Of a stretch of 64,000 nt of DNA, positions 1 through 64,000 are shown piece by piece. The position numbers were made by a program, and so were the translations under genes. The notes under the pieces were generated by a model, which saw only the letters and a list, made by a program, of their open reading frames with translations, had not been told where the DNA came from and did not search any database. The DNA is taken from NCBI GenBank assembly GCA_039680605.1, contig JBDKTA010000025.1, positions 62,001 through 126,000 of the forward strand, in the 5' to 3' direction. The DNA is from Planctomycetaceae bacterium (GTDB lineage Bacteria > Planctomycetota > Phycisphaerae > SM23-33). Each line of letters starts with the position of its first letter. Within the stretch, counting starts at the first letter, position 1.

Positions 1-1
1 G

Positions 2-331
2 GAAGGAGCCGTCACGCTTGCCAAGGTAAGGCGGTATGAGAGGAGCCGCATCAATCGAGCTGCTTGTATCGAGATAAACGGTGTTCGCTGTTGTGTCTGT
101 GGTTTCCACTTCGGAGAGCAATACGGCCGGGTTGGCGATGGTTTCATCCATGTGCACCATCTTGAGCCATTGTCTATGATGCAGGAATCATATGTTATTG
201 ATCCGGCAATTCATCTGGTTCCAATCTGCCCGAACTGTCACTCAATGGCGCACCGCAAAACTCCACCGTATACACCTGCAGAGCTGAAAGAAATGCGAAG
301 CCTTGGCATCCAGAGTGGACTGCACAACTAG
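2..331 (+). CDS. HNH endonuclease, C-terminal part (cut by left edge)
   Basis: The frame is open from the left edge and ends at TAG 329-331, giving 109 residues without a start. A CCVCG cysteine pair, then HVHHLEPL and finally LVPICPNCHSMAHR form the HNH (beta-beta-alpha-metal) nuclease core with its zinc cysteines. The tail (PPYTPAELKEM) is the usual C-terminus of small McrA-like HNH proteins linked to restriction systems. The gene runs convergently towards the defence operon on the other strand, with about 130 bp between the two stop codons and no clear terminator there. The substrate cannot be read from the fragment; a stand-alone modification-dependent or restriction nuclease is the likeliest role. 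Confidence 0.8.
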   Translation, partial: EGAVTLAKVRRYERSRINRAACIEINGVRCCVCGFHFGEQYGRVGDGFIHVHHLEPLSMMQESYVIDPAIHLVPICPNCHSMAHRKTPPYTPAELKEMRSLGIQSGLHN

Positions 332-463
332 ATCATCTATGAACTTAAGGCTGATGCGATCACTTTGGGTGACTACCCTCGCCAGCTTTGGCCGCAGTAG
401 CTGATTGTTAATGCGTACCAGACCGGGCCGTCGGTTGTTGCCGTCCCAAGAGCACTTTGCCAT

Positions 464-1552
464 CTACCCGATCTGACGGTCCTCGTGATACTGACGCAGC
501 ACCTCGCGGATGATGAGATCGCTCTGCGCCGCGTGGGCATACAGGTGCTGCCAGTAGTATTGAAGCGGGCGCCTATTCAGGCACCGTTGGCAATTTTCTG
601 AACGACTAGTCAGACATGCCCGGGCCGCCGCGGCGTCGGCAGGCCCTCCGGCGTGCCACATGTCATTGGCAATCTCCTTTTGAATGTCCTGGATGTCGCA
701 CATGAGCGTGCGTCCCCAGAACTCCGCTAGCCTGAACAACCTGTCGAGATTAGCAACCTTGGGTTGGTCGGCCGGATCGAGGGCCTCCAGCGTTGCTACC
801 AACTCCCTGGCTCCTTGCTCGATAAACGCGACCTTGAATTTGCCCACGGCGGATCGCCAGCGTGGATGAAAATGTTCGGCTGTTTGGTCTAAGCTTGTCC
901 AGTCCAGCGGCGGCGTGTCGCCCTTGCGGTCTCCACGATTAGAATCGTGGCACGAGGGAATCAGATTGTCCGGATGTACGGACAGGAACGGAAACGCGCT
1001 TTTCGGGAGGAAGTGGTCCAGCTCAGTGCTCTGAAGTTGGTTGTCGCAGTAGGGGCAGATACTGAAGACGGGTTCACGGAGGAACGCCTGCCGAGTCAGA
1101 TGGCCATTCCCTTGGCACACCGAGTCAGGATACCCGAGGTCTTGGCGCAGCCAAGGCTCGTAAAAGTCCAACAGAAGGTTCTTCATCGCTCGGCGTGCAT
1201 GCGCCCCCTCCCAGAACGCCGCATCCGTTTGAGTAAGATGAACGCCAACCGGAGCAGTATACAACTCACGGAAGCGATGTTGTTCCCCCATGATGCGGAG
1301 CAGCTCGTCCTTGGCTGCCCGGTCGGCCGATGCCACCGTGTTCATCCACGGCTGGCGGCGGCCATTCTGATTCCCCCAGAATCGGCAAACCCAGTCCGAG
1401 TCAACTGCCGGCCATGCGAGCCGCTGCAGCCAGGGAAGGTCTACCACTGCTCCTTCCGGCAGCGCGCAGAGCGATCGCACAAGCTGACATTGCAGCTCGA
1501 CGATGCGTAACATGCGCTGGCGCTCTTGCGAATCAGGGACCGGGTGTATCAT
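464..1552 (-). CDS. HNH endonuclease, PtuB-like, last gene of the type I R-M operon
   Basis: The product has 362 residues. The HNH core lies at about 166-210: CPYC (C166, C169), ELDHFLPKS (D179, H180), a conserved Asn in PDNLIPSC (N196, C201) and the final Asn (N205). This is the HNH type of Septu PtuB and of the retron-associated TIGR02646 family, but the protein is longer, with about 160 N-terminal and 150 C-terminal residues not assigned. The fourth zinc cysteine is replaced (CHDSN instead of CxxCN). Its start overlaps the end of the upstream ATPase gene by 20 bp, so the two are probably co-translated and act as an ATPase-nuclease pair. Function is inferred from family and context. Confidence 0.82.
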   Translation of the reverse strand: MIHPVPDSQERQRMLRIVELQCQLVRSLCALPEGAVVDLPWLQRLAWPAVDSDWVCRFWGNQNGRRQPWMNTVASADRAAKDELLRIMGEQHRFRELYTAPVGVHLTQTDAAFWEGAHARRAMKNLLLDFYEPWLRQDLGYPDSVCQGNGHLTRQAFLREPVFSICPYCDNQLQSTELDHFLPKSAFPFLSVHPDNLIPSCHDSNRGDRKGDTPPLDWTSLDQTAEHFHPRWRSAVGKFKVAFIEQGARELVATLEALDPADQPKVANLDRLFRLAEFWGRTLMCDIQDIQKEIANDMWHAGGPADAAAARACLTSRSENCQRCLNRRPLQYYWQHLYAHAAQSDLIIREVLRQYHEDRQIG

Positions 1553-3443
1553 GCGTCAGTTCGTCCAGCAGTTTCTGTAATCTGGCCCTCGGCCAGCCGC
1601 CGCCAATCTTTGCCACCAGCCGCTCAAGTGCGTCTCGAGTGTCCGCAGTCCAGTCTTCGGCGAGTTTCTGCCTTAGCACCTCGTCAGCCCGCGACCCGAT
1701 GCACTCGGCTGTCTCGAACACGTGCAGCATCACCCGCCCCGGTTCGGCTCCGAACGTCGGGAACGACACTGGCTTTACCCTCGCTTGGCCGTCCTCCCGG
1801 ACGAGGCGAATAATCTCGCTCGCGAAGGCATCCGTGAGCGCGATGCTTGTGTGCGTTGCCACAAGAACCTGGGCGACGGTGGTCTTGAGCACGTTATCAT
1901 CGACGATATCGATGATCTCTCTCTTCCAGGAATCATTGAAGTGCGTCTCGGGTTCGTCCAGCAGCAGCATGCTGCCGTCACGGCCACGCAGCAGCAGTAA
2001 GAGGGCCATCCGCCCCAGAAGCATCTGCTCGCCGTCTGAGAAATCATCCCAGGTCAGCACCACATCGTCGGCATAGCCGGCATGGTCGGTCATCGGGCTG
2101 ACCCGCTTGACGGTCACGGTGGCATCCTCAATCAAGCGGGCTGCCCGCCAGCCCTGAAGTGTGCGGAACACCTGCCAGAGGGGGGTAGCTGTTCCGCCTT
2201 GCTCTTGCCTGACCGTGCTGAGAATACGAGCAACGGCACAAGCCCCCGACTGTGCCCCATCTACCTGGTTGGCAACGTCACCGATAGTCGGCGGCCAACG
2301 ATCTACTGTTTCCTCGCCTCGGACCTCGAAACGGGTTCCCAACACTCCTTCAAGCATTGGTGTAATCCGGCGTTCGCCAAAGCCCAGGTCGATCACCATC
2401 TGCATCCTTCCCAGAGGCAGGCGGATCACTTCGTCGGCCAAAGCGCACAGCGCCAGCCATTGAGCATGCCATTCGGGGTTCATCCGGCCCGTGTGCGGCC
2501 TGTAGGTAATGCTCAGGTGGGTCGGCCACCACCAGTCCACCTCGTTGAGCAGCGTCCTGGCGTCCTTCTCAGCAGGGCGCTTGCCATGTTGCTGCTGGCG
2601 CATCCGTTCCAAAAGCTTACTGCGCCAAGCCTGCATCACGTCTTCCGCAGGGTGCTGGCGCAGTTCCTCGCTAGCCGCCACCAGCCCGACGGCAACCGCT
2701 GCCAGCTTGAGGTCAGGGGGCGTCAACAGTAGGCAACTCGCGTCGGCATCGCTGTCGTGTGGCTCGATCTGCGCCCGCAACTCATTGCGCTGCTGGGCCG
2801 TCATTTCCACATCAACCGCGCCCAACTCCCGGTTAATGTCCCAACCCCTGGGCCTGTCGTCGTCCTGTCCGCCCTCGATGATAATCTCGGCCAGCGCGTC
2901 ACCCGGCAACTGCTTCTCAGCCGCTCGCAGCCAGACTGCCAGGTCGCCGGATGTGTAAGCCACAAGAGGATCAGGCAGGTGCTCGGCCAAGAGCTGATTG
3001 CCTTGAAACGCGTCGCCATGAATCCACATCGCATCAACCTCCCCCGATGGAGCCCGCCCTTGTTTGATCAGGGGCATCACATCATCCCACGTCGTTTCGC
3101 CACCGAGGCCAGATACCACTTCTGCCAGATGCGATTCAAAAGGCGCGACTACGAAGACCGCTTCGCTCTTTGAATCCTCAAGGTGTCGGAAAAAGACGAG
3201 TTTCCGCTCCTTATCGCGGGTCGTCTCATAGGCTAGAGCCACCGGGAACGGAGGGACCTCTCCCCGGTCCAGACAGCGGAAAGTCTCATATACCGCCCGA
3301 AGTAAACTACTCTTGCCGGTGCCATTCAGGCCGACGACGAACTGAAGCGATCCCTTACGCTCCAGGATACCCTCCTGGTGGAAGGCGACCTTGACATCCT
3401 TCAGCACGCCGTAGTCCGGAAGATGAAGGTATCGTAGCCACAT
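1533..3443 (-). CDS. ABC-type AAA ATPase associated with the restriction system (PtuA-like)
   Basis: This 636-residue protein has a P-loop GLNGTGKS at 38-45 near the N-terminus, a Walker B LLLDEPE at about 493-499 and an H-loop ATHTS near 531. It is an SMC/ABC-like ATPase of the kind found as PtuA in Septu and as the family named 'restriction system-associated AAA family ATPase'. It starts 2 bp after hsdS and overlaps the HNH gene by 20 bp. The pair is therefore likely to be a second effector module: the ATPase senses phage or DNA state and gates the HNH nuclease. It could instead be an accessory of the type I complex; the sequence does not decide this. Confidence 0.83.
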   Translation of the reverse strand: MWLRYLHLPDYGVLKDVKVAFHQEGILERKGSLQFVVGLNGTGKSSLLRAVYETFRCLDRGEVPPFPVALAYETTRDKERKLVFFRHLEDSKSEAVFVVAPFESHLAEVVSGLGGETTWDDVMPLIKQGRAPSGEVDAMWIHGDAFQGNQLLAEHLPDPLVAYTSGDLAVWLRAAEKQLPGDALAEIIIEGGQDDDRPRGWDINRELGAVDVEMTAQQRNELRAQIEPHDSDADASCLLLTPPDLKLAAVAVGLVAASEELRQHPAEDVMQAWRSKLLERMRQQQHGKRPAEKDARTLLNEVDWWWPTHLSITYRPHTGRMNPEWHAQWLALCALADEVIRLPLGRMQMVIDLGFGERRITPMLEGVLGTRFEVRGEETVDRWPPTIGDVANQVDGAQSGACAVARILSTVRQEQGGTATPLWQVFRTLQGWRAARLIEDATVTVKRVSPMTDHAGYADDVVLTWDDFSDGEQMLLGRMALLLLLRGRDGSMLLLDEPETHFNDSWKREIIDIVDDNVLKTTVAQVLVATHTSIALTDAFASEIIRLVREDGQARVKPVSFPTFGAEPGRVMLHVFETAECIGSRADEVLRQKLAEDWTADTRDALERLVAKIGGGWPRARLQKLLDELTHDTPGP

Positions 3444-3445
3444 GC

Positions 3446-5203
3446 TCAGCCCCCCTTGACCTGGTCAGCCTGAACATCGACCGACCCAGAAAGGGAAAGA
3501 GAATTGCCAACCGAGACATCATGAATGCGCCCCGCGCGGGCCATGCGGGTCAACTCTTCCATGCGGGCGTGATCGGAGGGTTCTCCACCATCACTAGCGT
3601 GTTCGCGGGGCAGGCGGAAGACATTGCCGAAGGCCGCGCCGTCGCCGGAACTGCCCGCAACCCTCCGGCTGACCACCCGCACCAGACCCCGGGCCGCCAG
3701 CACATCCAGATGGCGGCGGAGGGCATCCTCGGGCAGCTTGTCCAGCGGCTCGGACAGCCAATCCCGCATCGAACCGAGCGTAAAGGCGGGTCCTTGGCCA
3801 TTCTCGGTCACAGCCAGCTTTATCTGCCGCAGCAATTCCCGCTGCTCGCGGTTGAGTTCCGCGTGTCGTCCGGTGGTCGGCACGGCCACGCTGATGACCG
3901 GCCGCTCCGGCCTCGCCAGTTTTACGCCCGCCGCCTTGATCGCTGCGTCACGCTCAGCCGCCTCACGCTCCAGCAAGTCCCGATTCTTCTCGCGCCAGTC
4001 GCCTGTCAATTCGCCGCTGAAGGCATTAGCGAGAAGAGAGTCCTGCAGATCGGACAGCAGACCGATTGACGAACCCAAGGCACTGCTCGCATCCGCGACG
4101 GCGGCAAGCAAACGCAGGAATTCATCTTGGTGTTCGAGAGCGGGAACCGGCACAGGCAGAGACTGCACATCGCCCTGGTTGATGCTGGCTTGATTCACAG
4201 CCAGCTTTGCCCGTCGGCGAAGCTCGTACAGTGCATAGTCGGTCTGCAGATAGGCCAGCAAATACGTTGGCCGAACCTTCGCCCGATCCACTTTGAGCCG
4301 CATCATGTTGGATTCAAAGACGGCGGGCTCATCCATCACGGGCACGATGGCGCTCTTGCCCAAATATTCCACGCTATTGACGCGGTTGACCAGGATCTCG
4401 TCTGTTTGGACCCCGTACCTGTCAATTTCCTTCTCGGACAACCGGAGCCGCTGAAGTGCCGTGACATCCGTGATTCGTCCGTCGTAGAAATCTCCAATGC
4501 GGATGATTCGTGTGCCCTCGCCGTACTGATCCGCCGGCTTGTACAGGCCATTCTGGGGCGACTCAGCCAGCAGCTTACCCAGCCGGATGTGGTTGGCCGT
4601 GCTTGGATCGCCAAACATCTCGTGGAAGATGGCGGGTATGAGTTTGGCGGTCAGGTCGTCTGCCTGGCGGCGCAAGCGTCGAACAGCTTGGGCCTCCCTC
4701 AGCATCGCCACAATCCGCCGCTGCTCGCTGAGGGGAGGAAGGGGAACCTGCACACTGATCAGGAATGCGGTAGGAACGCGTTGCTGTCCCGCCGATCCGG
4801 TAAAGGCGGCTTTCGCACGCTTTCTAAACACGGGGTTTCGCACGAGGAAGAACAGCCATTCCGGCAGAACGTGCGGTCCAGCACGGAGTACGTGGAACTC
4901 CGTGGACCCGAAGCCTCTTCCCCCGATCAGCCCCTTGGCTACTGCGGCCTTGCCGTTTTGCATGCATGGCGTGATTTTTGCGAACAGCACGTCATTCTCG
5001 CAAAACGGCGTGTAGCCGGTTCGCACCTCCGCAATATCCCGCGGCTCCGCCTCAGTGATCTCGCCCATGACCTCGTCGATGGCGGACATTGGCACAAAGC
5101 TGACTTCGCCCTCAACGTCCGAAGGGATCGGATCCCGTGGATTCACCTCGCACACCTGCGACAACCTGGCAAGGTGCCATGTGTTGGGGAGCGTCTGCTT
5201 CAC
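3446..5203 (-). CDS. hsdS: Type I restriction-modification specificity subunit HsdS
   Basis: HsdS recognises the bipartite target for the HsdR2M2S complex. The protein is 585 residues. Its first target-recognition domain ends in the typical helical spacer (PLSEQRRIVAMLREA, with FHEMFGDP following), a second domain follows at roughly 205-370, and a second helical segment after it. The last 120 or so residues are an unusual extension with a winged-helix look (ELNREQRELLRQIKLAV ... LPEDALRRHLDVLAARGLV). The start overlaps the hsdM stop by 4 bp (ATGA), so translation is coupled. The extension is not part of ordinary HsdS and could be a docking domain for the ATPase encoded next. Confidence 0.93.
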   Translation of the reverse strand: MKQTLPNTWHLARLSQVCEVNPRDPIPSDVEGEVSFVPMSAIDEVMGEITEAEPRDIAEVRTGYTPFCENDVLFAKITPCMQNGKAAVAKGLIGGRGFGSTEFHVLRAGPHVLPEWLFFLVRNPVFRKRAKAAFTGSAGQQRVPTAFLISVQVPLPPLSEQRRIVAMLREAQAVRRLRRQADDLTAKLIPAIFHEMFGDPSTANHIRLGKLLAESPQNGLYKPADQYGEGTRIIRIGDFYDGRITDVTALQRLRLSEKEIDRYGVQTDEILVNRVNSVEYLGKSAIVPVMDEPAVFESNMMRLKVDRAKVRPTYLLAYLQTDYALYELRRRAKLAVNQASINQGDVQSLPVPVPALEHQDEFLRLLAAVADASSALGSSIGLLSDLQDSLLANAFSGELTGDWREKNRDLLEREAAERDAAIKAAGVKLARPERPVISVAVPTTGRHAELNREQRELLRQIKLAVTENGQGPAFTLGSMRDWLSEPLDKLPEDALRRHLDVLAARGLVRVVSRRVAGSSGDGAAFGNVFRLPREHASDGGEPSDHARMEELTRMARAGRIHDVSVGNSLSLSGSVDVQADQVKGG

Positions 5204-7617
5204 GCTTTGCCCTCCACCATGGCCAGGAGGTTGGCGAGCTTAGTGCGGATGTCGGCGTGGACGACATCAAGCTTCTTGACGAGGGCCGCGGGCTTTTCGT
5301 GGTCGCCTGCCTCGAAGACGAACGGCTTGTGCCGGCCGGCGGAAAGGTTCAGGTCGGCGGCCTCGATGCAGTCGGGGTCGAGCCGGTCGCGGAAGTCTTC
5401 CTTCACCGTGCCGTCGTCGCTGAACACGTTCATCCGCTCGGTCAGGAACTTCAGGTATTCCGGATCGACGTTGCCCTCGGCGTCGTGCGTGGGCTTGGCG
5501 GTTTCCTCGCCTGTCTGCGGGTCCCTGCCCCAACTATCCAGCTTGGCCCAGGCGCGGACGGGCGTGGTCCAGGCGAGTTGCTGTTCCTTATCATCCTTCT
5601 TGTCCTGACGCTCAGGTTCAACGCTTCGCAGCCAGAGGTCATAGCCATCCATCCGCGCAAAGCCTTTGAGGAGAGTCTGAAGCTCATCGTCGGGTACATC
5701 GTAGCCGCTGGGCTTCTTGGGCTTGCCGCCATCGCGCTGTCGTTGATCCAAGCTTGCACGCGCATTGGCCTTGGCCTCTTCCCAAGTCTCGCGCATTGCC
5801 GTGAAGCCGAACTGGTCGAACTCGCGATCAAGGATGCCGTGCTCGCGGTTGACACGATTAAGGTCGTTGGACAGCTTGCGCAGCCTGACATCCAACTCCT
5901 CTTTCGCCCTGTCGGTCTTCTTCTGGGTGCTCTTTTCGGTTGCCCCGATACCGTGGGCATCATTGACGAACTGTCTGGTCAGTTTCGTGAAAAGGTCGAG
6001 CGCCTCAGCCTTAACCTTTTCGGTGGCCTTGGCGGGATCACGCGGCAGGGCCTTAAAGACCTCGTGAATGCCCAAGGCATGCCCAGCCTGAGAACTCTCC
6101 TCGGGAAAGATTCGCAGGAACTCGTCATCCAGCACTCGCCATCGCTCCAGCGAGTACTGTGGCTGATGGTAGGCCGTTGTAACAGCGGCCTCACGCAGGC
6201 CGGGAGCGTCGGAGCCCTGGAGGACTTCATGCCAAAGGCGGAACTTGGCGACGGCGTCGTACAGGTCATTGGGGCCCTGGAATCTCTCTTTCCGCTTCTG
6301 GTCGAGGGTGAAGGCTTCATCGGCCACGTCGTAGAACCATACCTCACGAGTGCGCGGTTCCTGGCCGGCGACAGCCTTCTGGCTGACCTTCTGGAAGATG
6401 AGGATGGACGTCTTGACTCCGGCATATGGCAGGAAGACTCCGCCGGGCAGCGACACGACCGCCTCAAGCGTGTTCTCGAATAGAAGTTGGCGGCGCAGTT
6501 CGCGGTGGGCATTCGTCGAGCCAAAGAGCACGCCGTCGGGCACGACCACGGCACACCGCCCGCCGGTGCGGAGCAGGTCGAGCATCAGCCAGACGAAGAG
6601 CAGTTCGCTCTTGGTGGTGATGGGCTTATCCTTATGACCAGAGGACGGCACGCGGTTGCGATTTGTGGACAGGTCGCCCTCGTCTACGCTGCCGGTGAAG
6701 GGCGGATTGGCCAAGATGAAGTCGAAGCTGTCGCTGAGGTCGTCGGGCATCCGCTTGGACAGGCTGTCGCGCTGCTCGATACGTGGGAAATCCAACTCGT
6801 GCAGGATGAGGTTCATCCAGGCGATGCGGACCATGGTTCGGTCGTTGTCGAAGCCGACGAAGCACTCGTTCAGGTCGACTCTCTTGGACAGCATGCCGTA
6901 GGTACGGTGCGGCGTGCCATCCCACTCGATGCGGAGCGTACCGGGATCAGTGGCCTGCTTCCTCCAATGGAGCAGCGTGTTGACGAGAAAGCCGCCCGTG
7001 CCGCTGGCGGGATCGAGCACGCGCGACCCCGCTGGCGGGTCAAGCATCTCGACCATGAAGCGGATGATGTGCCTGGGCGTGCGGAACTGCCCATTCTTGC
7101 CCGCGGACTGAATCTCGCCGAGAAGGTACTCGAAGATGTCCCCCATGATATCCGCATTGGCGCTATGTCCGTCGAGCTGGGCGAACAATTCATCGATTGC
7201 CTTTACGGCGCGTTCGAGTGTGTCGGTCTTGTTCGGATCGAGAATGAAGTAGGCATCATCTAATCGGCCGGTGACGTGCATGAGCGGATCATGGTTAGCG
7301 GGGCTGTTCTCTTTGAGCCACTTCTCCAGGCCGCGGAGCCAGGGAAAGACCGTGTCATTGAATAACTTGAATGAGGGATCTTGGCGGATGTAGCTCCAGC
7401 GACACTGATTGTAGTCCTTCTTCGCCTTCTCGTCCTTGTAGTAGATGGATTCCTTGGGCGGATCGGCCTTAGTTCGTGCGGCGTCGAAGCGTTCGAGTTG
7501 CCGCAGGAAGAGCAGATACGTGATCTGCTCGATGGCGACCAGAGGGTTGGTCATTCCGGCGGACCAGAACATCGTCCAGAGGCTATGAACTTTGTTTCGC
7601 AGTTTCGGTGAAAGCAT
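5200..7617 (-). CDS. hsdM: Type I restriction-modification DNA methyltransferase subunit HsdM
   Basis: N6-adenine methyltransferase of a type I complex. The 805-residue protein has a helical HsdM_N region, the SAM-binding motif DPASGTGGF at 202-210 and the catalytic motif NPPF at 304-307. It is longer than ordinary HsdM (about 500-550 residues). The extra C-terminal part, after about 520, is charged and probably coiled-coil (AKEELDVRLRKLSNDLNRV). It lies 8 bp after hsdR and overlaps hsdS by 4 bp. The start ATG at 7617 follows the hsdR stop closely. Modification by this subunit should protect the host from HsdR. Confidence 0.95.
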   Translation of the reverse strand: MLSPKLRNKVHSLWTMFWSAGMTNPLVAIEQITYLLFLRQLERFDAARTKADPPKESIYYKDEKAKKDYNQCRWSYIRQDPSFKLFNDTVFPWLRGLEKWLKENSPANHDPLMHVTGRLDDAYFILDPNKTDTLERAVKAIDELFAQLDGHSANADIMGDIFEYLLGEIQSAGKNGQFRTPRHIIRFMVEMLDPPAGSRVLDPASGTGGFLVNTLLHWRKQATDPGTLRIEWDGTPHRTYGMLSKRVDLNECFVGFDNDRTMVRIAWMNLILHELDFPRIEQRDSLSKRMPDDLSDSFDFILANPPFTGSVDEGDLSTNRNRVPSSGHKDKPITTKSELLFVWLMLDLLRTGGRCAVVVPDGVLFGSTNAHRELRRQLLFENTLEAVVSLPGGVFLPYAGVKTSILIFQKVSQKAVAGQEPRTREVWFYDVADEAFTLDQKRKERFQGPNDLYDAVAKFRLWHEVLQGSDAPGLREAAVTTAYHQPQYSLERWRVLDDEFLRIFPEESSQAGHALGIHEVFKALPRDPAKATEKVKAEALDLFTKLTRQFVNDAHGIGATEKSTQKKTDRAKEELDVRLRKLSNDLNRVNREHGILDREFDQFGFTAMRETWEEAKANARASLDQRQRDGGKPKKPSGYDVPDDELQTLLKGFARMDGYDLWLRSVEPERQDKKDDKEQQLAWTTPVRAWAKLDSWGRDPQTGEETAKPTHDAEGNVDPEYLKFLTERMNVFSDDGTVKEDFRDRLDPDCIEAADLNLSAGRHKPFVFEAGDHEKPAALVKKLDVVHADIRTKLANLLAMVEGKA

Positions 7618-7625
7618 TGGCGTCC

Positions 7626-10358
7626 TCAGGCGGCAGACTCGGCCGCGAGCTTGATCAGTTCCTTCAGGGTGTTCCTGTCAAACAGCTTCTCAGGGTCGCC
7701 AATCCGGGTGAAGGGCGACTGGTGAAGCTGCTCTACGGTGCGGACCTGCGCCCGGCTGAGCACCGCCTGACGCAGCGTGCGGACAAACATGAGCTGTGTA
7801 GCGTTCAGCTTGGGGTGGGCGGTCACCCAGCCATCGAAGGCTTCGGACACCTGCTTCTCGCGTGACGGTAACGCCGCGATACCGAGAATGTGCCCCAGAA
7901 AGGCTCTCAGATCCGCACTGGGCTGGTGGTAGAGCTCTCGCAGCCGCTCCTCAGTGATAAACAGATCCGGACGCTCGAGTACGTGTCCTATTTCGTCACA
8001 TTCGTAGTCTGATAGCGTTCCGCCCTCGCGAAGTTTCTGAAGAGCTGGGCTCTGTTCGGCCAGATCGCGGACGAAGGCTTCGACCTGCTGACGATACGTG
8101 TCAGCAAATGCTCCTTCGCCTGAGGGGCCGAAAATGATCCAGTGGCGATCACGTATCTCATCGCGCACAGACAGGCGGACCAGTTGGCCGGTTTCGCGAC
8201 GGGCACGGAATCGCATGACGGGAGAGAACACCCGGTGGATATGAATGACACGTTCGTAGTCGACGGGCTGCCAGTACTCGTCGCTCATTGCGCGATTGAG
8301 TTCGTCTGCCACGGCTCTGATTTCGGGCAGATCATGCGGGAGAAGCGACAAGTTCTCCAGGGTCCTCACCCGGAGCCTTTGGATCTCCTCTACTTCGGCC
8401 TTGAGGGCTGCCACGGCGAGACTCTGCGTGAGATTCTCAAACTGCAGCGTCGTGTAGCCCGATGCCGAGGAGAATCGCAGCAGGGGAGCGATGGTCAACA
8501 CCAGATGCTTGTACTTGGCCTCGTCGAGCGGCAACCAGGCGTCTGGCTTGTCTATCAAGTGTCGGATTTCATCTGCATGCGGAGCCACGTTGACGTTGTC
8601 CAGCGGCACGTCACGAAGCATGGCCCTGAGCGCGTTGCACTCGCATTGGGCCAATTCCGCCTCGCCACGGCCGGCTAATATCTCCATTGCCTCCACTCGC
8701 AGCCGGAACGTCCGCGTCGGCAGCGGCTCGGCTGCTGGTGTCTCTCCGTGGCCGGCAGGATTGACCTGAAAGTAGGCGAAGTTGTCCCAGTGATCTATGA
8801 TCAGGAAGTCTTTCTTCGCCTTCCCCGAAAGCGGGTCCTTCCATGGGCGAGTGCCCCGGCCGATCATCTGCCAGAACTTTACTTGGCTGAAAACCGGCTT
8901 GGCGAAGACGAGATTGCGAATCGCCGGCACATCAATGCCGGTGTCCAGCATGTCCACAGAGATGGCGACACGTGGGAAATCCCGATTCTTGAAATCGTCG
9001 AGCGTCTTGTCGGCCCTCTCCATGCGGCTGTCGATCACCTTGGCAAGGCCTCGCCGCTGGAGGTCGGGATAGAGTCGATTGAAGCTCTGGTACAGTTCGA
9101 GAGCGTGATTGTGGCTTACCGCGAAGATGATGGTCTTGCCGGGTAGCGTACCCACCGCATCCTTGATGGAGACATCCATAAACTCCCGGACGATGGCGTC
9201 ATTTGTACCGGTGTTGGTAATTCGTTTTTCGAAGTCAGTTCCCTCAAAATCCAACTCCGATGGCTCAATCCCCTGTTCCTTAAGCTCCTTAGCGATCTCA
9301 GGGGGAAGTGTTCCGGGCTTCAGCCCCTCCACCTGGAATCCGGTCTTGGCGACGTGAACCGGGCGGTATGGGACCAAGTGGCCATCATGAATGGCCTCGT
9401 CATAGCTGTAGTGGAAGGTGGGCAGGCCATCCTCGCACTCAAACAACTCGAACGTGTTGTGATCGATGAAATCGGTTGGTGTGGCTGTAAGTCCGACATG
9501 AATAGAGTCGAAGTGATCAAGGATCGCCTTGTATCGGTTGTATATCGAGCGATGGCTCTCATCAGCTACAATCAGGTCGAAGTAGCCCGGCGAGAGCCGC
9601 TGGTATGTCGCCATCATGCCGGGGTAGGTGGCGGCCAGGACGCGAGCGGCAGGATCGACTTCTCCAGATTCAACCCATCCGCGCGGCACCTGGGGCAGAT
9701 GCTCCTTAAAGGCATCTAGAGCCTGCTTGACCAGCTCGCGGCGGTCAGCCAAGAACAGCACCCGCTGAATCCATTTTCGGCGCAAGAGCAGTTCGATGAG
9801 AGCGATCACCGTCCGGGTCTTGCCCGTTCCCGTCGCCATCACCAACAGGAAACGGCGGCGCGACGTTTCAATTCGTTCGGCGATAGTCTTAATCGCCTCT
9901 ATTTGGTAGGCGCGACCGGCAATATTCACATCCACATCGGCTCCACCGAGTGGCTGCCTATAGCTCCGAATGAATCGCAGTCGGTCGAGATCCCCTGGTG
10001 AGTAGAACCCGCTCACCTTTCGCGGCGGGTAGAGAGAACTGTCCCAGAACCATATCTCATTGCCATTTGCCAGGAAGACAAACGGTTCTGTACCACAGTC
10101 GGCTGCGATCCGGCGCGCGTAATCAGCCGCCTGCCGTTCGCCTTCCAGAGCGCTGCGGCTGCTGCGCTTCGCTTCGACGATGGCGATTGGCGCCTTTTGT
10201 TGGTCCAACAGTGCATAGTCAGCAAACTCGGTGCAGTCGCCTTCAACGGTTGCCTTGAGGACAAACTCCTCAAGCAGCCGCTGACTGCGAGGCAGCCAAC
10301 CAGCAGACCGCAGCTGCTGGTCAATGCGATTGGATCGAGTGTATGATTCCTGCTCCAT
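7626..10358 (-). CDS. hsdR: Type I restriction endonuclease subunit HsdR (EcoEI-like)
   Basis: The motor and nuclease of the type I complex, 910 residues. The N-terminal PD-(D/E)XK nuclease shows D47, then VEAK (E62, K64) and QxxxY (76-80). The SF2 helicase follows, with Walker A MATGTGKT at 174-181, DESH at 266-269 and the TATPT motif soon after. The C-terminal region is the EcoEI_R_C type that binds the methyltransferase core. All key residues are present, so the enzyme should be active. It sits 64 bp downstream of the DUF262 gene and 8 bp before hsdM, in the order R-M-S. Confidence 0.95.
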   Translation of the reverse strand: MEQESYTRSNRIDQQLRSAGWLPRSQRLLEEFVLKATVEGDCTEFADYALLDQQKAPIAIVEAKRSSRSALEGERQAADYARRIAADCGTEPFVFLANGNEIWFWDSSLYPPRKVSGFYSPGDLDRLRFIRSYRQPLGGADVDVNIAGRAYQIEAIKTIAERIETSRRRFLLVMATGTGKTRTVIALIELLLRRKWIQRVLFLADRRELVKQALDAFKEHLPQVPRGWVESGEVDPAARVLAATYPGMMATYQRLSPGYFDLIVADESHRSIYNRYKAILDHFDSIHVGLTATPTDFIDHNTFELFECEDGLPTFHYSYDEAIHDGHLVPYRPVHVAKTGFQVEGLKPGTLPPEIAKELKEQGIEPSELDFEGTDFEKRITNTGTNDAIVREFMDVSIKDAVGTLPGKTIIFAVSHNHALELYQSFNRLYPDLQRRGLAKVIDSRMERADKTLDDFKNRDFPRVAISVDMLDTGIDVPAIRNLVFAKPVFSQVKFWQMIGRGTRPWKDPLSGKAKKDFLIIDHWDNFAYFQVNPAGHGETPAAEPLPTRTFRLRVEAMEILAGRGEAELAQCECNALRAMLRDVPLDNVNVAPHADEIRHLIDKPDAWLPLDEAKYKHLVLTIAPLLRFSSASGYTTLQFENLTQSLAVAALKAEVEEIQRLRVRTLENLSLLPHDLPEIRAVADELNRAMSDEYWQPVDYERVIHIHRVFSPVMRFRARRETGQLVRLSVRDEIRDRHWIIFGPSGEGAFADTYRQQVEAFVRDLAEQSPALQKLREGGTLSDYECDEIGHVLERPDLFITEERLRELYHQPSADLRAFLGHILGIAALPSREKQVSEAFDGWVTAHPKLNATQLMFVRTLRQAVLSRAQVRTVEQLHQSPFTRIGDPEKLFDRNTLKELIKLAAESAA

Positions 10359-10422
10359 AGCGCCCGATGCTCTCAGCTTGGTTGCATCCCATTGTTCGTA
10401 TCTGTGTGTTGCCTAATAACGG

Positions 10423-12543
10423 TCACGGGTGCTCCTTCCCAGCCGGATCGTCCTTGGACTCGCTGGCCAGCTTCGGAAACAACATCTTCCACCTTTGCGT
10501 CTCACCAGGAAGAGGAAGCATCCATCGCTTCTCCATGAAGCTGAGCAGTTTCATTCCACGAGCACAGATCTGGGCAGGCCCCCAGATGGCTTCCGCTGCG
10601 ACCTCAATTTCCGAGTGTGACCCGTCAGCATAGCCGTTACGCGCCTTGCTGCCATCGGTGTGGAACTGCGGCCGCTTCTTCTCCTCAAAGCTGTCGTTTT
10701 GCAGCGACGAGTTGATTGCAGATGAGAGAAGCAGCAGATTTCCCAGGCTGCACTTGTAGGCTGACTGCGCGATCTCATCCAACCCTTGAAACTGTTCCGC
10801 CCAATCCTCCGTCGTGGTCTGGGGATAGATATGCTCTATCGAAATCGTGTCTTTATTGCTCTTTAAGAGGTCGGACCAATCCACCTTCTTCTGGCGGCTG
10901 CGGGATAGAAGGCTCAATTCATACTCATAGAGGAAATAGCGCAACCCGGACCACCCATAGAACCCGTCGCCGTTGGCGAATTTCTTCTCCAGCACGTTGT
11001 ACAGGCTCCCCAAGCGGAAATGGCCTTCGTCATCAAAAGCGAACAACATGCGCTGGTCCAGCTGCTCCGCGATTTCCGACAAGGTAGCCTCACCGCGATC
11101 CACTGCGCGGGCAAAGTTGTAGAACTCGCTGCTGCGGTAGTTCGAGCGAGTGACCGTCATTCTGAAGACGATGAAGATGAACCGCTCTATCCGCTTGAAA
11201 AGGCCTATCCGTGCGGCCTCGTCTGGAATGTTCTTTAGGACTGCCATGACCAGCGGCCGAAAGTAGCCCATGCCGACGCGGGTCAGACGCTGCAGCCATG
11301 TCGTCTCCTGCGCAGACAGGTTCCCGGCCAGTTCGGGGTAGAAGGAAGCGAACCAATAGAGGGATGATTGCTTGAGACTGAGCACGTAATCGCGGATCTC
11401 GGTCGGCCTAAGTTCCGCAGTCTCGCGAAGCGGCTCCGTGATATCGCCGTTGACATCCTCCTCACCTGCATCAATCTCCTCTTCCCACGACTGCTCGTCA
11501 GTCTGCTCCAGGTCAACCTCGTGAACGACCTTGCGATGGACCCGCTGCGCGGTGAATTGCTCATCCAGCAAGAAGCGGATGTAGTCTCTGCCAGTTTGTC
11601 TGGAGTACTTGAAGTACATGGTCCAATGAGCGCGCAGGAAGTCATCATCGTTCAAAGGCTTGAGCTTGTTGCGGCCCAACTGGTGGTAGACTTCCTTCCA
11701 CGTATCATTGATGGAATCTCGAAGGCTTTTACGTTCCGCCAGATCAAGCTCGTCGTCGGTATACAGAGTGGTTAAGTAAATCAGACGGTTCTTCAAGAGT
11801 TCTAGGTCAGATAGCTTCTTGCCCCGGTTATTCATCGTCTCAAAGGCAACGAAGACATCGAACTCGTCCTTAATGATGTACTCGTTGAACAGAAATCGTT
11901 TCGTCAGGGTGCGGTAGAGCTCGTGCAAGCCTTGGACGCCTTCGTTTTCGTGCCACCCACGCAGCTGCTCAAGGAAGAACAGCTTTGCGTTGCTGAGGTT
12001 CAGCGTGTAGAAGGTCTCATGGACGGTACCCCCGCCGTCTTCATTCATGATGCGATACCGCATATATTGGTAACTTGGATTGTCGTCCGTGTACCCGAAC
12101 TTGTAGGTCCGGTACTGATCGCCCTGTGGCTTGACCATGAAGAGGAACTTCTTCTGGACCCCGTCAATGCTCAGAGTGTCTGCGATGTAAATCTCGTGGT
12201 TAGGCTTGCCACTGGAGTCTGGCAAATCTCGCACCAACTCGACGAAAGCCTGAAGAAAGATAATGAAGGTGGTTAGCCGCTGCTGACCGTCTACAACATG
12301 GTACAGCTTGTAGGAATGGTCGTCGATTAGCCAGAACTCTTTCTCGTCAGCGTTGACGGTGGTGGATGGAATCTCTTTAAGCGTCAAGACGCCGGTGTAA
12401 TGCGACCGCCCGTCGGGTAGATTCACCAGGTCTTCCCAGAACGCTTCCAACTGTTCGCGACCCCAAGCGTATCCCCGCTGGTAATCCGGGATACGGAAGA
12501 GCTTTTCTTTGAAGACGCTGTCAAGAGAACGTGGTTCATCCAT
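10423..12543 (-). CDS. DUF262/DUF1524 protein (GmrSD/SspE-like modification-dependent nuclease)
   Basis: A 706-residue two-domain protein. The N-terminal DUF262 domain has the IPDYQRGYAWG signature (18-28) and the nucleotide-sensing motif DGQQRLTTF starting at residue 85. The C-terminal DUF1524 HNH-like nuclease has SIEHIYPQ near residue 580 and NLLLLSSAIN further on. GmrSD, BrxU and SspE share this arrangement; they cleave or nick DNA that carries modifications, or DNA lacking host phosphorothioate marks. A GAGGAAGG ribosome site precedes the ATG at 12543. As the first large gene of the operon it probably adds a type IV layer to the type I system. Confidence 0.88.
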   Translation of the reverse strand: MDEPRSLDSVFKEKLFRIPDYQRGYAWGREQLEAFWEDLVNLPDGRSHYTGVLTLKEIPSTTVNADEKEFWLIDDHSYKLYHVVDGQQRLTTFIIFLQAFVELVRDLPDSSGKPNHEIYIADTLSIDGVQKKFLFMVKPQGDQYRTYKFGYTDDNPSYQYMRYRIMNEDGGGTVHETFYTLNLSNAKLFFLEQLRGWHENEGVQGLHELYRTLTKRFLFNEYIIKDEFDVFVAFETMNNRGKKLSDLELLKNRLIYLTTLYTDDELDLAERKSLRDSINDTWKEVYHQLGRNKLKPLNDDDFLRAHWTMYFKYSRQTGRDYIRFLLDEQFTAQRVHRKVVHEVDLEQTDEQSWEEEIDAGEEDVNGDITEPLRETAELRPTEIRDYVLSLKQSSLYWFASFYPELAGNLSAQETTWLQRLTRVGMGYFRPLVMAVLKNIPDEAARIGLFKRIERFIFIVFRMTVTRSNYRSSEFYNFARAVDRGEATLSEIAEQLDQRMLFAFDDEGHFRLGSLYNVLEKKFANGDGFYGWSGLRYFLYEYELSLLSRSRQKKVDWSDLLKSNKDTISIEHIYPQTTTEDWAEQFQGLDEIAQSAYKCSLGNLLLLSSAINSSLQNDSFEEKKRPQFHTDGSKARNGYADGSHSEIEVAAEAIWGPAQICARGMKLLSFMEKRWMLPLPGETQRWKMLFPKLASESKDDPAGKEHP

Positions 12544-12561
12544 TACTAGACCCTGCCTTCC

Positions 12562-12705
12562 TCAGATGCCCAATTCGTCCGTGATTGCCTCACTTGTGGA
12601 ACCAGCAGTTTGCTCTCGGGCTCGCTTGTACAGCGTGGCCTTGGAGATCTTTCGATATTGTGTCAGCTCGCCCACTGTCATGATCTCGCAGCATCTGGCC
12701 GGCAT
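12562..12705 (-). CDS. Small HTH protein (excisionase-like), operon leader gene
   Basis: A 47-codon frame starting at ATG 12705 (or ATG 12681, giving 39 residues) and ending 18 bp before the DUF262 gene. The segment MTVGELTQYRKISKATLYKR reads like the first helix-turn-helix of the HTH_17/excisionase family, in which the normal sequence continues into a wing and a basic strand. Here it ends after a short acidic tail, so it is either a truncated regulator or a microprotein. A promoter-like pair lies just upstream. No strong ribosome site is visible for either ATG, which keeps confidence low. Confidence 0.42.
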   Translation of the reverse strand: MPARCCEIMTVGELTQYRKISKATLYKRAREQTAGSTSEAITDELGI

Positions 12706-12743
12706 AGGCTACGCCACGTGCCCCGTGTCAGTCGGATTGGTGA

Positions 12744-12807
12744 CTTGTAAAACCTGAGGGCGGTTTCGTCAACAGGAATCCGATATGGCTGATCCGAGAA
12801 ACCGCCC
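12744..12807 (-). promoter_or_regulatory. Candidate promoter and operator of the defence operon
   Basis: Read on the minus strand, TTGACG (12767-12772) and TACAAG (12744-12749) are exactly 17 bp apart and point at the HTH/DUF262/hsdRMS operon. A perfect 10-bp inverted repeat, GGGCGGTTTC and GAAACCGCCC, lies at 12758-12767 and 12798-12807. Its left arm fills part of the promoter spacer and touches the -35 box. This is a good layout for repression or activation by the WYL protein encoded just upstream. Confidence 0.45.
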
Positions 12808-12953
12808 CGCGTGCCTGACGACCTGACGGAGTTTATCAAGATGACGCGTGGATTCTACTGCGGCCGTACTGCAAGCGTACAGCTCCTGCTGGCTCAGCGT
12901 ACTGGCAGAAGGCTCTCCATAACGGGCATTCTGGGTATCGATTCCCAAGCAGA

Positions 12954-13979
12954 TCAGTTGGGAGCAGAATCAGTCTTCCGCCGTTGAGGCCCCGCAGAAC
13001 TTCGGTAGCTCCTAATTGTCCGTTCAAGCGTGGTAGCAATCTGCCCGGCCAAAGCCTTGGGCGAGAGCATGGTCGCATGCTCTCCAAACCCCAGCACCCA
13101 TCGCACAAACTCGACAGTGTTGCTCAGCTCGAAGGTCGCAACCACGTTCTGGCCATCGTCCTTCGTGATCCTCTGGCTCGGATGCCATTGCTGTTCCCGC
13201 ACATTCGTTGCCGCCCAGCCGGTGAAGCGGGCTTTGATCTTCTGGAACTTGCCGGGGCCGAAGATTCCGAAGGCGCCGTGGGTGTGTTTGGTCAGCGAGA
13301 ATGACTTTGGCTTTTCGAATGACTTGGACGTGGCCCGCACGCCCTTGAAACGTGAGACCTTCAGTGTGCGCACCTCATCGTATTCGGCCAGCCATCCGAT
13401 GCAGTACAGGGACGAAGACAGCACCACCATTCCGTAGGGATGGAACACCGTTTCCATGTCTCGGCCCTGGCTGGCGGAGCAGTAGACAACCCTCAGCACC
13501 TGGCGATTGATGATCGCCTCATTGAGCAGTTCGATCTCTTTCGTCTGGCCGGAGTAATCGTGGCTGGCGAGGGTCTTGATCAGGAAGGCGTCGTCGAGGT
13601 CGGAGAAGTAGCTCAGGGCCTTGGTCGGGAGCACGGCCCTGATCTTCTGGAGGGCAGAGTTCAGGCCATCGCCAAAGGGGGTGCCGGCCAGCGGCGCCAG
13701 GAGCTGCTGGCTGAGGTAAAGGCTGAGCATTTCCGTCATCGTCATCTGGAGCTTCTCGGATTCCAGGTACCCCGAGTCCAGCTTCCAGTACTTGCGGTTG
13801 TTCTCACGATGATCGGTCCGCAGCGGGAAGTGCGTCTGCAGCACATCCAGGTCCCGCAGGACAGTGCGCTTGTTGCACTCCAGGCGCTGGGCCAGTTCGT
13901 CGGCCGTGATGCCGAAGCGATTGGCCTGCAGCGTCTTGAGCAACTCCCATTGTCGAAACAGCGGCTCTCCTCGGCCCAT
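12954..13979 (-). CDS. WYL-domain transcriptional regulator
   Basis: A 341-residue regulator. The first 60 residues form a DeoR-like winged helix (LLKTLQANRFGITADELAQR, then NKRTVLRDLDVL). The WYL ligand-binding domain lies at about 150-225 (VVYCSASQGR, YGMVVLSSSLYCIGWL), followed by the WCX oligomerisation segment (VEFVRWVLGFG). Regulators of this type control BREX, CBASS and other defence loci (BrxR, CapW) and are thought to respond to nucleic-acid ligands. It has the same orientation as the restriction operon and lies 250 bp upstream of it, next to a promoter with an inverted repeat. It is therefore probably the operon's switch. Confidence 0.88.
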   Translation of the reverse strand: MGRGEPLFRQWELLKTLQANRFGITADELAQRLECNKRTVLRDLDVLQTHFPLRTDHRENNRKYWKLDSGYLESEKLQMTMTEMLSLYLSQQLLAPLAGTPFGDGLNSALQKIRAVLPTKALSYFSDLDDAFLIKTLASHDYSGQTKEIELLNEAIINRQVLRVVYCSASQGRDMETVFHPYGMVVLSSSLYCIGWLAEYDEVRTLKVSRFKGVRATSKSFEKPKSFSLTKHTHGAFGIFGPGKFQKIKARFTGWAATNVREQQWHPSQRITKDDGQNVVATFELSNTVEFVRWVLGFGEHATMLSPKALAGQIATTLERTIRSYRSSAGPQRRKTDSAPN

Positions 13980-14166
13980 ATCGTGCCCCTTACGTCAGGT
14001 GAAGCGAGGTGATTATAGCTCACTGGACAGGCGGGCGGCCATCAAACCGCCTGGCCGAAAGAATTTTTCAGAAAATTCGTGCCCCCATCTGCTGGGGCTC
14101 TTTGCGGCCCGTGTCCCACAAGATGCTGTAGAACGTGACCACATCTGTCATACCCCCGCGTGAAGG

Positions 14167-14205
14167 CACTATGACCATACCTGTCACAGTGCCCGGCCAT
14201 AATAT
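14167..14205 (+). promoter_or_regulatory. Inverted repeat next to a -10-like box, upstream of the ARPP-1-like gene
   Basis: CACTATGAC (14167-14175) and GTCACAGTG (14183-14191) are inverted copies with one mismatch and a 7-bp spacer. TAATAT (14200-14205) follows at -10 spacing for a start about 45 bp before the ATG at 14256. No convincing -35 box is present, so an activator-dependent promoter is possible. A second palindrome (GAATTTT-TCAG-AAAATTC) lies at 14061-14078. Confidence 0.3.
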
Positions 14206-14255
14206 CGGCGCCCAAGGGGAAGAACCTGCGGGGAACACACTGAAAGGACACGGCA

Positions 14256-15272
14256 ATGGAAAATGAACGGACAGAACAGAACGGGGTGCTCAAGACGGTT
14301 GTGCCGGCTCTGCGGATCGGCGAGGCCTTCGGCCATCGTAACTTAACCCTGGTGCCCCTGCGGGGGGAGGGGTACCAGGGGCTTGATTACACTCTCGCCC
14401 AGGACGCCATCGCGGCCGGCGTGTTGGCCGTGACGGAGGTCAGTGAGGCCGGCAGCGTGCCCGAACTTCTGGCCAACAACACGGGCGTGAAGATGGTCCT
14501 GTTGCTGGACGGCGAGGAATTGGTCGGCGCCAAGCAGAACCGGATCATGAACACGTCCGTCCTGCTCAAGGGCGAGTCCAAGACGAAGATCCCGGTCTCG
14601 TGCGTCGAACAGGGGCGGTGGTATCACGAGTCGGCAAAGTTCCAGTCGGGCAACTACTCGCCCTCGCGCCTGCGGGCGCGCAAGAGCCGCGACGTGACGG
14701 CCAGCCTGCGGGAGAGCGGCCAGGCCCGCAGCGACCAAGGCGCCGTGTGGCAAGAAGTACGTGAAAACGTCATGGCTTTCCAGGCCGCCTCGCCGACGAT
14801 GGCCATGAGCGATGTCGTCAAGCAGCGGCGCGAGTCGTTTGACCTGTACGTCCAGGCCCTGACGTATCCCGAGGGCGCGTGCGGCGTGGTGGCGGCCGTC
14901 AACGGGCGGTTCCTGGCCGCGGACATCTTCGACAAGCCCCAGACGCTGGAGCGTGTCTGGCAGCGGCTGATCACCGGCTATGCGATGGACGCCGCGGCAC
15001 AACTGGGCGAGAGGAACAAAGACTTCTCCGCCAAGGCGGCCAGCGTCCTGATGGAACACGTGGGCGGGATCGACTGCACGATCTGCCCCAGCGTCGGCGT
15101 CGGAGGCGACTGGCGGTTCGCCGCCGATGACGTCGTCGGCCAAGCCCTGGTCGCTGACCAGACGTGCGTACACCTGTGCGTCTTCCCCGGCGACGACGTT
15201 GCCAACCGCCGCGGCCTGACGCAGAAGGCAATCCAGGCGCCGTCGCGACGACGAACGCGCCGGCAGCAGTAG
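14256..15272 (+). CDS. ARPP-1 family protein (DUF6569-like)
   Basis: A 338-residue cytoplasmic protein. The block GVKMVLLLDGEELVGAKQNR followed by MNTSVLL and PVSCVEQGRW is the hallmark of the ARPP-1 domain. From published comparative genomics, ARPP-1 is associated with rhodanese-phosphatase and ADP-ribose/RNA-repair systems. Its reaction is unknown. The C-terminal tail (RRRTRRQQ) is basic. An AAAGGAC ribosome site precedes the ATG. It is divergent from the WYL regulator and may belong to the same defence neighbourhood, but no partner enzyme is adjacent. Confidence 0.75.
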   Translation: MENERTEQNGVLKTVVPALRIGEAFGHRNLTLVPLRGEGYQGLDYTLAQDAIAAGVLAVTEVSEAGSVPELLANNTGVKMVLLLDGEELVGAKQNRIMNTSVLLKGESKTKIPVSCVEQGRWYHESAKFQSGNYSPSRLRARKSRDVTASLRESGQARSDQGAVWQEVRENVMAFQAASPTMAMSDVVKQRRESFDLYVQALTYPEGACGVVAAVNGRFLAADIFDKPQTLERVWQRLITGYAMDAAAQLGERNKDFSAKAASVLMEHVGGIDCTICPSVGVGGDWRFAADDVVGQALVADQTCVHLCVFPGDDVANRRGLTQKAIQAPSRRRTRRQQ

Positions 15273-15286
15273 ATGGTTCTGGGGGC

Positions 15287-15320
15287 GCCGGGCACCCGGC
15301 CTTTGCGCCGGGTGCTCGGC
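15287..15320 (+). terminator. GC-rich hairpin after the ARPP-1-like gene
   Basis: Arms at 15287-15300 and 15307-15320 pair over 14 bp with one mismatch around a 6-nt loop. No T-run follows, so it may be an attenuator or a palindromic repeat rather than a classical terminator. Confidence 0.4.
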
Positions 15321-15348
15321 AGCGATTCTTCACAAAGGGGGGCCAGCC

Positions 15349-16101
15349 ATGAGACACCATGCATTGATTGTGTGCAGGGATCAGGAAGAACTCGACTACA
15401 TGAAGGAGGTGCTTTTCTCGCTACATGACAAGTACGACATGGCGGACTGTCAGGCAATGGCAAGGCGCAGGATCAAGAAGCGGCGATACGACTACGTGAT
15501 TGTGTCTGCGCCCATGTACGTCTGCTCTTCATCGCGCGTCGCCAGCCCGTCGGTGATTGACAACTTCCTGGACGAGATGGACGAGATATACAAGGGCAAG
15601 CTCGTTCCAATGATCGTCATCGTGTCGCACAAAGCAAGAGCATGGACGGGCGAGATCATGGGAGCGTCTCGCGGCCGGAGAGTTTTGATCCGCTTCATCC
15701 ACAATCCCTTTCCACGTCGGGGAGAGACTCTGGATCGGATAATCAAGCACCTCGTCTCCCACGCGGACATGGTGAATCGAATGCTTCAGCACGTGGAGCT
15801 AACCCGACCGGAGAGGGTCGCGAATTCTGACAGTGAGAAAGAAACGACAGCAGTTCCCGCGTTGACCAAAGCGCAACTGGACATTCTTCAGGCCATGGCA
15901 GAATCGCGGCACCGCGTGATGAAGCAAACCGACATTATTGCGGCAGGAGGTCACAGCAAGCACGTGACGCGACAGGCGCTGAAGGTTTTCCTACGGTTAA
16001 GTCTGATCAAGCGGCCTTTTGGATCTCGTGGAGGTTACGCTCTAACAGATAAAGCAAGGGCTGCAATTGGCGATCATGGCAACACCCGCACAACAGAATA
16101 G
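15349..16101 (+). CDS. Receiver-like/winged-helix hypothetical protein
   Basis: A 250-residue protein of uncertain family. The first 120 residues have the alternating pattern of a degenerate response-regulator receiver (HALIVCRDQEELDYMKEVLF ... YDYVIVSAP ... VPMIVIVSHK), but the acidic pocket and phosphorylatable Asp are not obvious. Residues 170-245 look like a MarR-type winged helix (LTKAQLDILQAMAESRHRVM, then QALKVFLRLSLIKRP and GGYALTDKARAAI). An AAAGGGGGG ribosome site precedes the ATG. It is probably a DNA-binding regulator whose N-terminal domain senses something other than phosphorylation. No cognate kinase is present. Confidence 0.6.
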   Translation: MRHHALIVCRDQEELDYMKEVLFSLHDKYDMADCQAMARRRIKKRRYDYVIVSAPMYVCSSSRVASPSVIDNFLDEMDEIYKGKLVPMIVIVSHKARAWTGEIMGASRGRRVLIRFIHNPFPRRGETLDRIIKHLVSHADMVNRMLQHVELTRPERVANSDSEKETTAVPALTKAQLDILQAMAESRHRVMKQTDIIAAGGHSKHVTRQALKVFLRLSLIKRPFGSRGGYALTDKARAAIGDHGNTRTTE

Positions 16102-16161
16102 TAGTACTACTACTTTTCATTCGGATTACTACCAAAAACAGCCAAATTTCATGGAATTTAC

Positions 16162-16190
16162 TTGACAGACAACTTCGTCTTAGCTATAAA
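16162..16190 (+). promoter_or_regulatory. Consensus sigma-70-type promoter for the tRNA-like gene
   Basis: TTGACA (16162-16167) and TATAAA (16185-16190) are separated by exactly 17 bp. Transcription should begin near 16198-16201, about 20 nt before the tRNA-like acceptor strand. This is one of the strongest promoter matches in the window, as expected for a stable-RNA gene. Confidence 0.7.
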
Positions 16191-16218
16191 TAGCATAAGT
16201 AGTTACGGCTTTTTTCAC

Positions 16219-16277
16219 ACGGGCTTCGGAGCCCTCTACGGAACCGAAGGTTACAGGTTCGACCCCTGTCGCCCGTA
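16219..16277 (+). pseudogene. tRNA-Arg(ACG)-derived gene lacking the D-arm
   Basis: The 3' half is a normal tRNA-Arg(ACG): anticodon loop CTACGGA at 16236-16242, 5-nt variable region, T-arm ACAGG-TTCGACC-CCTGT, acceptor strand CGCCCGT and discriminator A at 16277. Upstream, ACGGGC at 16219-16224 pairs with the last six acceptor bases, but the D-arm and the normal 5' anticodon strand are missing. TTCGG can pair with CCGAA to form an alternative middle stem with a 14-nt loop. The promoter and terminator are both intact. Either a tRNA 3' end left as an attachment-site remnant, or a shortened tRNA-like RNA that is still made. No CCA is encoded. Confidence 0.6.
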
Positions 16278-16314
16278 TTGAAAAAGGTCCCGGCTCTGCC
16301 GGGGCCTTTTTCAA
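16278..16314 (+). terminator. Intrinsic terminator of the tRNA-like gene
   Basis: TTGAAAAAGG-T-CCCGGC pairs with GCCGGG-G-CCTTTTTCAA around a 3-nt loop. The long stem and the T-tract in its 3' arm begin directly after the discriminator base of the tRNA-like gene. The A-rich 5' arm would make it work in both directions. Confidence 0.75.
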
Positions 16315-16320
16315 TAGAGC

Positions 16321-16427
16321 GGAGAAGGTAGAGAGTAGAAAGGAGAAACAACAAGAGGGCCGGCTGACAAGTCGGACGCGTCTGGGCAGCAGCAAGATTT
16401 CTCCGCGGTCTCCTCTCTACTTTCTCC
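16321..16427. repeat. Imperfect inverted repeat between tRNA remnant and integrase stub
   Basis: GGAGAAGGTAGAGAG (16321-16335) is repeated in inverse at 16413-16427 with one mismatch. The arms enclose about 77 bp of unassigned DNA. It may be a recombinase arm-site or a small palindromic element. Confidence 0.4.
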
Positions 16428-16442
16428 TCTCTCGGCCAGACG

Positions 16443-16748
16443 ATGCCGCCCTCTATCGGCGGCTGGAACTTCCCCAGCCCCGACGCACACCGCTGGGACG
16501 TCGACAACTTCTCAAAGGCCCTCCACGCGGCCAATCGCAAGGCCCGCCTTATCTGGACGTGTCTGGACTACCGGCACACGTTCGGAAGTCACTTGGCGCA
16601 GGCAGGGATATCGCTGTATAAGATCAATGCACTTATGGGCAACTCACCGGATATCTGCCAACGACACTACGCGGCGCTCGTTCCGGAGAGCCTCGGGGAG
16701 TGCGTCGAGTTCACACAAAACTTCAGAAACAACATCCGAACTGGTTAA
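16443..16748 (+). pseudogene. Tyrosine recombinase (phage-type integrase), C-terminal stub
   Basis: The 101-residue frame carries the end of a tyrosine recombinase: DYRHTFGSHLAQAGISLYKI is the HxxR-type segment (here RHTFGSHLAQ), followed by MGNSPDICQRHYAAL, with the catalytic His/Trp position and nucleophile Tyr region. The N-terminal arm-binding and core-binding domains and the first catalytic Arg are missing. It lies 170 bp from a tRNA 3' end, the usual position of an integrase at an att site. The gene is therefore probably the remnant of the element that brought in neighbouring accessory genes. Confidence 0.75.
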
Positions 16749-16756
16749 GCAACACA

Positions 16757-17425
16757 ATGACCGACTACACCCTCACCAGAACTCAGAAGAACCAGGTCTT
16801 CACTATGATGCAGGCCCTCCAACTCGAGCCAGCCGAATTCCGGTGGGACATTTGGACGGAATCCGACGAGAAGCACAGCAAGCTCGCGCACATCAGCGAA
16901 GATCACTACTTCAAATTCGGTCAGCAGTCGAGCGATCTGGACGCAATTTGGTGCGAATGCAGACCAGGCGCACAGACAAGTGTAGAATACGCTTACATAT
17001 CCGTCCCATCCATAATGAGCACTGTCAATACCTGGCTTGGCGGGGTCAAACGCGAACTCTCCGCACCCGACCTTTGGGGCCAGTTGGAGGCCTTTTCCCT
17101 AACAATCCCGCTAGACACTCAGCTTGCCCTGAACGCTGTGCCACTGCTGGAGCGGGACAAAGAAAGGATTCGCGCGGCCCTCGATGAATCGCGTGATCGA
17201 GCCAAAACGGCCCATCTCTCGCAACCACAACTTCAAGTTGTGTACGAGAGACTCGATTACCTTGTGGACTCCGCCAACCGTTTAACCCGAAAGGATTGGG
17301 TAATGTTGGCACTCGGCGTACTGGCAACCATGGCTCTCCAAGCAGGTATCGACATCCCCAGTTACAAAAAAATCGTTGAGCCCATCTGGCAACTGATCGT
17401 ATCCGGCCTCCGCTTGCTCACGTGA
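16757..17425 (+). CDS. Hypothetical protein with C-terminal membrane anchor
   Basis: A 222-residue protein starting at ATG 16757 (MTDYTLTRTQ), 8 bp after the integrase stub. It is not recognised. The first 150 residues are soluble and mixed alpha/beta; a predicted coiled segment follows (ERDKERIRAALDESRDRAK). Near the C-terminus MLALGVLATMALQAGIDIPS is a single membrane segment. A soluble domain tethered to the membrane is a common layout in small defence effectors, but no catalytic motif is visible, so no function is assigned. Confidence 0.6.
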   Translation: MTDYTLTRTQKNQVFTMMQALQLEPAEFRWDIWTESDEKHSKLAHISEDHYFKFGQQSSDLDAIWCECRPGAQTSVEYAYISVPSIMSTVNTWLGGVKRELSAPDLWGQLEAFSLTIPLDTQLALNAVPLLERDKERIRAALDESRDRAKTAHLSQPQLQVVYERLDYLVDSANRLTRKDWVMLALGVLATMALQAGIDIPSYKKIVEPIWQLIVSGLRLLT

Positions 17426-17493
17426 CGCCTTGCGGCCATCGTCTAATGCAACAGATCCGCCGGTTGAACTTGCCAGTCTAGGATCTATCGACC

Positions 17494-18138
17494 ATGCACA
17501 ATCATAAGCGTAAAGCGGACGCAGTAACCAACCCCATCTACTCTTGGCGTCAGCTAATTGTTACTGCCGCCGTCTCGGCAATCGTAGCTTACGCTACTAC
17601 ATATGTTGCCCAGCGACTGTTCCCCACTGTTCAACTAACACGACAACTGCCACCCGCCGATGCAGAATTCCACCTCAAGAAGCTTCGCGAGGATTGCCCC
17701 CCTTTCCCGTACAAGATCGAGCTGATACAGGCCATCCCTGCTTCAACCTTCCTTGGACTACAAACACAGGCCCCCATCTACACTTACTCGATATCACTCG
17801 CAAATTTGACTGAAACCCCGGTCAACAACGTCTCGATAACGATAAAGTACCACCGCACCGCGGAAAGATTCTTCCTTCGCCCATTATGGGATTGCGTCCT
17901 CACTTCCGCTCCAGGCAAAAGTATTCCTAAGAACGAAACCGTAACCCTTCAGCCAACCAGAGAACCGTTCACCTATCAACTCGCCCAACTCCCCCCTACC
18001 ACATGTTCACAGTTTCTCTTCGCCGTCTGCACCGACGCTCAGCCCTCGCTCAAAGACATCGCGCTCGACATAGAATGCCCCGAAGGTCGCTTCTGTCAAT
18101 TAACACCAATCCAATGGAACCGTATTGGCTGGAAATAG
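17494..18138 (+). CDS. Hypothetical protein with N-terminal membrane anchor
   Basis: A 214-residue protein of unknown family. Residues 20-45 (LIVTAAVSAIVAYATTYVAQ) form one membrane segment; the rest should be outside the cytoplasm or soluble, with a beta-rich, Ig-like pattern (YTYSISLANLTETPVNNVSI). It contains several cysteines (CPPF, WDCV, TTCSQ, ECPEG). It lies 68 bp after the gene at 16757, on the same strand, and before a strong terminator, so the two may form one short operon. Confidence 0.6.
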   Translation: MHNHKRKADAVTNPIYSWRQLIVTAAVSAIVAYATTYVAQRLFPTVQLTRQLPPADAEFHLKKLREDCPPFPYKIELIQAIPASTFLGLQTQAPIYTYSISLANLTETPVNNVSITIKYHRTAERFFLRPLWDCVLTSAPGKSIPKNETVTLQPTREPFTYQLAQLPPTTCSQFLFAVCTDAQPSLKDIALDIECPEGRFCQLTPIQWNRIGWK

Positions 18139-18146
18139 CCAAAACG

Positions 18147-18177
18147 CTACCCCGGCGGACTTGCACGGCCGGGGTAG
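18147..18177. terminator. Intrinsic terminator after 18138
   Basis: A perfect 10-bp stem, CTACCCCGGC with GCCGGGGTAG (18147-18156 and 18168-18177), has an 11-nt loop and flanking A and T runs on either side. It would terminate transcription from the left and, weakly, from the right. Confidence 0.65.
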
Positions 18178-18267
18178 TGTTTGGACAGAGCCCCGATCTA
18201 CGAAATCGGGACCGAAGGATGTACTGGCGGGTCTGGCGATCATCCAGGCCCGCCACTTTGCTTCATG

Positions 18268-18420
18268 ACCCCTCACCCCCTTCACAATGGGGGTTGCCTC
18301 GAAGGCCTCGACTTCCGCCCGCACGTACCGCACGATTCCGTTGCGCCCCTCGCCCAGGAACACGCGGGACAGGCCCGCCCTGGCCGCGATCCGGTCCAGG
18401 TGCGGGGCGGGTTGGGGATT
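18268..18420 (-). pseudogene. Excisionase-like HTH fragment
   Basis: On the minus strand a 50-residue stretch (HLDRIAARAGLSRVFLGEG, then IVRYVRAEVEAFEA) resembles the HTH and the strand-plus-helix tail of a MerR/HTH_17 excisionase. No proper start or stop frames it, and its upstream end runs close to the start of the next gene. It is best seen as a decayed mobile-element gene. The rest of 18178-18484 holds nothing recognisable. Confidence 0.3.
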
Positions 18421-18484
18421 GCATTGGCGGGGGGAAACGGTTCTAGTATGCATCGGAAACCGACGCCGTGAGTGTCGCGGGCAG

Positions 18485-20278
18485 ATGAAGACAGACCGGG
18501 TGTCCGGGTACTTTTCAGGGTTCAGGGCGGAACTGCTGATGCTGGAACAGACACGCAAGGATGACAACGCGATTCACCCGGCGGCAGGATGCACGTGCAT
18601 CTGGCGACGGCCTGTCGTCTGGCTGGTTCTGGTCCTGCTGGTCTGCGCCGGCGTTCGCGTCTGGGCGGCGGAACATGCCGAAGTCATCGCTAAAGACGGG
18701 GTCATCTATCTCGAAATGGCCAGGCTCTGGGGAACCAACCCCCATGCCGTCGTTCAGGGCTACGACTATCCGCCGGGGTATCCGGTGGCCGTGGCGGTCA
18801 CACATGGCCTGCTGACCCGGGCAGGGCTCACCGACAGGCTGGAACTCTGGGAATACAGCGGCAGGCTCATCTCGATGCTGGCGGCGATAGCGTCGATGGC
18901 GGCGCTGTGGGTGCTGGCGCGGGCGGCGTTTTCGCCGCAGATCGCGGCCATGACCGTGCTGCTGTTCGGCGTCAGCCGCAAGTGGACGTATCTCGGCGTC
19001 GACACGCTCAGCGATTCGCTGGCGGTGGCGTTTCAATTGTGGGCGACGGTAGGCCTGTGGAAGATGCTCTCGCTCCTGAAACAGCGCCCGTGGCTGGCGT
19101 TGCTGACAGCCGCCGGGGCCGGCGTTCTGATCGGGTGCGGGTACCTGGTGCGTCCGGAGTCGGTGTGGCTGCTGCCGATCGCGGCGCTGGTCTGCCTGTG
19201 GTGGTGCATCCGGCGGCGTTCCGGCTGGGGCACGTCGCTGGCGTCGCTGGTGCTGATGGGCGGATGCGCCTTGGCGGTGGGGCTGCCGTACATGAAGGCC
19301 ATCGGCGGGTTCAGCCAGAAGGACAGTTTCGAGAAGGTCCTGGGCTACATCGGCGAGGCGGCGGCGCAGAATTCGCCCACCCCCCCGCCGCCCTCGCGGG
19401 TCGATCCCCTGTTTCCGCCGGCGCCGGCGGCCGTCGCCGCGTCGCTTGCGGACAGTTCCATCGGGCAATGGGCGCCGATGGTCATCAAGCCGACATTCAA
19501 GATCGTCTCGCGGTTGTTCGAGGGGATGAGCCCGATCCTGGGCGTGGGGCTGGTGATCTGGATATGCTGGCTGGCGCTGAAACGCTGGGTGCCCCAGGCT
19601 GCGTTTGCCTCGGCGGGCTCGATGCCGGCCGGCGCCTACGGGCCGATCCTGATCGCCGCGGCGGTCGTCGTGGTTCCGGTGCTGGTCCTGCTCTACATCA
19701 AGAGCAGTTACATTTCACACCGGCACATCATGTTTCTTTCTGCCCTGGCGTCGCCGCTGGCCAGCGCGGGGATCGTGGTGACCGGATCGCTGGCGGCCGC
19801 GGCCGTACCGGCGTTTGCGAAGCGGCCTCACGCGGCGCGTCACCTCACCGCGCTGATCGCGTGTGTGGTGTTCGTGGCGTTGACCTTGGTAACCGTCCAT
19901 GCCTCGCACACCGACAAGGGCTACCTCCAGGACGCCGGGCTCTACGTCCGTTCGGCGGCGGCAGGCGGCGACCGGTTGCTCACGACGGACTTGCGGATCG
20001 GGCATTACTCGCAGATACCGTACAAGGTGCTCAATCCCGCGGGCCTTGCCGCCCCGGCGACGTTCTGGACCTATATGGCCGAGGGCGCCCCTGCCGCGAC
20101 GCTGGTGGCCCTGAGCCAGAAGGACATGAATGAAACCGAGCAAGGCCGCAAAGCTCTGGCCCAGATGGCGAAAGACCCCCGCCTGGCGGCGATCGGAACG
20201 TTCGTCCAGGAGGAAGGGGCTTCGGATCGCGTGATGGTCTTTCGCGTTCGGGCGGCGCAGACCCAGCCGGCCCCCTAG
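18485..20278 (+). CDS. ArnT/GT39-like membrane glycosyltransferase
   Basis: About 597 residues with 10 or more membrane segments. The first periplasmic loop carries AKDGVIYLEMARLWGTNPHA and YDYPPGYPVAVAV, the pattern of lipid-linked-sugar transferases of the GT-C fold (ArnT, PMT, GT39), where the acidic residue of the first loop is catalytic. The soluble C-terminal part holds a DLRIGHYSQIPYK segment. ATG 18485 (MKTDRVSGYF) is chosen; ATG 18539 is also possible, since neither has a clear ribosome site. It ends 7 bp before a GT4 gene and opens a three-gene glycan operon. Confidence 0.75.
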   Translation: MKTDRVSGYFSGFRAELLMLEQTRKDDNAIHPAAGCTCIWRRPVVWLVLVLLVCAGVRVWAAEHAEVIAKDGVIYLEMARLWGTNPHAVVQGYDYPPGYPVAVAVTHGLLTRAGLTDRLELWEYSGRLISMLAAIASMAALWVLARAAFSPQIAAMTVLLFGVSRKWTYLGVDTLSDSLAVAFQLWATVGLWKMLSLLKQRPWLALLTAAGAGVLIGCGYLVRPESVWLLPIAALVCLWWCIRRRSGWGTSLASLVLMGGCALAVGLPYMKAIGGFSQKDSFEKVLGYIGEAAAQNSPTPPPPSRVDPLFPPAPAAVAASLADSSIGQWAPMVIKPTFKIVSRLFEGMSPILGVGLVIWICWLALKRWVPQAAFASAGSMPAGAYGPILIAAAVVVVPVLVLLYIKSSYISHRHIMFLSALASPLASAGIVVTGSLAAAAVPAFAKRPHAARHLTALIACVVFVALTLVTVHASHTDKGYLQDAGLYVRSAAAGGDRLLTTDLRIGHYSQIPYKVLNPAGLAAPATFWTYMAEGAPAATLVALSQKDMNETEQGRKALAQMAKDPRLAAIGTFVQEEGASDRVMVFRVRAAQTQPAP

Positions 20279-20285
20279 GTTGCCC

Positions 20286-21419
20286 ATGCGCGTGGCACTG
20301 GTCCATGACTGGCTGACGGGAATGCGCGGGGGCGAGAAGGTCCTGCAGGCGCTGGGCGACATTTTCCCCTCGGCCGATCTCTTCACCCTCCTGCACGCCA
20401 AAGGTTCCTGCCAGGAGCTGGTCCGCAACCGCCGGGTCGTCACCAGCTTCCTCGACGCCTTGCCGGGCGTCGCGCGATACTACCGCTATCTGCTCCCGCT
20501 GATGCCCCTGGCGGCCGAGCGGTTGGACCTGCGCGGCTATGACGTGATCGTCTCTTCCAGCCACTGCGTGGCCAAGGGCGTCAAGGTCCCCTCCGACGCG
20601 CTGCACATCTGCTACTGCCACACGCCGATGCGGTACCTGTGGTCCCAGAGCGGCCAGTACGCCCGGCGACTGGGCTGGCTCAGCCGCACGGCGATGGCGG
20701 CCTTTCGTCGCTATCTCCAGGACTGGGACGTTCGCAGCGCCGCGCGGGTGGATCTGTTCCTGGCCAACTCGCACAACGTGGCGCGGCGGATCGAGCGCGT
20801 GTACGGCCGACCTTCAACCGTGGTCTGGCCGGGCGTCGACACCGAATACTTCTGCCCCGGTCCCCAGCCGCGCGAGGATTTCTATCTTGTCTTGTCGGCG
20901 CTGGCTCCGTACAAGTGTGTCGACCAGGCGGTGGAAGCGTTCGGGCGGTTGCAGCGGCCGCTTCGGGTGATCGGGTCGGGGCAAATGCTTAAAGCGCTGC
21001 GGCGAAGTTCACCTTCGAACATTCAGTGGCTGGGTTGGCAGAGCCAGGAGTCGGTGCGGGAGCATCTGCGCCGCTGCCGGGCGCTGATCTTTCCGACGGA
21101 AGAAGATTTTGGTATCGTGCCGGTAGAAGCGATGGCCTGCGGAACGCCGGTGATCGCTTACCAGGGCGGCGGAGCGCTGGAGACGGTGCTGGACGCCCCG
21201 ACCGACGACGGGTGCGGCCCGACCGGATTGCTGTACCCCTCGCACGACGCCCAGGGGTTGATCGGCGCCGTCGAGCGGTTTGAGCAGACCAGTTCGGTAT
21301 TCCGCCCCGAGCGGCTGGTGGCGTGGGCGGACCGGTTCAGCATGAAGCGGTTTCGCCAGCGGTTCGTGGCCGCCATCGAACCGGAACTGGAACGAAGGAA
21401 CATCAAGGGCCTGTGCTGA
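20286..21419 (+). CDS. GT4-family glycosyltransferase
   Basis: A 377-residue cytoplasmic glycosyltransferase. It opens with MRVALVHDWLTGMRGGEKVL, typical for this GT4 group, and ends in the GT-B donor-binding part with FPTEEDFGIVPVEAMACGTP (the E-x7-E region). ATG 20286 is preferred over the in-frame TTG at 20280. The stop overlaps the start of the next gene by 7 bp. It probably adds a sugar onto the lipid-linked primer made by its neighbour. Confidence 0.88.
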   Translation: MRVALVHDWLTGMRGGEKVLQALGDIFPSADLFTLLHAKGSCQELVRNRRVVTSFLDALPGVARYYRYLLPLMPLAAERLDLRGYDVIVSSSHCVAKGVKVPSDALHICYCHTPMRYLWSQSGQYARRLGWLSRTAMAAFRRYLQDWDVRSAARVDLFLANSHNVARRIERVYGRPSTVVWPGVDTEYFCPGPQPREDFYLVLSALAPYKCVDQAVEAFGRLQRPLRVIGSGQMLKALRRSSPSNIQWLGWQSQESVREHLRRCRALIFPTEEDFGIVPVEAMACGTPVIAYQGGGALETVLDAPTDDGCGPTGLLYPSHDAQGLIGAVERFEQTSSVFRPERLVAWADRFSMKRFRQRFVAAIEPELERRNIKGLC

Positions 21420-22816
21420 AAAGATATTCCAACTTCATCCTGCCCTTTCTGGGCGTGGCGGATATCGCCGCGACGGCGGCCGCCTGGGCCGGGGCGTACC
21501 TGATCCGCATCGCCAGCGGGCGCTGGGGGCTGACCTCGTACGATCCGCCGACTCTGGACGAGCTTCTGCCCTACGCGCTGCTGACGATGGTGCTGTGCCC
21601 GCTGATATACGGCCGCATGGGGTTGTACGGGCCCAAGCGGACGGCGAGCCTGCTTCGGGAGTTGACGGGGGTGGCGCGGGCGGTGGTGCTGGTGTGGCTG
21701 CTGACGTGGATGGTGATCGCCCTGACGCGAACGGCGACGCTGTCGCGGATCACGATGCTGTCGCTGCTGGTGGTGTGGCTGCTGCTGGCGTTCGGGACTC
21801 GCAGCCTGGCGCAGTGGGCGCTGCACTATCTTCGCTCGCACGGGGCGAACCTGCGGCGTGCGGCCATCGTGGGCGCGGGGCGACTGGGCCAGAAGCTGCA
21901 TCATGCCCTGAATCAGAATGCGTGGACGGGGATCCGCGTCGAGTACTTCGTGGACGACAACGTCCAGCCCGGCCGCAAGATCAGCGGGGTGACGGTTCGC
22001 GGGCCGATCGACAACGTCGAGGCCATTCTGGACGAGCACCCGGTGGACATCGTCTTCGCGGCGCTGCCCGGTTCGAGCCAGAATCGCCTCGAGGAAGTCA
22101 TCGACGTGCTCTCGACCACCCACGTGGACCTTCGCGTGGTGCCCAGCCTGCTGGGCGTCCAGCTCCTGCGCCACCAGGCGTCGCAACTGGACGACCTGAC
22201 CATCATCTCGCTGACGCACAGTTCCCAGCAGGGGTGGAACAGCCTGCTGAAATGGGCGCTGGACTTCGCCGTTTCGCTCGTCGCCCTGACCATCCTGGCC
22301 GTGCCGATGCTCCTGATCGCCCTGCTGGTCAAGTGTACCAGCAAAGGCCCGATCCTCTACCGCCAGATCCGCACCAGCATCGGCGACCAGCCCTTTGCGA
22401 TGCTGAAGTTCCGGACCATGGTCGTCCACACCGACGGCGACGCCGGCCCTAACTGGACCGCCAAGAACGACGCCCGCGTCACACCGCTGGGAAGGCTGCT
22501 TCGAAAGACCAGCCTGGACGAACTGCCCCAGTTGATCAACGTGCTCAAGGGCGACATGTCGCTGGTGGGCCCGCGCCCGGAGCGCCCCGAGCTGATCGAG
22601 CGATTCCGCAGGCAGGTGCCCCACTACATGCTGCGACACCAGGTCCGGGCCGGAATCACCGGCTGGGCGCAGGTCCACGGCCTGCGCGGGCAGACCTCGC
22701 TGCGCAAGAGAATCCAGTACGACCTGTTCTATATCCGCAACTGGTCCTTGGCGCTGGACCTCTGGATCATGGTGCTGACGCCCATCCGCGGCATGGTCAA
22801 CGCCAACGCCTACTGA
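21413..22816 (+). CDS. Polyprenyl-phosphate sugar-1-phosphate transferase (WcaJ-like)
   Basis: Begins at GTG 21413 inside the end of the previous gene (467 residues). Five membrane segments lie at the N-terminus, then a Rossmann-like CoA-binding domain (RRAAIVGAGRLGQKLHHALN), then the bacterial sugar transferase domain with KFRTMVV, LRKTSLDELPQLINVLKGDM and SLVGPRPERPE. These enzymes transfer a sugar phosphate, often glucose or galactose, to undecaprenyl phosphate and start exopolysaccharide assembly at the inner membrane. All catalytic motifs (the DE of SLDELPQ) are present. Confidence 0.93.
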   Translation: MLKRYSNFILPFLGVADIAATAAAWAGAYLIRIASGRWGLTSYDPPTLDELLPYALLTMVLCPLIYGRMGLYGPKRTASLLRELTGVARAVVLVWLLTWMVIALTRTATLSRITMLSLLVVWLLLAFGTRSLAQWALHYLRSHGANLRRAAIVGAGRLGQKLHHALNQNAWTGIRVEYFVDDNVQPGRKISGVTVRGPIDNVEAILDEHPVDIVFAALPGSSQNRLEEVIDVLSTTHVDLRVVPSLLGVQLLRHQASQLDDLTIISLTHSSQQGWNSLLKWALDFAVSLVALTILAVPMLLIALLVKCTSKGPILYRQIRTSIGDQPFAMLKFRTMVVHTDGDAGPNWTAKNDARVTPLGRLLRKTSLDELPQLINVLKGDMSLVGPRPERPELIERFRRQVPHYMLRHQVRAGITGWAQVHGLRGQTSLRKRIQYDLFYIRNWSLALDLWIMVLTPIRGMVNANAY

Positions 22817-22842
22817 CGAGCGGGAGTCGCGGCGGCACCTCC

Positions 22843-23308
22843 CAGAAGCCGGGGAATCTGCGACACAGAGACGCAGAGAAAACAGAGAAAAGCAACTGTA
22901 CTAAAGAGGAAGACCGAATAACCCTTTCCCGCGTCTGTTTTCTCTGCGCCTCTGTGTCGCAAAGTCTTTGCCAGCCCAAAGCGGTACGGGCCACACCACA
23001 ATTCCACTTCCTTGCTCTTTGTTGTACTTTTCACAGCGGTTTCGAGGGAACCTGCCCCATCCCCTCTCTCCGGCCAGAAGACGGGGAATCTGCGACACAG
23101 AGGCGCAGAGAAAACAGAGAAAAGCAACTGTACTAAAGAGGAAGACTTAAGAAGCCTTTTCCGCGTCTGTTTTCTCTGCGCCTCTGTGTCGCAAGGTCTT
23201 TGCCAGCCCAAAGCGGTACGGCCCACACCACAATTCCACTTCCTTGCTCTTTGTTGTACTTTTCACAGCACTTTGCGGGAACACCGCCGGACCGCTTCCC
23301 CGAGAAAC
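22843..23308. repeat. Two tandem 232-bp repeats with 27-bp hairpin arms
   Basis: The block at 22843-23074 is repeated at 23075-23306 with few changes. In copy 1 a 27-nt arm (22860-22886) pairs with 22934-22960 (26 of 27); in copy 2 23092-23118 pairs perfectly with 23166-23192. A third partial copy of the right part (ACAATTCCACTTCC and GTTGTACTTTTCACAG) lies at about 23318-23370. No protein is supported here. The stretch 22817-23670 otherwise holds only the palindrome at 23506. Confidence 0.85.
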
Positions 23309-23505
23309 CAGTACGGTCTATACCACAATTCCACTTCCTTGCACTTTGTTGTACTTTTCACAGCGGTTTCGCGGGAACCGCCTCTGGATTGTGGTATTCG
23401 TGGACCCGCATAGTAGACGTTCTGCTCTGCTCTGAAATGAGCCTCGAAGAGGCTCCAGAATTTAGCTGGACGCGTAAGCCTCCGGAGAACGGTCTTCCTT
23501 ATCTT

Positions 23506-23581
23506 CCCGCCTCGCAGAGGCGGAAGGTTTTTGACCCTCAACCGCCACGGCGTCTGAAACCTGCCGCCTCTGCGAGGCGGG
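23506..23581. repeat. 22-bp inverted repeat upstream of the methyltransferase-nuclease gene
   Basis: Arms 23506-23527 and 23560-23581 (CCCGCCTCGCAGAGGCGGaAGG and its complement) match except at one base, and each arm is itself a small palindrome around GCAGAG. It stands about 90 bp before the start codon at 23671. Likely a REP-like element; a regulatory role is possible. Confidence 0.6.
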
Positions 23582-23670
23582 TTCTAATGGTTTCAGTTTT
23601 AGATGCGATTGCCCTGATATCCTCTGCCCTCCCTCTTGCCATCGCCCGCGCGAGGGCGTAGTTTATCAGC

Positions 23671-25233
23671 ATGGCCAGAAAAGCAAATCAAGGGGCAGCC
23701 GCGCAGGAGACCACGCCGGCTCAAACGCTCGCGACCCCGCAGGCGGCGCAGGCGGCGAAAAAACCTTCCAGCCTCGTCGACACGCGGGTGATCTACTGCG
23801 GCGACAATCTCGATCAGTTGCGCAAGCTCCCCGACCAGTGCGTGGACCTGATCTACATCGACCCGCCCTTCAACTCCAACCGCAACTACGAAGTCTTCTG
23901 GGGTGAAACCAAGGAAAAGCGGGCCTTCGACGATCGACACGCAAGCACGGCCGCCTACATCGACTTCATGCGCCCCCGCTGCGTGGAACTGGCCCGAGTC
24001 CTCAAGAAGACCGGCTCGTTCTACTACCACTGCGACTGGCACGCCTCCCATTACGTCAAAGTCATGCTCGATCAGATCTTGGGGGAGAATAACTTCGTCA
24101 ATGAGATCATCTGGAAGCGCCAGTCGTCCCATAACGACTCAAAGCAGGGAAGCAAGCATTATGGGCGGCTACATGATTCGATCTTCTTTTACACCGGCGG
24201 CTCGGATGATTACGTTTGGAACCAACTCTACGAACCGTACGCAGACGACTATATTGAGACCTTCTACTCCAATGTGGAGCCAGAAACCGGACGGCGCTTC
24301 CAGTACGGTGATTTGACAGCCCCGGGCGGCGCTTCTAAGGGGAACCCGCATTACGAGTTCTTGGGCGTCACGCGGTATTGGCGGTACTGCCAAGAGAAGA
24401 TGGAGGAACTGCATCGGGCAGGCAAGATCGAGTTTCGTCCTAAGGGCAAAGTGCCGCGACTGAAACGATATCTTGATGAAGCCAAAGGGATGCCCGTTCA
24501 ATCTGTCTGGACCGATATTCGTCCCCTCAGCAATTTCGGCAGGGAAGCACTGGGCTATCCAACGCAGAAACCCGTCGGCTTGCTTGAACGAATTATCAAG
24601 ACGAGCAGCAACCCCAACGACATCGTGCTGGACGCCTTTTGCGGGTGCGGGACGGCGTTGGTGGCGGCCGAGACTTTGGGGCGGCAGTGGATCGGGATCG
24701 ACATTTCGCCCACGGCCTGTCGCGTGATGGCCAAGCGCCTGCGCGACGTCTGCCGCGTGAAGGAAGACGAGAAGCTCTGGCAGATCGGGCGCGGGTTTGT
24801 CGTGCGCGACCTGCCCTGGAGCCAGGAGCAGCTCCGCAAGCTGCCGCCCTTTGAGTTCGAAAACTGGGCCGTCATCGCCCTGGGCGGCATCCCCAACAAG
24901 GCCCAGGTGGGCGACATGGGCATCGACGGCCGCATCTACCCCGTCTCGGCCATGCCCGAGAAGAGCGGTCCCTCAGCCGGACAACTGGACTTCATGGACG
25001 CGTGGTATCCCATCCAGGTCAAGCAGAAGGACAAGACCGGCCGCGCCGACATCGACGCCTTCGAGACGGCCATGAACCGCGCCAACCGCACCAAGGGCTT
25101 CTTCGTCTCGTTCGACTTCACCACCGACGCCCTGACCGAAATCCAGCGCTACTTCACGGCCGAGCACAAAGTAATCGTCGCCCTGACGGTGCAGGAGATT
25201 CTGGAAGAACAGATTGCAAGGAAGTTGGTGTAA
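23671..25233 (+). CDS. Beta-class DNA methyltransferase fused to an Mrr-like nuclease domain
   Basis: A 520-residue fusion. Motif IV DPPF (64-67) precedes motif I, DAFCGCGT (321-328), which is the order of beta-class amino-methyltransferases (N6-adenine or N4-cytosine). A target-recognition insert lies between them. After the methyltransferase, residues 395-520 hold GDMGIDG (414-420) and PIQVKQ (447-452), the D-x-n-Q-V-K pattern of PD-(D/E)XK Mrr-type nucleases. Both active sites look intact, so one chain could modify and cut DNA. The Ala/Gln-rich first 30 residues are probably disordered. It is flanked by repeats and a nuclease pseudogene. Confidence 0.88.
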   Translation: MARKANQGAAAQETTPAQTLATPQAAQAAKKPSSLVDTRVIYCGDNLDQLRKLPDQCVDLIYIDPPFNSNRNYEVFWGETKEKRAFDDRHASTAAYIDFMRPRCVELARVLKKTGSFYYHCDWHASHYVKVMLDQILGENNFVNEIIWKRQSSHNDSKQGSKHYGRLHDSIFFYTGGSDDYVWNQLYEPYADDYIETFYSNVEPETGRRFQYGDLTAPGGASKGNPHYEFLGVTRYWRYCQEKMEELHRAGKIEFRPKGKVPRLKRYLDEAKGMPVQSVWTDIRPLSNFGREALGYPTQKPVGLLERIIKTSSNPNDIVLDAFCGCGTALVAAETLGRQWIGIDISPTACRVMAKRLRDVCRVKEDEKLWQIGRGFVVRDLPWSQEQLRKLPPFEFENWAVIALGGIPNKAQVGDMGIDGRIYPVSAMPEKSGPSAGQLDFMDAWYPIQVKQKDKTGRADIDAFETAMNRANRTKGFFVSFDFTTDALTEIQRYFTAEHKVIVALTVQEILEEQIARKLV

Positions 25234-25254
25234 GGACTTACAGAGGACACGGCC

Positions 25255-25500
25255 GTGCGACTGCAACTTGCGCCACGTGCTAGTGAGCATGATTTTGAGT
25301 GCTTGTGCGTGAGTATCTTCCGCAAATACTGGCGTTCCCTTAGCATTCAGCGCTACGGGCAGAGCGGCCAAACACAACATGGGGTGGATTTCTGTGGATA
25401 TGGTGCTGATGGCGCGCTCTACGGCGGCCAAGCTCGATCCTGCGCCCATGTTCGTCGCCCTTATGAAGAAAGGGTTTCTGGAAAGCGATGGACCCCTTAG
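25255..25500 (+). pseudogene. Truncated PD-(D/E)XK-type restriction nuclease fragment
   Basis: From GTG 25255, 21 bp after the previous stop, the frame reads as the N-terminus of a restriction-type nuclease: SEHDFECLCVSIFRKYWRSL and RYGQSGQTQHGVDFCGY, with the Glu and Asp of the first half of the active site. After GALYGGQ the similarity stops where a QVK-like strand would be expected, and an unrelated tail ends the frame at 25500. A frameshift is likely. The rest up to 25629 has no gene. Confidence 0.55.
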
Positions 25501-25629
25501 GCTTTTATCGCCGCAGTCGCGCCCGATTTGGTCGAGCAACCCCATTCTGCTCAAGATCGGCAACATGGTCTTTTCTGACCATCTGATCAGAGAGACAATA
25601 TAACGCGGTTCCCGCGGCTCAGATTCGCC

Positions 25630-26085
25630 TTAATACCACCCGAAGTTTCTACCGTGCGAACCTGCTAGCGTCCGATGCCGCTCATCCACGGCAGTTGCTC
25701 GGGCCAAATGCCCGTCATAGTCCGGGCTGTCGATCTCCACTAACTGAAGATCATAGATCGGATTGGCCCCTCCGTCACGTTTAGTAAATACCGCCGCATA
25801 ATTGGAGCGTCGTTGTATCTGCCCTTCGACAACCGGGAAGACCCCCGCATGAATTTCAGGAACGGCCTCAGAAAGTTCTATCCTCCACATTGCATTGTCT
25901 GGTCGATAGATGGCCCGAAATGAAGCCAGTACCCCGTTCGACAGCCTCATGTCGAGATAGCTGGTGACTCCTCCAGCAAGTCCAAAAAATGGAACTATAT
26001 TTTGGACCAATTCAAGTTCGGTTTGCTGGTGGCCGACCATAGTCCCGCAGTCGATCAATACCGTGTTTGCATTTTGTATGTTCAT
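25630..26085 (-). CDS. Hypothetical protein coupled to a DNA methyltransferase (possible restriction partner)
   Basis: A 151-residue protein starting at ATG 26085, overlapping the methyltransferase stop by 4 bp (ATGA). The family is not recognised. It is mainly beta/alpha with TVLIDCGTMVGHQQTELELV at the N-terminus and RDGGANPIYDLQLVEIDSPD near the C-terminus. Tight coupling to a methyltransferase and an RHH protein in the same AT-richer unit suggests a restriction endonuclease or accessory subunit. No metal-binding triad can be assigned with confidence. Confidence 0.6.
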   Translation of the reverse strand: MNIQNANTVLIDCGTMVGHQQTELELVQNIVPFFGLAGGVTSYLDMRLSNGVLASFRAIYRPDNAMWRIELSEAVPEIHAGVFPVVEGQIQRRSNYAAVFTKRDGGANPIYDLQLVEIDSPDYDGHLARATAVDERHRTLAGSHGRNFGWY

Positions 26086-26882
26086 ATCGCTGATCTTAAC
26101 TGTTCGTCGGGAACAATGCAAGCAAGTCTTTGCTGTGCAATCTCTAGCAGATCCACAGGGTCCCTCCGGAACTGCTCGACATATTCGTTCTTCTCTATCC
26201 CGATGAACCTACGACCTTCAGCCTTGGCCGCAACAAGAAAACTGCCGCTTCCAAAGGCATTGTCTAACACGATATCATTGGGATTAGTGAAAGTTCTAAC
26301 AAGATATCGCCCAAGCGCCACCGGTTTTTGTGTTGGCTGGTATACTGGCCCTTCAGACTCGGCCGTCTTGAAATAGACAACGTCTGTAGGATAGCGTTTC
26401 CCTTCGCTGGCCACCAGGACCGGAGAAAACTCACCATAGCTTCCAGTAAACTGCGCTTTGCGCACGCCTTTTGAGTAGGCCTCGCCGGCCGAAAACTGCG
26501 GGTTATACGTTGGCGGCTTTTTATAAAAAACACAAATATCTTCATGCTTTCGTAGCGGTTGTTTCTTCGCGTTAAGGAAGTTTGTGGGTTTGGATTTCTC
26601 CCAGACAATCTTGTACCGGAACAATCTGGTATTGCTGACGATTAGTTTTGCTGTAAACACTCCTTGGGCCGTTAAGCAAATTACCCCATTGGGTTTTATT
26701 ATGCGTTCATATTCGGCCCAAAGATCGTCCAAGGGGATCACAGAGTCCCATGGATTCTGCGTAGTTCCATATGGCAGGTCACAAAGTATCATGTCTATCG
26801 ACTGGCTGGGTAGAGTCGGCATGACCTTGAGGCAGTCGCCTTCGATAACCCGTGATTCCTCCAGACGGGAAGTTTTATCCAT
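26082..26882 (-). CDS. DNA methyltransferase (beta-class N6-A/N4-C type)
   Basis: A 266-residue enzyme with catalytic motif DLPYGT at 35-40 and the SAM-binding motif NAFGSGS at about 210, the beta-class order. The TQKPVALGRYLVRTFTNPND segment just before motif I is typical of phage and restriction-type methyltransferases. It has little room for a target-recognition domain, so a short palindromic target is likely. Its ATG overlaps the stop of the small RHH gene (TAATG), and its stop overlaps the next gene. GC content of this unit is visibly lower than in flanking genes, which points to transfer. Confidence 0.9.
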   Translation of the reverse strand: MDKTSRLEESRVIEGDCLKVMPTLPSQSIDMILCDLPYGTTQNPWDSVIPLDDLWAEYERIIKPNGVICLTAQGVFTAKLIVSNTRLFRYKIVWEKSKPTNFLNAKKQPLRKHEDICVFYKKPPTYNPQFSAGEAYSKGVRKAQFTGSYGEFSPVLVASEGKRYPTDVVYFKTAESEGPVYQPTQKPVALGRYLVRTFTNPNDIVLDNAFGSGSFLVAAKAEGRRFIGIEKNEYVEQFRRDPVDLLEIAQQRLACIVPDEQLRSAI

Positions 26883-27064
26883 TATCCTTCTCTCCTTCGT
26901 AGCACTTGGCGTGTTTTGGCTAAAAGTACCTGCCTAGCCCATGAGGATGCATCAAGAGATAACGCTGCCGCAGCAGTTACAATCTTCTTGTGCTCTTTCC
27001 TCAAGAGACGCACCTGGAATAGTTTATTCCGAAGATCCTGATCGCGTTTTTTTGGTCTTGCCAT
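26882..27064 (-). CDS. Small basic RHH-like protein, controller candidate
   Basis: A 60-residue basic protein (MARPKKRDQDLRNK, then VRLLRKEHKKIVTAAAALSL and SWARQVLLAKTRQ) that resembles ribbon-helix-helix or MobC-like DNA-binding proteins. It is the first gene of a three-gene unit with a methyltransferase and an unknown protein. A role as the controller protein of that unit is likely by position. Upstream DNA (27070-27150) is AT-rich with the palindrome TGTTATAAACA and could hold its promoter and operator. Confidence 0.6.
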   Translation of the reverse strand: MARPKKRDQDLRNKLFQVRLLRKEHKKIVTAAAALSLDASSWARQVLLAKTRQVLRRREG

Positions 27065-27204
27065 AGCTGCGTCCGAAAATCTCTTTTCGGCACTTTTTGC
27101 CTGATTACTGTAGTGTTAATAAAATGTTTATAACATTACACATATCTCGAGGAGTGGTTCATCTTCGATTGCGCACTCGGCGGAAATAGCGGTAAAGCCC
27201 TGGC

Positions 27205-27425
27205 CGTGGCGGCCGACAGCGCCCTACCGGACAGCGGAGAATTACCAACAGCTTCGGACGGAAGGGATTCGCCCGGCGATTCCGCATCAGCACAAAAAGG
27301 GACCCAAGGACAAGTTCGGGCGGGACTGCTTCCGGTACGATGTCCATCAGGACTGTTACATCTGCCCTGCCGGGCAGAAGCTCTCTCGCAGGGCCAAGAC
27401 AGGCAATGGCTATCATGTTGTTCTA
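27205..27425 (+). pseudogene. IS1182-family transposase fragment
   Basis: The frame from 27240 reads NYQQLRTEGIRPAIPHQHKK, then RYDVHQDCYICPAGQKLSR and GNGYHVV, the zinc-knuckle-like CYICPAG region of IS1182-type DDE transposases. Just upstream, in another frame, KALAVAADSAL matches the preceding DDE strand, so a frameshift separates them. No inverted repeats or complete gene are seen. It is a decayed insertion-sequence remnant. Confidence 0.6.
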
Positions 27426-27896
27426 TCCCCCCGCCACTGCAATGCTGACCGTCCATTTCTTTTCTTGCCGCGAAGATTTGTTGCATCAGCGGTGAGCCAC
27501 AACACGGGATGGCGTGAAACAACCACGCCATCCCGAGCCGACTGCGTCGGAGGTCCCCCCCCGGGTGGGGAAGAAACAAGATAAGCCCCAAGGGCAGCGG
27601 GATGAGGCCGCCGGCGTCGTGGGCAGGGGCCAAACGGAGGCTCATGGGGGGCCGGCTTGGGGCCTGGGGTCCTACGGCGATGGCGGCTGGCGAAACTGCT
27701 CACCGGCCTGGACCGGCAGAAGATGCCTTTGGTTGCGGCCAGAGGCCGCGCCGGGTTCTCTGTGGCAAAGTTGTTGCTGCTATGTGCTGCCGGAAAGTTT
27801 GGGCCATTCGGCACAGATACCTTAATTCGCTCATCGAAATCATAATTTGCTTTTCCTGAGTTCTTCGCTCTGATGCACACGAAGTGACTCGCCGCA
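27426..27896. other. Unassigned stretch between IS remnant and patatin promoter
   Basis: No supported gene. It holds a GC-rich middle with GGCCAGAGGCCGCGCC and a C-run, and short frames on both strands with no family signature. It may be the rest of the decayed insertion sequence. Confidence 0.4.
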
Positions 27897-27925
27897 TTGA
27901 CACTTCCGACGTTGGGTGATATAGT
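27897..27925 (+). promoter_or_regulatory. Consensus sigma-70-type promoter for the patatin gene
   Basis: TTGACA (27897-27902), 17 bp, TATAGT (27920-27925). Transcription would start near 27932, leaving a leader of nearly 190 nt before the ATG at 28120. The leader is GC-rich with several short inverted repeats. Confidence 0.65.
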
Positions 27926-28119
27926 GCCTTGGCCACGGTGGGGATTCTTTAGCGGTCTACGGATCTACGGGGAAGTCGCTGGGTCGGGTCAGTGGACTCG
28001 TCAGGAAACTCGATGCCGTCCCGGGTCGGACATTGCGCCGCGAGTCTGGAAGCCCGGCGCGAAAGACCGGCGTGGGTCGGCAGCGTGGTAATCGGGGAGG
28101 AGTCTAGCGGAGAATACAC

Positions 28120-29097
28120 ATGAGCAAGATCTTCCGAATCCTGGCGATAGACGGCGGCGGCCTGCGGGGCGTATATGCCGTGCATTTGTTGAAACGCATT
28201 GAGGAGGAGTTGGGCCCGGTATGGGACAAGGCCTTCGACCTGATCGTCGGGACCAGTACCGGATCCATGATCGCCGGCGGCTTGGCCTGCGGGATCACCG
28301 CAACGCGGGGTGAGCAGATCTTTCTGGAAGAGGGAAAACGCATCTTCCGAAAGCGATGGTTCACCCTGATGGGATTGATCGCAAGCCGATACCGGAACTG
28401 CGAACTTAAGCGCGTGCTGGAGGACACCCTGGGCGATCGCAAGCTCGCGGACGTCAAGACCCCTCTGATGATCCCCGCGACGGACATCGGCAACGGGTGC
28501 GTCCACATGTTCAGATCGGCGTACCACGCGGATTTCGCCGGGACCAAGGATCTGCGCGTCGTGGATGCCATCATGGCCTCCTGTGCGGCCCCGACGTATT
28601 TCGACCCTCACCTCGTCGGCGAGTATCTGTTGGCCGATGGAGGCCTTTGGGCCAATGATCCGTCGCTGGCGGCCACCCTCGAGGCCCGGCAGCATTTTGG
28701 AGTCGAACTGGAAGATGTGAGGGTGCTTTCCATCGGCACCGGATCCGGCCGGCGATTCTACTCGCAGGCCACGCGGTGGAGGCACAAGGTACTGGGATGG
28801 GGGCTGGCCACGCGTTGGGAGGCCGGCAAGTGCATCAACATGATTCTGAACCTTCAGGTTGAGAAGTCCCAGCACATGCTGGGGGTCCTGCTGAAACCCG
28901 AGCAACTACTGCGGTTCTCGTTCACGTCCGATATGCCTTTGGCTATTGATGATGTTCGGGAGATTCCCAACCTGATTTCAAAGGCGGACTACGATTTCGA
29001 GCACGGTTTCCCGAGGATCCGGGACTTTCTGATCCTGGCTTCGAAAGAGATATCCCCCCAGAAGCCAGCCGCACAAGCCTGCGGACCCGCTGCCTGA
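28120..29097 (+). CDS. Patatin-like phospholipase (CapV-like)
   Basis: A 325-residue hydrolase with the full patatin signature: oxyanion-hole loop DGGGLRG (11-17), nucleophile elbow GTSTG with S46 (44-48) and catalytic DGG (D173) in LADGGLWANDP. No signal peptide or membrane segment is visible, so it should act on the inner membrane from the cytoplasm. This compact form is the one used as CapV effector in CBASS and in some other anti-phage systems, where it degrades phospholipids and kills the cell. No cyclase gene is adjacent, so defence is only a hypothesis; a lipid-turnover role is the alternative. Confidence 0.88.
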   Translation: MSKIFRILAIDGGGLRGVYAVHLLKRIEEELGPVWDKAFDLIVGTSTGSMIAGGLACGITATRGEQIFLEEGKRIFRKRWFTLMGLIASRYRNCELKRVLEDTLGDRKLADVKTPLMIPATDIGNGCVHMFRSAYHADFAGTKDLRVVDAIMASCAAPTYFDPHLVGEYLLADGGLWANDPSLAATLEARQHFGVELEDVRVLSIGTGSGRRFYSQATRWRHKVLGWGLATRWEAGKCINMILNLQVEKSQHMLGVLLKPEQLLRFSFTSDMPLAIDDVREIPNLISKADYDFEHGFPRIRDFLILASKEISPQKPAAQACGPAA

Positions 29098-29257
29098 CTT
29101 GAAGACGATATGGGCAAGTGCCCATGCTACTTCTGAGCATTACGGAAAAGAATTGCCCATCCCTTGCAAAGGGCCCGTCGTTGCTCAATAATGCCCCCTG
29201 ACCGGACCGGGGACGGGTGGGCGGTTTCGGCTGTTTGCCAAGGCAAAGGAGTTCGCC

Positions 29258-30259
29258 GTGATCAGAGTGGCCGTCATAGGCGCCGGGAACTGGGGCAAGA
29301 ATCTCGTCCGCACGTTCAACGCCACGCCCGGGGCGGAGCTGCGGTACGTCGTCGATGTCAACGAAAAGACGCTCAAGACCCTCGGGGCACTCTATCCCCG
29401 GGCGACCATGACCGCCGACCTCAACCAGGTCCTCCAGGACAAGGATATCGACGCCTGCGTGGTAGCCGTCGACGCCCCCCGCCACCACGCGGTCGCCAAG
29501 GCCTGCCTCCAGGCCGGCAAGCATACGTATGTGGAAAAACCGCTGGCCCTCAACGGCCGGGAAGCCACCGAGCTGGTCGACCTGGCCACGGCCAACGGGC
29601 GGCACCTCATGGTCGGGCACCTGCTGGAGTACCACCCGGCCGTCAATTACATGAAGGACATGATCGCCCAGGAGTCGGTCGGGCAGCCGCTCTACCTCTA
29701 CTTCCACCGCGTGAACCTGGGCGTGGTTCGCACGCAGGAGAACGCGTGGTGGTCGCTGGCCCCGCACGACATTTCGGTGGCGTGCTATCTCTTCGGCGCC
29801 CAGCCCGTCAGCGTCACGGCTACGGGGCAGTCGTTTCTTCAGCCGGGCATCGAGGACGTGGTTTTCGCGACGCTGCGGTTCGCCGACGGCAAGCTGGCGC
29901 ACATTCACGTGTCATGGCTGGACCCGCACAAGATCCGCAAAGTCACGCTGGTGGGGTCGCAGAAGATGGTCGTCTTCGACGACATGGACGCCTCGCAGAA
30001 GATCTGGATTCACGACAAGGGCGCCGTCGTCAAGAGCGTCGAGAGCTACGTCGAGGCCATCACCCTGCGCACCGGCGACATCCTGATCCCCCGGATCTCC
30101 TCGCAGGAACCGCTGATGCTGGAATGCCAGCACTTCATCGAGAGCATCACCAAGAACACGACCCCCCGCAGCGACGGACAGGACGGGCTGAGAGTCGTCC
30201 GCGTTCTGGAAGCGGGCAGCCGCAGCCTCCAGGAAGGCGGAAAACCGGTTACCATATAA
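29258..30259 (+). CDS. wbpB: Gfo/Idh/MocA oxidoreductase, WbpB/WlbA-like
   Basis: A 333-residue NAD-dependent dehydrogenase beginning at GTG 29258 behind AAAGGAG. It has the Rossmann motif GAGNWGKNL and the Gfo/Idh/MocA signature YVEKPLALNG with the catalytic Lys, and DISVACYLFG further on. WbpB/WlbA oxidises UDP-GlcNAcA at C3. The next two genes encode the transaminase and acetyltransferase of the same route, which supports this assignment. The pathway leads to UDP-2,3-diacetamido-2,3-dideoxy-uronic acid, a precursor of surface polysaccharide. The 160 bp upstream hold a short palindrome (ATGGGC-AAGT-GCCCAT, 29110-29125). Confidence 0.85.
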   Translation: MIRVAVIGAGNWGKNLVRTFNATPGAELRYVVDVNEKTLKTLGALYPRATMTADLNQVLQDKDIDACVVAVDAPRHHAVAKACLQAGKHTYVEKPLALNGREATELVDLATANGRHLMVGHLLEYHPAVNYMKDMIAQESVGQPLYLYFHRVNLGVVRTQENAWWSLAPHDISVACYLFGAQPVSVTATGQSFLQPGIEDVVFATLRFADGKLAHIHVSWLDPHKIRKVTLVGSQKMVVFDDMDASQKIWIHDKGAVVKSVESYVEAITLRTGDILIPRISSQEPLMLECQHFIESITKNTTPRSDGQDGLRVVRVLEAGSRSLQEGGKPVTI

Positions 30260-30300
30260 GGCTTATTCGCCGGCCCGGCCGGGCGGCGGAAGGAGATATC

Positions 30301-30972
30301 ATGGCGCAGCAGGACACGCCCTATTTCGTGCATCCGACGAGTTTCGTCGACGCCGGCGCACAGATCGGCGAAGGGACCAAGATCTGGCACTTCAGCCACG
30401 TCTACGCCAAGGCGAAGATCGGCAAGAAGTGCATCTTCGGGCAGAACGTGTCGATCGCCGACGGAGTCGAGATCGGCAACAACGTCAAGGTGCAGAACAA
30501 CGTGTCGATCTACACCGGCACGGTGATCGAAGACGACGTGTTCCTGGGCCCCAGTTGCGTGCTGACCAACGTGACGAACCCGCGCTCGCAGGTGGTTCGC
30601 CACAGCCTGTATGAAACGACGCTCCTGCGCCGCGGCGCCACGGTGGGCGCCAACGCGACCATCGTCTGCGGGACGGTGCTGGGGCGGTATTGCTTCGTGG
30701 CCGCCGGCGCGGTCGTGGCCAAAAACGCCCCCGACTACGCCCTGATGATGGGCGTGCCCGCACGCCAGGCCGGCTGGGTCAGCCGCCACGGTCACCGCCT
30801 GGGCGCCCCCGACGCCTCGGGCGTCATGCGCTGCCCCGAGAGCGGCTTTCGCTACAAAGAGGTCTCGCCCGGCGTCCTGCGATGCCTGGACCTGGACGAA
30901 GAAGCCCCCCTGCCCGCCAATTTGGCCGTAGGCACAAAATCCTACGACGAGTTCAAGAACGCCATCGCCTGA
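30301..30972 (+). CDS. wbpD: UDP-3-amino-sugar N-acetyltransferase, WbpD/WlbB-like
   Basis: A 223-residue left-handed beta-helix acetyltransferase. Hexapeptide repeats cover residues 15-150 (IGEGTKIWHFSHV, IGKKCIFGQNVSI, IGNNVKVQNNVSI), typical of WbpD, which acetylates the 3-amino group of UDP-GlcNAc3NA using acetyl-CoA. The C-terminal 50 residues form an added segment with MRCPESGFRYKEV. A strong ribosome site (GGAAGGAG) lies 6 bp before the ATG. It sits between the dehydrogenase and transaminase of the same pathway. Confidence 0.9.
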   Translation: MAQQDTPYFVHPTSFVDAGAQIGEGTKIWHFSHVYAKAKIGKKCIFGQNVSIADGVEIGNNVKVQNNVSIYTGTVIEDDVFLGPSCVLTNVTNPRSQVVRHSLYETTLLRRGATVGANATIVCGTVLGRYCFVAAGAVVAKNAPDYALMMGVPARQAGWVSRHGHRLGAPDASGVMRCPESGFRYKEVSPGVLRCLDLDEEAPLPANLAVGTKSYDEFKNAIA

Positions 30973-30989
30973 AAGGAACGGAAACCCAA

Positions 30990-32093
30990 ATGAAAGTCCC
31001 GCTGCTCGATCTCAAGGCCCAGTACGCCCCCATTCGCGAACAGGTCCTCAAGGCCATCACCGAGGTGGTCGATTCCTGCCAGTTCATCAACGGTCCCCAG
31101 GTCAAGCAGTTGGAGGACGCCGTCGCCAAGTATTGCGGTTGCGCCGCGGCTGTCGGCGTCTCCAGCGGCACCGACGCCCTGCTCTGCGCGATGATGGCGC
31201 TGGGCCTGGGCGAGGGCGACGAGATCATCACGACGCCCTACACATTCTTCGCCACCGCCGGCTGCATCGCCCGCACCGGGGCCAAGCCGGTCTTCGTCGA
31301 CATCGAGCCCGACACGTTCAACATCGACGCGACGAAGATCGAAGCGGCGATCACTCCAAAGACCAAGGCGATTCTGCCGGTCCACCTGTTCGGTCAGATG
31401 GCCGACATGGACCCGATCATGGCCATCGCCGCCAAGCACGGCCTGCTCGTGATCGAAGACGCCGCCCAGTCGATCGGTTCGCTGTATAAAGGCCGCCCCG
31501 CCGGCAGCATCGGCACGGTGGGCTGCTTCAGCTTCTTCCCCTCCAAGAACCTGGGCACCCTGGGCGACGGCGGGATGATCGTGACGCAGTCGGCCGAGCT
31601 GGGCGAGCGCCTGGCGGTCTTCCGCAACCACGGGTCCAAGCCCAAGTACTACCACAAGTTCGTCGGCGGCAACTTCCGCCTCGATACGGTCCACGCCGCG
31701 GCGCTGCTGGTCAAGCTGCCGCACCTGGAGAAATGGTCGCAGATGCGCCGGGCCAACGCGGCGCGGTATACGTCCAACTTTGCCGGCTTTGCGCCGGTGC
31801 GCACGCCGGTCATCCGCGACTGGAACACCAGCATTTTCAACCAGTACATCATCACCGTGCCGCGGCGCGACGAGCTGCAGGCGTTCCTGAAGCAGAACGA
31901 CATCGGCACCGAGGTCTACTACCCCGTCAGCATGCACGAGCAGGAATGCTTCGCCTCTCTGGGCTGCCGCAAGGGCGACTTCCCCAACAGCGAAAAGGCC
32001 GAGGCGTCCACGCTGGCCCTGCCGATCTACTCCGAACTCGCCGGCGAGCAGATCGACTTCGTCGCCGGGAAGATCAAGGAGTTTCTGTCCTGA
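30990..32093 (+). CDS. wbpE: DegT/DnrJ/EryC1 sugar aminotransferase, WbpE-like
   Basis: A 367-residue PLP enzyme starting at ATG 30990. The PLP lysine lies in GCFSFFPSKNLGTLGDGG, preceded by the VIEDAAQSIGS Asp/Gln motif. WbpE transfers an amino group from glutamate to the 3-keto sugar made by WbpB. With the neighbouring dehydrogenase and acetyltransferase the set converts UDP-GlcNAcA to UDP-GlcNAc3NAcA. The UDP-GlcNAc 6-dehydrogenase (WbpA) and 2-epimerase (WbpI) are not in this window. Confidence 0.9.
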   Translation: MKVPLLDLKAQYAPIREQVLKAITEVVDSCQFINGPQVKQLEDAVAKYCGCAAAVGVSSGTDALLCAMMALGLGEGDEIITTPYTFFATAGCIARTGAKPVFVDIEPDTFNIDATKIEAAITPKTKAILPVHLFGQMADMDPIMAIAAKHGLLVIEDAAQSIGSLYKGRPAGSIGTVGCFSFFPSKNLGTLGDGGMIVTQSAELGERLAVFRNHGSKPKYYHKFVGGNFRLDTVHAAALLVKLPHLEKWSQMRRANAARYTSNFAGFAPVRTPVIRDWNTSIFNQYIITVPRRDELQAFLKQNDIGTEVYYPVSMHEQECFASLGCRKGDFPNSEKAEASTLALPIYSELAGEQIDFVAGKIKEFLS

Positions 32094-32101
32094 CGACTAA
32101 C

Positions 32102-32238
32102 GCCTCAGTTATGGGCTGTGTCGCGGGCGTCCCGCCCGCGCGTGGCGAGGCCGTCTCGGCCTCGCTGCCCAACCGCCGCAGGCGAGACGCCTGCGGTACT
32201 CGCGGGCAAGATGCCCGCGACACGCATGTAACTGAGGC
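32102..32238. repeat. Composite palindrome: four hairpins inside an outer inverted repeat
   Basis: Outer arms GCCTCAGTTATG (32102-32113) and CATGTAACTGAGGC (32225-32238) enclose TGTCGCGGGC (32119-32128) and GCCCGCGACA (32213-32222). Between them stand four perfect hairpins with 5-nt loops: CGCGGGC-GTCCC (32122-32140), GCGAGGCC-GTCTC (32145-32165), CCGCAGGC-GAGAC (32176-32196) and CGCGGGC-AAGAT (32201-32219). It fills the gap between the aminotransferase and the next gene. It is a mobile or structured element of the palindrome family seen elsewhere in the window. Confidence 0.85.
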
Positions 32239-32250
32239 ATTGCCCTGACA

Positions 32251-33381
32251 ATGTCTGATACGAAGAAGGTCCTCCTGGTCACAGGGCACTATCTGCTGTC
32301 CAAGCGGCGGGCTGGATTCCATGCCTTGGCCGAGGCGTTCTGGCAAAAGGGCTGGCAGGTGCTGTTCTTTACCGGAGCCCTGAGCCGCCTGTCCCGCCTG
32401 AGGCGCGACTATCGCCTGCAGTACCCGGTGCTGGCCGAGGCCAATCGCATCCGCCCGGTCAAGGACCGGATGGACAGCTTCGTCTGGTACACGCCCTGGC
32501 ATCCGGCGTCGGTCCGCATGCGGTGGCTCGAGCGCCTCACGTACCGATGGTTCGCCCGGTACGGCCGCCAGGACATCGGCCCCAGCCGGGCGTTCGTCGA
32601 AGAGGCCGACCTGATCATCTTCGAGAGCACCCCGGCGCTGCTGCTGACAGAGGCCTTCAAGGAGATCAACCCGCGGGCGCGCTACGTCTACCGCGTCTCG
32701 GACGACATGCGACTGCTGGGCAACCACCGCGTGGTCCTGGACGCCCAGGACCGCCTGGCCGGCACGTTCGATTTGATCAGCGTCCCCAGCGAACCGCTGC
32801 TGGAGAAGTTCCGGCAGTACCCCCAGACGCGGCTGCACCTGCACGGCATCAACAAGGATGTCTTCGACGCCCCGCACGAGAACCCGTACGACCCGGCGTG
32901 GGAGGCCAACTGCCTGTTCGTGGGCGCCAGCCGCCTGGATTACGCGGTGCTGGCCGCGGCGGCGGGTCAATTCAAGCGGTGGGCGTTCCACGTCATCGGG
33001 CCTTTCAGGAATCTGCCCCGCGCCGCCAACATCATCGCCCACGGCGAGATGGAGTTTCTCAAGACCGTGCCGTACATCCGCCACGCGGACATCGGCCTGC
33101 ACACGCTCGCGCACGTTCCGGGCGCGGAGTGTTTCACCAACAGCCTCAAGGTCATGCAGTACTGCTACTGCCGCCTGCCCATCGTCGCGCCGGAGTTCCT
33201 CCGCACCCCGCGCCGCAACATGTTCTACTATCGCCCCGGCGACGCCGAATCGATCGCCCACGCCCTGCGCCAGGCCCGAGCGTTCGATCGGGCGGCCTAC
33301 ACCCGCGACGACATCCTGTCATGGACAGACCTGGCGAGCCTGTTGGCCGGCGAAACGACGTCCGCCGCCACACCGCGCTAA
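32251..33381 (+). CDS. GumK-like glycosyltransferase
   Basis: A 376-residue GT-B enzyme. Its N-terminal half matches the GumK pattern (KRRAGFHALAEAFWQKGWQV, WYTPWHPAS, DLIIFESTPALLL, RYVYRVSDDM), and the second half has a donor-binding region with ECFTNSLKVMQYCYCRLPIV. GumK adds glucuronic acid to a lipid-linked oligosaccharide in xanthan synthesis. Next to a uronic-acid pathway, transfer of a uronic sugar is a good guess. It starts 12 bp after a large palindrome, so transcription from the wbp-like genes may be modulated there. Confidence 0.78.
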   Translation: MSDTKKVLLVTGHYLLSKRRAGFHALAEAFWQKGWQVLFFTGALSRLSRLRRDYRLQYPVLAEANRIRPVKDRMDSFVWYTPWHPASVRMRWLERLTYRWFARYGRQDIGPSRAFVEEADLIIFESTPALLLTEAFKEINPRARYVYRVSDDMRLLGNHRVVLDAQDRLAGTFDLISVPSEPLLEKFRQYPQTRLHLHGINKDVFDAPHENPYDPAWEANCLFVGASRLDYAVLAAAAGQFKRWAFHVIGPFRNLPRAANIIAHGEMEFLKTVPYIRHADIGLHTLAHVPGAECFTNSLKVMQYCYCRLPIVAPEFLRTPRRNMFYYRPGDAESIAHALRQARAFDRAAYTRDDILSWTDLASLLAGETTSAATPR

Positions 33382-33396
33382 CCCGAAAACGGCATG

Positions 33397-33553
33397 CACC
33401 GCAGAGACCGCAGAGACCGCAGAGAAGCAACCGGCTCAAAAACAGTACGCCGCAGTGTCGTCAGTTGAAAAGAACACACAATCCACGAAAGCGCCCCGCA
33501 CTGTGCTGTATTTTTCTTGAAATGCCTCTGCGATCTCCGCGATCTCCGCGGTG
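33397..33553. repeat. 28-bp inverted repeat built of CCGCAGAGA units
   Basis: The left arm 33397-33424 contains three 9-nt units (CCGCAGAGA). The right arm 33526-33553 is its complement with four mismatches (units TCTCCGCGA). The arms enclose about 100 bp between two convergent glycosyltransferase genes. It resembles the CGCAGAG-rich repeats at 22860-23192 and may have the same origin. Confidence 0.65.
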
Positions 33554-33564
33554 AAACATCCGGG

Positions 33565-34632
33565 TTAGAGCCGCGGCTGGTCGCATACCTGGCGGTAGAG
33601 CGATGCGACCTGCCGGGCGGTGTTGCCCCAGGTGTATTTCGCCGCCTGCGCCAGGCCCTTGGCCGCCAGTTCCCTGGCCACATCGTCGCGCAGGGTTTGC
33701 TTGACCGCCTCGGCCAGCGCCGCCGGGTCCGACACGTCGACCTGCAAGGCGGCCTGTCCGCACACTTCGTCCAGCGACGAGCCTCGCCCGCACACCACCG
33801 GGCATCCGCACGCCATCGCCTCGAGCACCGGAAGGCCGAAGCCCTCGTAGGCGCTTGGAAACAGCAGGCACCGCGCCCCCGCGTATAACAGCCGCAGATG
33901 TTCGTCATCCACATACCCGCACTGGATGATGTCCCCGCCGTCGTCGCTGCGCTGCCCGACGGACACAAGCTTGAGCCCGGGATACTCCGCGGCCAGCCGC
34001 TCAAAACACTGCCTTGCCGCCTTGAAGCCCTTGTAGGGCTTGCGGTCGCCCATGCAGATGATGTACGCGTCGAGCCCCAGCGACTTGCTGGCCGCGGCGA
34101 TCTGGTCGGCGGCGACCGGCCTGAAAGCCTCCGACACGCCGTTGGGAATCACCGTAATTTTGCCCGCAGCCTGGGGGAGCATTTCCGCAAGATCGCGCCG
34201 CGTCGATTCGCTGGGGCAGATGATCGCCCCGGCCATGCCGGCGGCACGCTTGAGCATTCTTGAGGCGATGAAGACCTTGCCCCGGCCGAACATCTGGGGG
34301 AACTTGAAGTGGATCAGGTCATGCACCGTGACGACAAACGGCGTGGGCGGCCGCACCGGAACGTTGTAGTGCGGGAAGTGCCAAAGATCCGCCGGCCCCA
34401 GGCTACGAAAGAACCCCCCGCCCCACCACTGCTCGCGCAGCGAATAGAGGGCCGCGTCATAAGGGGCGACCTGTCCGGCCGATCGGGCTTCGTCCGCCGC
34501 GCCGGCCATCACCAGGCGCAGCCCCGCATCGACGCGCGGCAGGTGCGTGCAGAGTTCCTTGACGTAGCGCCCGATGCCGGTCCGCCCCCAGAGGCGCGCG
34601 TCGATCACGATGGTTTGCGGGCAAGTCATCAC
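33565..34632 (-). CDS. GT4-family glycosyltransferase
   Basis: A 355-residue GT-B enzyme. The N-terminus has IDARLWGRTGIGRYVKEL, the acceptor-side loop of GT4 mannosyl/rhamnosyl-type transferases. The donor site is SAYEGFGLPVLEAMACGCPV (E-x7-E). It is the last gene of a minus-strand operon (GT4, asnB-like, GT4) and overlaps the asnB-like stop by 4 bp (ATGA). No membrane segment is present, so it should act at the inner face of the membrane. Confidence 0.88.
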   Translation of the reverse strand: MMTCPQTIVIDARLWGRTGIGRYVKELCTHLPRVDAGLRLVMAGAADEARSAGQVAPYDAALYSLREQWWGGGFFRSLGPADLWHFPHYNVPVRPPTPFVVTVHDLIHFKFPQMFGRGKVFIASRMLKRAAGMAGAIICPSESTRRDLAEMLPQAAGKITVIPNGVSEAFRPVAADQIAAASKSLGLDAYIICMGDRKPYKGFKAARQCFERLAAEYPGLKLVSVGQRSDDGGDIIQCGYVDDEHLRLLYAGARCLLFPSAYEGFGLPVLEAMACGCPVVCGRGSSLDEVCGQAALQVDVSDPAALAEAVKQTLRDDVARELAAKGLAQAAKYTWGNTARQVASLYRQVCDQPRL

Positions 34633-36560
34633 TCGGGAAATTCCACGTCAAATTGTTCCGCCCAGGCGATCAGGTTCACGCACCGCCACATGCAGTGATC
34701 ATAATCGCTCTGGCCGCGGCTCATCCGGCTGAACATGTCCATCATCGCTTCGTGCCTCAGGGCCGGTACGGCGCGGGCTCGCGGCGAGGTCAACACCTGC
34801 TGGTACCAGCCGCCCAGCCCCTGCAGCCATTCCAGACCCGGCGTGGCAAATCCGATCTTGTCTTTGCGGTCGAGGATGACATTGGGCACTGTCCCGCGCA
34901 TGGCCGCACGGAAGACGCGCTTGCCGGGGTAATCGCGGGAGACAAGGTATTCCTCGGGCAGCGAGAACACGAACTCGACCAGCGCCGGCGTGAGGAAGGG
35001 GACGCGGCTTTCGATCGAATACGCCATCGAGTTGTGGTCTTCGTATCGCAGCAGTTGCGGCAGGCTGTTGTCGAAGATGGACTGATTGAGCGTCTGTCGC
35101 AGAACGTCGGGCCCCTTGACGCGCCAGATCGGCTCGCCGGCGACGCCATGGCGGGCGAACCAGCGTGCGTCGATCCATCGCGGCAGCAGACCTTTGCCGC
35201 CCAGGCGGCGCCCGATTTTCTGCAACGCCGTCGGCGCCAGCAATCCGCCGGCGTGCAGCAGCATGCCCAGGCCGCTCTGGCCGCCCAGGCGCGACGCCCC
35301 GCGCCAGAAGTGCAGCGCGGGTCCCAGCCGCATCTGTCGCAGCAGCGAAGCGAGGCGGCAGGAAAGATACGGCACGTAGCCGGCCAGCATCTCATCGGCC
35401 CCTTGGCCGTCGAGCATCACCTTCATGCCCGCCTCGTGCGCTCGGCGGAAGACGCGAAACTGCGCATAGATGCTCGGGCTTCCGAACGGCTCGTCCTGCG
35501 CCGCCAGCAGCGCGCCCAGATCCGAGAGCAGGTCCCGCGGCGAAAGGGCGATCTTGTGCGACTGCGCCGCGGCCCCGGCGGTGATCACGTCGACGTACCG
35601 CTCTTCGCTCAGGGCGTTGTCGGCCACGTAGCTGAAGGTCGACAGGTCGCTCTGGGGCCCCAGGCCTGCGCGTGCGAGCATGGTGATGGCCGAGGAGTCC
35701 AGCCCACCCGACAGCGCCACGCCCAGCGGCACGTCGCTGCGCAGGTGCATCGTGACGCTCTGGGAAAACAGCTCGCCAAGCCGCCGGGCGGCTTCGTCGA
35801 AGGACAGATCGGTGGTGCGGCTGAGATCCAGCCGCCAGTACCGCACGGGGCTCAGCCGCGCCGGCGCGTCCAGCGACACCTTGACGTAATGCGACGACGG
35901 CAGAGCGTAGATGCCCTCGAAGAAGGTCTCCTCGCCGCTGTCGCTGAGGCCGAACCGCAGGTACTTGTAGACCCGCGCGGCGTTGGCTCGCCGCGGCAGA
36001 GCGGGCAGTTGCAGCAGCGCCTTGATCTCGGAGGCGAAGGCCAGCCCGCCCCGCCAGAACGTGTAGTAGAGCGGTTTGATCCCGAAGAAATCCCGCGCCA
36101 GCACCAGCGTGCGCTCGGCGGCGTCCCAGATGCCAAAGGCGAACATCCCCACCAGGCGGGTCAGGCAGCCCTCGCGCCACTGGCTGTATGCCGCCAGCAG
36201 AACTTCCGTGTCGCACTCGGAACGGAACCGGTGCCCGGCTTCTTCCAGCTCGCGGCGCAGGGCCCGGTAGTTGTAGATCATCCCGTTGTAGACGATGGTG
36301 TAGCGTCCGTCGGGCGAGGACATCGGCTGCGCGCCGGCCTCGGAGGGGTCGATGACGGACAACCGGCGGTGGACCATCGCCACGGAGGGTTCGCGAAGAT
36401 CTGTCGCGCTGCGGGAGATAACGGAGGCGCCTCGCCCGTTCCATCCGAAGAACCCTTCGCCGTCGGGCCCGCGATGCGCCAGGCAGCGGCCGATCGCCGT
36501 CAGCAGCTCGGCGTCGATGCCGCCCTGTCCGCCCGCCAATATTCCGGCAATACCGCACAT
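34629..36560 (-). CDS. asnB: Asparagine synthase-like glutamine amidotransferase
   Basis: A 643-residue protein from ATG 36560, placed so that Cys2 (MCGIAG) is the glutaminase nucleophile. The class II amidotransferase domain holds LAHRGPDGEG and VYNGMIYNY. The synthetase domain has the PP-loop ALSGGLDSSAI and LDGQGADEMLAGY. In polysaccharide clusters, such enzymes amidate uronic-acid carboxyls rather than make free asparagine. The nearby uronic-acid pathway makes this plausible. It lies 8 bp downstream of one GT4 gene and overlaps the next by 4 bp. Confidence 0.9.
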   Translation of the reverse strand: MCGIAGILAGGQGGIDAELLTAIGRCLAHRGPDGEGFFGWNGRGASVISRSATDLREPSVAMVHRRLSVIDPSEAGAQPMSSPDGRYTIVYNGMIYNYRALRRELEEAGHRFRSECDTEVLLAAYSQWREGCLTRLVGMFAFGIWDAAERTLVLARDFFGIKPLYYTFWRGGLAFASEIKALLQLPALPRRANAARVYKYLRFGLSDSGEETFFEGIYALPSSHYVKVSLDAPARLSPVRYWRLDLSRTTDLSFDEAARRLGELFSQSVTMHLRSDVPLGVALSGGLDSSAITMLARAGLGPQSDLSTFSYVADNALSEERYVDVITAGAAAQSHKIALSPRDLLSDLGALLAAQDEPFGSPSIYAQFRVFRRAHEAGMKVMLDGQGADEMLAGYVPYLSCRLASLLRQMRLGPALHFWRGASRLGGQSGLGMLLHAGGLLAPTALQKIGRRLGGKGLLPRWIDARWFARHGVAGEPIWRVKGPDVLRQTLNQSIFDNSLPQLLRYEDHNSMAYSIESRVPFLTPALVEFVFSLPEEYLVSRDYPGKRVFRAAMRGTVPNVILDRKDKIGFATPGLEWLQGLGGWYQQVLTSPRARAVPALRHEAMMDMFSRMSRGQSDYDHCMWRCVNLIAWAEQFDVEFPE

Positions 36561-36568
36561 AGACGCTC

Positions 36569-37798
36569 TCAGACCCCCAGTTCCTGGTAGACCTTCAGCA
36601 ACGCCTGCCGCTGGCGCACCCAGGAATACTTCTCCTGGGCCGCTTGCATACTGGCGGCCGTGAACTCGCCCTTCTGCCGCCGGCTCAGGCAATCTTCAAC
36701 CGCCGAGGCGATCTGCCGCGCCGAGCCCATCGGGTACACCTCGCCGATGCCCTGGTCCTTGACGATCTTGCGAAGCTCCGGAAGATCGCTGGCACAAACG
36801 GGAACCCCCGCCGCGATGAACTCAAAGAGCTTGTTGGGAGTGCAGAAGCGATTATTCAGGATGCCGTCGTCCGTATACGGAATGATCCCCATGTCCGCCA
36901 GGCGCGTGAACCCCAGCAGCCGCGTCTGGCTGACCGGCGGGGCGAAGAAGACGTTGGCGATGCCCTTGCGGGCGCAGGCGGCCTTGAGCGACCTTGCCAA
37001 CTCGCCTTCCCCCAGCATCAACAGGCGAACGTCGGTGCCCAACTCGGCGAAAGCGGCCACGAGGTTCTCCAGGTTCCGCTCCGGGCCGATGTTGCCTTGG
37101 TACAGCACGTTGAGCCCGCCCTTCGGAACTGCGAAGTGCCCCAGGAATTCCTCCCCCGTCACAGCCGCGGGGGGACCGGCCGCCTCATGGCTGTTGTAGA
37201 CGACGGCCGGCATGGCGATGGCGTAGAACTCGACCATTTGCCGGGCGATGGAGTCGTTGACGGTGATGACGCGGTCGGTCTGGCCGATCAGCGACGTCTC
37301 GACGCCTTTCCAGTATTCCTGAAAAGCTTTGTCCTTCACCTGGTACGGCCACAACTCGTGAGAGTCGTAGATGATCTTCGCGCCGGGCGCTATCTCGCGT
37401 TTGAGCTGCACGGCGGCAGGCAGGGTGTCCAGGTCGTGGCAATGGATGACGTCGTACGCGGCCGTCGGGCACCGCCGCACCAGCACCTCGGCGGCGCCGG
37501 CCCGCTTCCACCCGCCACTGGCCCGGTAGAGCCTCTTCTGGACCTGGTAAAACCACGGCCAGGCCTTCAAGAGCGTCTTGCCCTTCTCGACGAACCGTCG
37601 CCGCCAGCCCAGCCCCTGCAGGTCTTGCGAACTGCACAGAACCAACTCCACGCGGCCGTCCAGCAGGCCCTGTTCCACCGCCGCCGGTACGCTCACCAGC
37701 GTGACGCTCCTGCCCGAGTCGGCCAGGGCGTTGGCCTCGGCGACGATGCGGCGGTCGATCCGGGTCGCATGGGCGGAGAGCATCAAGATGTTGGACAT
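36569..37798 (-). CDS. GT4-family glycosyltransferase
   Basis: A 409-residue GT-B transferase, the first gene of the minus-strand operon. It has YDVIHCHDLDTLPAA and IYDSHELWPYQV in the acceptor domain and GGLNVLYQGNIGPERNLENL, then FEFIAAGVPVCASDLPEL in the donor domain. A good promoter lies 30-55 bp upstream. The substrate is not predictable. Confidence 0.87.
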   Translation of the reverse strand: MSNILMLSAHATRIDRRIVAEANALADSGRSVTLVSVPAAVEQGLLDGRVELVLCSSQDLQGLGWRRRFVEKGKTLLKAWPWFYQVQKRLYRASGGWKRAGAAEVLVRRCPTAAYDVIHCHDLDTLPAAVQLKREIAPGAKIIYDSHELWPYQVKDKAFQEYWKGVETSLIGQTDRVITVNDSIARQMVEFYAIAMPAVVYNSHEAAGPPAAVTGEEFLGHFAVPKGGLNVLYQGNIGPERNLENLVAAFAELGTDVRLLMLGEGELARSLKAACARKGIANVFFAPPVSQTRLLGFTRLADMGIIPYTDDGILNNRFCTPNKLFEFIAAGVPVCASDLPELRKIVKDQGIGEVYPMGSARQIASAVEDCLSRRQKGEFTAASMQAAQEKYSWVRQRQALLKVYQELGV

Positions 37799-37824
37799 GT
37801 CGTCATCCTGTTCACAGAAAGGCG

Positions 37825-37853
37825 ATTATACGCCTCTGCCTGGCCGCTAACAA
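37825..37853 (-). promoter_or_regulatory. Sigma-70-type promoter of the GT4-asnB-GT4 operon
   Basis: On the minus strand TTGTTA (37848-37853) and a perfect TATAAT (37825-37830) are 17 bp apart. Transcription should start near 37818, 20 nt before the ATG at 37798. The -10 box lies in a small palindrome (AGGCG-ATTAT-ACGCCT). Confidence 0.7.
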
Positions 37854-37920
37854 TACGCTCCCGCCCGAACCGGCGGAAAGCGCGTGATTCACAGGCCTCA
37901 AATCGCTAGAATCGGCCACG

Positions 37921-38661
37921 ATGCCGATGTTCAGTCTCAAAACCTATGAGCACCTGATCCGCTCGCTGGGGGCGACCGCTCGGCCGTTCGTCACGTTCGC
38001 TCGTGGCTCGGCCGGCCTGGCGCTGCGGCTGGACGTCGACTACGACCTGGCGTTGGCCGCCGCCGTGGCGGCGATCAACCAGCGCCTGGGCGTTAGAGGC
38101 ACGTTCTTCATCCAGGTCTCATCGGCCGTGTACAACGCCTGCAGCCCCGCCGACCGCCAGGCCATCGCTCAGATCGGCGAGGCCGGCCAGTTCATCGGTC
38201 TGCACCACGACGCCCGCGGCACGGTTTTGGACAGCGACCAGCTCCAGCGCGAGTACGACGTGCTCGAACGCCTGACCCCGCAGGTGCAGCGGGTCGTGGC
38301 GTGGCACAATCCGCCAGCCGACACCGCGTCGCTCGATGCCGCCGCCGAGAAGGCGGGCTTCCTCAGCACCTACTGTCCGGAGTTTTTCGGACCCGACCGC
38401 TACGTCTCCGACAGCAACTGCCGGCACCGCGCCGAGCAGATCGCCGCCTTCGCCGGCGCCTGCCGCGCCCCACTGGTGCAGGTGCTGCTCCATCCAGTGA
38501 TCTGGAGTTTCGACGCCGACGGGATGGAAGACGTCCTTGCGGCCCTGTTTGGCGCCAAGGTAAACCAGCTCGGCAGGGACTTCATGCAGAATCGCCTGTG
38601 GACCAACGCGCTGTGCCAACGGGCCCTGCGCATGCTGGACGCCGAGGTTCGCAAGGCATGA
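37921..38661 (+). CDS. Polysaccharide deacetylase-like protein
   Basis: A 246-residue protein. GLALRLDVDYD (about 34-44) carries the Asp-Asp metal site and GLHHDARG (about 97-104) the His pair of the NodB-like deacetylase fold. AWHNPP further on matches a later motif. No signal peptide is present, so the substrate is probably a cytoplasmic sugar nucleotide or lipid-linked sugar. A TAGAAT box ends 8 bp before the ATG, which would place the transcript start at the start codon (leaderless). The stop overlaps the formyltransferase start by 4 bp. Confidence 0.65.
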   Translation: MPMFSLKTYEHLIRSLGATARPFVTFARGSAGLALRLDVDYDLALAAAVAAINQRLGVRGTFFIQVSSAVYNACSPADRQAIAQIGEAGQFIGLHHDARGTVLDSDQLQREYDVLERLTPQVQRVVAWHNPPADTASLDAAAEKAGFLSTYCPEFFGPDRYVSDSNCRHRAEQIAAFAGACRAPLVQVLLHPVIWSFDADGMEDVLAALFGAKVNQLGRDFMQNRLWTNALCQRALRMLDAEVRKA

Positions 38662-39443
38662 GCCAGTCGCGCTCCATCGTCCTGTTCGCCGACGAAGTCG
38701 GAATACCGCTGGCGCTGGCGTCGGCCGGCGCCGGCGCGATCGCCTGCGTCGTGGTCGACCCCAAACGCGCCACTGCCGTGGCCGCGGCCGAGCAGGCCTG
38801 CCGACCATTGGCGATCCCCGTCCTGGCCCACCCTTCACCGCAAGGGCGCCGGGAATTCGAGGCCGCCGTCGGCGACCTGTCTGCCTCACTGGGCCTGGTG
38901 GTTTCGTACAATCGGATTCTCTGGCCGGACCTGCTTGGGCTGTTCCCCCGCGGCGTGGTGAACCTCCACGGCAGCCGCCTGCCGCAATATCGCGGCGCCA
39001 ACGTCCTGCAGTGGGCCATTATCAACGGCGAGACGCAGACCGCCATGACGATGCATTACGTCGACCAAGGCGTCGACACCGGGGCGATCATCGCCCAGCG
39101 CGACGTCCCGATCGCCCACGCCGACACCGCCCTGGCGGTTCGCGAGAAACTGATGTCGGCCGCCGCAGCGCTGCTTGAGGAATACCTGCCCCGCCTCGTC
39201 TGCGGGCGGCTGTCCGCCCACGCCCAGGACGAGGCTTTGGCAAGAGTCTGGCCTCGGCGCCGCCCGCAGGACGGGCGCATCGACTGGTCCTGGAGCGACC
39301 GGAAGATCCACGACCTGATCCGGGCGCTGGTGCGGCCTTGGCCTGGAGCGTTCTACCGCGACCGCGCGGGGCAGGACGTCACCATCGACCGTTACATGAG
39401 CCTGGGCGAGATTGCGGCGCTGCGCCGCGAGGTGGGGTCATGA
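38658..39443 (+). CDS. Sugar N-formyltransferase-like protein
   Basis: A 261-residue member of the formyltransferase family (Fmt/ArnA N-terminal domain). It has the catalytic core NLHGSRLPQYRGANVLQWAI, in which Asn and His activate N10-formyl-THF, and the Asp in DQGVDTGAII. The length is right for a sugar formyltransferase such as those for Qui4N or Fuc3N, and too short for methionyl-tRNA formyltransferase. The gene is coupled to both neighbours by ATGA overlaps. With the upstream deacetylase it could replace an N-acetyl by an N-formyl group. Confidence 0.82.
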   Translation: MSQSRSIVLFADEVGIPLALASAGAGAIACVVVDPKRATAVAAAEQACRPLAIPVLAHPSPQGRREFEAAVGDLSASLGLVVSYNRILWPDLLGLFPRGVVNLHGSRLPQYRGANVLQWAIINGETQTAMTMHYVDQGVDTGAIIAQRDVPIAHADTALAVREKLMSAAAALLEEYLPRLVCGRLSAHAQDEALARVWPRRRPQDGRIDWSWSDRKIHDLIRALVRPWPGAFYRDRAGQDVTIDRYMSLGEIAALRREVGS

Positions 39444-40153
39444 TTGCCGCCGCCCATCAACCCAACTTCTTCCCCTGGATGGGGTACTTCCGCAAGATCG
39501 CCCGGTCGGAGGTGTTCGTCTTCCTGGACGCGGTGCCCTTCGGGTCCAAGGGAACCTGGATCAACCGCGTCAAGATGATGGTCTCGGGCGCCGCCCAGTG
39601 GGTCATCTGCCCCGTGGCCAGCGCCCACGAGAAACGCATCTGCGAGATCACCATCGTCGAACCCTCCCCCTGGCGAAAGAAGCTCATCAAGACCCTGGAG
39701 ATGAACTATGGCAAGGCCGCCTGCTTCAAGGAGGTCATGCCCTGGATCGAACCGATGATTCTGCGCCAGGAAGAAAATCTCTCCCGGTACAACATCCAGA
39801 ACATCCTGGAGATCTGCCAGCGCCTCGGGCTGCACCGGCGATTCGTGCTGCACTCGGAACTGCCTCCGGGCGAACCTCACGAACTGCTGGGAAGCGAGCG
39901 GCTGGCCGCCATCTGTTCGCAACTCGGCGCCGGCGTCTACCTCGCCGGCGACGGGGCCGACGACTACGAGCAGCAGACCGCCTACGACCGAAAGGGCCTG
40001 CGCCTGGAGCGTCTGGGCTTTGTGCCCCAGCCGTATCCCCAGGCGGGCGCCGCCGGGTTCGTCGCCGGCCTGTCTGTTCTGGACTGCCTGTTCAACGTGG
40101 GCGTCGAGGCAACCGCTTCGATGCTCACACACGACCCTGGAGCCCCACAATGA
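39440..40153 (+). CDS. WbqC family protein
   Basis: A 237-residue protein whose N-terminus (MIAAAHQPNFFPWMGYFRKI, then VFLDAVPF and TWINRVKMM) is the WbqC signature. WbqC proteins occur in many O-antigen clusters next to aminotransferases, formyltransferases or methyltransferases. They are thought to form an amide or acyl bond with an amino sugar, but the reaction is not well defined. The start overlaps the formyltransferase stop and its own stop overlaps the methyltransferase start (ATGA in both cases). Confidence 0.9.
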   Translation: MIAAAHQPNFFPWMGYFRKIARSEVFVFLDAVPFGSKGTWINRVKMMVSGAAQWVICPVASAHEKRICEITIVEPSPWRKKLIKTLEMNYGKAACFKEVMPWIEPMILRQEENLSRYNIQNILEICQRLGLHRRFVLHSELPPGEPHELLGSERLAAICSQLGAGVYLAGDGADDYEQQTAYDRKGLRLERLGFVPQPYPQAGAAGFVAGLSVLDCLFNVGVEATASMLTHDPGAPQ

Positions 40154-41160
40154 CCCGTTTGGTTTGCCCATCGGACCAGTCGGCCCTGAGCGCGGCCGGC
40201 GAGAGCCTGACCTGCCCCTCGTGCGGCCGCAGCTATCCCGTGCGAGAGGGCATCGCTCGCTTCGTCTCGGCGATCGCGGACGATTCACAGAAGCAGGTCG
40301 AGGCGGGTTTCGCCTACAAGTGGACGCGCGACGAGTGGGGCTTCGAGCCCAAGCACATCGAGTTGATGCAGGAGTTCTTCTGGACGCGGTTCGGTTTTTC
40401 GAGCCATGCCGACGTGGCGGCGTTGTTCGGCGGCAAGACCGTCCTGCACGCGGGGATCGGCTCGGGGCAGTGCGAGCAGCATTATCTTCAGCACTGCCGC
40501 GAGGTCTGGGGACTGGATATTTCGCAGAGCGTCGACGCGGCGCAGCGCAACTGGCACAAGCACTACCCTGACCTGGCCGGCAGACTGCACCTGGTGCAGG
40601 CCGACCTGATGAGCATGCCGTTTGACGACGGCGCGTTCGACATCGTCTTCAGCGACGGCGTGCTGCACCACACGCCCGACACGCGTGCGGCGCTGGGCGC
40701 CATCACCGCCAAGGTGCGCCCCGGCGGGCTGGTGGTGTTCTACGTATACAAAAAGAAGGCGCCCATCCGCGAGTTCGTCGACACGTACCTCCGCGACCGG
40801 ATATCGGACCTGCCGCCCGAGCAGGCCTGGCAGGCGATGGAACCGCTGACCGCCCTGGCGCGCGACTTGTCCCGCCAGAAACTCCAGATCGCCGTCCCGC
40901 AGGACATCCCGCTGCTGGAGCTACAGGCCGGCACTTTCGACCTGCAGCGATGGCTGTATTGGAACGTCATGAAGCTCTATTGGAATGAGCTGCTTGATTT
41001 CGACGGCAACAACCACGTAAATTACGACTGGTATTATCCCAAGTACGCTTGGCGACACACGGCCCAGGAGGTTCAGAACTGGCTCGATGAGCTGCGTCTG
41101 GAAACCCTGCACCTGCAGGCGGGCGATTCAGGAATCAGCGTCATAGCCAGGAAGGGTTGA
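40150..41160 (+). CDS. SAM-dependent methyltransferase with N-terminal zinc ribbon
   Basis: A 336-residue protein from ATG 40150. The first 45 residues form a Trm112-like ribbon (CPSDQSALS ... LTCPSCGRSYPVREGIARFV). A class I methyltransferase follows: motif I VLHAGIGSGQCE, then FDIVFSDGVLHHTPDT (motif IV region). The C-terminal 130 residues are specific. The usual motif I E/DxGxGxG is altered (HAGIGSGQ). Likely O- or N-methylation of a sugar or a lipid-linked glycan. It lies 2 bp before the first radical SAM gene. Confidence 0.85.
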   Translation: MTRLVCPSDQSALSAAGESLTCPSCGRSYPVREGIARFVSAIADDSQKQVEAGFAYKWTRDEWGFEPKHIELMQEFFWTRFGFSSHADVAALFGGKTVLHAGIGSGQCEQHYLQHCREVWGLDISQSVDAAQRNWHKHYPDLAGRLHLVQADLMSMPFDDGAFDIVFSDGVLHHTPDTRAALGAITAKVRPGGLVVFYVYKKKAPIREFVDTYLRDRISDLPPEQAWQAMEPLTALARDLSRQKLQIAVPQDIPLLELQAGTFDLQRWLYWNVMKLYWNELLDFDGNNHVNYDWYYPKYAWRHTAQEVQNWLDELRLETLHLQAGDSGISVIARKG

Positions 41161-41161
41161 G

Positions 41162-42145
41162 ATGGGAATCCACGATTTAAGCTCCAGCGAAAAGACGGCC
41201 GCTCGCCGCCAGTACCAGCAGCCGGACTTTCCGTTCGTCTGCGGCATCTCCCTGGGCGAGTACCCGTGCAACCGCCGCTGCCGCATGTGCCCGATGTACA
41301 CGGCTCCGCCCAAGGTCGAGCGTTACATCACCGACGAGATCCTCGAACAGGCCTGCCGGCAGGTCGGACAGCGGAAGGTCAATCTCGAACTGTCCGCCTA
41401 CGGCGAAACGTTCATGCACCCTCGGGCCGACGAGTATCTCTTCACCGCCCGGCGGATGTGCCCCAACGCCCAGATCGTCGTGGCCACCAACGGCGCCCTG
41501 CTGACGCGCGAGCGATGCGAGAAGATCGTCGACAGCGGGATCGACCACCTGTCCTTCTCGCTCGACGCCGGGTCGGCCGAAAGCTACCAGTGGCTGACCG
41601 GCACGAGCGACTATGACGACGTCTGCCGCAACCTCGAGACGCTCGCGGCCGTCCGCGACCAGCGCGGGGGCAAACACCTTCGGATCACCACGCACATCAT
41701 CGGCATCAAGGAGCTCGCCCACGAGTTCGAGGCCTTCGAGGCCCGCTGGAAAGGTATCGTCGACTCGGCGGTGGTGCGTCCTTACGGCAACTGGGCGGGG
41801 ATGGTCAACGACAACGGCGTGACGCCGGCGCAGAAGCAGGAGATCCCGGCCGAGCGGTATCCCTGCGCGTGGCTGTGGTACGCCACGAAGATCGAGCCTA
41901 ACGGCGACGTCTCGAAATGTTTCGTCCACATCACGGGCGACCTTCACCCCGTGGGCAATATCATGCAGGAACCCCTCGAGTCGATCTGGCGCGGCGAAAA
42001 GATGAACCGCCTGCGGGAACTCCACATGACCAACCGCTGCGGCGAGCTGGACCTGTGTCCCGACTGCATCGTCTGGTCGCTGTTTCCCAAGTTCTGGAAG
42101 CAGCGCAAGCGCCTGGGGCTCTTTAAAACCGGAGAGTGGAAATGA
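41162..42145 (+). CDS. Radical SAM protein with C-terminal SPASM-like cluster (1 of 3)
   Basis: A 327-residue protein. The radical SAM cluster is CNRRCRMC (C36, C40, C43). ATNGALLT and SLDAGSAESY are core barrel strands. Cysteines in YPCAW, VSKCFVH and GELDLCPDCIVW form an auxiliary [4Fe-4S] binding region as in SPASM proteins. These enzymes oxidise, epimerise or crosslink; the aminoglycoside- and glycan-linked members act on sugars or peptides. The gene opens a run of three radical SAM genes inside a formyl-sugar operon, and its stop overlaps the next start. Confidence 0.85.
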   Translation: MGIHDLSSSEKTAARRQYQQPDFPFVCGISLGEYPCNRRCRMCPMYTAPPKVERYITDEILEQACRQVGQRKVNLELSAYGETFMHPRADEYLFTARRMCPNAQIVVATNGALLTRERCEKIVDSGIDHLSFSLDAGSAESYQWLTGTSDYDDVCRNLETLAAVRDQRGGKHLRITTHIIGIKELAHEFEAFEARWKGIVDSAVVRPYGNWAGMVNDNGVTPAQKQEIPAERYPCAWLWYATKIEPNGDVSKCFVHITGDLHPVGNIMQEPLESIWRGEKMNRLRELHMTNRCGELDLCPDCIVWSLFPKFWKQRKRLGLFKTGEWK

Positions 42146-43206
42146 GCGTGGCAGGAAGACTCAAGCGATTGGTGGCCTCTGCCCTGGGACGCAAGACTCC
42201 CCCCGCCGTCGAGGCCTCCGCCGACGCGCCCAGGGTCGCGCCGCCCTTCCCCCACTACATCTGCATGGAGCTGACCAACGCCTGCAATCTCCGCTGCATC
42301 CAGTGCATCTACCAGGGCGGCAAGGGCGACCACTACCGCGGGCAGATCGGCTACATGGACGTCGACCTGGCCCGGCGGGTGCTCGACCAGCTCCAGCCGA
42401 CGCGCTGCGGCGTCATGCTCAACGGCGACGGCGAGGCGCTGCTGCATCCCAAGTTCCAGGTCATCGCTCGCCATGCGGTGAGCCTGGGGCTCTCCAGCGT
42501 GTACTTCAACACCAACGGCACGCTGCTGTCGCGCGAGTTCACCGACGAGTTCGTGACGTACTTCAAAGGCGCCGTCTCGATCAGCCTTGACGGTTTCAAG
42601 GAAAGCCACGACCGCATCCGGCGCGGCTCCTCCTACGACAAGGTCGTCGCCAACATCGACTACCTGCTGGCCCGGATCGGCGAAACCGGCGCGCCCATCA
42701 CGCTCTCGGCGGCGTACTGCAATTATGACCAGCCCAAGGGCGAGCGCCTGGAGTTCGCCAAGTACTGGACGCAGCGCCTGGGCAGCGTCTCGGTGTGCGA
42801 GGTATACGACCAGGACTACCGGATCATCTCCGACCAGATCAACAAGCCCCAGAAGCCCGACCGCGTCCGCTGCGGCGTGCCCTGGGAGACGTTCATCGTC
42901 CGCTGGCAGGGGCCCGTCGTGCCCTGCTCGAACTGCTTCCCCCTCGGCGACGCCGGCGGCATCGTCCTGGGCGACTCGCGAACGCAGACCCTCCTGGACA
43001 TCTGGAACGGCCCGGTCCTCGCCGACCTGCGCCGACGCACCGAGGCCTGGGACCTCGAAGGCACCATCTGTCAGCCGTGCGAACGATGGAACATGTACGT
43101 CACGTTGGACCCGCGCGAAGAGGAGGGTATGATGGTCACCCGGACCGGCGTGTTCAGCACGTACAAGAGAAAGGACCCCGCGCCCGATGCGCCTGGTGGC
43201 CATTGA
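42142..43206 (+). CDS. Radical SAM/SPASM-like protein (2 of 3)
   Basis: A 354-residue protein from ATG 42142, overlapping the previous stop. The radical SAM motif is CNLRCIQC (C48, C52, C55). NTNGTLLS and ISLDGFKESHD follow. The C-terminal part has RCGVPWETF, VVPCSNCFPLGD and TICQPCERW, an auxiliary cluster region. The first 38 residues are not part of the barrel. It differs clearly from the first protein, so this is not a recent duplication. Its end overlaps the third gene by 20 bp. Confidence 0.85.
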   Translation: MSVAGRLKRLVASALGRKTPPAVEASADAPRVAPPFPHYICMELTNACNLRCIQCIYQGGKGDHYRGQIGYMDVDLARRVLDQLQPTRCGVMLNGDGEALLHPKFQVIARHAVSLGLSSVYFNTNGTLLSREFTDEFVTYFKGAVSISLDGFKESHDRIRRGSSYDKVVANIDYLLARIGETGAPITLSAAYCNYDQPKGERLEFAKYWTQRLGSVSVCEVYDQDYRIISDQINKPQKPDRVRCGVPWETFIVRWQGPVVPCSNCFPLGDAGGIVLGDSRTQTLLDIWNGPVLADLRRRTEAWDLEGTICQPCERWNMYVTLDPREEEGMMVTRTGVFSTYKRKDPAPDAPGGH

Positions 43207-44725
43207 AAATCTCGACCCCTCATCCGGCAACACGCCGGCGGAGATAGCGACGCTCTTCGGCGCTGACGCCTGGCTGACGCTGAACTGCGGCGGCACATGC
43301 ACCCCCACCGGCGGCGACAAGCGCCTGCTCGCGGCCGCCGGGGCCTCACCCGCCAGCCCGCTGGACTTCTACCGCCGCCTGCTCGGCGCGCTGGACGCCC
43401 CGGCCCAGATCGTCCGCCTGCGCAACCCGGCCTATCCGCTGCACCGCCTGCTGTCGGCCGAAATGGACGAAGCGTTTGGGCCCGCACAGTACGACTATGT
43501 CCTGTCCACCGCCGCCGAGTGCGGCCTGACGGGGTACTTCGCCGAACGGTTCAATGCCGCCGCCCTCGACCGGATCAGTCACACCGCCCAGGCCGTCATG
43601 CCCGAGGGCTACTTCAACGGCATGGCGACGCAGCGATGCGGGCGGCACTGGTTCTCGCTGGATCTGCGGCGGTTTTATCTGCAGGACAATTTCGAGCGCC
43701 TGTTCGATTCGCCGCGCAGCCTGTGCGTCAACGCGATTCCCACGTGCAACTATCGCTGCGAGAAATGCCAGTACCACTCGCCGCGCGTCGGGCAGCGCCG
43801 CGACTGGCCGCCGGCGATGACTGTCGAGAAGTTCCAGCTCATGCTCGATCGCACCAAGGCGTACAAACGCCTGGCCAGCGTCTGCCCCACCATCAGCGGC
43901 GAACCGCTGCTGCATCCGCAGATCGACACCCTGGTGCGCCTGACCAAGAAAGCCGGCTACAGCTCGTCCTTCGCCACCAACGCCGCCCTGCTGGACGGCG
44001 AGATGACCGCCCGCCTGCTCGACGCCGGACTCGATGGCATTGCCTTCAGCGTCGATAGCTGCGACCCGCAGACGTACCAGGCACTTCAGCACGGCAACCT
44101 CGAAGCCGTCGAAGGCAACATCCTGCACTTCCAGCAAGAGGCCGCCAAACGCCAGCGCCCCTGCCCGATGACGATGATCTGCGTCGTCTCCAAGGCCAAC
44201 GAGTCGCAGGTCGAGGCTTACCGCGATCGCTGGCTCGGCCGGGGCATTGCGGTGGTCTTCTCGGCTGAGCATGACATCGAGAACAACAATACCGCCTCGT
44301 TTGCCCATTCGCGGTGGGGCCCGTCCCAGCGGATGCCTTGCCATTCGCTCTGGCACGGTCTGTACCTCCAGAACGACGGGCGCCTCGTGACCTGCGGCGC
44401 CACGGCAGGCTCCGACGGCCTCAAGGACAACTTCTTCGAGCAGGAGCCCCAGAGCCTGTGGCGCTGCCACGCGATGGAGACCCTCCGCCGCCAGCAGTTG
44501 ACCGGCCAGCGCCCAGGTTACTGCGGTATGTTCTCCTGCTGGACCGGGCTGATGAATACCTGGGCGTATGAGGACGGCCGCCTGATCAACCACACCCTGG
44601 GCACGTGGATGGAACCGCTCCCCCCGCCGCTCTCGGCGCCGCAGGCAACGCTCGAGTCGGAACACCAACCCTCCCGCTCGATACTACGCCGAGCCCTGCG
44701 CTCGCTGCGCCGCCGCCTGGGGTAA
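43187..44725 (+). CDS. Radical SAM/SPASM-like protein with an extra N-terminal domain (3 of 3)
   Basis: A 512-residue protein from ATG 43187. The first 180 residues form a domain not assigned to a family. The radical SAM motif is CNYRCEKC (C187, C191, C194), followed by ATNAALLDG and FSVDSCDPQTYQ. The C-terminus has MPCHSLWHGLY, RLVTCGAT and GYCGMFSC, an auxiliary cluster region. It is the last gene of the operon, 12 bp from a convergent gene. It may work as a pair or trio with the two preceding proteins. Confidence 0.82.
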   Translation: MRLVAIENLDPSSGNTPAEIATLFGADAWLTLNCGGTCTPTGGDKRLLAAAGASPASPLDFYRRLLGALDAPAQIVRLRNPAYPLHRLLSAEMDEAFGPAQYDYVLSTAAECGLTGYFAERFNAAALDRISHTAQAVMPEGYFNGMATQRCGRHWFSLDLRRFYLQDNFERLFDSPRSLCVNAIPTCNYRCEKCQYHSPRVGQRRDWPPAMTVEKFQLMLDRTKAYKRLASVCPTISGEPLLHPQIDTLVRLTKKAGYSSSFATNAALLDGEMTARLLDAGLDGIAFSVDSCDPQTYQALQHGNLEAVEGNILHFQQEAAKRQRPCPMTMICVVSKANESQVEAYRDRWLGRGIAVVFSAEHDIENNNTASFAHSRWGPSQRMPCHSLWHGLYLQNDGRLVTCGATAGSDGLKDNFFEQEPQSLWRCHAMETLRRQQLTGQRPGYCGMFSCWTGLMNTWAYEDGRLINHTLGTWMEPLPPPLSAPQATLESEHQPSRSILRRALRSLRRRLG

Positions 44726-44737
44726 AGCCGTTCTGGG

Positions 44738-46030
44738 CTAGTGATCAACGCCCAGGACGCCAAGCACTTCAAAGGCGCCTTGCCCGCCCATAACAGGATC
44801 CGTCTCAGACATCATGGCCCAATAGTCCAGCGGGCCCGGCGCCAGGAAAAGCAGGTACTTGCGACCTTCAACGATCTGGCCGGCCGGGGCAGTCGGGGCA
44901 GACGTGCGGAATGAGATGGATTTCAGAGAGGTATTACCGCGAAGAACCCGCTGGATATCAAAGGCGTTGTTGATCGGCATAGCCAGACTTCCGTCGGGTC
45001 CGGAAATGCACGGGCCGTTGTAGTGCTTTCCCGTGCCGACGGCGATCACCGTCGCTCGCTCAATCATCTCGGGCGGGACTTTCTGACCCCCGCGCAGAAC
45101 CTCCGACAGTGCCTGCGTCAGCGGCAGACCCCACTGCTTATCATCGCGGCCGCCGCCGAACATCGCCGCTCGCGGTATCAGCAGCGATGCGTTGTCGTCG
45201 CCGAGGGATTCGCCGCGAAAGACCGCCATCGTCTCCACGGGTACCGCCTCGTCGTCGCGGCCCCGGCGGTCCAATATCTTCCACCAGAACAGCTTGCCCA
45301 GCGTCTGGTCGACGCTCACGTGGATTGGCACGTAATGCCCCGTCTGGTCGTCTTTGATGGACCCCTTGAGCTGGCCGGTGACTTCGGAATCGCCGCCGGG
45401 GGTTTTGGTTTTGACCTGCTCCAGCCGCGCCGCCCCGATGGCCGTTGTCACGCCGTCGGGCGCGGCCGCGCCGGCATCGACCGCCCCCAAGGCCGCATTG
45501 AGCAGCGCCGGGACATCAAGAGACGTCTCGATATTCTCCGTCAGAACAAACACGCCCAGCCCTCGCCACTGTCGAAGGCCTTTCGCCCGGCGCGACGGTT
45601 CTCCATACTCGCGCGGCACATAGCTTGACGGCATCAGCCAGATGTCGATCCGCGGACTCTCTTTCCAGCTAAAGCTCTGGTAGTTCCGATCCAACTTCCG
45701 CACGGCCATGAACAACACGCCCGGATGGGCCGACAGACCGGCTGGGCACATCGGGGCGTCAGTCAGCGCGTAGGGGATAAACCACCCCTGCGACAGTCGC
45801 TGGGCCAGGGCGATCAGGAACTGCTGCGACCATCCCTGCGTCACCGAGAGCTTGGCCGGAATCGTCGGCGGTGCGGGCTGCGCCGCCTGCGTCGCCGTGG
45901 CGGGTTGAGACGCGGGAGACGAGGCCGGCGCGTGGCGCCCGCGACAACCGCCCCCGCTCAGGATGAACACTGACATGCAGATGGCGAAGATACGGTTGAT
46001 GCTCGGCGCGTATGGATTCATGAGCAACAT
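44738..46030 (-). CDS. Hypothetical lipoprotein
   Basis: About 430 residues. From ATG 46030 (or 46021) a short signal sequence with the lipobox LSGGGC ends the first 25 residues, followed by a Pro/Ala-rich linker. The family is not recognised; the middle part (QGWFIPYALTDAP, FRGESLGDDNASLL, GPCISGPDGSLAMPIN) looks like an exported planctomycete-type domain. It is convergent with the radical SAM operon and lies 120 bp from xthA. The palindrome GCGGGGC-AA-GCCCCGC is at 46112-46127. Confidence 0.6.
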   Translation of the reverse strand: MLLMNPYAPSINRIFAICMSVFILSGGGCRGRHAPASSPASQPATATQAAQPAPPTIPAKLSVTQGWSQQFLIALAQRLSQGWFIPYALTDAPMCPAGLSAHPGVLFMAVRKLDRNYQSFSWKESPRIDIWLMPSSYVPREYGEPSRRAKGLRQWRGLGVFVLTENIETSLDVPALLNAALGAVDAGAAAPDGVTTAIGAARLEQVKTKTPGGDSEVTGQLKGSIKDDQTGHYVPIHVSVDQTLGKLFWWKILDRRGRDDEAVPVETMAVFRGESLGDDNASLLIPRAAMFGGGRDDKQWGLPLTQALSEVLRGGQKVPPEMIERATVIAVGTGKHYNGPCISGPDGSLAMPINNAFDIQRVLRGNTSLKSISFRTSAPTAPAGQIVEGRKYLLFLAPGPLDYWAMMSETDPVMGGQGAFEVLGVLGVDH

Positions 46031-46151
46031 TATGCTGGACGGGAACCCGTCGAGCAAGTCGAAGCACCGCCTCGTTAGCGGTCGAGAACCATACGTCTCG
46101 CTGCAAAACGCGCGGGGCAAGCCCCGCCGCTAACAGGAAACGCCATGGCTG

Positions 46152-46919
46152 CTACTCGAACGTCACGATCACCGGCGCGTGGTCCGAGGGGCTCTTGCCT
46201 TTGCGCTCGTTGCGGTCAACCTCGGCGGCAGTGGTCTTGTCGGCCAGCGGTCGCGTCGCCAGCACGTGGTCGATCCGCAGCCCGTTGTTCTTCGGGAATG
46301 ACAGCAGTTGATAGTCCCACCAGGAATAGATGCCGCCCTCAGGGTGCATCTTGGCAAAGACATCCACCAAGCCCCAGTCGGCGATCTCCTGCAGGGCCGC
46401 CCGCGCGGTCGGATGGCAGAGCACGCTGGAGGCCCAGAGTTCCGGGTTGGCGACGTCCTGGTCGTCGACGGCCACGTTCAAGTCGCCGCAGAGCACCAGC
46501 GGCTGATCGGGCTGGTAGCATTGCTCCAGATGCGTCCGCAGGCGGTGCATCCACTGGAGCTTATACTGGTACTTCTCCGAGCCGACGAACGACCCGTTGG
46601 GAAAGTACGCGCTGATGATACGCACGCCGTCGATCGTGGCCGCGATCAGCCGCGAGTCCGGGTCCGGCACGGCGTCGCAAAGCCCGCGCGACACATCGGC
46701 CGGTTCGCCGCGGCTGAGGATCGCCACTCCGTTGTAAGCCTTCTGCCCGTATACGGCGCAGCGGTACCCCATCGCCTCGACCGCCGCCGCGGGAAAGATA
46801 TCGTCAGTGACCTTGAGTTCCTGCAGACACACCACGTCCGGCCGGTGCCGCTCCAGCAGCGCCGCCAGCCTCTCCATCCGCACGCGAATCGAATTGACGT
46901 TCCAGGTGATGAGCTTCAT
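46152..46919 (-). CDS. xthA: Exodeoxyribonuclease III
   Basis: A 255-residue Xth/APE-family nuclease: MKLITWNVNSIR (Asn), CLQELK (catalytic Glu), LVLCGDLNVA (Asp, Asn) and the C-terminal SDHAPVIV (Asp, His). It repairs abasic sites and degrades 3' ends. All catalytic residues are present. The start overlaps the vapC stop by 4 bp, so it is translated with a toxin-antitoxin pair. It probably has its own promoter too, but none is seen. Confidence 0.95.
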   Translation of the reverse strand: MKLITWNVNSIRVRMERLAALLERHRPDVVCLQELKVTDDIFPAAAVEAMGYRCAVYGQKAYNGVAILSRGEPADVSRGLCDAVPDPDSRLIAATIDGVRIISAYFPNGSFVGSEKYQYKLQWMHRLRTHLEQCYQPDQPLVLCGDLNVAVDDQDVANPELWASSVLCHPTARAALQEIADWGLVDVFAKMHPEGGIYSWWDYQLLSFPKNNGLRIDHVLATRPLADKTTAAEVDRNERKGKSPSDHAPVIVTFE

Positions 46920-47317
46920 TCGGGGACACAGGAAAAACCCTGCTCGGCAAAGTGGCTATCGAAAGTGAATACCTGACGAATGCCCATGCGTCTCATGATG
47001 TGGAAGCTGACACAGTCGACGAGGCTCAGATCCCTTCGGCCCGCTGCCAACAGCGCTTCGGCTGCCGCTTCGTGGTCGGCCGAATTGCTCCATTCCACTG
47101 AAAGAATGGGATAGAACAATTCATGCAGCGAACGGGCTGCCGCAATTCCAAAACGAGCCTGTACCAATGCAAACGTTTCTGTAAGGACGCAACTGGGGAC
47201 AACCAAGATCGCATCGCCATCGAGCAATTCCTGCCAAGCCGCTCTTGCAGCAGCGTGATTGATGTCCTTGGGGTTGAGCATTGCCAGGAAAGCAGAGGTG
47301 TCAATGAGGCAGATCAC
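46916..47317 (-). CDS. vapC: PIN-domain toxin, VapC-like
   Basis: A 133-residue PIN ribonuclease. The acidic metal site is LIDTSAFLAML (Asp near residue 6), VLTETF (Glu) and LVDCVSFHIM with the following FTFDSHF (Asp). It should cleave RNA, often tRNA or rRNA, when freed from its antitoxin. It overlaps vapB by 4 bp upstream and xthA by 4 bp downstream. Confidence 0.9.
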   Translation of the reverse strand: MICLIDTSAFLAMLNPKDINHAAARAAWQELLDGDAILVVPSCVLTETFALVQARFGIAAARSLHELFYPILSVEWSNSADHEAAAEALLAAGRRDLSLVDCVSFHIMRRMGIRQVFTFDSHFAEQGFSCVPE

Positions 47318-47562
47318 GAACCGAAATCCTCAGCCAGATACTTGTCGTGGTTGACAGAAAGATCTGTGATTTCACACTCAAAGCGGCCCAGCGCATCCAC
47401 TGTCCGCTGCTTGAGTTCCTGTCGTGAAACGCGGGGCCTGCTGCGCAAAAACTGTTCCATGCCTTCTCGGACGAGTTCGGACAATGAAACCCCTTTGGCC
47501 TTAGCTTCCTCACGAATCCTCGTAGACTGCTCTTCGCTAAACTGTATTTGCGTTCTAATCAT
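47314..47562 (-). CDS. vapB: RHH antitoxin, VapB-like
   Basis: An 82-residue protein. MIRTQIQFSEEQSTRIREEA and SLSELVREGMEQFL form a ribbon-helix-helix DNA-binding domain; the C-terminal 40 residues should wrap the VapC active site. It is the first gene of the unit, with an inverted repeat directly upstream, as expected for autoregulation. Confidence 0.88.
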   Translation of the reverse strand: MIRTQIQFSEEQSTRIREEAKAKGVSLSELVREGMEQFLRSRPRVSRQELKQRTVDALGRFECEITDLSVNHDKYLAEDFGS

Positions 47563-47568
47563 CGTGAC

Positions 47569-47596
47569 ACCATAACATCACTTTCTACATTATGGT
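47569..47596 (-). promoter_or_regulatory. Putative VapB operator
   Basis: A perfect 7-bp inverted repeat, ACCATAA (47569-47575) and TTATGGT (47590-47596), with a 14-bp spacer stands 7-34 bp upstream of the antitoxin start. It overlaps a CATAAT -10-like box on the minus strand. The spacing fits two RHH dimers. Confidence 0.5.
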
Positions 47597-47600
47597 AGCA

Positions 47601-49994
47601 TCATCGGCTGCTTTTGACAAAGAAAATAGCCAGTCTTGCCATTTTTCCCGCTATCAACCCTATCTCTCGGTATCCTGCTCCATGTTCGCTCTTACAGGTT
47701 TCAGCCCCAGCACACTGGATTCTAGCCGCCGCGGCAGGCAGCTTGAGCGTGATCTGCTGGCTGGTGCGGCTGGTGATTCTTGCATCCAGGCGGCCGGCGG
47801 GGATATCCCACTCGATGTCCAACGTGATCCCGCCGCGGCAGGCGATGCCTTGGGCCGAGCCCTTCGTCCACTTCTTCGGCAGCGCCGGCAGGAGCTTCAC
47901 CCAGCCCGGGGCGGAGAAGACCAGCATCTCCAGCACCGCGGCGGTCAGGCCGAAGTTCGCGTCGATCTGGAAGCAGCGGTCGCCGCCGAACCAGCCCAGC
48001 GTCAGCCCCTGCGCTCGCCAGTCGTTGTGGTACGTGTACAGGTTGGGGCCCACGCACGAGCGCGTCAGCAACTCCAGGCACTCCAGCGCCCGGTCGCCCT
48101 CGCCCAGCCGCGCATAGATGTTGGCCATGTGCGACAGCGACCAGCCCGTCTGACTCGTCAGGCCCACCACCAGCCGCTTCTCAACCGCGACGCGGCACGC
48201 CTCGAACAGCTCTCCCGCCGTCTCAGGCGTGACCTCGCGGCCGGGAAACAGCGGATAGATATGCGACTGATGGCGATGGTGGTAGTTGTCCGGCAGAGCG
48301 TCGTGGATCCACTCGCGGATCGCCCCGTCGGCGTTGACCTGGTACGCCGGCAGCTTCGCCAGCAGAGCCCGCCACCGCCCCGCCGCTTCGCGCTCGATGC
48401 CGAGCGTATCGCACGCTGCGCACAGGTTCGTCAGCAACTCGCGGGCGACGGCCACGTCCATCGTCGCGTTGATCGTCACCAGCCCTGCTTCGTCGCGCTG
48501 AGGGCGGTTCTCCGGTGACAGCGACGGGGCGAACACGGCCCGGCCGTCCGGGCTTTCAAAGAGGAAGTCCTCGTAGAACAGGGCGGCCTCTTTCATGAAC
48601 GGGATTGCACGGGCTCGCAGAAACTCCTTGTCGCCGGTGAAGAGGTAGTAGTCGTAGAAGAGCTGCGCCAGCCAGCCCGCCGCGGCGGTCCAGTTGCACC
48701 AGACGCCCGGGCCGATGAGCCCGTGCGTCGTCTGCGAGATGGGGATATAGATGCCGCGGCAGCCATAGAGGTTGCGGGCGTTGACGCGGTAGTCTTCAAC
48801 CATCGACTCGTAGTAATCGAAGAACGGCAACGCCGCCTCGGCGAGGTTGCCCGGCAGGGCCTGCCAGTAGTTCATCTGGACGTTTTCGTCGTTGTGATAA
48901 TCGCTGCGCCACGGCGGCTGATAGAACCCGTTCCAGATTCCCTGCAGGTTCGCCGGCCAGGCGCCCCCCGCCGAGCTGGACACCAGCAGGTGCCGCCCGT
49001 AATCGAACATCCGCTGGATCAGCGCCGTCGGCACGTCGCCGTTGTACGCGTCGATCAACAACCGCTCGTTCACGGCCTCGCTGTCGCCGGCGCCAAGATC
49101 GAGCTGCATGCGGTTGAACAGTTCGTCATGGGCCGCCACGTGCTTGCGCCGCAAGGCGGGGTACGTCCCCGCAAGTGCGGCCACTTCGTCCGCCAGGCGA
49201 GCCAGCGCCGACGCAGGCTCTTCCCACACGAACAGCTTGAGCAGCACGACGATGCTGTCGGCCCCGGTCACCTGCACGCCCTGGCCGGTGGAGACGCTCC
49301 GCCCGCCGGCGGCAAAAACTCGCGCCAGGCCGCCGAACTTCGAGCCGTCGCTGTACGCGCCGATAACCGACAACGTGTCGCTGGTTTCACGCGAGTCGAA
49401 CGTGAGATTCGGATCGCACCCGGCCGCCGCGTCGGCCTTGGGGATGGCGGCCGCATCGTGCGGCGCCAGGGCCAACCGCACCGTCAACCGCCCGCGGCGC
49501 GAGGCGCTGATGCGCATGGCGACAACGTCCTGCCCGCGGCAGACGAAGACCTCGCGGCGATAGTTCACTCCGGCGTCGGTCCACTCGACAGCCGCAATCC
49601 CGCTGCGAAAGTCAACGCTGCGGCGGTAATCGCTGAAGGGCCCGCCCGTCTGCGTGTGCATGCACAGGTCGAATGCCGGCTGATAGCAGCCCGGGCGCTG
49701 CATCGGATAGCCCGCCTCGCGAAGCGTTCTTTCGAGAAAGCCCTCAGCCTCTTTGTACCGCCCTGCCGCCAGCAGCGCCCGCAGGTCGGGCAGCTTGCCC
49801 GAGACGTCCGGCAGAACCGGCTTGGGCAGCGGCACCCATAGCGCCTCGTGATTGAGCATCACGACGTCGTGAACGATGTTCCCGTACAACGTCGCGCCGA
49901 TGCGCCCGTTGCCGACCGGACAGCCGTCGCGCCAATCGGTCGCCGGCTGATACATCGACATGCCGCAAGCTCGCTCGCGTGATTTCGCCTTGGC
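47601..49994 (-). CDS. GH95-family alpha-L-fucosidase-like glycoside hydrolase
   Basis: About 797 residues from ATG 49994 (ATG 49961 is also possible). The N-terminal beta-sandwich begins with WRDGCPVGNGRIGATLYG, a GH95 signature; the catalytic (alpha/alpha)6 barrel holds VQMNYWQALPGNLAEAALP, VWCNWTAAAGWLAQLFYDYY and the C-terminal beta domain. These enzymes remove alpha-1,2-linked fucose or related L-sugars. No signal peptide is visible, which is unusual, since most act outside the cytoplasm; intracellular use of oligosaccharides is possible. The stop lies next to the vapB operator. Confidence 0.88.
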   Translation of the reverse strand, partial: AKAKSRERACGMSMYQPATDWRDGCPVGNGRIGATLYGNIVHDVVMLNHEALWVPLPKPVLPDVSGKLPDLRALLAAGRYKEAEGFLERTLREAGYPMQRPGCYQPAFDLCMHTQTGGPFSDYRRSVDFRSGIAAVEWTDAGVNYRREVFVCRGQDVVAMRISASRRGRLTVRLALAPHDAAAIPKADAAAGCDPNLTFDSRETSDTLSVIGAYSDGSKFGGLARVFAAGGRSVSTGQGVQVTGADSIVVLLKLFVWEEPASALARLADEVAALAGTYPALRRKHVAAHDELFNRMQLDLGAGDSEAVNERLLIDAYNGDVPTALIQRMFDYGRHLLVSSSAGGAWPANLQGIWNGFYQPPWRSDYHNDENVQMNYWQALPGNLAEAALPFFDYYESMVEDYRVNARNLYGCRGIYIPISQTTHGLIGPGVWCNWTAAAGWLAQLFYDYYLFTGDKEFLRARAIPFMKEAALFYEDFLFESPDGRAVFAPSLSPENRPQRDEAGLVTINATMDVAVARELLTNLCAACDTLGIEREAAGRWRALLAKLPAYQVNADGAIREWIHDALPDNYHHRHQSHIYPLFPGREVTPETAGELFEACRVAVEKRLVVGLTSQTGWSLSHMANIYARLGEGDRALECLELLTRSCVGPNLYTYHNDWRAQGLTLGWFGGDRCFQIDANFGLTAAVLEMLVFSAPGWVKLLPALPKKWTKGSAQGIACRGGITLDIEWDIPAGRLDARITSRTSQQITLKLPAAAARIQCAGAETCKSEHGAGYREIGLIAGKMARLAIFFVKSSR

Positions 49995-50084
49995 CATCGC
50001 AACTCCAGTGCAGCGTTCCTGCCGCCCCATGGCGACCGATGTGCTTTATATATCGGCCGACCGAAAAGTTACGGTCAGGAATCG

Positions 50085-51572
50085 TCAATCTGCCGGTACG
50101 CATCGGCCGACCGCCCAATCGCGCAGGGCCTGGACTTTTTCCCGCATCGTCACCGACAACGGCGGCGAGGTGCGGATCGCATCGGCGACGTGCCGGTCGG
50201 CCAGCTCCTGCTTTGCGGCGTATGCATCGTGCAGGCCGCTGATGACGGCCGACTCGATCTCCGCCCCGCTGAAGCCCTCGCTGGCCGCGGCAAGGGCGTC
50301 CAGGTCGAACAGCGAGGCGTCGCGTTTGCGTTTGCCCAGGTGAATGCGGAAGATCTGCTTGCGCACATCGAGCGTCGGAAGGTCGACAAAGAATATCTCG
50401 TCGAAACGCCCCTTGCGAAGCAACTCCGGCGGCAACGCCTCGATGTCGTTGGCCGTGGCGATCAGGAACACCGGCGCCGTGTGTTCCTGCATCCATGTCA
50501 GAAGCGTCCCGAACATCCGCTTGCTCAGCCCGCCGTCGGAGCTTTGCGAGGCCGCCGACGCGAAGGCCTTCTCGATCTCGTCGATCCACAGAACGATCGG
50601 GGCCATCATGTCGGCCTGCTTGAGCGCGTCGCGGAGGCGTCGCTCGGATTCTCCGATGTACTTGTCGTACAGCGCCCCGGCGTCCATGCGGAGCAGCGGA
50701 CGTTTCCACGCCGTCGCGACGGCCTTGGCCGCCAGCGATTTGCCCGCCCCTTGCACGCCGAGCATGAGCAGCCCGCGCGGGGCAGGCAGACCGAAGGTGA
50801 CCGCTTCGTCAGAGAGCGAATCCTCGCGCTGCGCCAGCCATTTCTTCAGCCGCCCCAGGCCGCCGACCTCGCTCAGGTCCGTCGGTGATTCGACGTATTC
50901 CAGCAGCGTCCCATCGCCCAGGGCACGACGCTTTCCGGCCAGAATCCGGTTGATGTCCTGGGCGTTGAACCGCCGGTCGTCGGCCAGCACCTCGACGATG
51001 ATCTGCGCCGCCTGGCGTCGCGTCAGCCCGCGCAGGTTGCGAATGATCGTGCTGAGATCTTTGCCGGTCAGCTTGACGCTGATCCGCTGCTCGTCGTTCA
51101 TCTGTCGCACGGTGCGACGGATCAGTTCCTTGATTTCCTTTTCATCCGGCAGCGACAGTTCCATCTTCGTGCATGCGCTGGCAACCACCGCCGGCACGTC
51201 GTCACAGGCGTCAATCAGCACAAGCGTCGAGTTGAGCCCGGGCATTTTCTGCGCTGCCTCGCGGAACATGCGACGCGTCCGTTCGTCCTTCAGATGTCCC
51301 GCCAGGTCCAGAAACACGAAGAGGCCTTTGAGGTCCCCGCGGGTGATCCGGCATAGCGCTGCCGCCGGGTGTTCGGTGTCGGCCTGAACCGTGCCGTCTT
51401 CGATCATCCCGTCCCTCAAGCCCGTGCCGATCGACCATAGCCAGACGTCGCGGCCGCGGTTCATCGCCACGTCACGCACAATGGACAGGGCGTACTGCTC
51501 TTCATCTGTGAGCATCCTGATGCCGGGATGGCGGCAGGTCAGGAGGTACCCAAATTGCTCGCGGTCGTTCAT
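50085..51572 (-). CDS. AAA+ ATPase, Ycf46-like
   Basis: A 495-residue protein. The first 220 residues match the Ycf46-like N-terminal region (LLTCRHPGIRMLTDEEQYAL, GRDVWLWSIGTGL). The AAA+ module has Walker A GVQGAGKS (272-279), Walker B LWIDEIEKAF and FLIATANDIEALPPELLRKG with sensor and arginine-finger residues (KGRFDE). Ycf46 proteins are of unknown role, suggested in stress or CO2 responses in cyanobacteria. It lies 13 bp downstream of a small zinc-finger membrane protein and divergent from an Hsp70-like gene. Confidence 0.9.
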   Translation of the reverse strand: MNDREQFGYLLTCRHPGIRMLTDEEQYALSIVRDVAMNRGRDVWLWSIGTGLRDGMIEDGTVQADTEHPAAALCRITRGDLKGLFVFLDLAGHLKDERTRRMFREAAQKMPGLNSTLVLIDACDDVPAVVASACTKMELSLPDEKEIKELIRRTVRQMNDEQRISVKLTGKDLSTIIRNLRGLTRRQAAQIIVEVLADDRRFNAQDINRILAGKRRALGDGTLLEYVESPTDLSEVGGLGRLKKWLAQREDSLSDEAVTFGLPAPRGLLMLGVQGAGKSLAAKAVATAWKRPLLRMDAGALYDKYIGESERRLRDALKQADMMAPIVLWIDEIEKAFASAASQSSDGGLSKRMFGTLLTWMQEHTAPVFLIATANDIEALPPELLRKGRFDEIFFVDLPTLDVRKQIFRIHLGKRKRDASLFDLDALAAASEGFSGAEIESAVISGLHDAYAAKQELADRHVADAIRTSPPLSVTMREKVQALRDWAVGRCVPAD

Positions 51573-51585
51573 CTAAATGCCTCGC

Positions 51586-52134
51586 TCAGTTGATGCTAAC
51601 CTGCCCATTGTCTCGGTTGGCCTCTCGATAGGCCATGGCGTACTCCATGTGGTAGCAGAAGACTTCCAGAATATTGCCGTCTCTAAAAGCCTGTTTGCCG
51701 CTGCGGATGAGCTTGACAGGAAGGTGGGAGAAAGGAATGCCCATCGAGGCAGCCAGTCTGCGCTTGGCAGTTCGGATGTAGATGACGGCAGCGACAGCCA
51801 TCAAGGCGGCGCCCGGCAGGACGAACAGCAAGCTATCAGCAGGCAATAGAGCCGCAACAGTTGCCAGATAGAAGTGAAGAGCCATCAGCGCAGCGATAAT
51901 GAGTACCGACAGGATCGCCAGCTTGGTCCTGCTCTTGGCCGCTCGTTGGTGAAAGTCATGGCATCGCAAGCAGATGGGCCAGCCCTGTATCGTCACGATT
52001 GATCCGATTCCAGGCAGCAGCAGCTCTCTTGAGAGTTGGAGCGACCGGCTGGCTTCGGGCGCCAAGCAGTGGGGACAGAGGTCGGGGAAGACGGGTGTCG
52101 TGAAGTCTCTATGCCGGATCCTGCATTTTGCCAT
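51586..52134 (-). CDS. Hypothetical zinc-ribbon membrane protein
   Basis: A 182-residue protein of unknown family. CPHC and CLRC (about 20-57) form a possible zinc ribbon. Two membrane segments follow (LAILSVLIIAALMALHFYLA and LLFVLPGAALMAVAAVIYI). The C-terminus is soluble (SHLPVKLIRSGKQAFRDGN). It precedes the AAA+ gene on the same strand by 13 bp and probably shares its mRNA. Confidence 0.6.
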   Translation of the reverse strand: MAKCRIRHRDFTTPVFPDLCPHCLAPEASRSLQLSRELLLPGIGSIVTIQGWPICLRCHDFHQRAAKSRTKLAILSVLIIAALMALHFYLATVAALLPADSLLFVLPGAALMAVAAVIYIRTAKRRLAASMGIPFSHLPVKLIRSGKQAFRDGNILEVFCYHMEYAMAYREANRDNGQVSIN

Positions 52135-52351
52135 GGCTGATCACCAGCCCCCGGTTTTGGTCAAGAGGGGGCGACCCAAGGCCGTCTCGATCTTGTTGAT
52201 GAATATTGACCCACGCGGCCTGCCGGTATTCTCACTGCGGTGCCTTGCCTCGGCAAGGACCTGCTCGCCATTATTGTCGCGAAAGCGATCCTTCGTCGTC
52301 GTCCTCGTCCTCGTCGTCGGTTTTGGCTTTATCCAAGCTGCAACCACATCG

Positions 52352-52381
52352 TTGCATTGAGCCACATCCGCAACGTATATT
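52352..52381 (+). promoter_or_regulatory. Promoter of the Hsp70-like gene
   Basis: TTGCAT (52352-52357), 18 bp, TATATT (52376-52381). The start of transcription falls near 52388, and the CAGAGGAGC ribosome site lies at 52393-52401 before ATG 52407. No CIRCE element is seen, so HrcA control is not supported. The rest of 52135-52406 has nothing recognisable. Confidence 0.5.
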
Positions 52382-52406
52382 ACCGGCTCACGGCAGAGGA
52401 GCAACT

Positions 52407-54215
52407 ATGGAAACGCATGGGACTGTGGTCGGGATCGACCTGGGGACGACGTTTTCGGCCATCGCTTATCTCAATCAGGCGGGTATTCCGATCACGGTGC
52501 CTAATGCCGAGGGGCAGTTGACGACGCCGTCGGCGATTTTGTTCGACACCGAAGGTGGGCTGGTCGTCGGGCAGGAGGCCAAGCGCGCCAGCCTGATCTA
52601 CCCCGACCGCGTGGCGATCTGGATCAAGCGCGACATGGGCGAGAAGCTCTACCGCCAGCAGATCGCCGGGCGGTGGCTGAGCCCCTCGGCGCTGTCGGGC
52701 ATCATTCTCAAGAAGATGCGCAAAGACGCCGAGCTGCGGATCGGACCCATCAGCGGGGCCGTGGTGACCGTGCCGGCGTATTTTGACGAAGCCCGCCGCC
52801 AGGCCACCGTCGACGCCGGTGCCATCGCCGGGCTCAAGGTGCTGGACATCATCAACGAGCCCACCAGCGCGGCGTTGGCGTGGGGCTTTCGCAACTTCAT
52901 CGAGCGCGGCGGCAGCGCCCGCGACGTGGCGGGCATTCGCCACAGCACGCACGACCAGGGCGTCTCGCTGGTCTACGACCTCGGCGGCGGCACGTTCGAC
53001 GTGACGGTCATCAAGTCCGAGGGCGAAACGCTGCGCGTGCTGGCAACCGACGGCGACGTGCAGCTCGGCGGCAAGGACTGGGACGATGTGATCGTCGACT
53101 ACGTCAGCGAACAGTTCATCGACAAGTACGGCAGCGACCCGCGCCAGGACCCCCAGAGCCACCAGGACCTCCAGCTTGCCTCCGAAGACGCCAAGCACGC
53201 CCTCTCGCGCCTGATGCGAACGCAGATGGCCGTCAACCACGCCGGCAACCGACTGATGGTCGAGCTCACCCGCGAGCGGTTCGACGAGATCACCTCCGGG
53301 CTGCTCTTCCGCACGTCGCGGCGCGTCGACCGCGTGCTCGAACAGGCCGAGCTGGACTGGAGCGGCATCGACCGTATCCTGCTGGTGGGCGGGTCCACCC
53401 GCATGCCGCAGGTCGTCAAGATGCTCCGCGAGAAGAGCGGGCAGGAGCCCGACCATTCGCTGGCTGCCGACGAGGTCGTCGCACACGGCGCCGCTATCCA
53501 CGCCGCCATCCTGCAGATCAGCGGCGCCAAGGGGCTCGAAACCACCGTCACGCTGCCCGAAGACGGCGACGAAGGCAAGAGCGGCTCCGGCGAGACCATG
53601 GTCGGCCGCCACATCGTGCTGCCGGATATCGGCGTCGAGGCCGACGGCAGCGCCGACACCGCCGAGCTGCCCGCCATCCCGCGCGGGGCCGACGAGGCCG
53701 AGATCGCCCAGCACGCCCTGCGCTACGAGCTCAAAGCCGCCGGCGGCGGCGACTACGAACCGCAGATCGCCGAGGCCCTGCAGGGCATCAAGACCATCAA
53801 CGTCAGTTCGCACACCCTGGGCGTGGTAGCCACCTCGCCCCGCAGCGGCCGCAAGATCCGCAGCGTGCTCATTCCGCACAACACGGAGTTGCCCGTCAGC
53901 GCGAGCAAGACGTACGGCACCGTCAGCGACAATCAGTCGGTGGTGCGCGTGCGGGTGATCGAGGGCGAGAGCGACGACCCCGAGGCCTGCATCCACATCG
54001 GCGAGTGCGTCGTCAGCCCCCTGCCCCACGGCCTGCGAAAGGGCTCACCGATTACGGTGACGTTCACGTACGACAACAGCGGCCGCCTGCACGTGCAGGC
54101 CCGCGACGACACGTCAGGCGTGATGGCCAACACCACGATCGTCCGCCCCGGCGCCATGACCAGCCAGCAGATCGACCGAGCCCAAAGCGCCCTCGACGCC
54201 CTGGCGATGATTTAA
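52407..54215 (+). CDS. Hsp70/DnaK-like chaperone with a divergent C-terminus
   Basis: A 602-residue protein. The ATPase domain is well kept: [47 protein letters not shown] and [13 protein letters not shown] variable charged linker of about 80 residues (390-470) replaces the short DnaK linker. The substrate-binding beta domain is recognisable ([27 protein letters not shown]), but the protein ends about 35 residues after it, so the alpha-helical lid is missing. It is neither the housekeeping DnaK nor HscA; a specialised Hsp70 is likely. It is divergent from the AAA+ and zinc-ribbon genes. Confidence 0.9.
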
Positions 54216-54219
54216 GTAG

Positions 54220-54262
54220 CACGGGCGTCCCGCCCGTGAGTAGCATGGGCGTCTCGCCCATG
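54220..54262. repeat. Paired short palindromes with GTCCC/GTCTC loops
   Basis: CACGGGC-GTCCC-GCCCGTG (54220-54238) and CATGGGC-GTCTC-GCCCATG (54244-54262), joined by AGTAG, follow the Hsp70 stop by 4 bp. The same two-hairpin cassette is present at 56970-57012. The hairpins could act as terminators or mRNA stabilisers. Confidence 0.8.
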
Positions 54263-54311
54263 GTCCTGACATTGCGCGTCGCCGTATTGCCTTTGGGGGA
54301 CGAATCTCCAA

Positions 54312-55076
54312 TCAGGTTTCTGTTGGAGTCTCATCCCAGCGATTACCGGGCGCGCGGCCGCACAACCAGTTCAAGGCGTAATGTCTTTCAGAGATGATGG
54401 AACGGGCGATGAAGTACTCTTCCTGTGGCAGTGCTCTGAACGGTTTTCCAAGGAACAGAAAATCGTCCTCCTTGATCTCGGAAAGATCGCCATTTTCGTG
54501 CGCCTGCTTGGCTGTGAACCTGACGATGTCATCAAAGGTGTGAAATCCCGCAGCCCTAAGTTTTTCATCTGCAGGAAGACGTTGGCCTTCTTCGATCAAC
54601 TGCCGAGTCCTTACGCGCCAATGCCATAGCTCGATTAAATCCCGTTTCTTGTCTACCTCCGCCTGCTCCATCAGTTGCGGGGGCTTATCCTGCGGGATGT
54701 TCTTGAAGATATCAGGCGACAGTTCCTCATCGATTTTCGGCCAATCGTGCCAGTTCAGAGCCCACATCATGATGCCCGCGCATTCCATTCGCCAACTTGC
54801 CGCAAGCCGCTCATACGATTCTATTCGCGACCCGAAAGACTCAAGGAACTTCTTTTCTCGGGGGCTTGCCGCTTTCCAGATATCCCCACTCTTCATCTCG
54901 GAGATCGTCTCCTGGGCTCGCTGCCTGCAGGACTCATCAAACTGGTGGCAATCATCGCCCGACCACCGGCTGAAAAGCTCCTTCAGTACGTCTTCGGGCG
55001 GCGTCGAGAAAGAATGACGAACTAAATACCCCAGAATACGCAACCTCGTCACAACATCTTCTTTTGCAGGCCGCAT
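54312..55076 (-). CDS. DUF4272 family protein
   Basis: A 254-residue protein from ATG 55076 (an earlier ATG at 55121 is possible). The C-terminus ALNWLCGRAPGNRWDETPTE is the DUF4272 signature, and the body (ILGYLVRHSFSTPPEDVLKE, WRMECAGIMMWALNWHDWP) fits. The function of the family is unknown. It is convergent with the Hsp70-like gene. Confidence 0.75.
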   Translation of the reverse strand: MRPAKEDVVTRLRILGYLVRHSFSTPPEDVLKELFSRWSGDDCHQFDESCRQRAQETISEMKSGDIWKAASPREKKFLESFGSRIESYERLAASWRMECAGIMMWALNWHDWPKIDEELSPDIFKNIPQDKPPQLMEQAEVDKKRDLIELWHWRVRTRQLIEEGQRLPADEKLRAAGFHTFDDIVRFTAKQAHENGDLSEIKEDDFLFLGKPFRALPQEEYFIARSIISERHYALNWLCGRAPGNRWDETPTET

Positions 55077-55577
55077 AGTTTGTCCTTCATCAGAGTCAAT
55101 AGCCCAGGCGTTTCCGCACAACTCGTTTATAGGCTCGAAAGTTCACGGCCACAAGAACAATCGCAACGGTCAGGGCCACCAGGTCTTTTCGCCCCAGTAG
55201 AGCCCTCGCAGGCGCATGTCGCATACGGGAGTTGTCGGCCGTCGGGTCGCAGTTGAGCTTGGGCAAGTCGCAGTAGCCGTCGGCGAAGTACCGGCGTCTC
55301 GTCCCCGATACGGCCCTGGCATCCCGCCCTCGCTGCCCGTGCACTAGAGAAAACAACCGCGCGGAGCAAGCTCCGCCGCTAACGTATAGGAGCATCCCCC
55401 AGACGCTATCGGTAATTCCTTCGCAACGAGCCCGCGGAACTGGTACACTCTAACCTGTTCTGATAGTCGGTCCAAGGCTCAACGCATCCGGCAGCCGCAA
55501 AGTGCCGGACCAGATCGACCACTCTTACGCCGGCCATGTAACTGGCCCATGCCTCCACAAGACAGGACCTTGCACCG
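55077..55577. other. Unassigned stretch with a short palindrome
   Basis: No supported gene. A 99-codon minus-strand frame (55096-55395) ends in a membrane-like segment but lacks family support and starts in a repeat. GCGGAGC-AA-GCTCCGC lies at 55361-55376, followed by CGCTAAC, as in the palindrome at 46112. Confidence 0.4.
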
Positions 55578-56969
55578 ATGCGACTCTATTTGATCAATCC
55601 ACACAACCCGCTGGTCACGCTGACCAATACCAAGGAAAGCCGCTGGAACCGCTATCGTGTCTGGAAACCGCTGGGACTGATGGTGCTGGCCGGCCTGACG
55701 CCGGGGGACTGGGAAATCACCATCATCGACGAGAATCGCGGCCTGCCCGACTACGCCGCCATGCCCACGCCCGATCTGGTGGGGATCACGGCCTTCACGT
55801 CCCAGGCCAGCCGCGCGTACCAGGCAGCCGCCGAGTTTCGCGCCCGCGGCGTGAAAGTCGTCATGGGCGGCATCCACGCGACGATGTGTCCGCAGGAAGC
55901 CCAGCGCCACGTCGACGCCATCGTCACCGGCGAGGCCGAGAGCATCTGGGCCACCGTGCTGGCCGACGCGGCCGCCGGGCGCCTGCAGCCGCTGTACGCC
56001 GGCATCCACACCGATCTGTGCAACGTGCCGCCGGCACGGCACGACCTGCTGCGCGACGATTACGCTTTCGGCGCGATCCAGACGACGCGCGGCTGTCCGC
56101 TGAGCTGCAGTTTCTGCAGCGTGTCGGCGTTTAACGGCACGCGCTACCGCCACCGCCCGGTCGAGAAGGTGGTCGAGGAGTTCCGCTCGATCCCCGAGAC
56201 GTGGGTGCTCGTCGTCGACGACAATCTCATCGGGACCACCAAGGCCCACATCGAGCGGGCCAAGGACCTGTTCCGCGCGCTCATCGCCGCGAACCTCCGC
56301 AAGAAGTGGATCGCCCAGGTCACCATCAACATTGCCGACGACGAGGAGTTGCTGGCGCTGGCGCGCAAAGCCGGCTGCCGCGGCGTGTTCATCGGTTTCG
56401 AGTCGGCCAGCGTGGCCGGGCTGACCGAAGTGGGCAAGAAGTTCAATCTGCTCAAAGGGCGCGATTTCGCCCAGTCCGTCAAGCGCATCCGCCGGCACAA
56501 GATGCTGGTGGTCGGCTCGTTCATCATGGGTCTGGACGCCGACGAACCTGGCATCGGGCGCCGGATCGCCAACGTCGCCCGCAGCTACGGGGTGGACATC
56601 CTCAACACGCTCTTCCTGACGCCCCTGCCGGGCACGCGGCTGTGGGACCAGATGAAGGCCGACGACCGGATCGTCTCGCGCGACTTCCCCGACGACTGGA
56701 AGTACTACACCCTGGGATTCCCCACCGCGCGGTACAAGAACTTCACCGTCTCGCAGATCATGACCGAGATGGACACCTGCGACCACACGTTCTATTCGCT
56801 GCCGCGAATCCTGCGCCGCCTGGCCGAGGGGCTCATCGCCGGCCGCCGCCCGCTGCTGGCACTGATCGCGAACCTCTCGTACCGCAACAACGCCCGCCTG
56901 GCCCGGCGAAGCTACCGCCTGATGAACTCCCTCCACGCCGCCATCACCCCCCTGGCCGCGGCCGAGTAG
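55578..56969 (+). CDS. B12-binding domain radical SAM protein
   Basis: A 463-residue protein. The N-terminal 150 residues form a Rossmann-like cobalamin-binding domain (VWKPLGLMVLAGLTPGDWEI, DLVGITAFTSQA, VVMGGIHATMCPQEA), though the DxHxxG motif is not clear. The radical SAM motif is RGCPLSCSFC (C173, C177, C180). GFESASVAGLTEVGK and SFIMGLDADEPG follow. BchE/hopanoid-type enzymes of this layout methylate or cyclise lipids. It is a single gene between repeats; its TAG stop forms the first bases of a palindrome cassette. Confidence 0.88.
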   Translation: MRLYLINPHNPLVTLTNTKESRWNRYRVWKPLGLMVLAGLTPGDWEITIIDENRGLPDYAAMPTPDLVGITAFTSQASRAYQAAAEFRARGVKVVMGGIHATMCPQEAQRHVDAIVTGEAESIWATVLADAAAGRLQPLYAGIHTDLCNVPPARHDLLRDDYAFGAIQTTRGCPLSCSFCSVSAFNGTRYRHRPVEKVVEEFRSIPETWVLVVDDNLIGTTKAHIERAKDLFRALIAANLRKKWIAQVTINIADDEELLALARKAGCRGVFIGFESASVAGLTEVGKKFNLLKGRDFAQSVKRIRRHKMLVVGSFIMGLDADEPGIGRRIANVARSYGVDILNTLFLTPLPGTRLWDQMKADDRIVSRDFPDDWKYYTLGFPTARYKNFTVSQIMTEMDTCDHTFYSLPRILRRLAEGLIAGRRPLLALIANLSYRNNARLARRSYRLMNSLHAAITPLAAAE

Positions 56970-57300
56970 CACGGGCGTCTCGCCCGTAAGTAGCATGGGC
57001 GTCCCGCCCATGCTCTTGCCGTGTGGCATGGGCGTCTCGCCCATGCGCGTGTCGCGGACGTCTCGTCCGCGCATCCCCGAACCGACTCCCACGGTCAGCG
57101 CCACGCACAACGGAGTTGTGCGTGGCACCCCGCCCCCATGCGCATGTCGCGGGCGTCTCGCCCATGAGCATGGGTGCCGTGGCGCGCAGGGCCGAAGGCT
57201 CGGAGAGCCACGATCCCCAAACTCGCCCACTCGCGATCCTGTCGTGGCTGTCGGGCTAAAGCCCTCCCGCCACGGCACCTGGCTTCCCGCCCGTGCTGCT
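56970..57300. repeat. Cluster of GTCTC/GTCCC-loop palindromes
   Basis: CACGGGC-GTCTC-GCCCGTA (56970-56988), CATGGGC-GTCCC-GCCCATG (56994-57012), CATGGGC-GTCTC-GCCCATG (57027-57045) and CGCGGAC-GTCTC-GTCCGCG (just after 57050) stand in a row, with further degenerate copies to about 57165. They fill the gap between two convergent genes. The rest of the gap has no gene. Confidence 0.82.
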
Positions 57301-57302
57301 TC

Positions 57303-57695
57303 TTACGCCTTGCCAGCCTTGGCGCGCTTGCCCTTACCGGCTTTTCCAGCCTTGCCGGCTTTGAGTCCGCGGATCTCGCGGATCTGCTTGCGGGTGGCCT
57401 GGCGAATCTCTTTGATCTTGGCCTTCTGGTCGGCCGTCAGGGTCTTGCGGACTTCCTGTCGGGCAGCCTTCTTCGCCGCTTTGTCTTTGCCCTTGGCGTC
57501 GTCGAGCACTTTCTTCTGCGCGTCGGTCAGGACGGCCCGGACCTGGTCCTTGGTCGCCTGGCGGATTTCCTTGATCTTGGCCTTATTCTCGGCCGTCAGT
57601 CCCGCCTTCTTGCCCTGCTTCTGCGCCGCCATCGCCGGCCCGCACAGCAGCGCCCCTGCCGCCAACGCAACCAACGTCATGCTCAACTTCGTCAT
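57303..57695 (-). CDS. Secreted Lys/Ala-rich repeat protein
   Basis: A 130-residue protein from ATG 57695. A signal peptide (LSMTLVALAAGALLCGPAMA) ends near residue 22. The mature part has two copies of a helical unit starting LTAENKAKIKEIRQATKDQV and LTADQKAKIKEIRQATRKQI, joined by LTDAQKKVLDDAKGKDKAAK, and a tail of repeated KAG (GKAGKAGKGKRAKAGKA). The LTxxQ-like units recall Spy/CpxP helical periplasmic proteins, but the pI is very high. It may bind nucleic acid or polyanionic glycans. Confidence 0.7.
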   Translation of the reverse strand: MTKLSMTLVALAAGALLCGPAMAAQKQGKKAGLTAENKAKIKEIRQATKDQVRAVLTDAQKKVLDDAKGKDKAAKKAARQEVRKTLTADQKAKIKEIRQATRKQIREIRGLKAGKAGKAGKGKRAKAGKA

Positions 57696-57938
57696 GCCGA
57701 TTCTCCATTGCGTCCCGAATCTTTCCAGCCACACAGCCGCCAAGGCCCAGGACAGACACGTTCAACTAAGCCTTACGCAGCGGCGCAGACGGTATTGCAC
57801 GCGGCAAAAACATTTGCCACAAAGGTCACAAAGAACACGAAGAGGGGCAGACGGAACTGGGGATTGTTAATCCTTGGGCGACGACTTGACATTCATGCGC
57901 CGCGCTATGATAATTCCATTCGCGACTACGTTGCTTAT

Positions 57939-58014
57939 CGGGGCGTGGCGCAGCTTGGTTTAGCGTGCTTGACTGGGGGTCAAGAGGTCGAGGGTTCAAA
58001 TCCCTCCGCCCCGA
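57939..58014 (+). tRNA. tRNA-Pro (anticodon GGG)
   Basis: A complete cloverleaf of 76 nt: acceptor CGGGGCG with CGCCCCG, D-arm GCGC-GCGT, anticodon stem CTTGA-TCAAG with loop CTGGGGG (anticodon GGG), T-arm GAGGG-TTCAAAT-CCCTC and discriminator A. CCA is not encoded. A terminator hairpin follows at once. Confidence 0.95.
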
Positions 58015-58020
58015 CGTCAC

Positions 58021-58057
58021 GAAGAAAGGCCGTCCCCTAAAAGGACGGCTCTTCTTC
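58021..58057 (+). terminator. Terminator of tRNA-Pro
   Basis: GAAGAAAGGCCGTCC pairs with GGACGGCTCTTCTTC (two mismatches) around CCTAAAA, followed by AATTT. A second hairpin, AAAGGCC (58130-58136) with GGCCTTT (58148-58154), ends the duplicated copy downstream. Confidence 0.6.
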
Positions 58058-58089
58058 AATTTGGCCTTTAGCGTGGTCGCTGCGGCGAC

Positions 58090-58137
58090 AGGTCGAGGGT
58101 TCAAACCCCTCCGCCCCGACGTCACGAAGAAAGGCCG
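58090..58137 (+). repeat. Direct repeat of the tRNA-Pro 3' end (att-like)
   Basis: 48 bp starting AGGTCGAGGGTTCAAA repeat 57985-58032 with one change. The copy covers the tRNA 3' half from the variable loop through the discriminator and 18 bp beyond it. The two copies are 105 bp apart. Such a 3' duplication is what site-specific integration and later loss of an element leaves behind. Confidence 0.75.
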
Positions 58138-58216
58138 CCCCCCAAGGGGCCTTTCCTGTTCCGGCGGCACCTGCTCCTTTTGCGAAGAAACCTTTGCCAG
58201 ATTGGGAGATTTGCCA

Positions 58217-59185
58217 GTGATTACTGCTCTGATTGAGCGATTCCGGGCCGCGACCGCGTCGAGGAAGTTCTGGTATGTTGTGTGGCTTCTATCCATCGCT
58301 GGTCTGGCGGCGTGGTTAGTCTCCAACCCAATCAGAGGCAAGTTACCCGCCTGGGACGTGGTGCCGCTGCTGCTGGGCGCGGTTTTGATGGCGATTTTTG
58401 CGACCGTCCATGAACTCTACCGCCGTACGTGGGGCACGGTTGGAATGGTCGCCGTTGCGATGGCCTCCATGATTGGCAACATCACCATTCGCCTGGAAGG
58501 CGGTCTATTTGGCACTCGGACGATCTTGACTTCGCTACTCACGGTCGCCGGCGCATGGTTCTTCTGGCGCGACCGTGGCAAGGACGACCAGCTCTTCCGT
58601 GTACCCGGCGAACTCGGGGCAGCCGCAAAGGACCTCGAGCGACTGCTTGGCCGCGGCCACGAAGCCTACCGTTGCTTTGTTGGACGCTCCATGCTGGGTC
58701 AAACCAGTCGTGTGGCCGACTGGCTGGAGAGGGTATATGAGGATCACGCGACCGGCAAAGTCACCGCTTTGTTCGTGGAGATGGAGCGATTCGACATCAA
58801 CACTGACCTGTGGACCATTCAGGGGTTCGCCTTCAGCATGCCGGCAGAGGAACTCATGGAAGATCTCGAGTACAACCTCGGAGAATACGACAGCGCTCTG
58901 GAGGAAACGCTGGCATTGACCGGAATGGAAGATCTCCAGGCAGTATTCGCTCGTGCCCGGGAACAAGACTCATCCACCGAGCCCGAGCAGTCATATGCGT
59001 TCGATCTGATGACGGTTCGCATGCAGCAGCTAATCGCAGCCGCCCACAAGGAGCTTGCACGCCGGGATCATGAGGCCGCAAGAGTTCGACTGTTCGCAAA
59101 TGCCCACGATACCTGTTGGGTCCCGCTTTGCTCTCCAGCGATCAAAGGCAAACATCCTCACACGTCCTCGGACCGTCGCGGCTGA
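58217..59185 (+). CDS. Hypothetical protein with N-terminal membrane segments
   Basis: A 322-residue protein from GTG 58217, 8 bp after GGGAG. Four membrane segments lie in the first 115 residues (FWYVVWLLSIAGLAAWLVSN, VVPLLLGAVLMAIFATVHEL, TVGMVAVAMASMIGNI, TILTSLLTVAGAWFFW). A soluble helical domain of about 200 residues follows (ELGAAAKDLERLLGRGHEAY, YNLGEYDSALEETLALTGM). No catalytic motif is recognised. It begins 60 bp after the duplicated tRNA 3' end and could be cargo of the element once integrated there. Confidence 0.65.
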   Translation: MITALIERFRAATASRKFWYVVWLLSIAGLAAWLVSNPIRGKLPAWDVVPLLLGAVLMAIFATVHELYRRTWGTVGMVAVAMASMIGNITIRLEGGLFGTRTILTSLLTVAGAWFFWRDRGKDDQLFRVPGELGAAAKDLERLLGRGHEAYRCFVGRSMLGQTSRVADWLERVYEDHATGKVTALFVEMERFDINTDLWTIQGFAFSMPAEELMEDLEYNLGEYDSALEETLALTGMEDLQAVFARAREQDSSTEPEQSYAFDLMTVRMQQLIAAAHKELARRDHEAARVRLFANAHDTCWVPLCSPAIKGKHPHTSSDRRG

Positions 59186-59537
59186 AACGATCTGCTGCAC
59201 GGCTAGATTGAGCTGCACACTGGCTTCTTGGCAAGGCATTCCAAGCCGGGGCTTGAAATATTGTTCATGCATCCCAGGCCCGTTCACGGGCCTTCGTCCT
59301 ACCGAAGGGATGCCTAGCCCCGGCCTTTGAGGCCCGGGGGTCGGTAGTGCAACAACCCGTTTGTTTTTTAGCGTGCTTCAGCACGCTTACTGCCCAGCCC
59401 GCAGGTAAGCACGCTGAAGCGTGCTCGAAGAAAAGAGGGAACGGCAATCGTCGTTTCACCCCGCCGCAAACGGCGGGGCTAAGCCCGGCTCCGCCGGGAC
59501 AAAGGCCGCTCAAGCGGCCTGTTCCCGACCCCCGTGC
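59186..59537. other. Non-coding stretch with GC palindromes
   Basis: No gene is supported. A near-palindrome of two 21-nt arms, AGCGTGCTTCAGCACGCTTAC and its inverse with four mismatches, spans 59370-59425. Further hairpins are CCCGGCTCCGCCGGG and GGCCGCTCAAGCGGCC at about 59485-59520. Confidence 0.6.
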
Positions 59538-59581
59538 TGCCGTTAATCTGCCGTTAAAGTGCCGTTATAGTGCCGTTAAAT
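59538..59581. repeat. Four tandem 11-bp repeats (TGCCGTTAAAG)
   Basis: Copies at 59538, 59549, 59560 and 59571 differ only in the last three bases (TGCCGTTAATC, TGCCGTTAAAG, TGCCGTTATAG, TGCCGTTAAAT). The 11-bp period puts all copies on one face of the DNA, as in a binding-site array. The last copy abuts the end of the minus-strand gene at 59581. Confidence 0.8.
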
Positions 59582-60081
59582 CAGGCCTCTTCGCACCTTC
59601 GCCCTTCGTGCCTTTGTGGCAAGACTCCCTGCTGTTCCCGCCGCCGACGTCGTGCGACTCTTGCGGCGAAAACGGCCGTCAAAGAGCCGCAAATCAGCCA
59701 GACGGCCCAGCACGGAATCACGAGCAACGTGAACCTCGCTGGCGGCATCTGCCACGCAAAAGGCGGACGATACCTTCCCTGCACTACTTCAAATTGCAAA
59801 AGCCCACTGCGTGAGGCCACATCAAAACCCACCCCAGTACACCACTGCTGCACTAGCTTGTCGGAGGGTTCACACACCAGCACGAAGGATGTATCCCGCT
59901 TCCAGTTGGTGAATCGATTGAACAGGAAGTCCCCCTTCCCCACGCCCAGTTCGCAGTGGGTGCCAAATGGGCCCCACAGCAGGAGCATACTATGGCCGTA
60001 GCTCACGCCCCAGAGTCCGCTTACCACCAACCACAGAATTATCGAAATGGCCAACCCTGCGTAGCCCCAGCGCCTGTTCAT
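59581..60081 (-). CDS. Hypothetical small membrane protein
   Basis: A 166-residue protein with two membrane segments (GLAISIILWLVVSGLWGVSY near the N-terminus, FTLLVIPCWAVWLICGSLTA near residue 120-140) and a beta-rich loop between them. The C-terminus is Arg-rich. Such proteins with an IPxW second segment are common in planctomycetes, with no known function. It ends in the 11-bp repeats and is 17 bp from the gene at 60099. Confidence 0.6.
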   Translation of the reverse strand: MNRRWGYAGLAISIILWLVVSGLWGVSYGHSMLLLWGPFGTHCELGVGKGDFLFNRFTNWKRDTSFVLVCEPSDKLVQQWCTGVGFDVASRSGLLQFEVVQGRYRPPFAWQMPPARFTLLVIPCWAVWLICGSLTAVFAARVARRRRREQQGVLPQRHEGRRCEEA

Positions 60082-60098
60082 GTCCTCACCCTATCTTC

Positions 60099-61673
60099 TC
60101 AATCCGCCGTGCGTCTTGGACCGCCGATGCCGTTGTTGTGGTAGCCGCCCTGCTGGACATCGGGGCTGGCGTCGGGCTTGATCTCGCTGACGGTCAGGCT
60201 CTTGATCGTCGCGTCGCCGCCCTCGGCTGACTGCGTAACCGCCCCTGGCGTGCAGTCGGCCTTGAGCTGCTTCTCGATGAAGAAATACCCGTCGGCCCAG
60301 ACGGTGACCATGCCCTTCTGCACGAAGACCCTCAGGTTCAGCAGCTTGTCGGCCTGCTTGATGTCGAACCGCAGCGGCGCGCCGTCGACGATCAGATGAT
60401 CGCCGGTGTACTCGATCTTCAGGGCGGCCGCCTTGCCGGTAATGCTCATCACCACACGCTTGGCGCTGCCGGGGTCGATCTGGGCCTGGATGAAGGCCTT
60501 GGTGGTTGTGAAGGGGACGGCCTCGCCGGCGCCGGCCAGCGGTTTGTTCTCGACCTTCGTTACGTTGCCAAAGAGCTTCGTGACGGCACTGAGCAGCACG
60601 TGGGTGTCCCAGAGCATCGGGCAGCGGCGGCTGTGCGTGAAGGGCTTGCTCTTGCAGCCCAGGCAGTAGTACCCGCTGTGGACGCCGGTGTCGGTAACGA
60701 CGACGGCGTTGCAGTTGCCCAGCGGCTTGTAGTCATGCACGGTCACCATCGGGGCCGGCCAGTTCATCCAGTAAATGCTCTGGTGGTTGTGCCCGGCGTG
60801 GATGAGCTGGACGTTGTAGTCCTTGAGCATCTTATGGAACTTGGCCCCGTCGGGGTTGGGGTAGTGATAGCTCAGGATGATTCGCTTGCCCTTGGGCTGG
60901 GCCTTGAAGTCGCGTTCGAGCCACTCGACGACCTCTGGGCGGACGGCTTCCTCATAGCAGTCGATCCCGACAAAGTGAACGTCGGCATAATCGAACGCCC
61001 ACCGCATGGGACCCAGGTCTTTCGTCCAGGCGCCGTGGCCTTCGAGTTCGGGTTTGCCCGGGGCGACGACGTCATGATTGCCGATAACGTGCAGGAACGG
61101 GACTTTGAACTTCTTCTCGGCGTCGGTCAGCACGGCGAAGGTCTGGCCTTGCGGGCTCTCGCCGAAGCTCGTATCGCCGGTGTCGAGAACGAACTTCACA
61201 TCGCTGCCCAGGCTGTTGACAAACTCGGCGAAGGCGTCGCAACCGTTGGGGAAACGGCAGTGGCTGTCACTGTGCTGGAGGTACATGAACGGCAGCGCCT
61301 GCTTGTCTTCTCGCAGGCCGAAATGAACCGCCGCGGGGTCCTTCATATCCGCCAGGGTCACCCAATAGCGGCCGGTGGGCCACTTGCCCGACGGCCAGCA
61401 GACGTTGATCGCCTGGGCGGGTCGGAACTTGAACATGGGGTCTGCCGCGGGCTTGATCGTGTACGACCCGTCATCGCCGGTAACGACGAACTCCTTACCG
61501 TCAGTGATCCGCACGCCGGCGATTCCCTTCTCGCCGGCATCGAGCACACCGTTGGCGTTGGCGTCGAGAAACACCTTGCCGCTGACCGCTTGCGGCGTAG
61601 CGGGCTGCCCGTGCGCCGAAGTCCAACCGAGCCCCGCCGCCAGAACGATCAATGCACAATTACGGATGTTCAT
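60099..61673 (-). CDS. Secreted calcineurin-like phosphoesterase
   Basis: A 524-residue protein with a signal peptide (CALIVLAAGLGWTSAHG). Residues 30-75 form an SdrD B-like domain (GKVFLDANANGVLDAGEKG). The metallophosphoesterase domain has HSDSH, LDTGDTSF, IGNHDVV, SYHYP and AGHNHQS, the full metal site. The C-terminal 130 residues end in LRVFVQKGMVTVWADGYFFI, a beta-sandwich resembling the end of GH32 enzymes. Probably an exported phosphatase that binds carbohydrate. It is divergent from the next gene. Confidence 0.88.
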   Translation of the reverse strand: MNIRNCALIVLAAGLGWTSAHGQPATPQAVSGKVFLDANANGVLDAGEKGIAGVRITDGKEFVVTGDDGSYTIKPAADPMFKFRPAQAINVCWPSGKWPTGRYWVTLADMKDPAAVHFGLREDKQALPFMYLQHSDSHCRFPNGCDAFAEFVNSLGSDVKFVLDTGDTSFGESPQGQTFAVLTDAEKKFKVPFLHVIGNHDVVAPGKPELEGHGAWTKDLGPMRWAFDYADVHFVGIDCYEEAVRPEVVEWLERDFKAQPKGKRIILSYHYPNPDGAKFHKMLKDYNVQLIHAGHNHQSIYWMNWPAPMVTVHDYKPLGNCNAVVVTDTGVHSGYYCLGCKSKPFTHSRRCPMLWDTHVLLSAVTKLFGNVTKVENKPLAGAGEAVPFTTTKAFIQAQIDPGSAKRVVMSITGKAAALKIEYTGDHLIVDGAPLRFDIKQADKLLNLRVFVQKGMVTVWADGYFFIEKQLKADCTPGAVTQSAEGGDATIKSLTVSEIKPDASPDVQQGGYHNNGIGGPRRTAD

Positions 61674-61773
61674 GAGGTTCTCCAGGACGCGATGATACCA
61701 GAAACAAATGCGCCTGTCGCCACGCCATGCCGCCCACCGGCGGGTTCAATACACTGCCCTTACTGGAGCGATC

Positions 61774-62742
61774 ATGCACAATCGAATCTGGATTTCCGCG
61801 GCCGCGTGTACGGTGCTGTTGGCGATAGGCCTTTCCTGGGCGGATGAACCTGCCGCCGCCCCGCCCCCCCCTGCCGCGTCGCAGCCGGCCAGTGCCTCGG
61901 GTCCGGTGACGATCACCATATTCAGCACCAACGACATTCACGATCACATGGAAGGCTTTCAGCAGGTCATCGGGTATGTCCGCGCATTCCGCGCCAAAGA
62001 CCCCAACGCCCTGCTGCTGGACGCCGGCGACATGACCGGCACGGGCGAAGAAGCCCTGGGGATCACGCGGGCCGAGGCCATGTGGTGCATGGCCCTGGCG
62101 GCGAGGTACGACGCCGTCATTTTCGGCAATCACGACCACGGCAACGGCAAGGCCCGCCTGATCGAACTGGGCGAGAAGTACCCGGCCATGCCGATGCTGA
62201 TGGCCAACGTCAAGTTCGGCGAAAAGGAACAGGACCTGGCCAATCGCTTCCCCCCGTATAAGATGTTCCAGTTCCAGGGGGTGAAGGTGGCCGTCATCGG
62301 CGTCTCGTCCTCCGACGTCCGCTACACCAAGAAGAACCGCTTCGAGTTGTATTACGAAGTGCCGATCGTACACCAGTACGTGCGCAAGCTCCGCAAGGAA
62401 GCCGACATCATCATCGCCATCACGCACCTCGACGAAGGCTCCGACTTTGCCATCGGCTCGGGCCCCGACGCGCCGGACTTGATCGTCGGCGGGCACTCCC
62501 ATGGCGCCCCCTGCACCGTCTGGGGACGCGAGAAGAAGAGCTTCCTGATCAAGGCAGGGCGGTACGGCCGGGTGCTGGGCAAGGTGACGATCGTCTGGGA
62601 CGGCTCGAAGATCAGCAGCCTCAAAGGCGAGTTGCTGGGCCCGACGAAGGATTGGCCTGAAGATGAGCCGGTGACGACCTTGCTCAAGGCGTATCGCAAG
62701 GCGAATGAAGAACGCAAGGCCAAGGAAAGCAGCAACAAATAG
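61774..62742 (+). CDS. Secreted 5'-nucleotidase-type metallophosphoesterase (UshA N-domain)
   Basis: A 322-residue protein from ATG 61774. A signal peptide (ISAAACTVLLAIGLSWA) is followed by a Pro/Ala-rich linker. Motifs STNDIHDH, LLLDAGDMTGTG, IFGNHDHG, AITHLDEG and VGGHSHG are those of the UshA/CpdB metal domain. The C-terminal substrate domain of UshA is absent, so the enzyme may be a broad phosphatase or phosphodiesterase in the periplasm. The 100 bp upstream separate it from the divergent phosphoesterase. Confidence 0.88.
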   Translation: MHNRIWISAAACTVLLAIGLSWADEPAAAPPPPAASQPASASGPVTITIFSTNDIHDHMEGFQQVIGYVRAFRAKDPNALLLDAGDMTGTGEEALGITRAEAMWCMALAARYDAVIFGNHDHGNGKARLIELGEKYPAMPMLMANVKFGEKEQDLANRFPPYKMFQFQGVKVAVIGVSSSDVRYTKKNRFELYYEVPIVHQYVRKLRKEADIIIAITHLDEGSDFAIGSGPDAPDLIVGGHSHGAPCTVWGREKKSFLIKAGRYGRVLGKVTIVWDGSKISSLKGELLGPTKDWPEDEPVTTLLKAYRKANEERKAKESSNK

Positions 62743-62813
62743 GATCCTGCGGGCGTGGAAAGCTGCCAGGCCCCAAGCAGCAGGATCATGCAATACAATC
62801 GAAAGGGATAGTG

Positions 62814-64000
62814 ATGACACTGAGGCACTCTCTGGCAGTTCTGGCGGCGGTGGTTACAGTCGGCGGCGGTTCGCTTTCGGTCCAGGCCAAGCCGCGCAAG
62901 GCCCCGCCGGCGCCGCCGGCTCTTCCGGCGGCAGGCGTACTGCATCTGCCGGCGGTGATCGGGTCAAACATGGTGCTGCAGCGCGACGTACCGCTGCCGA
63001 TCTGGGGCTGGGCCGGCGCCGGCCACAAGGTCACCGTCAAGCTCGGCGGCGTTGAGAAGACCGCCACGGCCGACGACAAGGGCAAGTGGACGCTCACGCT
63101 GCCGGCGCAGAAGTCCGGCGGCGAGGCGCTGACGATGACGGTATCAGCCCCGCCGGCCCCCGGAACGGACAAGCCCCAGGTGATCGAGCTGACGAACATT
63201 CTCGTTGGCGAGGTGTGGCTGGCGTCGGGTCAATCGAACATGGAATGGGGCGTTGCCGGCTCGCGCGACGCGGCCAAGGAAATCGCCGCGGCCAAGTTGC
63301 CTCGCATCCGCCTGTTCAATGTTCCCAAGGTGCAGACCGGCGCCCCATCGCACGATGTCGCCGCGCAGTGGGTCGAGTGCTCGCCCGAGTCGGTCCGCGG
63401 CTTTTCCGCCGTGGCGTTCTTCTTCGGCCGCGTCATCAATAAAGAACTCGACGTGCCCGTCGCCCTGATCAACGCCTCGTGGGGCGGATCGCCCATCCAG
63501 CCGTGGACGCCGCCGGCCGGTTACGAACTGGTGCCCCGGTTCAAGACGGTCAAGGTCCAGCCGGGCCCGGCAACGATGTTCAACGGCATGGTGGCCCCGC
63601 TGGCGCCCTTCGCCATCCGCGGCGCGCTGTGGTACCAGGGCGAGACGAACTGCATTCAGAACGACGGTCTCTTCTACACCGAGCGTATGAAGGCCCTGGT
63701 GCTGGGCTGGCGGAAGGTATGGAACCAGGGCGACTTCCCCTTCTACTCGGTGCAGATCGCACCCTGGGCCGGGTACAAACCCTCCCTGCCGACATTCTGG
63801 CAGGCGCAGCTCGACTCGGTCAGGCTCATCCCGAACACCGGGTTGGCCCAGACGACGGACCTGGTGGCCGATGTCGGCAATATCCACCCCGTCGACAAGG
63901 TCGACGTCGGCGCTCGCCTGGCGCGGCTGGCACTGAAGGGCGCGTACGGCCGCAAGGACGTCGTCACCTCCGGTCCGACGTTCAAGGCGATGACGGTCAA
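62814..64000 (+). CDS. Sialate O-acetylesterase-like protein (cut by right edge)
   Basis: The frame opens at ATG 62814, 8 bp after an AAAGGGA ribosome site, and runs to the edge (395 codons). A signal peptide (SLAVLAAVVTVGGGSLSVQA) precedes a beta-sandwich (SNMVLQRDVPLPIWGWAGAG). The SGNH-type SASA domain has ASGQSNMEW (nucleophile Ser), GALWYQGETN and the catalytic NIHPVDK His near the end. It deacetylates O-acetyl groups of sialic acid or plant glycans such as xylan. The 3' end is not in the window. Confidence 0.93.
   Translation, partial: MTLRHSLAVLAAVVTVGGGSLSVQAKPRKAPPAPPALPAAGVLHLPAVIGSNMVLQRDVPLPIWGWAGAGHKVTVKLGGVEKTATADDKGKWTLTLPAQKSGGEALTMTVSAPPAPGTDKPQVIELTNILVGEVWLASGQSNMEWGVAGSRDAAKEIAAAKLPRIRLFNVPKVQTGAPSHDVAAQWVECSPESVRGFSAVAFFFGRVINKELDVPVALINASWGGSPIQPWTPPAGYELVPRFKTVKVQPGPATMFNGMVAPLAPFAIRGALWYQGETNCIQNDGLFYTERMKALVLGWRKVWNQGDFPFYSVQIAPWAGYKPSLPTFWQAQLDSVRLIPNTGLAQTTDLVADVGNIHPVDKVDVGARLARLALKGAYGRKDVVTSGPTFKAMTV

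Follow-up and report, generated by a model that had tools for sequence, protein, structure and literature searches.

WbqC and three radical SAM proteins in a planctomycete polysaccharide operon: a possible amino acid:amino sugar ligase in glycan decoration

The seven-gene operon and its locus

The window analysed here, a stretch of 64,000 nucleotides from a Planctomycetaceae bacterium, contains a seven-gene operon whose open frames all lie on the + strand between positions 37921 and 44725. The first gene, g1 (37921..38661), encodes a divergent polysaccharide-deacetylase-like protein of 246 aa, and is followed by a formyltransferase of the ArnA/Fmt superfamily (g2, 38658..39443, 261 aa), a WbqC-family protein (g3, 39440..40153, 237 aa), a SAM-dependent methyltransferase with an N-terminal Trm112p-like zinc ribbon (g4, 40150..41160, 336 aa), two radical SAM/SPASM proteins (g5, 41162..42145, 327 aa; g6, 42142..43206, 354 aa from the ATG at 42142 or 356 aa from a GTG at 42136) and a radical SAM protein with C-terminal auxiliary-cluster cysteines (g7, 43187..44725, 512 aa). 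Four junctions (g1/g2, g2/g3, g3/g4 and g5/g6, the last at the ATG start of g6) are 4-bp ATGA overlaps, g6 and g7 overlap by 20 bp, and g4 and g5 are separated by 1 bp. These frames and junctions are as described in an earlier sequence-only reading, which had taken the seven overlapping genes as one tight operon, and its calls of a formyltransferase, a WbqC protein, a methyltransferase and three radical SAM proteins were matched by Pfam. The functions of g1–g7 discussed below are all inferred.

Judged from gene content, the operon and the region upstream of it are a diamino-uronic-acid polysaccharide locus. Homologues of WbpB, WbpD and WbpE, assigned at family level and under equivalog cut-offs, are grouped at 29258–32093 on the + strand: a WlbA/WbpB-like Gfo/Idh oxidoreductase of the UDP-GlcNAc(A) 3-dehydrogenase type (29258..30259; NCBIfam NF040723, E 2.1e-47, below the equivalog cut-off), a WlbB/WbpD-like hexapeptide N-acetyltransferase (30301..30972; Hexapep/NeuD-type matches) and a WlbC/WbpE-like DegT aminotransferase (30990..32093; DegT_DnrJ_EryC1, E 3.5e-121). 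The same polysaccharide region holds, on the + strand, a WcaJ-type undecaprenyl-phosphate sugar phosphotransferase (21323..22816; TIGR03023, 456.7 bits, above the cut-off of 410.75) and a GumK-like glucuronosyltransferase (32251..33381; GumK_N, E 2.8e-56). On the – strand lie a GT4 glycosyltransferase (33565..34632; Glyco_trans_1_4, E 1.7e-21), an AsnB-type amidotransferase (34629..36560; Asn_synthase, E 3e-64; GATase_7, E 1.4e-46; TIGR01536 above and TIGR03108 below cut-off), for which we propose a WbpS-like role in uronamide formation, and a second GT4 glycosyltransferase divergently oriented to g1 (36569..37798; Glycos_transf_1, E 2.7e-13). UDP-sugar dehydrogenase family genes, which are 6-dehydrogenase candidates, sit on other contigs of the genome, and flippases are also encoded elsewhere in it.

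Pfam searches, including a permissive one, and NCBIfam searches gave no match to g1. The protein shared 24–30% identity with 14 relatives, and R36, D38, H95, H129, Y161, S163, S165, H191 and W195 are shared with them, R36, D38, H95, H129 and H191 being invariant in the alignment; no convincing solved structure was found for this deacetylase-like family. The earlier call of a deacetylase is therefore only probable and held at superfamily level, because g1 had no curated family match and the Polysacc_deac_1 match of its relative in a Nitrospirota MAG locus (L212) was weak (E 5e-4) and under the curated cut-off. The formyltransferase g2 matched Formyl_trans_N (100 bits, E 1.5e-28) and Formyl_trans_C (E 3.8e-8) and contains the catalytic Asn-His-Asp set N102/H104/D140, of which H104 and D140 are invariant among relatives; no substrate-specific NCBIfam model scored above cut-off. 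The methyltransferase g4 (Methyltransf_11, E 1.2e-17; Trm112p, E 1.2e-6) has relatives at 64 loci in many phyla and is 59% identical to a Brocadiaceae protein from a similar cluster.

The radical SAM cysteines are intact in g5, g6 and g7. Pfam matched Radical_SAM and SPASM in g5 (E 1.3e-19 and 1.9e-11) and g6 (E 4.7e-17 and 1.5e-11), and Radical_SAM (E 2e-13) with no SPASM match in g7; no NCBIfam model was above cut-off for any of the three, and membership of Spiro-SPASM (TIGR04321) was rejected at 68.5, 38.2 and 39.5 bits, respectively, against a cut-off of 250. The auxiliary-cluster cysteines, on which the sequence-only reading depended, were retained in relatives of g5 and g7: the CxxxCxxC residues C36/C40/C43 of g5 and its auxiliary-cluster C235, C253, C299 and C302 are all invariant among four aligned proteins, as are C385 and C403 of g7 among 32. 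The N-terminal region of g7, about 170 residues long, found no relative by jackhmmer against 7458 ORFs and no Pfam match at E<=10, and its predicted structure is of low confidence; a nucleotidyltransferase-like origin, suspected by eye, was dropped on the same results. Matches to g7 on plasmids were confined to the radical SAM core.

Fold and neighbourhoods of WbqC

The g3 protein matched WbqC (PF08889) over residues 7–225 with 201 bits (E 2.7e-59; gathering score 21.3 bits), and this was its only Pfam match, with none to the BshC family PF10079. Its AF2 model (pLDDT 94.6) aligned to BshC (4wbd) with Z 14.7 and rmsd 3.2 over 226 of the 237 residues (VIA-align), then to class I lysyl-tRNA synthetase (1irx) with Z 12.6, and subsequent matches had Z of about 8 or below. 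The predicted model thus has a core fold in common with class I aaRS-like ligases, including BshC. The likeness between WbqC and BshC lies in the modelled fold and the sequence signal is weak: hhalign of the homologues gave a probability of 11% (E 0.0027 for a single comparison), hmmsearch of the PDB gave a chance hit only, and Foldseek alone found no match to the g3 model at E<=0.001. BshC is a putative cysteine ligase that acts on GlcN-malate after a deacetylase, and its activity had no in vitro demonstration as of 2015 (PMC4360819).

A shared fold is by itself insufficient to prove the function of WbqC. The second line of evidence comes from the O-antigen cluster of Escherichia coli O121, with the gene order DegT-WbqC-GNAT plus asnB, whose polysaccharide carries N-acetylglycyl-Qui4N (PMC3210612) and a GalNAcA amide (PMC7555982). 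The O121 WbqC (PF08889, 217 bits) is homologous to g3 (28% identity, E 2e-27) and, as the gene remaining in the cluster for this step, would account for the glycyl transfer. Considering the fold match and this cluster, our preferred reading of WbqC is that of an amino acid:amino sugar ligase. No published functional study of the WbqC family was found in the literature searched, including in combination with radical SAM proteins and formyltransferases, and none was found for spiro-SPASM.

WbqC genes are present in many bacterial phyla and at least one haloarchaeon, and part of the operon's gene set was recovered in other genomes. The Nitrospirota locus contains WlbAB, DegT, AsnB and a methyltransferase, then radical SAM-deacetylase-formyltransferase-WbqC and Wzt/Wzm; a Brocadiaceae MAG keeps the operon's order of deacetylase, formyltransferase and WbqC; and two loci (L086/L164) read DegT-deacetylase-formyltransferase-WbqC-Wzt-Wzm. 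Because much of the set recurs in other phyla, the operon is no chance assembly. The complete radical SAM trio was not found together in the other genomes searched. WbqC lies immediately 3' of DegT on Rhizobium and Hymenobacter plasmids, has DegT nearby for 35 of the 79 WbqC genes of the phylum, and adjoins a deacetylase-like gene in Azospirillum and Natrinema. One further candidate pair of deacetylase and WbqC (L199) was rejected, as a sulfotransferase-like ORF lies between the radical SAM gene and WbqC and the deacetylase, of a different subtype, is farther away. WbqC is co-inherited with the deacetylase-like gene: in a tree whose rows were collected partly via the methyltransferase or by plasmid choice, the operon WbqC falls in a clade of six (96% support), all with a deacetylase-like gene near, and this label changes 4 times compared with 11.5 when shuffled, with none of 500 shuffles as low.

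The earlier view that radical SAM genes are unusual for a polysaccharide locus was contradicted. They are common beside WbqC, within about 10 kb of it in 16 of 79 loci of the phylum, and therefore not unusual; a Solidesulfovibrio plasmid cluster reads DegT-rSAM-MT-WbqC, and a Brachyspira rfb plasmid contains several radical SAM genes (PMC4267127).

A proposed pathway and its alternatives

We propose that the operon assembles and trims an N-acylated amino sugar that forms part of a surface polysaccharide, with an amino acid attached by WbqC and then capped by formylation, and give this reading a probability of about 0.5. The WlbA/B/C-like trio would make the nucleotide sugar of a 2,3-diacetamido-2,3-dideoxy-uronic acid and the AsnB-type enzyme would amidate a carboxylate. 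The g1 protein may then take off one N-acetyl group and expose the sugar amine, to which g3, as a minimal BshC/class I aaRS-like ligase, would couple an amino acid; g2 would cap the amino group by formylation, giving an N-formyl-aminoacyl sugar, and methylation by g4 and epimerisation, oxidation or dehydration by g5–g7 could target the aminoacyl group or the sugar. The analysis supports the first suggestion that an amino sugar is decorated here by way of N-deacetylation and N-formylation. Of the initial guess of a rare N-formylated sugar or a glycopeptide, the formyl group is kept and the glycopeptide is nearer than it looked, but a simple N-formyl sugar is less likely than an N-formyl-aminoacyl one because WbqC is read as a ligase. 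The product is probably an unusual amino sugar to which a formylated amino acid is attached.

The strongest competitor, which we consider possible although clearly less probable, is that g2 formylates the sugar amine directly, that WbqC, for example, activates or transfers an acyl group other than an amino acid, and that oxidation or epimerisation of a nucleotide sugar is the task of the radical SAM proteins. The homology of g2 to ArnA/PRK06988/Fmt agrees with this, as ArnA-type enzymes act on a sugar amine, and three loci of the phylum (L132, L133 and L139) have formyltransferase, DegT and WbqC together without a deacetylase-like gene. Among the best structural neighbours of the g7 core (Z 19–21, 15–22% identity), BlsE, BtrN and DesII, which are of the sugar type, score level with the peptide-type SuiB. 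In Bordetella wbm O-antigen loci, genes for a formyltransferase, an aminotransferase, a methyltransferase and an asparagine synthase also occur together (PMC12243275). However, a plain N-formyl sugar would account neither for the BshC/aaRS-like fold of WbqC nor for the glycyl step of O121.

The tie between the radical SAM and sugar genes, a check set by the sequence-only reading, holds for g5 and is looser for the other two. A g5 relative lies directly 5' of deacetylase-formyltransferase-WbqC in the Nitrospirota locus and another is in the cluster of L191, and radical SAM genes adjoin WbqC in several loci, but g6 and g7 have no conserved partners in the recurring sets and the closest phylum relatives of g7 are mostly outside sugar clusters. 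SPASM enzymes often act on peptides, and the trio might belong to a separate pathway that happens to be encoded in the same operon, such as the maturation of a peptide or cofactor; we regard this as unlikely given the g5 neighbourhoods, and no precursor-peptide gene was seen on general inspection. Least probable is a mosaic locus in which not all seven genes act in one pathway and g6 and g7, for example, are passengers. In its favour, polysaccharide loci are mosaic, the N-terminal region of g7 lacks relatives, and a search of 35 genomes of the family and 392 of the phylum gave no full-length relative of g7, own copy apart; against it, every frame is intact, the overlaps are tight and all three proteins keep their radical SAM cysteines.

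If WbqC is an amino acid:amino sugar ligase, this could explain the glycyl, alanyl and seryl groups on some O-antigens. The ligase reading gives the family a candidate job, and E. coli O121, whose chemistry is solved, is a simple place to test it. It would also connect radical SAM/SPASM enzymes with glycan decoration, in a gene neighbourhood that recurs. A broader and doubtful extension of our proposal is that WbqC proteins are widespread ligases of this kind and, jointly, that the operon makes an N-formyl-aminoacylated and perhaps methylated uronamide, the aminoacyl group of which radical SAM/SPASM enzymes then remodel on the sugar, a glycan-borne counterpart of peptide maturation.

Comparison with known systems

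The O121 cluster resembles the present locus in DegT, WbqC, an N-acyl capping enzyme and the asnB amidotransferase. In contrast to the operon, O121 caps with acetyl (GNAT) instead of formyl, obtains the amine from an aminotransferase, and has no deacetylase-like, methyltransferase or radical SAM gene, all three of which the operon has. In Porphyromonas gingivalis and Tannerella forsythia, the Wbp/Vim pathway for the linking sugar comprises Wbp enzymes, the putative deacetylase VimE, aminoacyl transfer by VimA and amidation by WbpS (PMC7468200). The locus shares with it the Wbp-type di-N-acetyl uronate genes and an AsnB-type amidotransferase, and release of an amine by a CE4-type deacetylase followed by aminoacyl transfer are both proposed steps in the operon. 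Aminoacyl transfer is assigned there to VimA (GNAT/FemAB type) and here tentatively to WbqC; no VimA-type GNAT/FemAB Pfam match was present among the seven operon proteins, and the Nitrospirota locus has both a VimA-type gene and WbqC. Neither a formyltransferase nor a methyltransferase or radical SAM step is part of the Wbp/Vim description.

The O2 LPS of Vibrio anguillarum has a polysaccharide with diamino-glucuronamide and an N-formyl-L-alanyl group (PMC10059132), close to the predicted operon product, and is associated with wlbA/wlbC/wlbD genes, the gene set compared here. The bacillithiol pathway, with the deacetylase BshB, the putative cysteine ligase BshC and the methyltransferase NmbA, likewise deacetylates an amino sugar, ligates an amino acid and methylates, but it makes a thiol, whereas the operon stands in a polysaccharide context, and WbqC (237 aa against 540 in the BshC chain) has no room for the coiled-coil insert. 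The radical SAM proteins resemble BlsE, BtrN, DesII and SuiB in their CxxxCxxC motif and C-terminal auxiliary-cluster cysteines, and g7 is like Spiro-SPASM in having a radical SAM-SPASM core after a long N-terminal region, although that region fails to align. The WlbABC/AsnB-type set and the logic of deacetylation followed by aminoacylation have precedents in these systems, and the new point is the match of the WbqC model to BshC, with the ligase role proposed from it.

Operon anatomy and surrounding locus

The sequence-only reading described seven tightly packed genes (g1-g7, 37921-44725, + strand), and this description held: all seven are intact, and their junctions comprise four ATGA overlaps, one overlap of 20 bp and one gap of 1 bp. 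A divergent glycosyltransferase gene lies 122 bp away on the 5' side, and a convergent ORF lies 12 bp beyond g7 on the 3' side. Pfam assigned g2 to formyltransferases (Asn-His-Asp residues retained), g3 to WbqC, g4 to methyltransferases carrying a Trm112p-like zinc ribbon, both g5 and g6 to radical SAM proteins with SPASM, and g7 to radical SAM proteins. No curated family matched g1, which we term deacetylase-like because Arg, Asp and His positions are invariant in an alignment of 15 proteins of its family and one relative matches Polysacc_deac_1 at E 5e-4, under that family's cut-off.

The genes at 21-38 kb are the expected set for a 2,3-diamino-2,3-dideoxy-uronic acid (uronamide) polysaccharide: a WcaJ-type initiating transferase (21.3-22.8 kb) and, within 29-38 kb, a WlbA/WbpB-like dehydrogenase, a WlbB/WbpD-like hexapeptide acetyltransferase, a WlbC/WbpE-like DegT aminotransferase, a GumK-like glucuronosyltransferase, two GT4 enzymes and an AsnB-type amidotransferase. 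Other contigs of the genome carry flippase-family and UDP-sugar dehydrogenase genes, so no single place holds the complete pathway.

The stretch separating the initiating transferase from the sugar genes holds a pair of N4/N6 DNA methylase genes in opposite orientation (23671-26882), where GC falls to about 0.52, and a patatin-like phospholipase gene (28120-29097) immediately precedes the WlbA-like gene. A GH95-type glycoside hydrolase gene (47601-50030, minus strand) lies downstream of the operon. A defence island (1533-12543, minus strand) adjoins the locus, encoding HsdM-, HsdS- and HsdR-like type I restriction-modification proteins, an AAA ATPase with an AbiEii-type domain and a GmrSD-like restriction enzyme. 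The genome also carries two exosortase (EpsH) genes above the family cut-off (G000:C15:29187-29903, L283; G000:C15:115375-116100, L282), and the AsnB-type enzyme also matches the XrtA/PEP-CTERM amidotransferase model, under cut-off. Amino-acid-modified sugars have been speculated to be sortase acceptors (PMC7468200).

Radical SAM proteins and recurrence of the gene set

In g5, CxxxCxxC and four auxiliary-cluster cysteines are conserved among four proteins from different genomes, and in g7, C385 and C403 are conserved among 32 aligned proteins. The g7 core is as close to the sugar enzymes BlsE, BtrN and DesII as to the peptide enzyme SuiB, so its substrate may be of either class; its N-terminal ~170 residues (43187-43700) had no Pfam match and no relatives among 7458 ORFs, and their predicted model was low-confidence.

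A single scan with the methyltransferase profile, covering 84,980 species genomes, recovered 64 loci. In a Nitrospirota MAG (L212), a WlbA-WlbB fusion, DegT, UDP-GlcNAc 2-epimerase-like, radical SAM, DegT and AsnB genes are followed by a methyltransferase, a FemAB-type gene and an additional formyltransferase, and then by the row radical SAM (g5 type)-deacetylase-formyltransferase-WbqC and genes for a Wzt/Wzm exporter. A Brocadiaceae locus (L164/L086) reads DegT-deacetylase-formyltransferase-WbqC-Wzt-Wzm, and a Planctomycetota locus (L191/L085) combines WbqC with deacetylase-like, methyltransferase and radical SAM genes. Plasmids carry radical SAM-DegT-AsnB-methyltransferase (Smac51) and DegT-radical SAM-methyltransferase-WbqC (Solidesulfovibrio). 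Parts of the proposed conserved set therefore recur (L212, L164/L086, L191/L085), but the g5-g6-g7 trio was not found together elsewhere in the compared loci.

Among 79 WbqC loci of the phylum, the counts of neighbours within about 10 kb are lower bounds because many contigs are short: DegT in at least 35, radical SAM in at least 16 and formyltransferase in at least seven. The sequence-only reading considered three radical SAM proteins in a row unusual for a polysaccharide locus; the occurrence of radical SAM genes in L212, L191/L085, the plasmids and at least 16/79 WbqC loci shows that such genes are common beside sugar genes. WbqC immediately follows DegT in Rhizobium and Hymenobacter, and adjoins a deacetylase-like gene in Azospirillum and one haloarchaeon (Natrinema gelatinilyticum plasmid, L286 8914-10537, an unannotated record).

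Candidate function of WbqC

The Pfam name WbqC implies no function, and no functional study was found in the literature searched. The AF2 model (81 sequences; pLDDT 94.6, pTM 0.92) matched BshC best in VIA-align (Z 14.7, rmsd 3.2, 226/237 residues), followed by class I lysyl-tRNA synthetase (Z 12.6); the remaining matches reached Z about 8 or lower, and according to the tool, models that lack a clear match usually have a best Z of 7-8. The fold thus suggests kinship between WbqC and BshC, and it is on the fold that this kinship rests, since Foldseek alone gave no significant match and the hhalign sequence comparison was weak. BshC is a putative cysteine ligase acting on GlcN-malate, in the step after a deacetylase (PMC4360819).

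A tree of 93 WbqC proteins places the window protein in a six-member clade (SH-aLRT 96), and every member has a deacetylase-like gene at most 9 kb away. Across this tree, in which some rows were obtained via the methyltransferase or picked from plasmids and the L199 locus owes its label to a different deacetylase subtype, the deacetylase-neighbour label changes 4 times against 11.5 when shuffled (0/500 shuffles as low), a pattern of co-inheritance.

The E. coli O121 O-antigen cluster (NZ_CP022407) contains, in this order, tviB, epimerase, rfbB, rfbA, DegT, WbqC and GNAT genes, followed by wzx, glycosyltransferase, serine O-acetyltransferase, wzy, asnB and two glycosyltransferase genes. Its polysaccharide contains 4-amino-4,6-dideoxyglucose bearing an N-acetylglycyl group (PMC3210612) and GalNAcA amide (PMC7555982). 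As DegT, GNAT and asnB would account for the amine, acetyl and amide, respectively, WbqC is the remaining candidate for joining glycine, an argument by elimination and not a demonstration. A testable function for WbqC is the operon's most useful outcome.

Comparison with known decoration pathways

The Wbp/Vim pathway, in which Wbp enzymes make a diacetamido uronate that is amidated by WbpS, with VimE as the putative deacetylase and VimA transferring serine or glycine (PMC7468200), serves as a template for the operon. In the proposed mechanism, g1 would deacetylate in place of VimE, WbqC would transfer an aminoacyl group in place of VimA, and g2 would cap the new amine with a formyl group, in the role that GNAT has in O121. 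Vibrio anguillarum O2, whose cluster carries wlbA, wlbC and wlbD, has an N-formyl-L-alanyl group and a diamino-glucuronamide in its LPS (PMC10059132). NmbA of the bacillithiol pathway offers a parallel for methylating an amino sugar that bears an amino acid (PMC12719100). We concluded that the operon is real, partly recurring and for polysaccharide decoration, and that it is a variant of known O-antigen decoration pathways.
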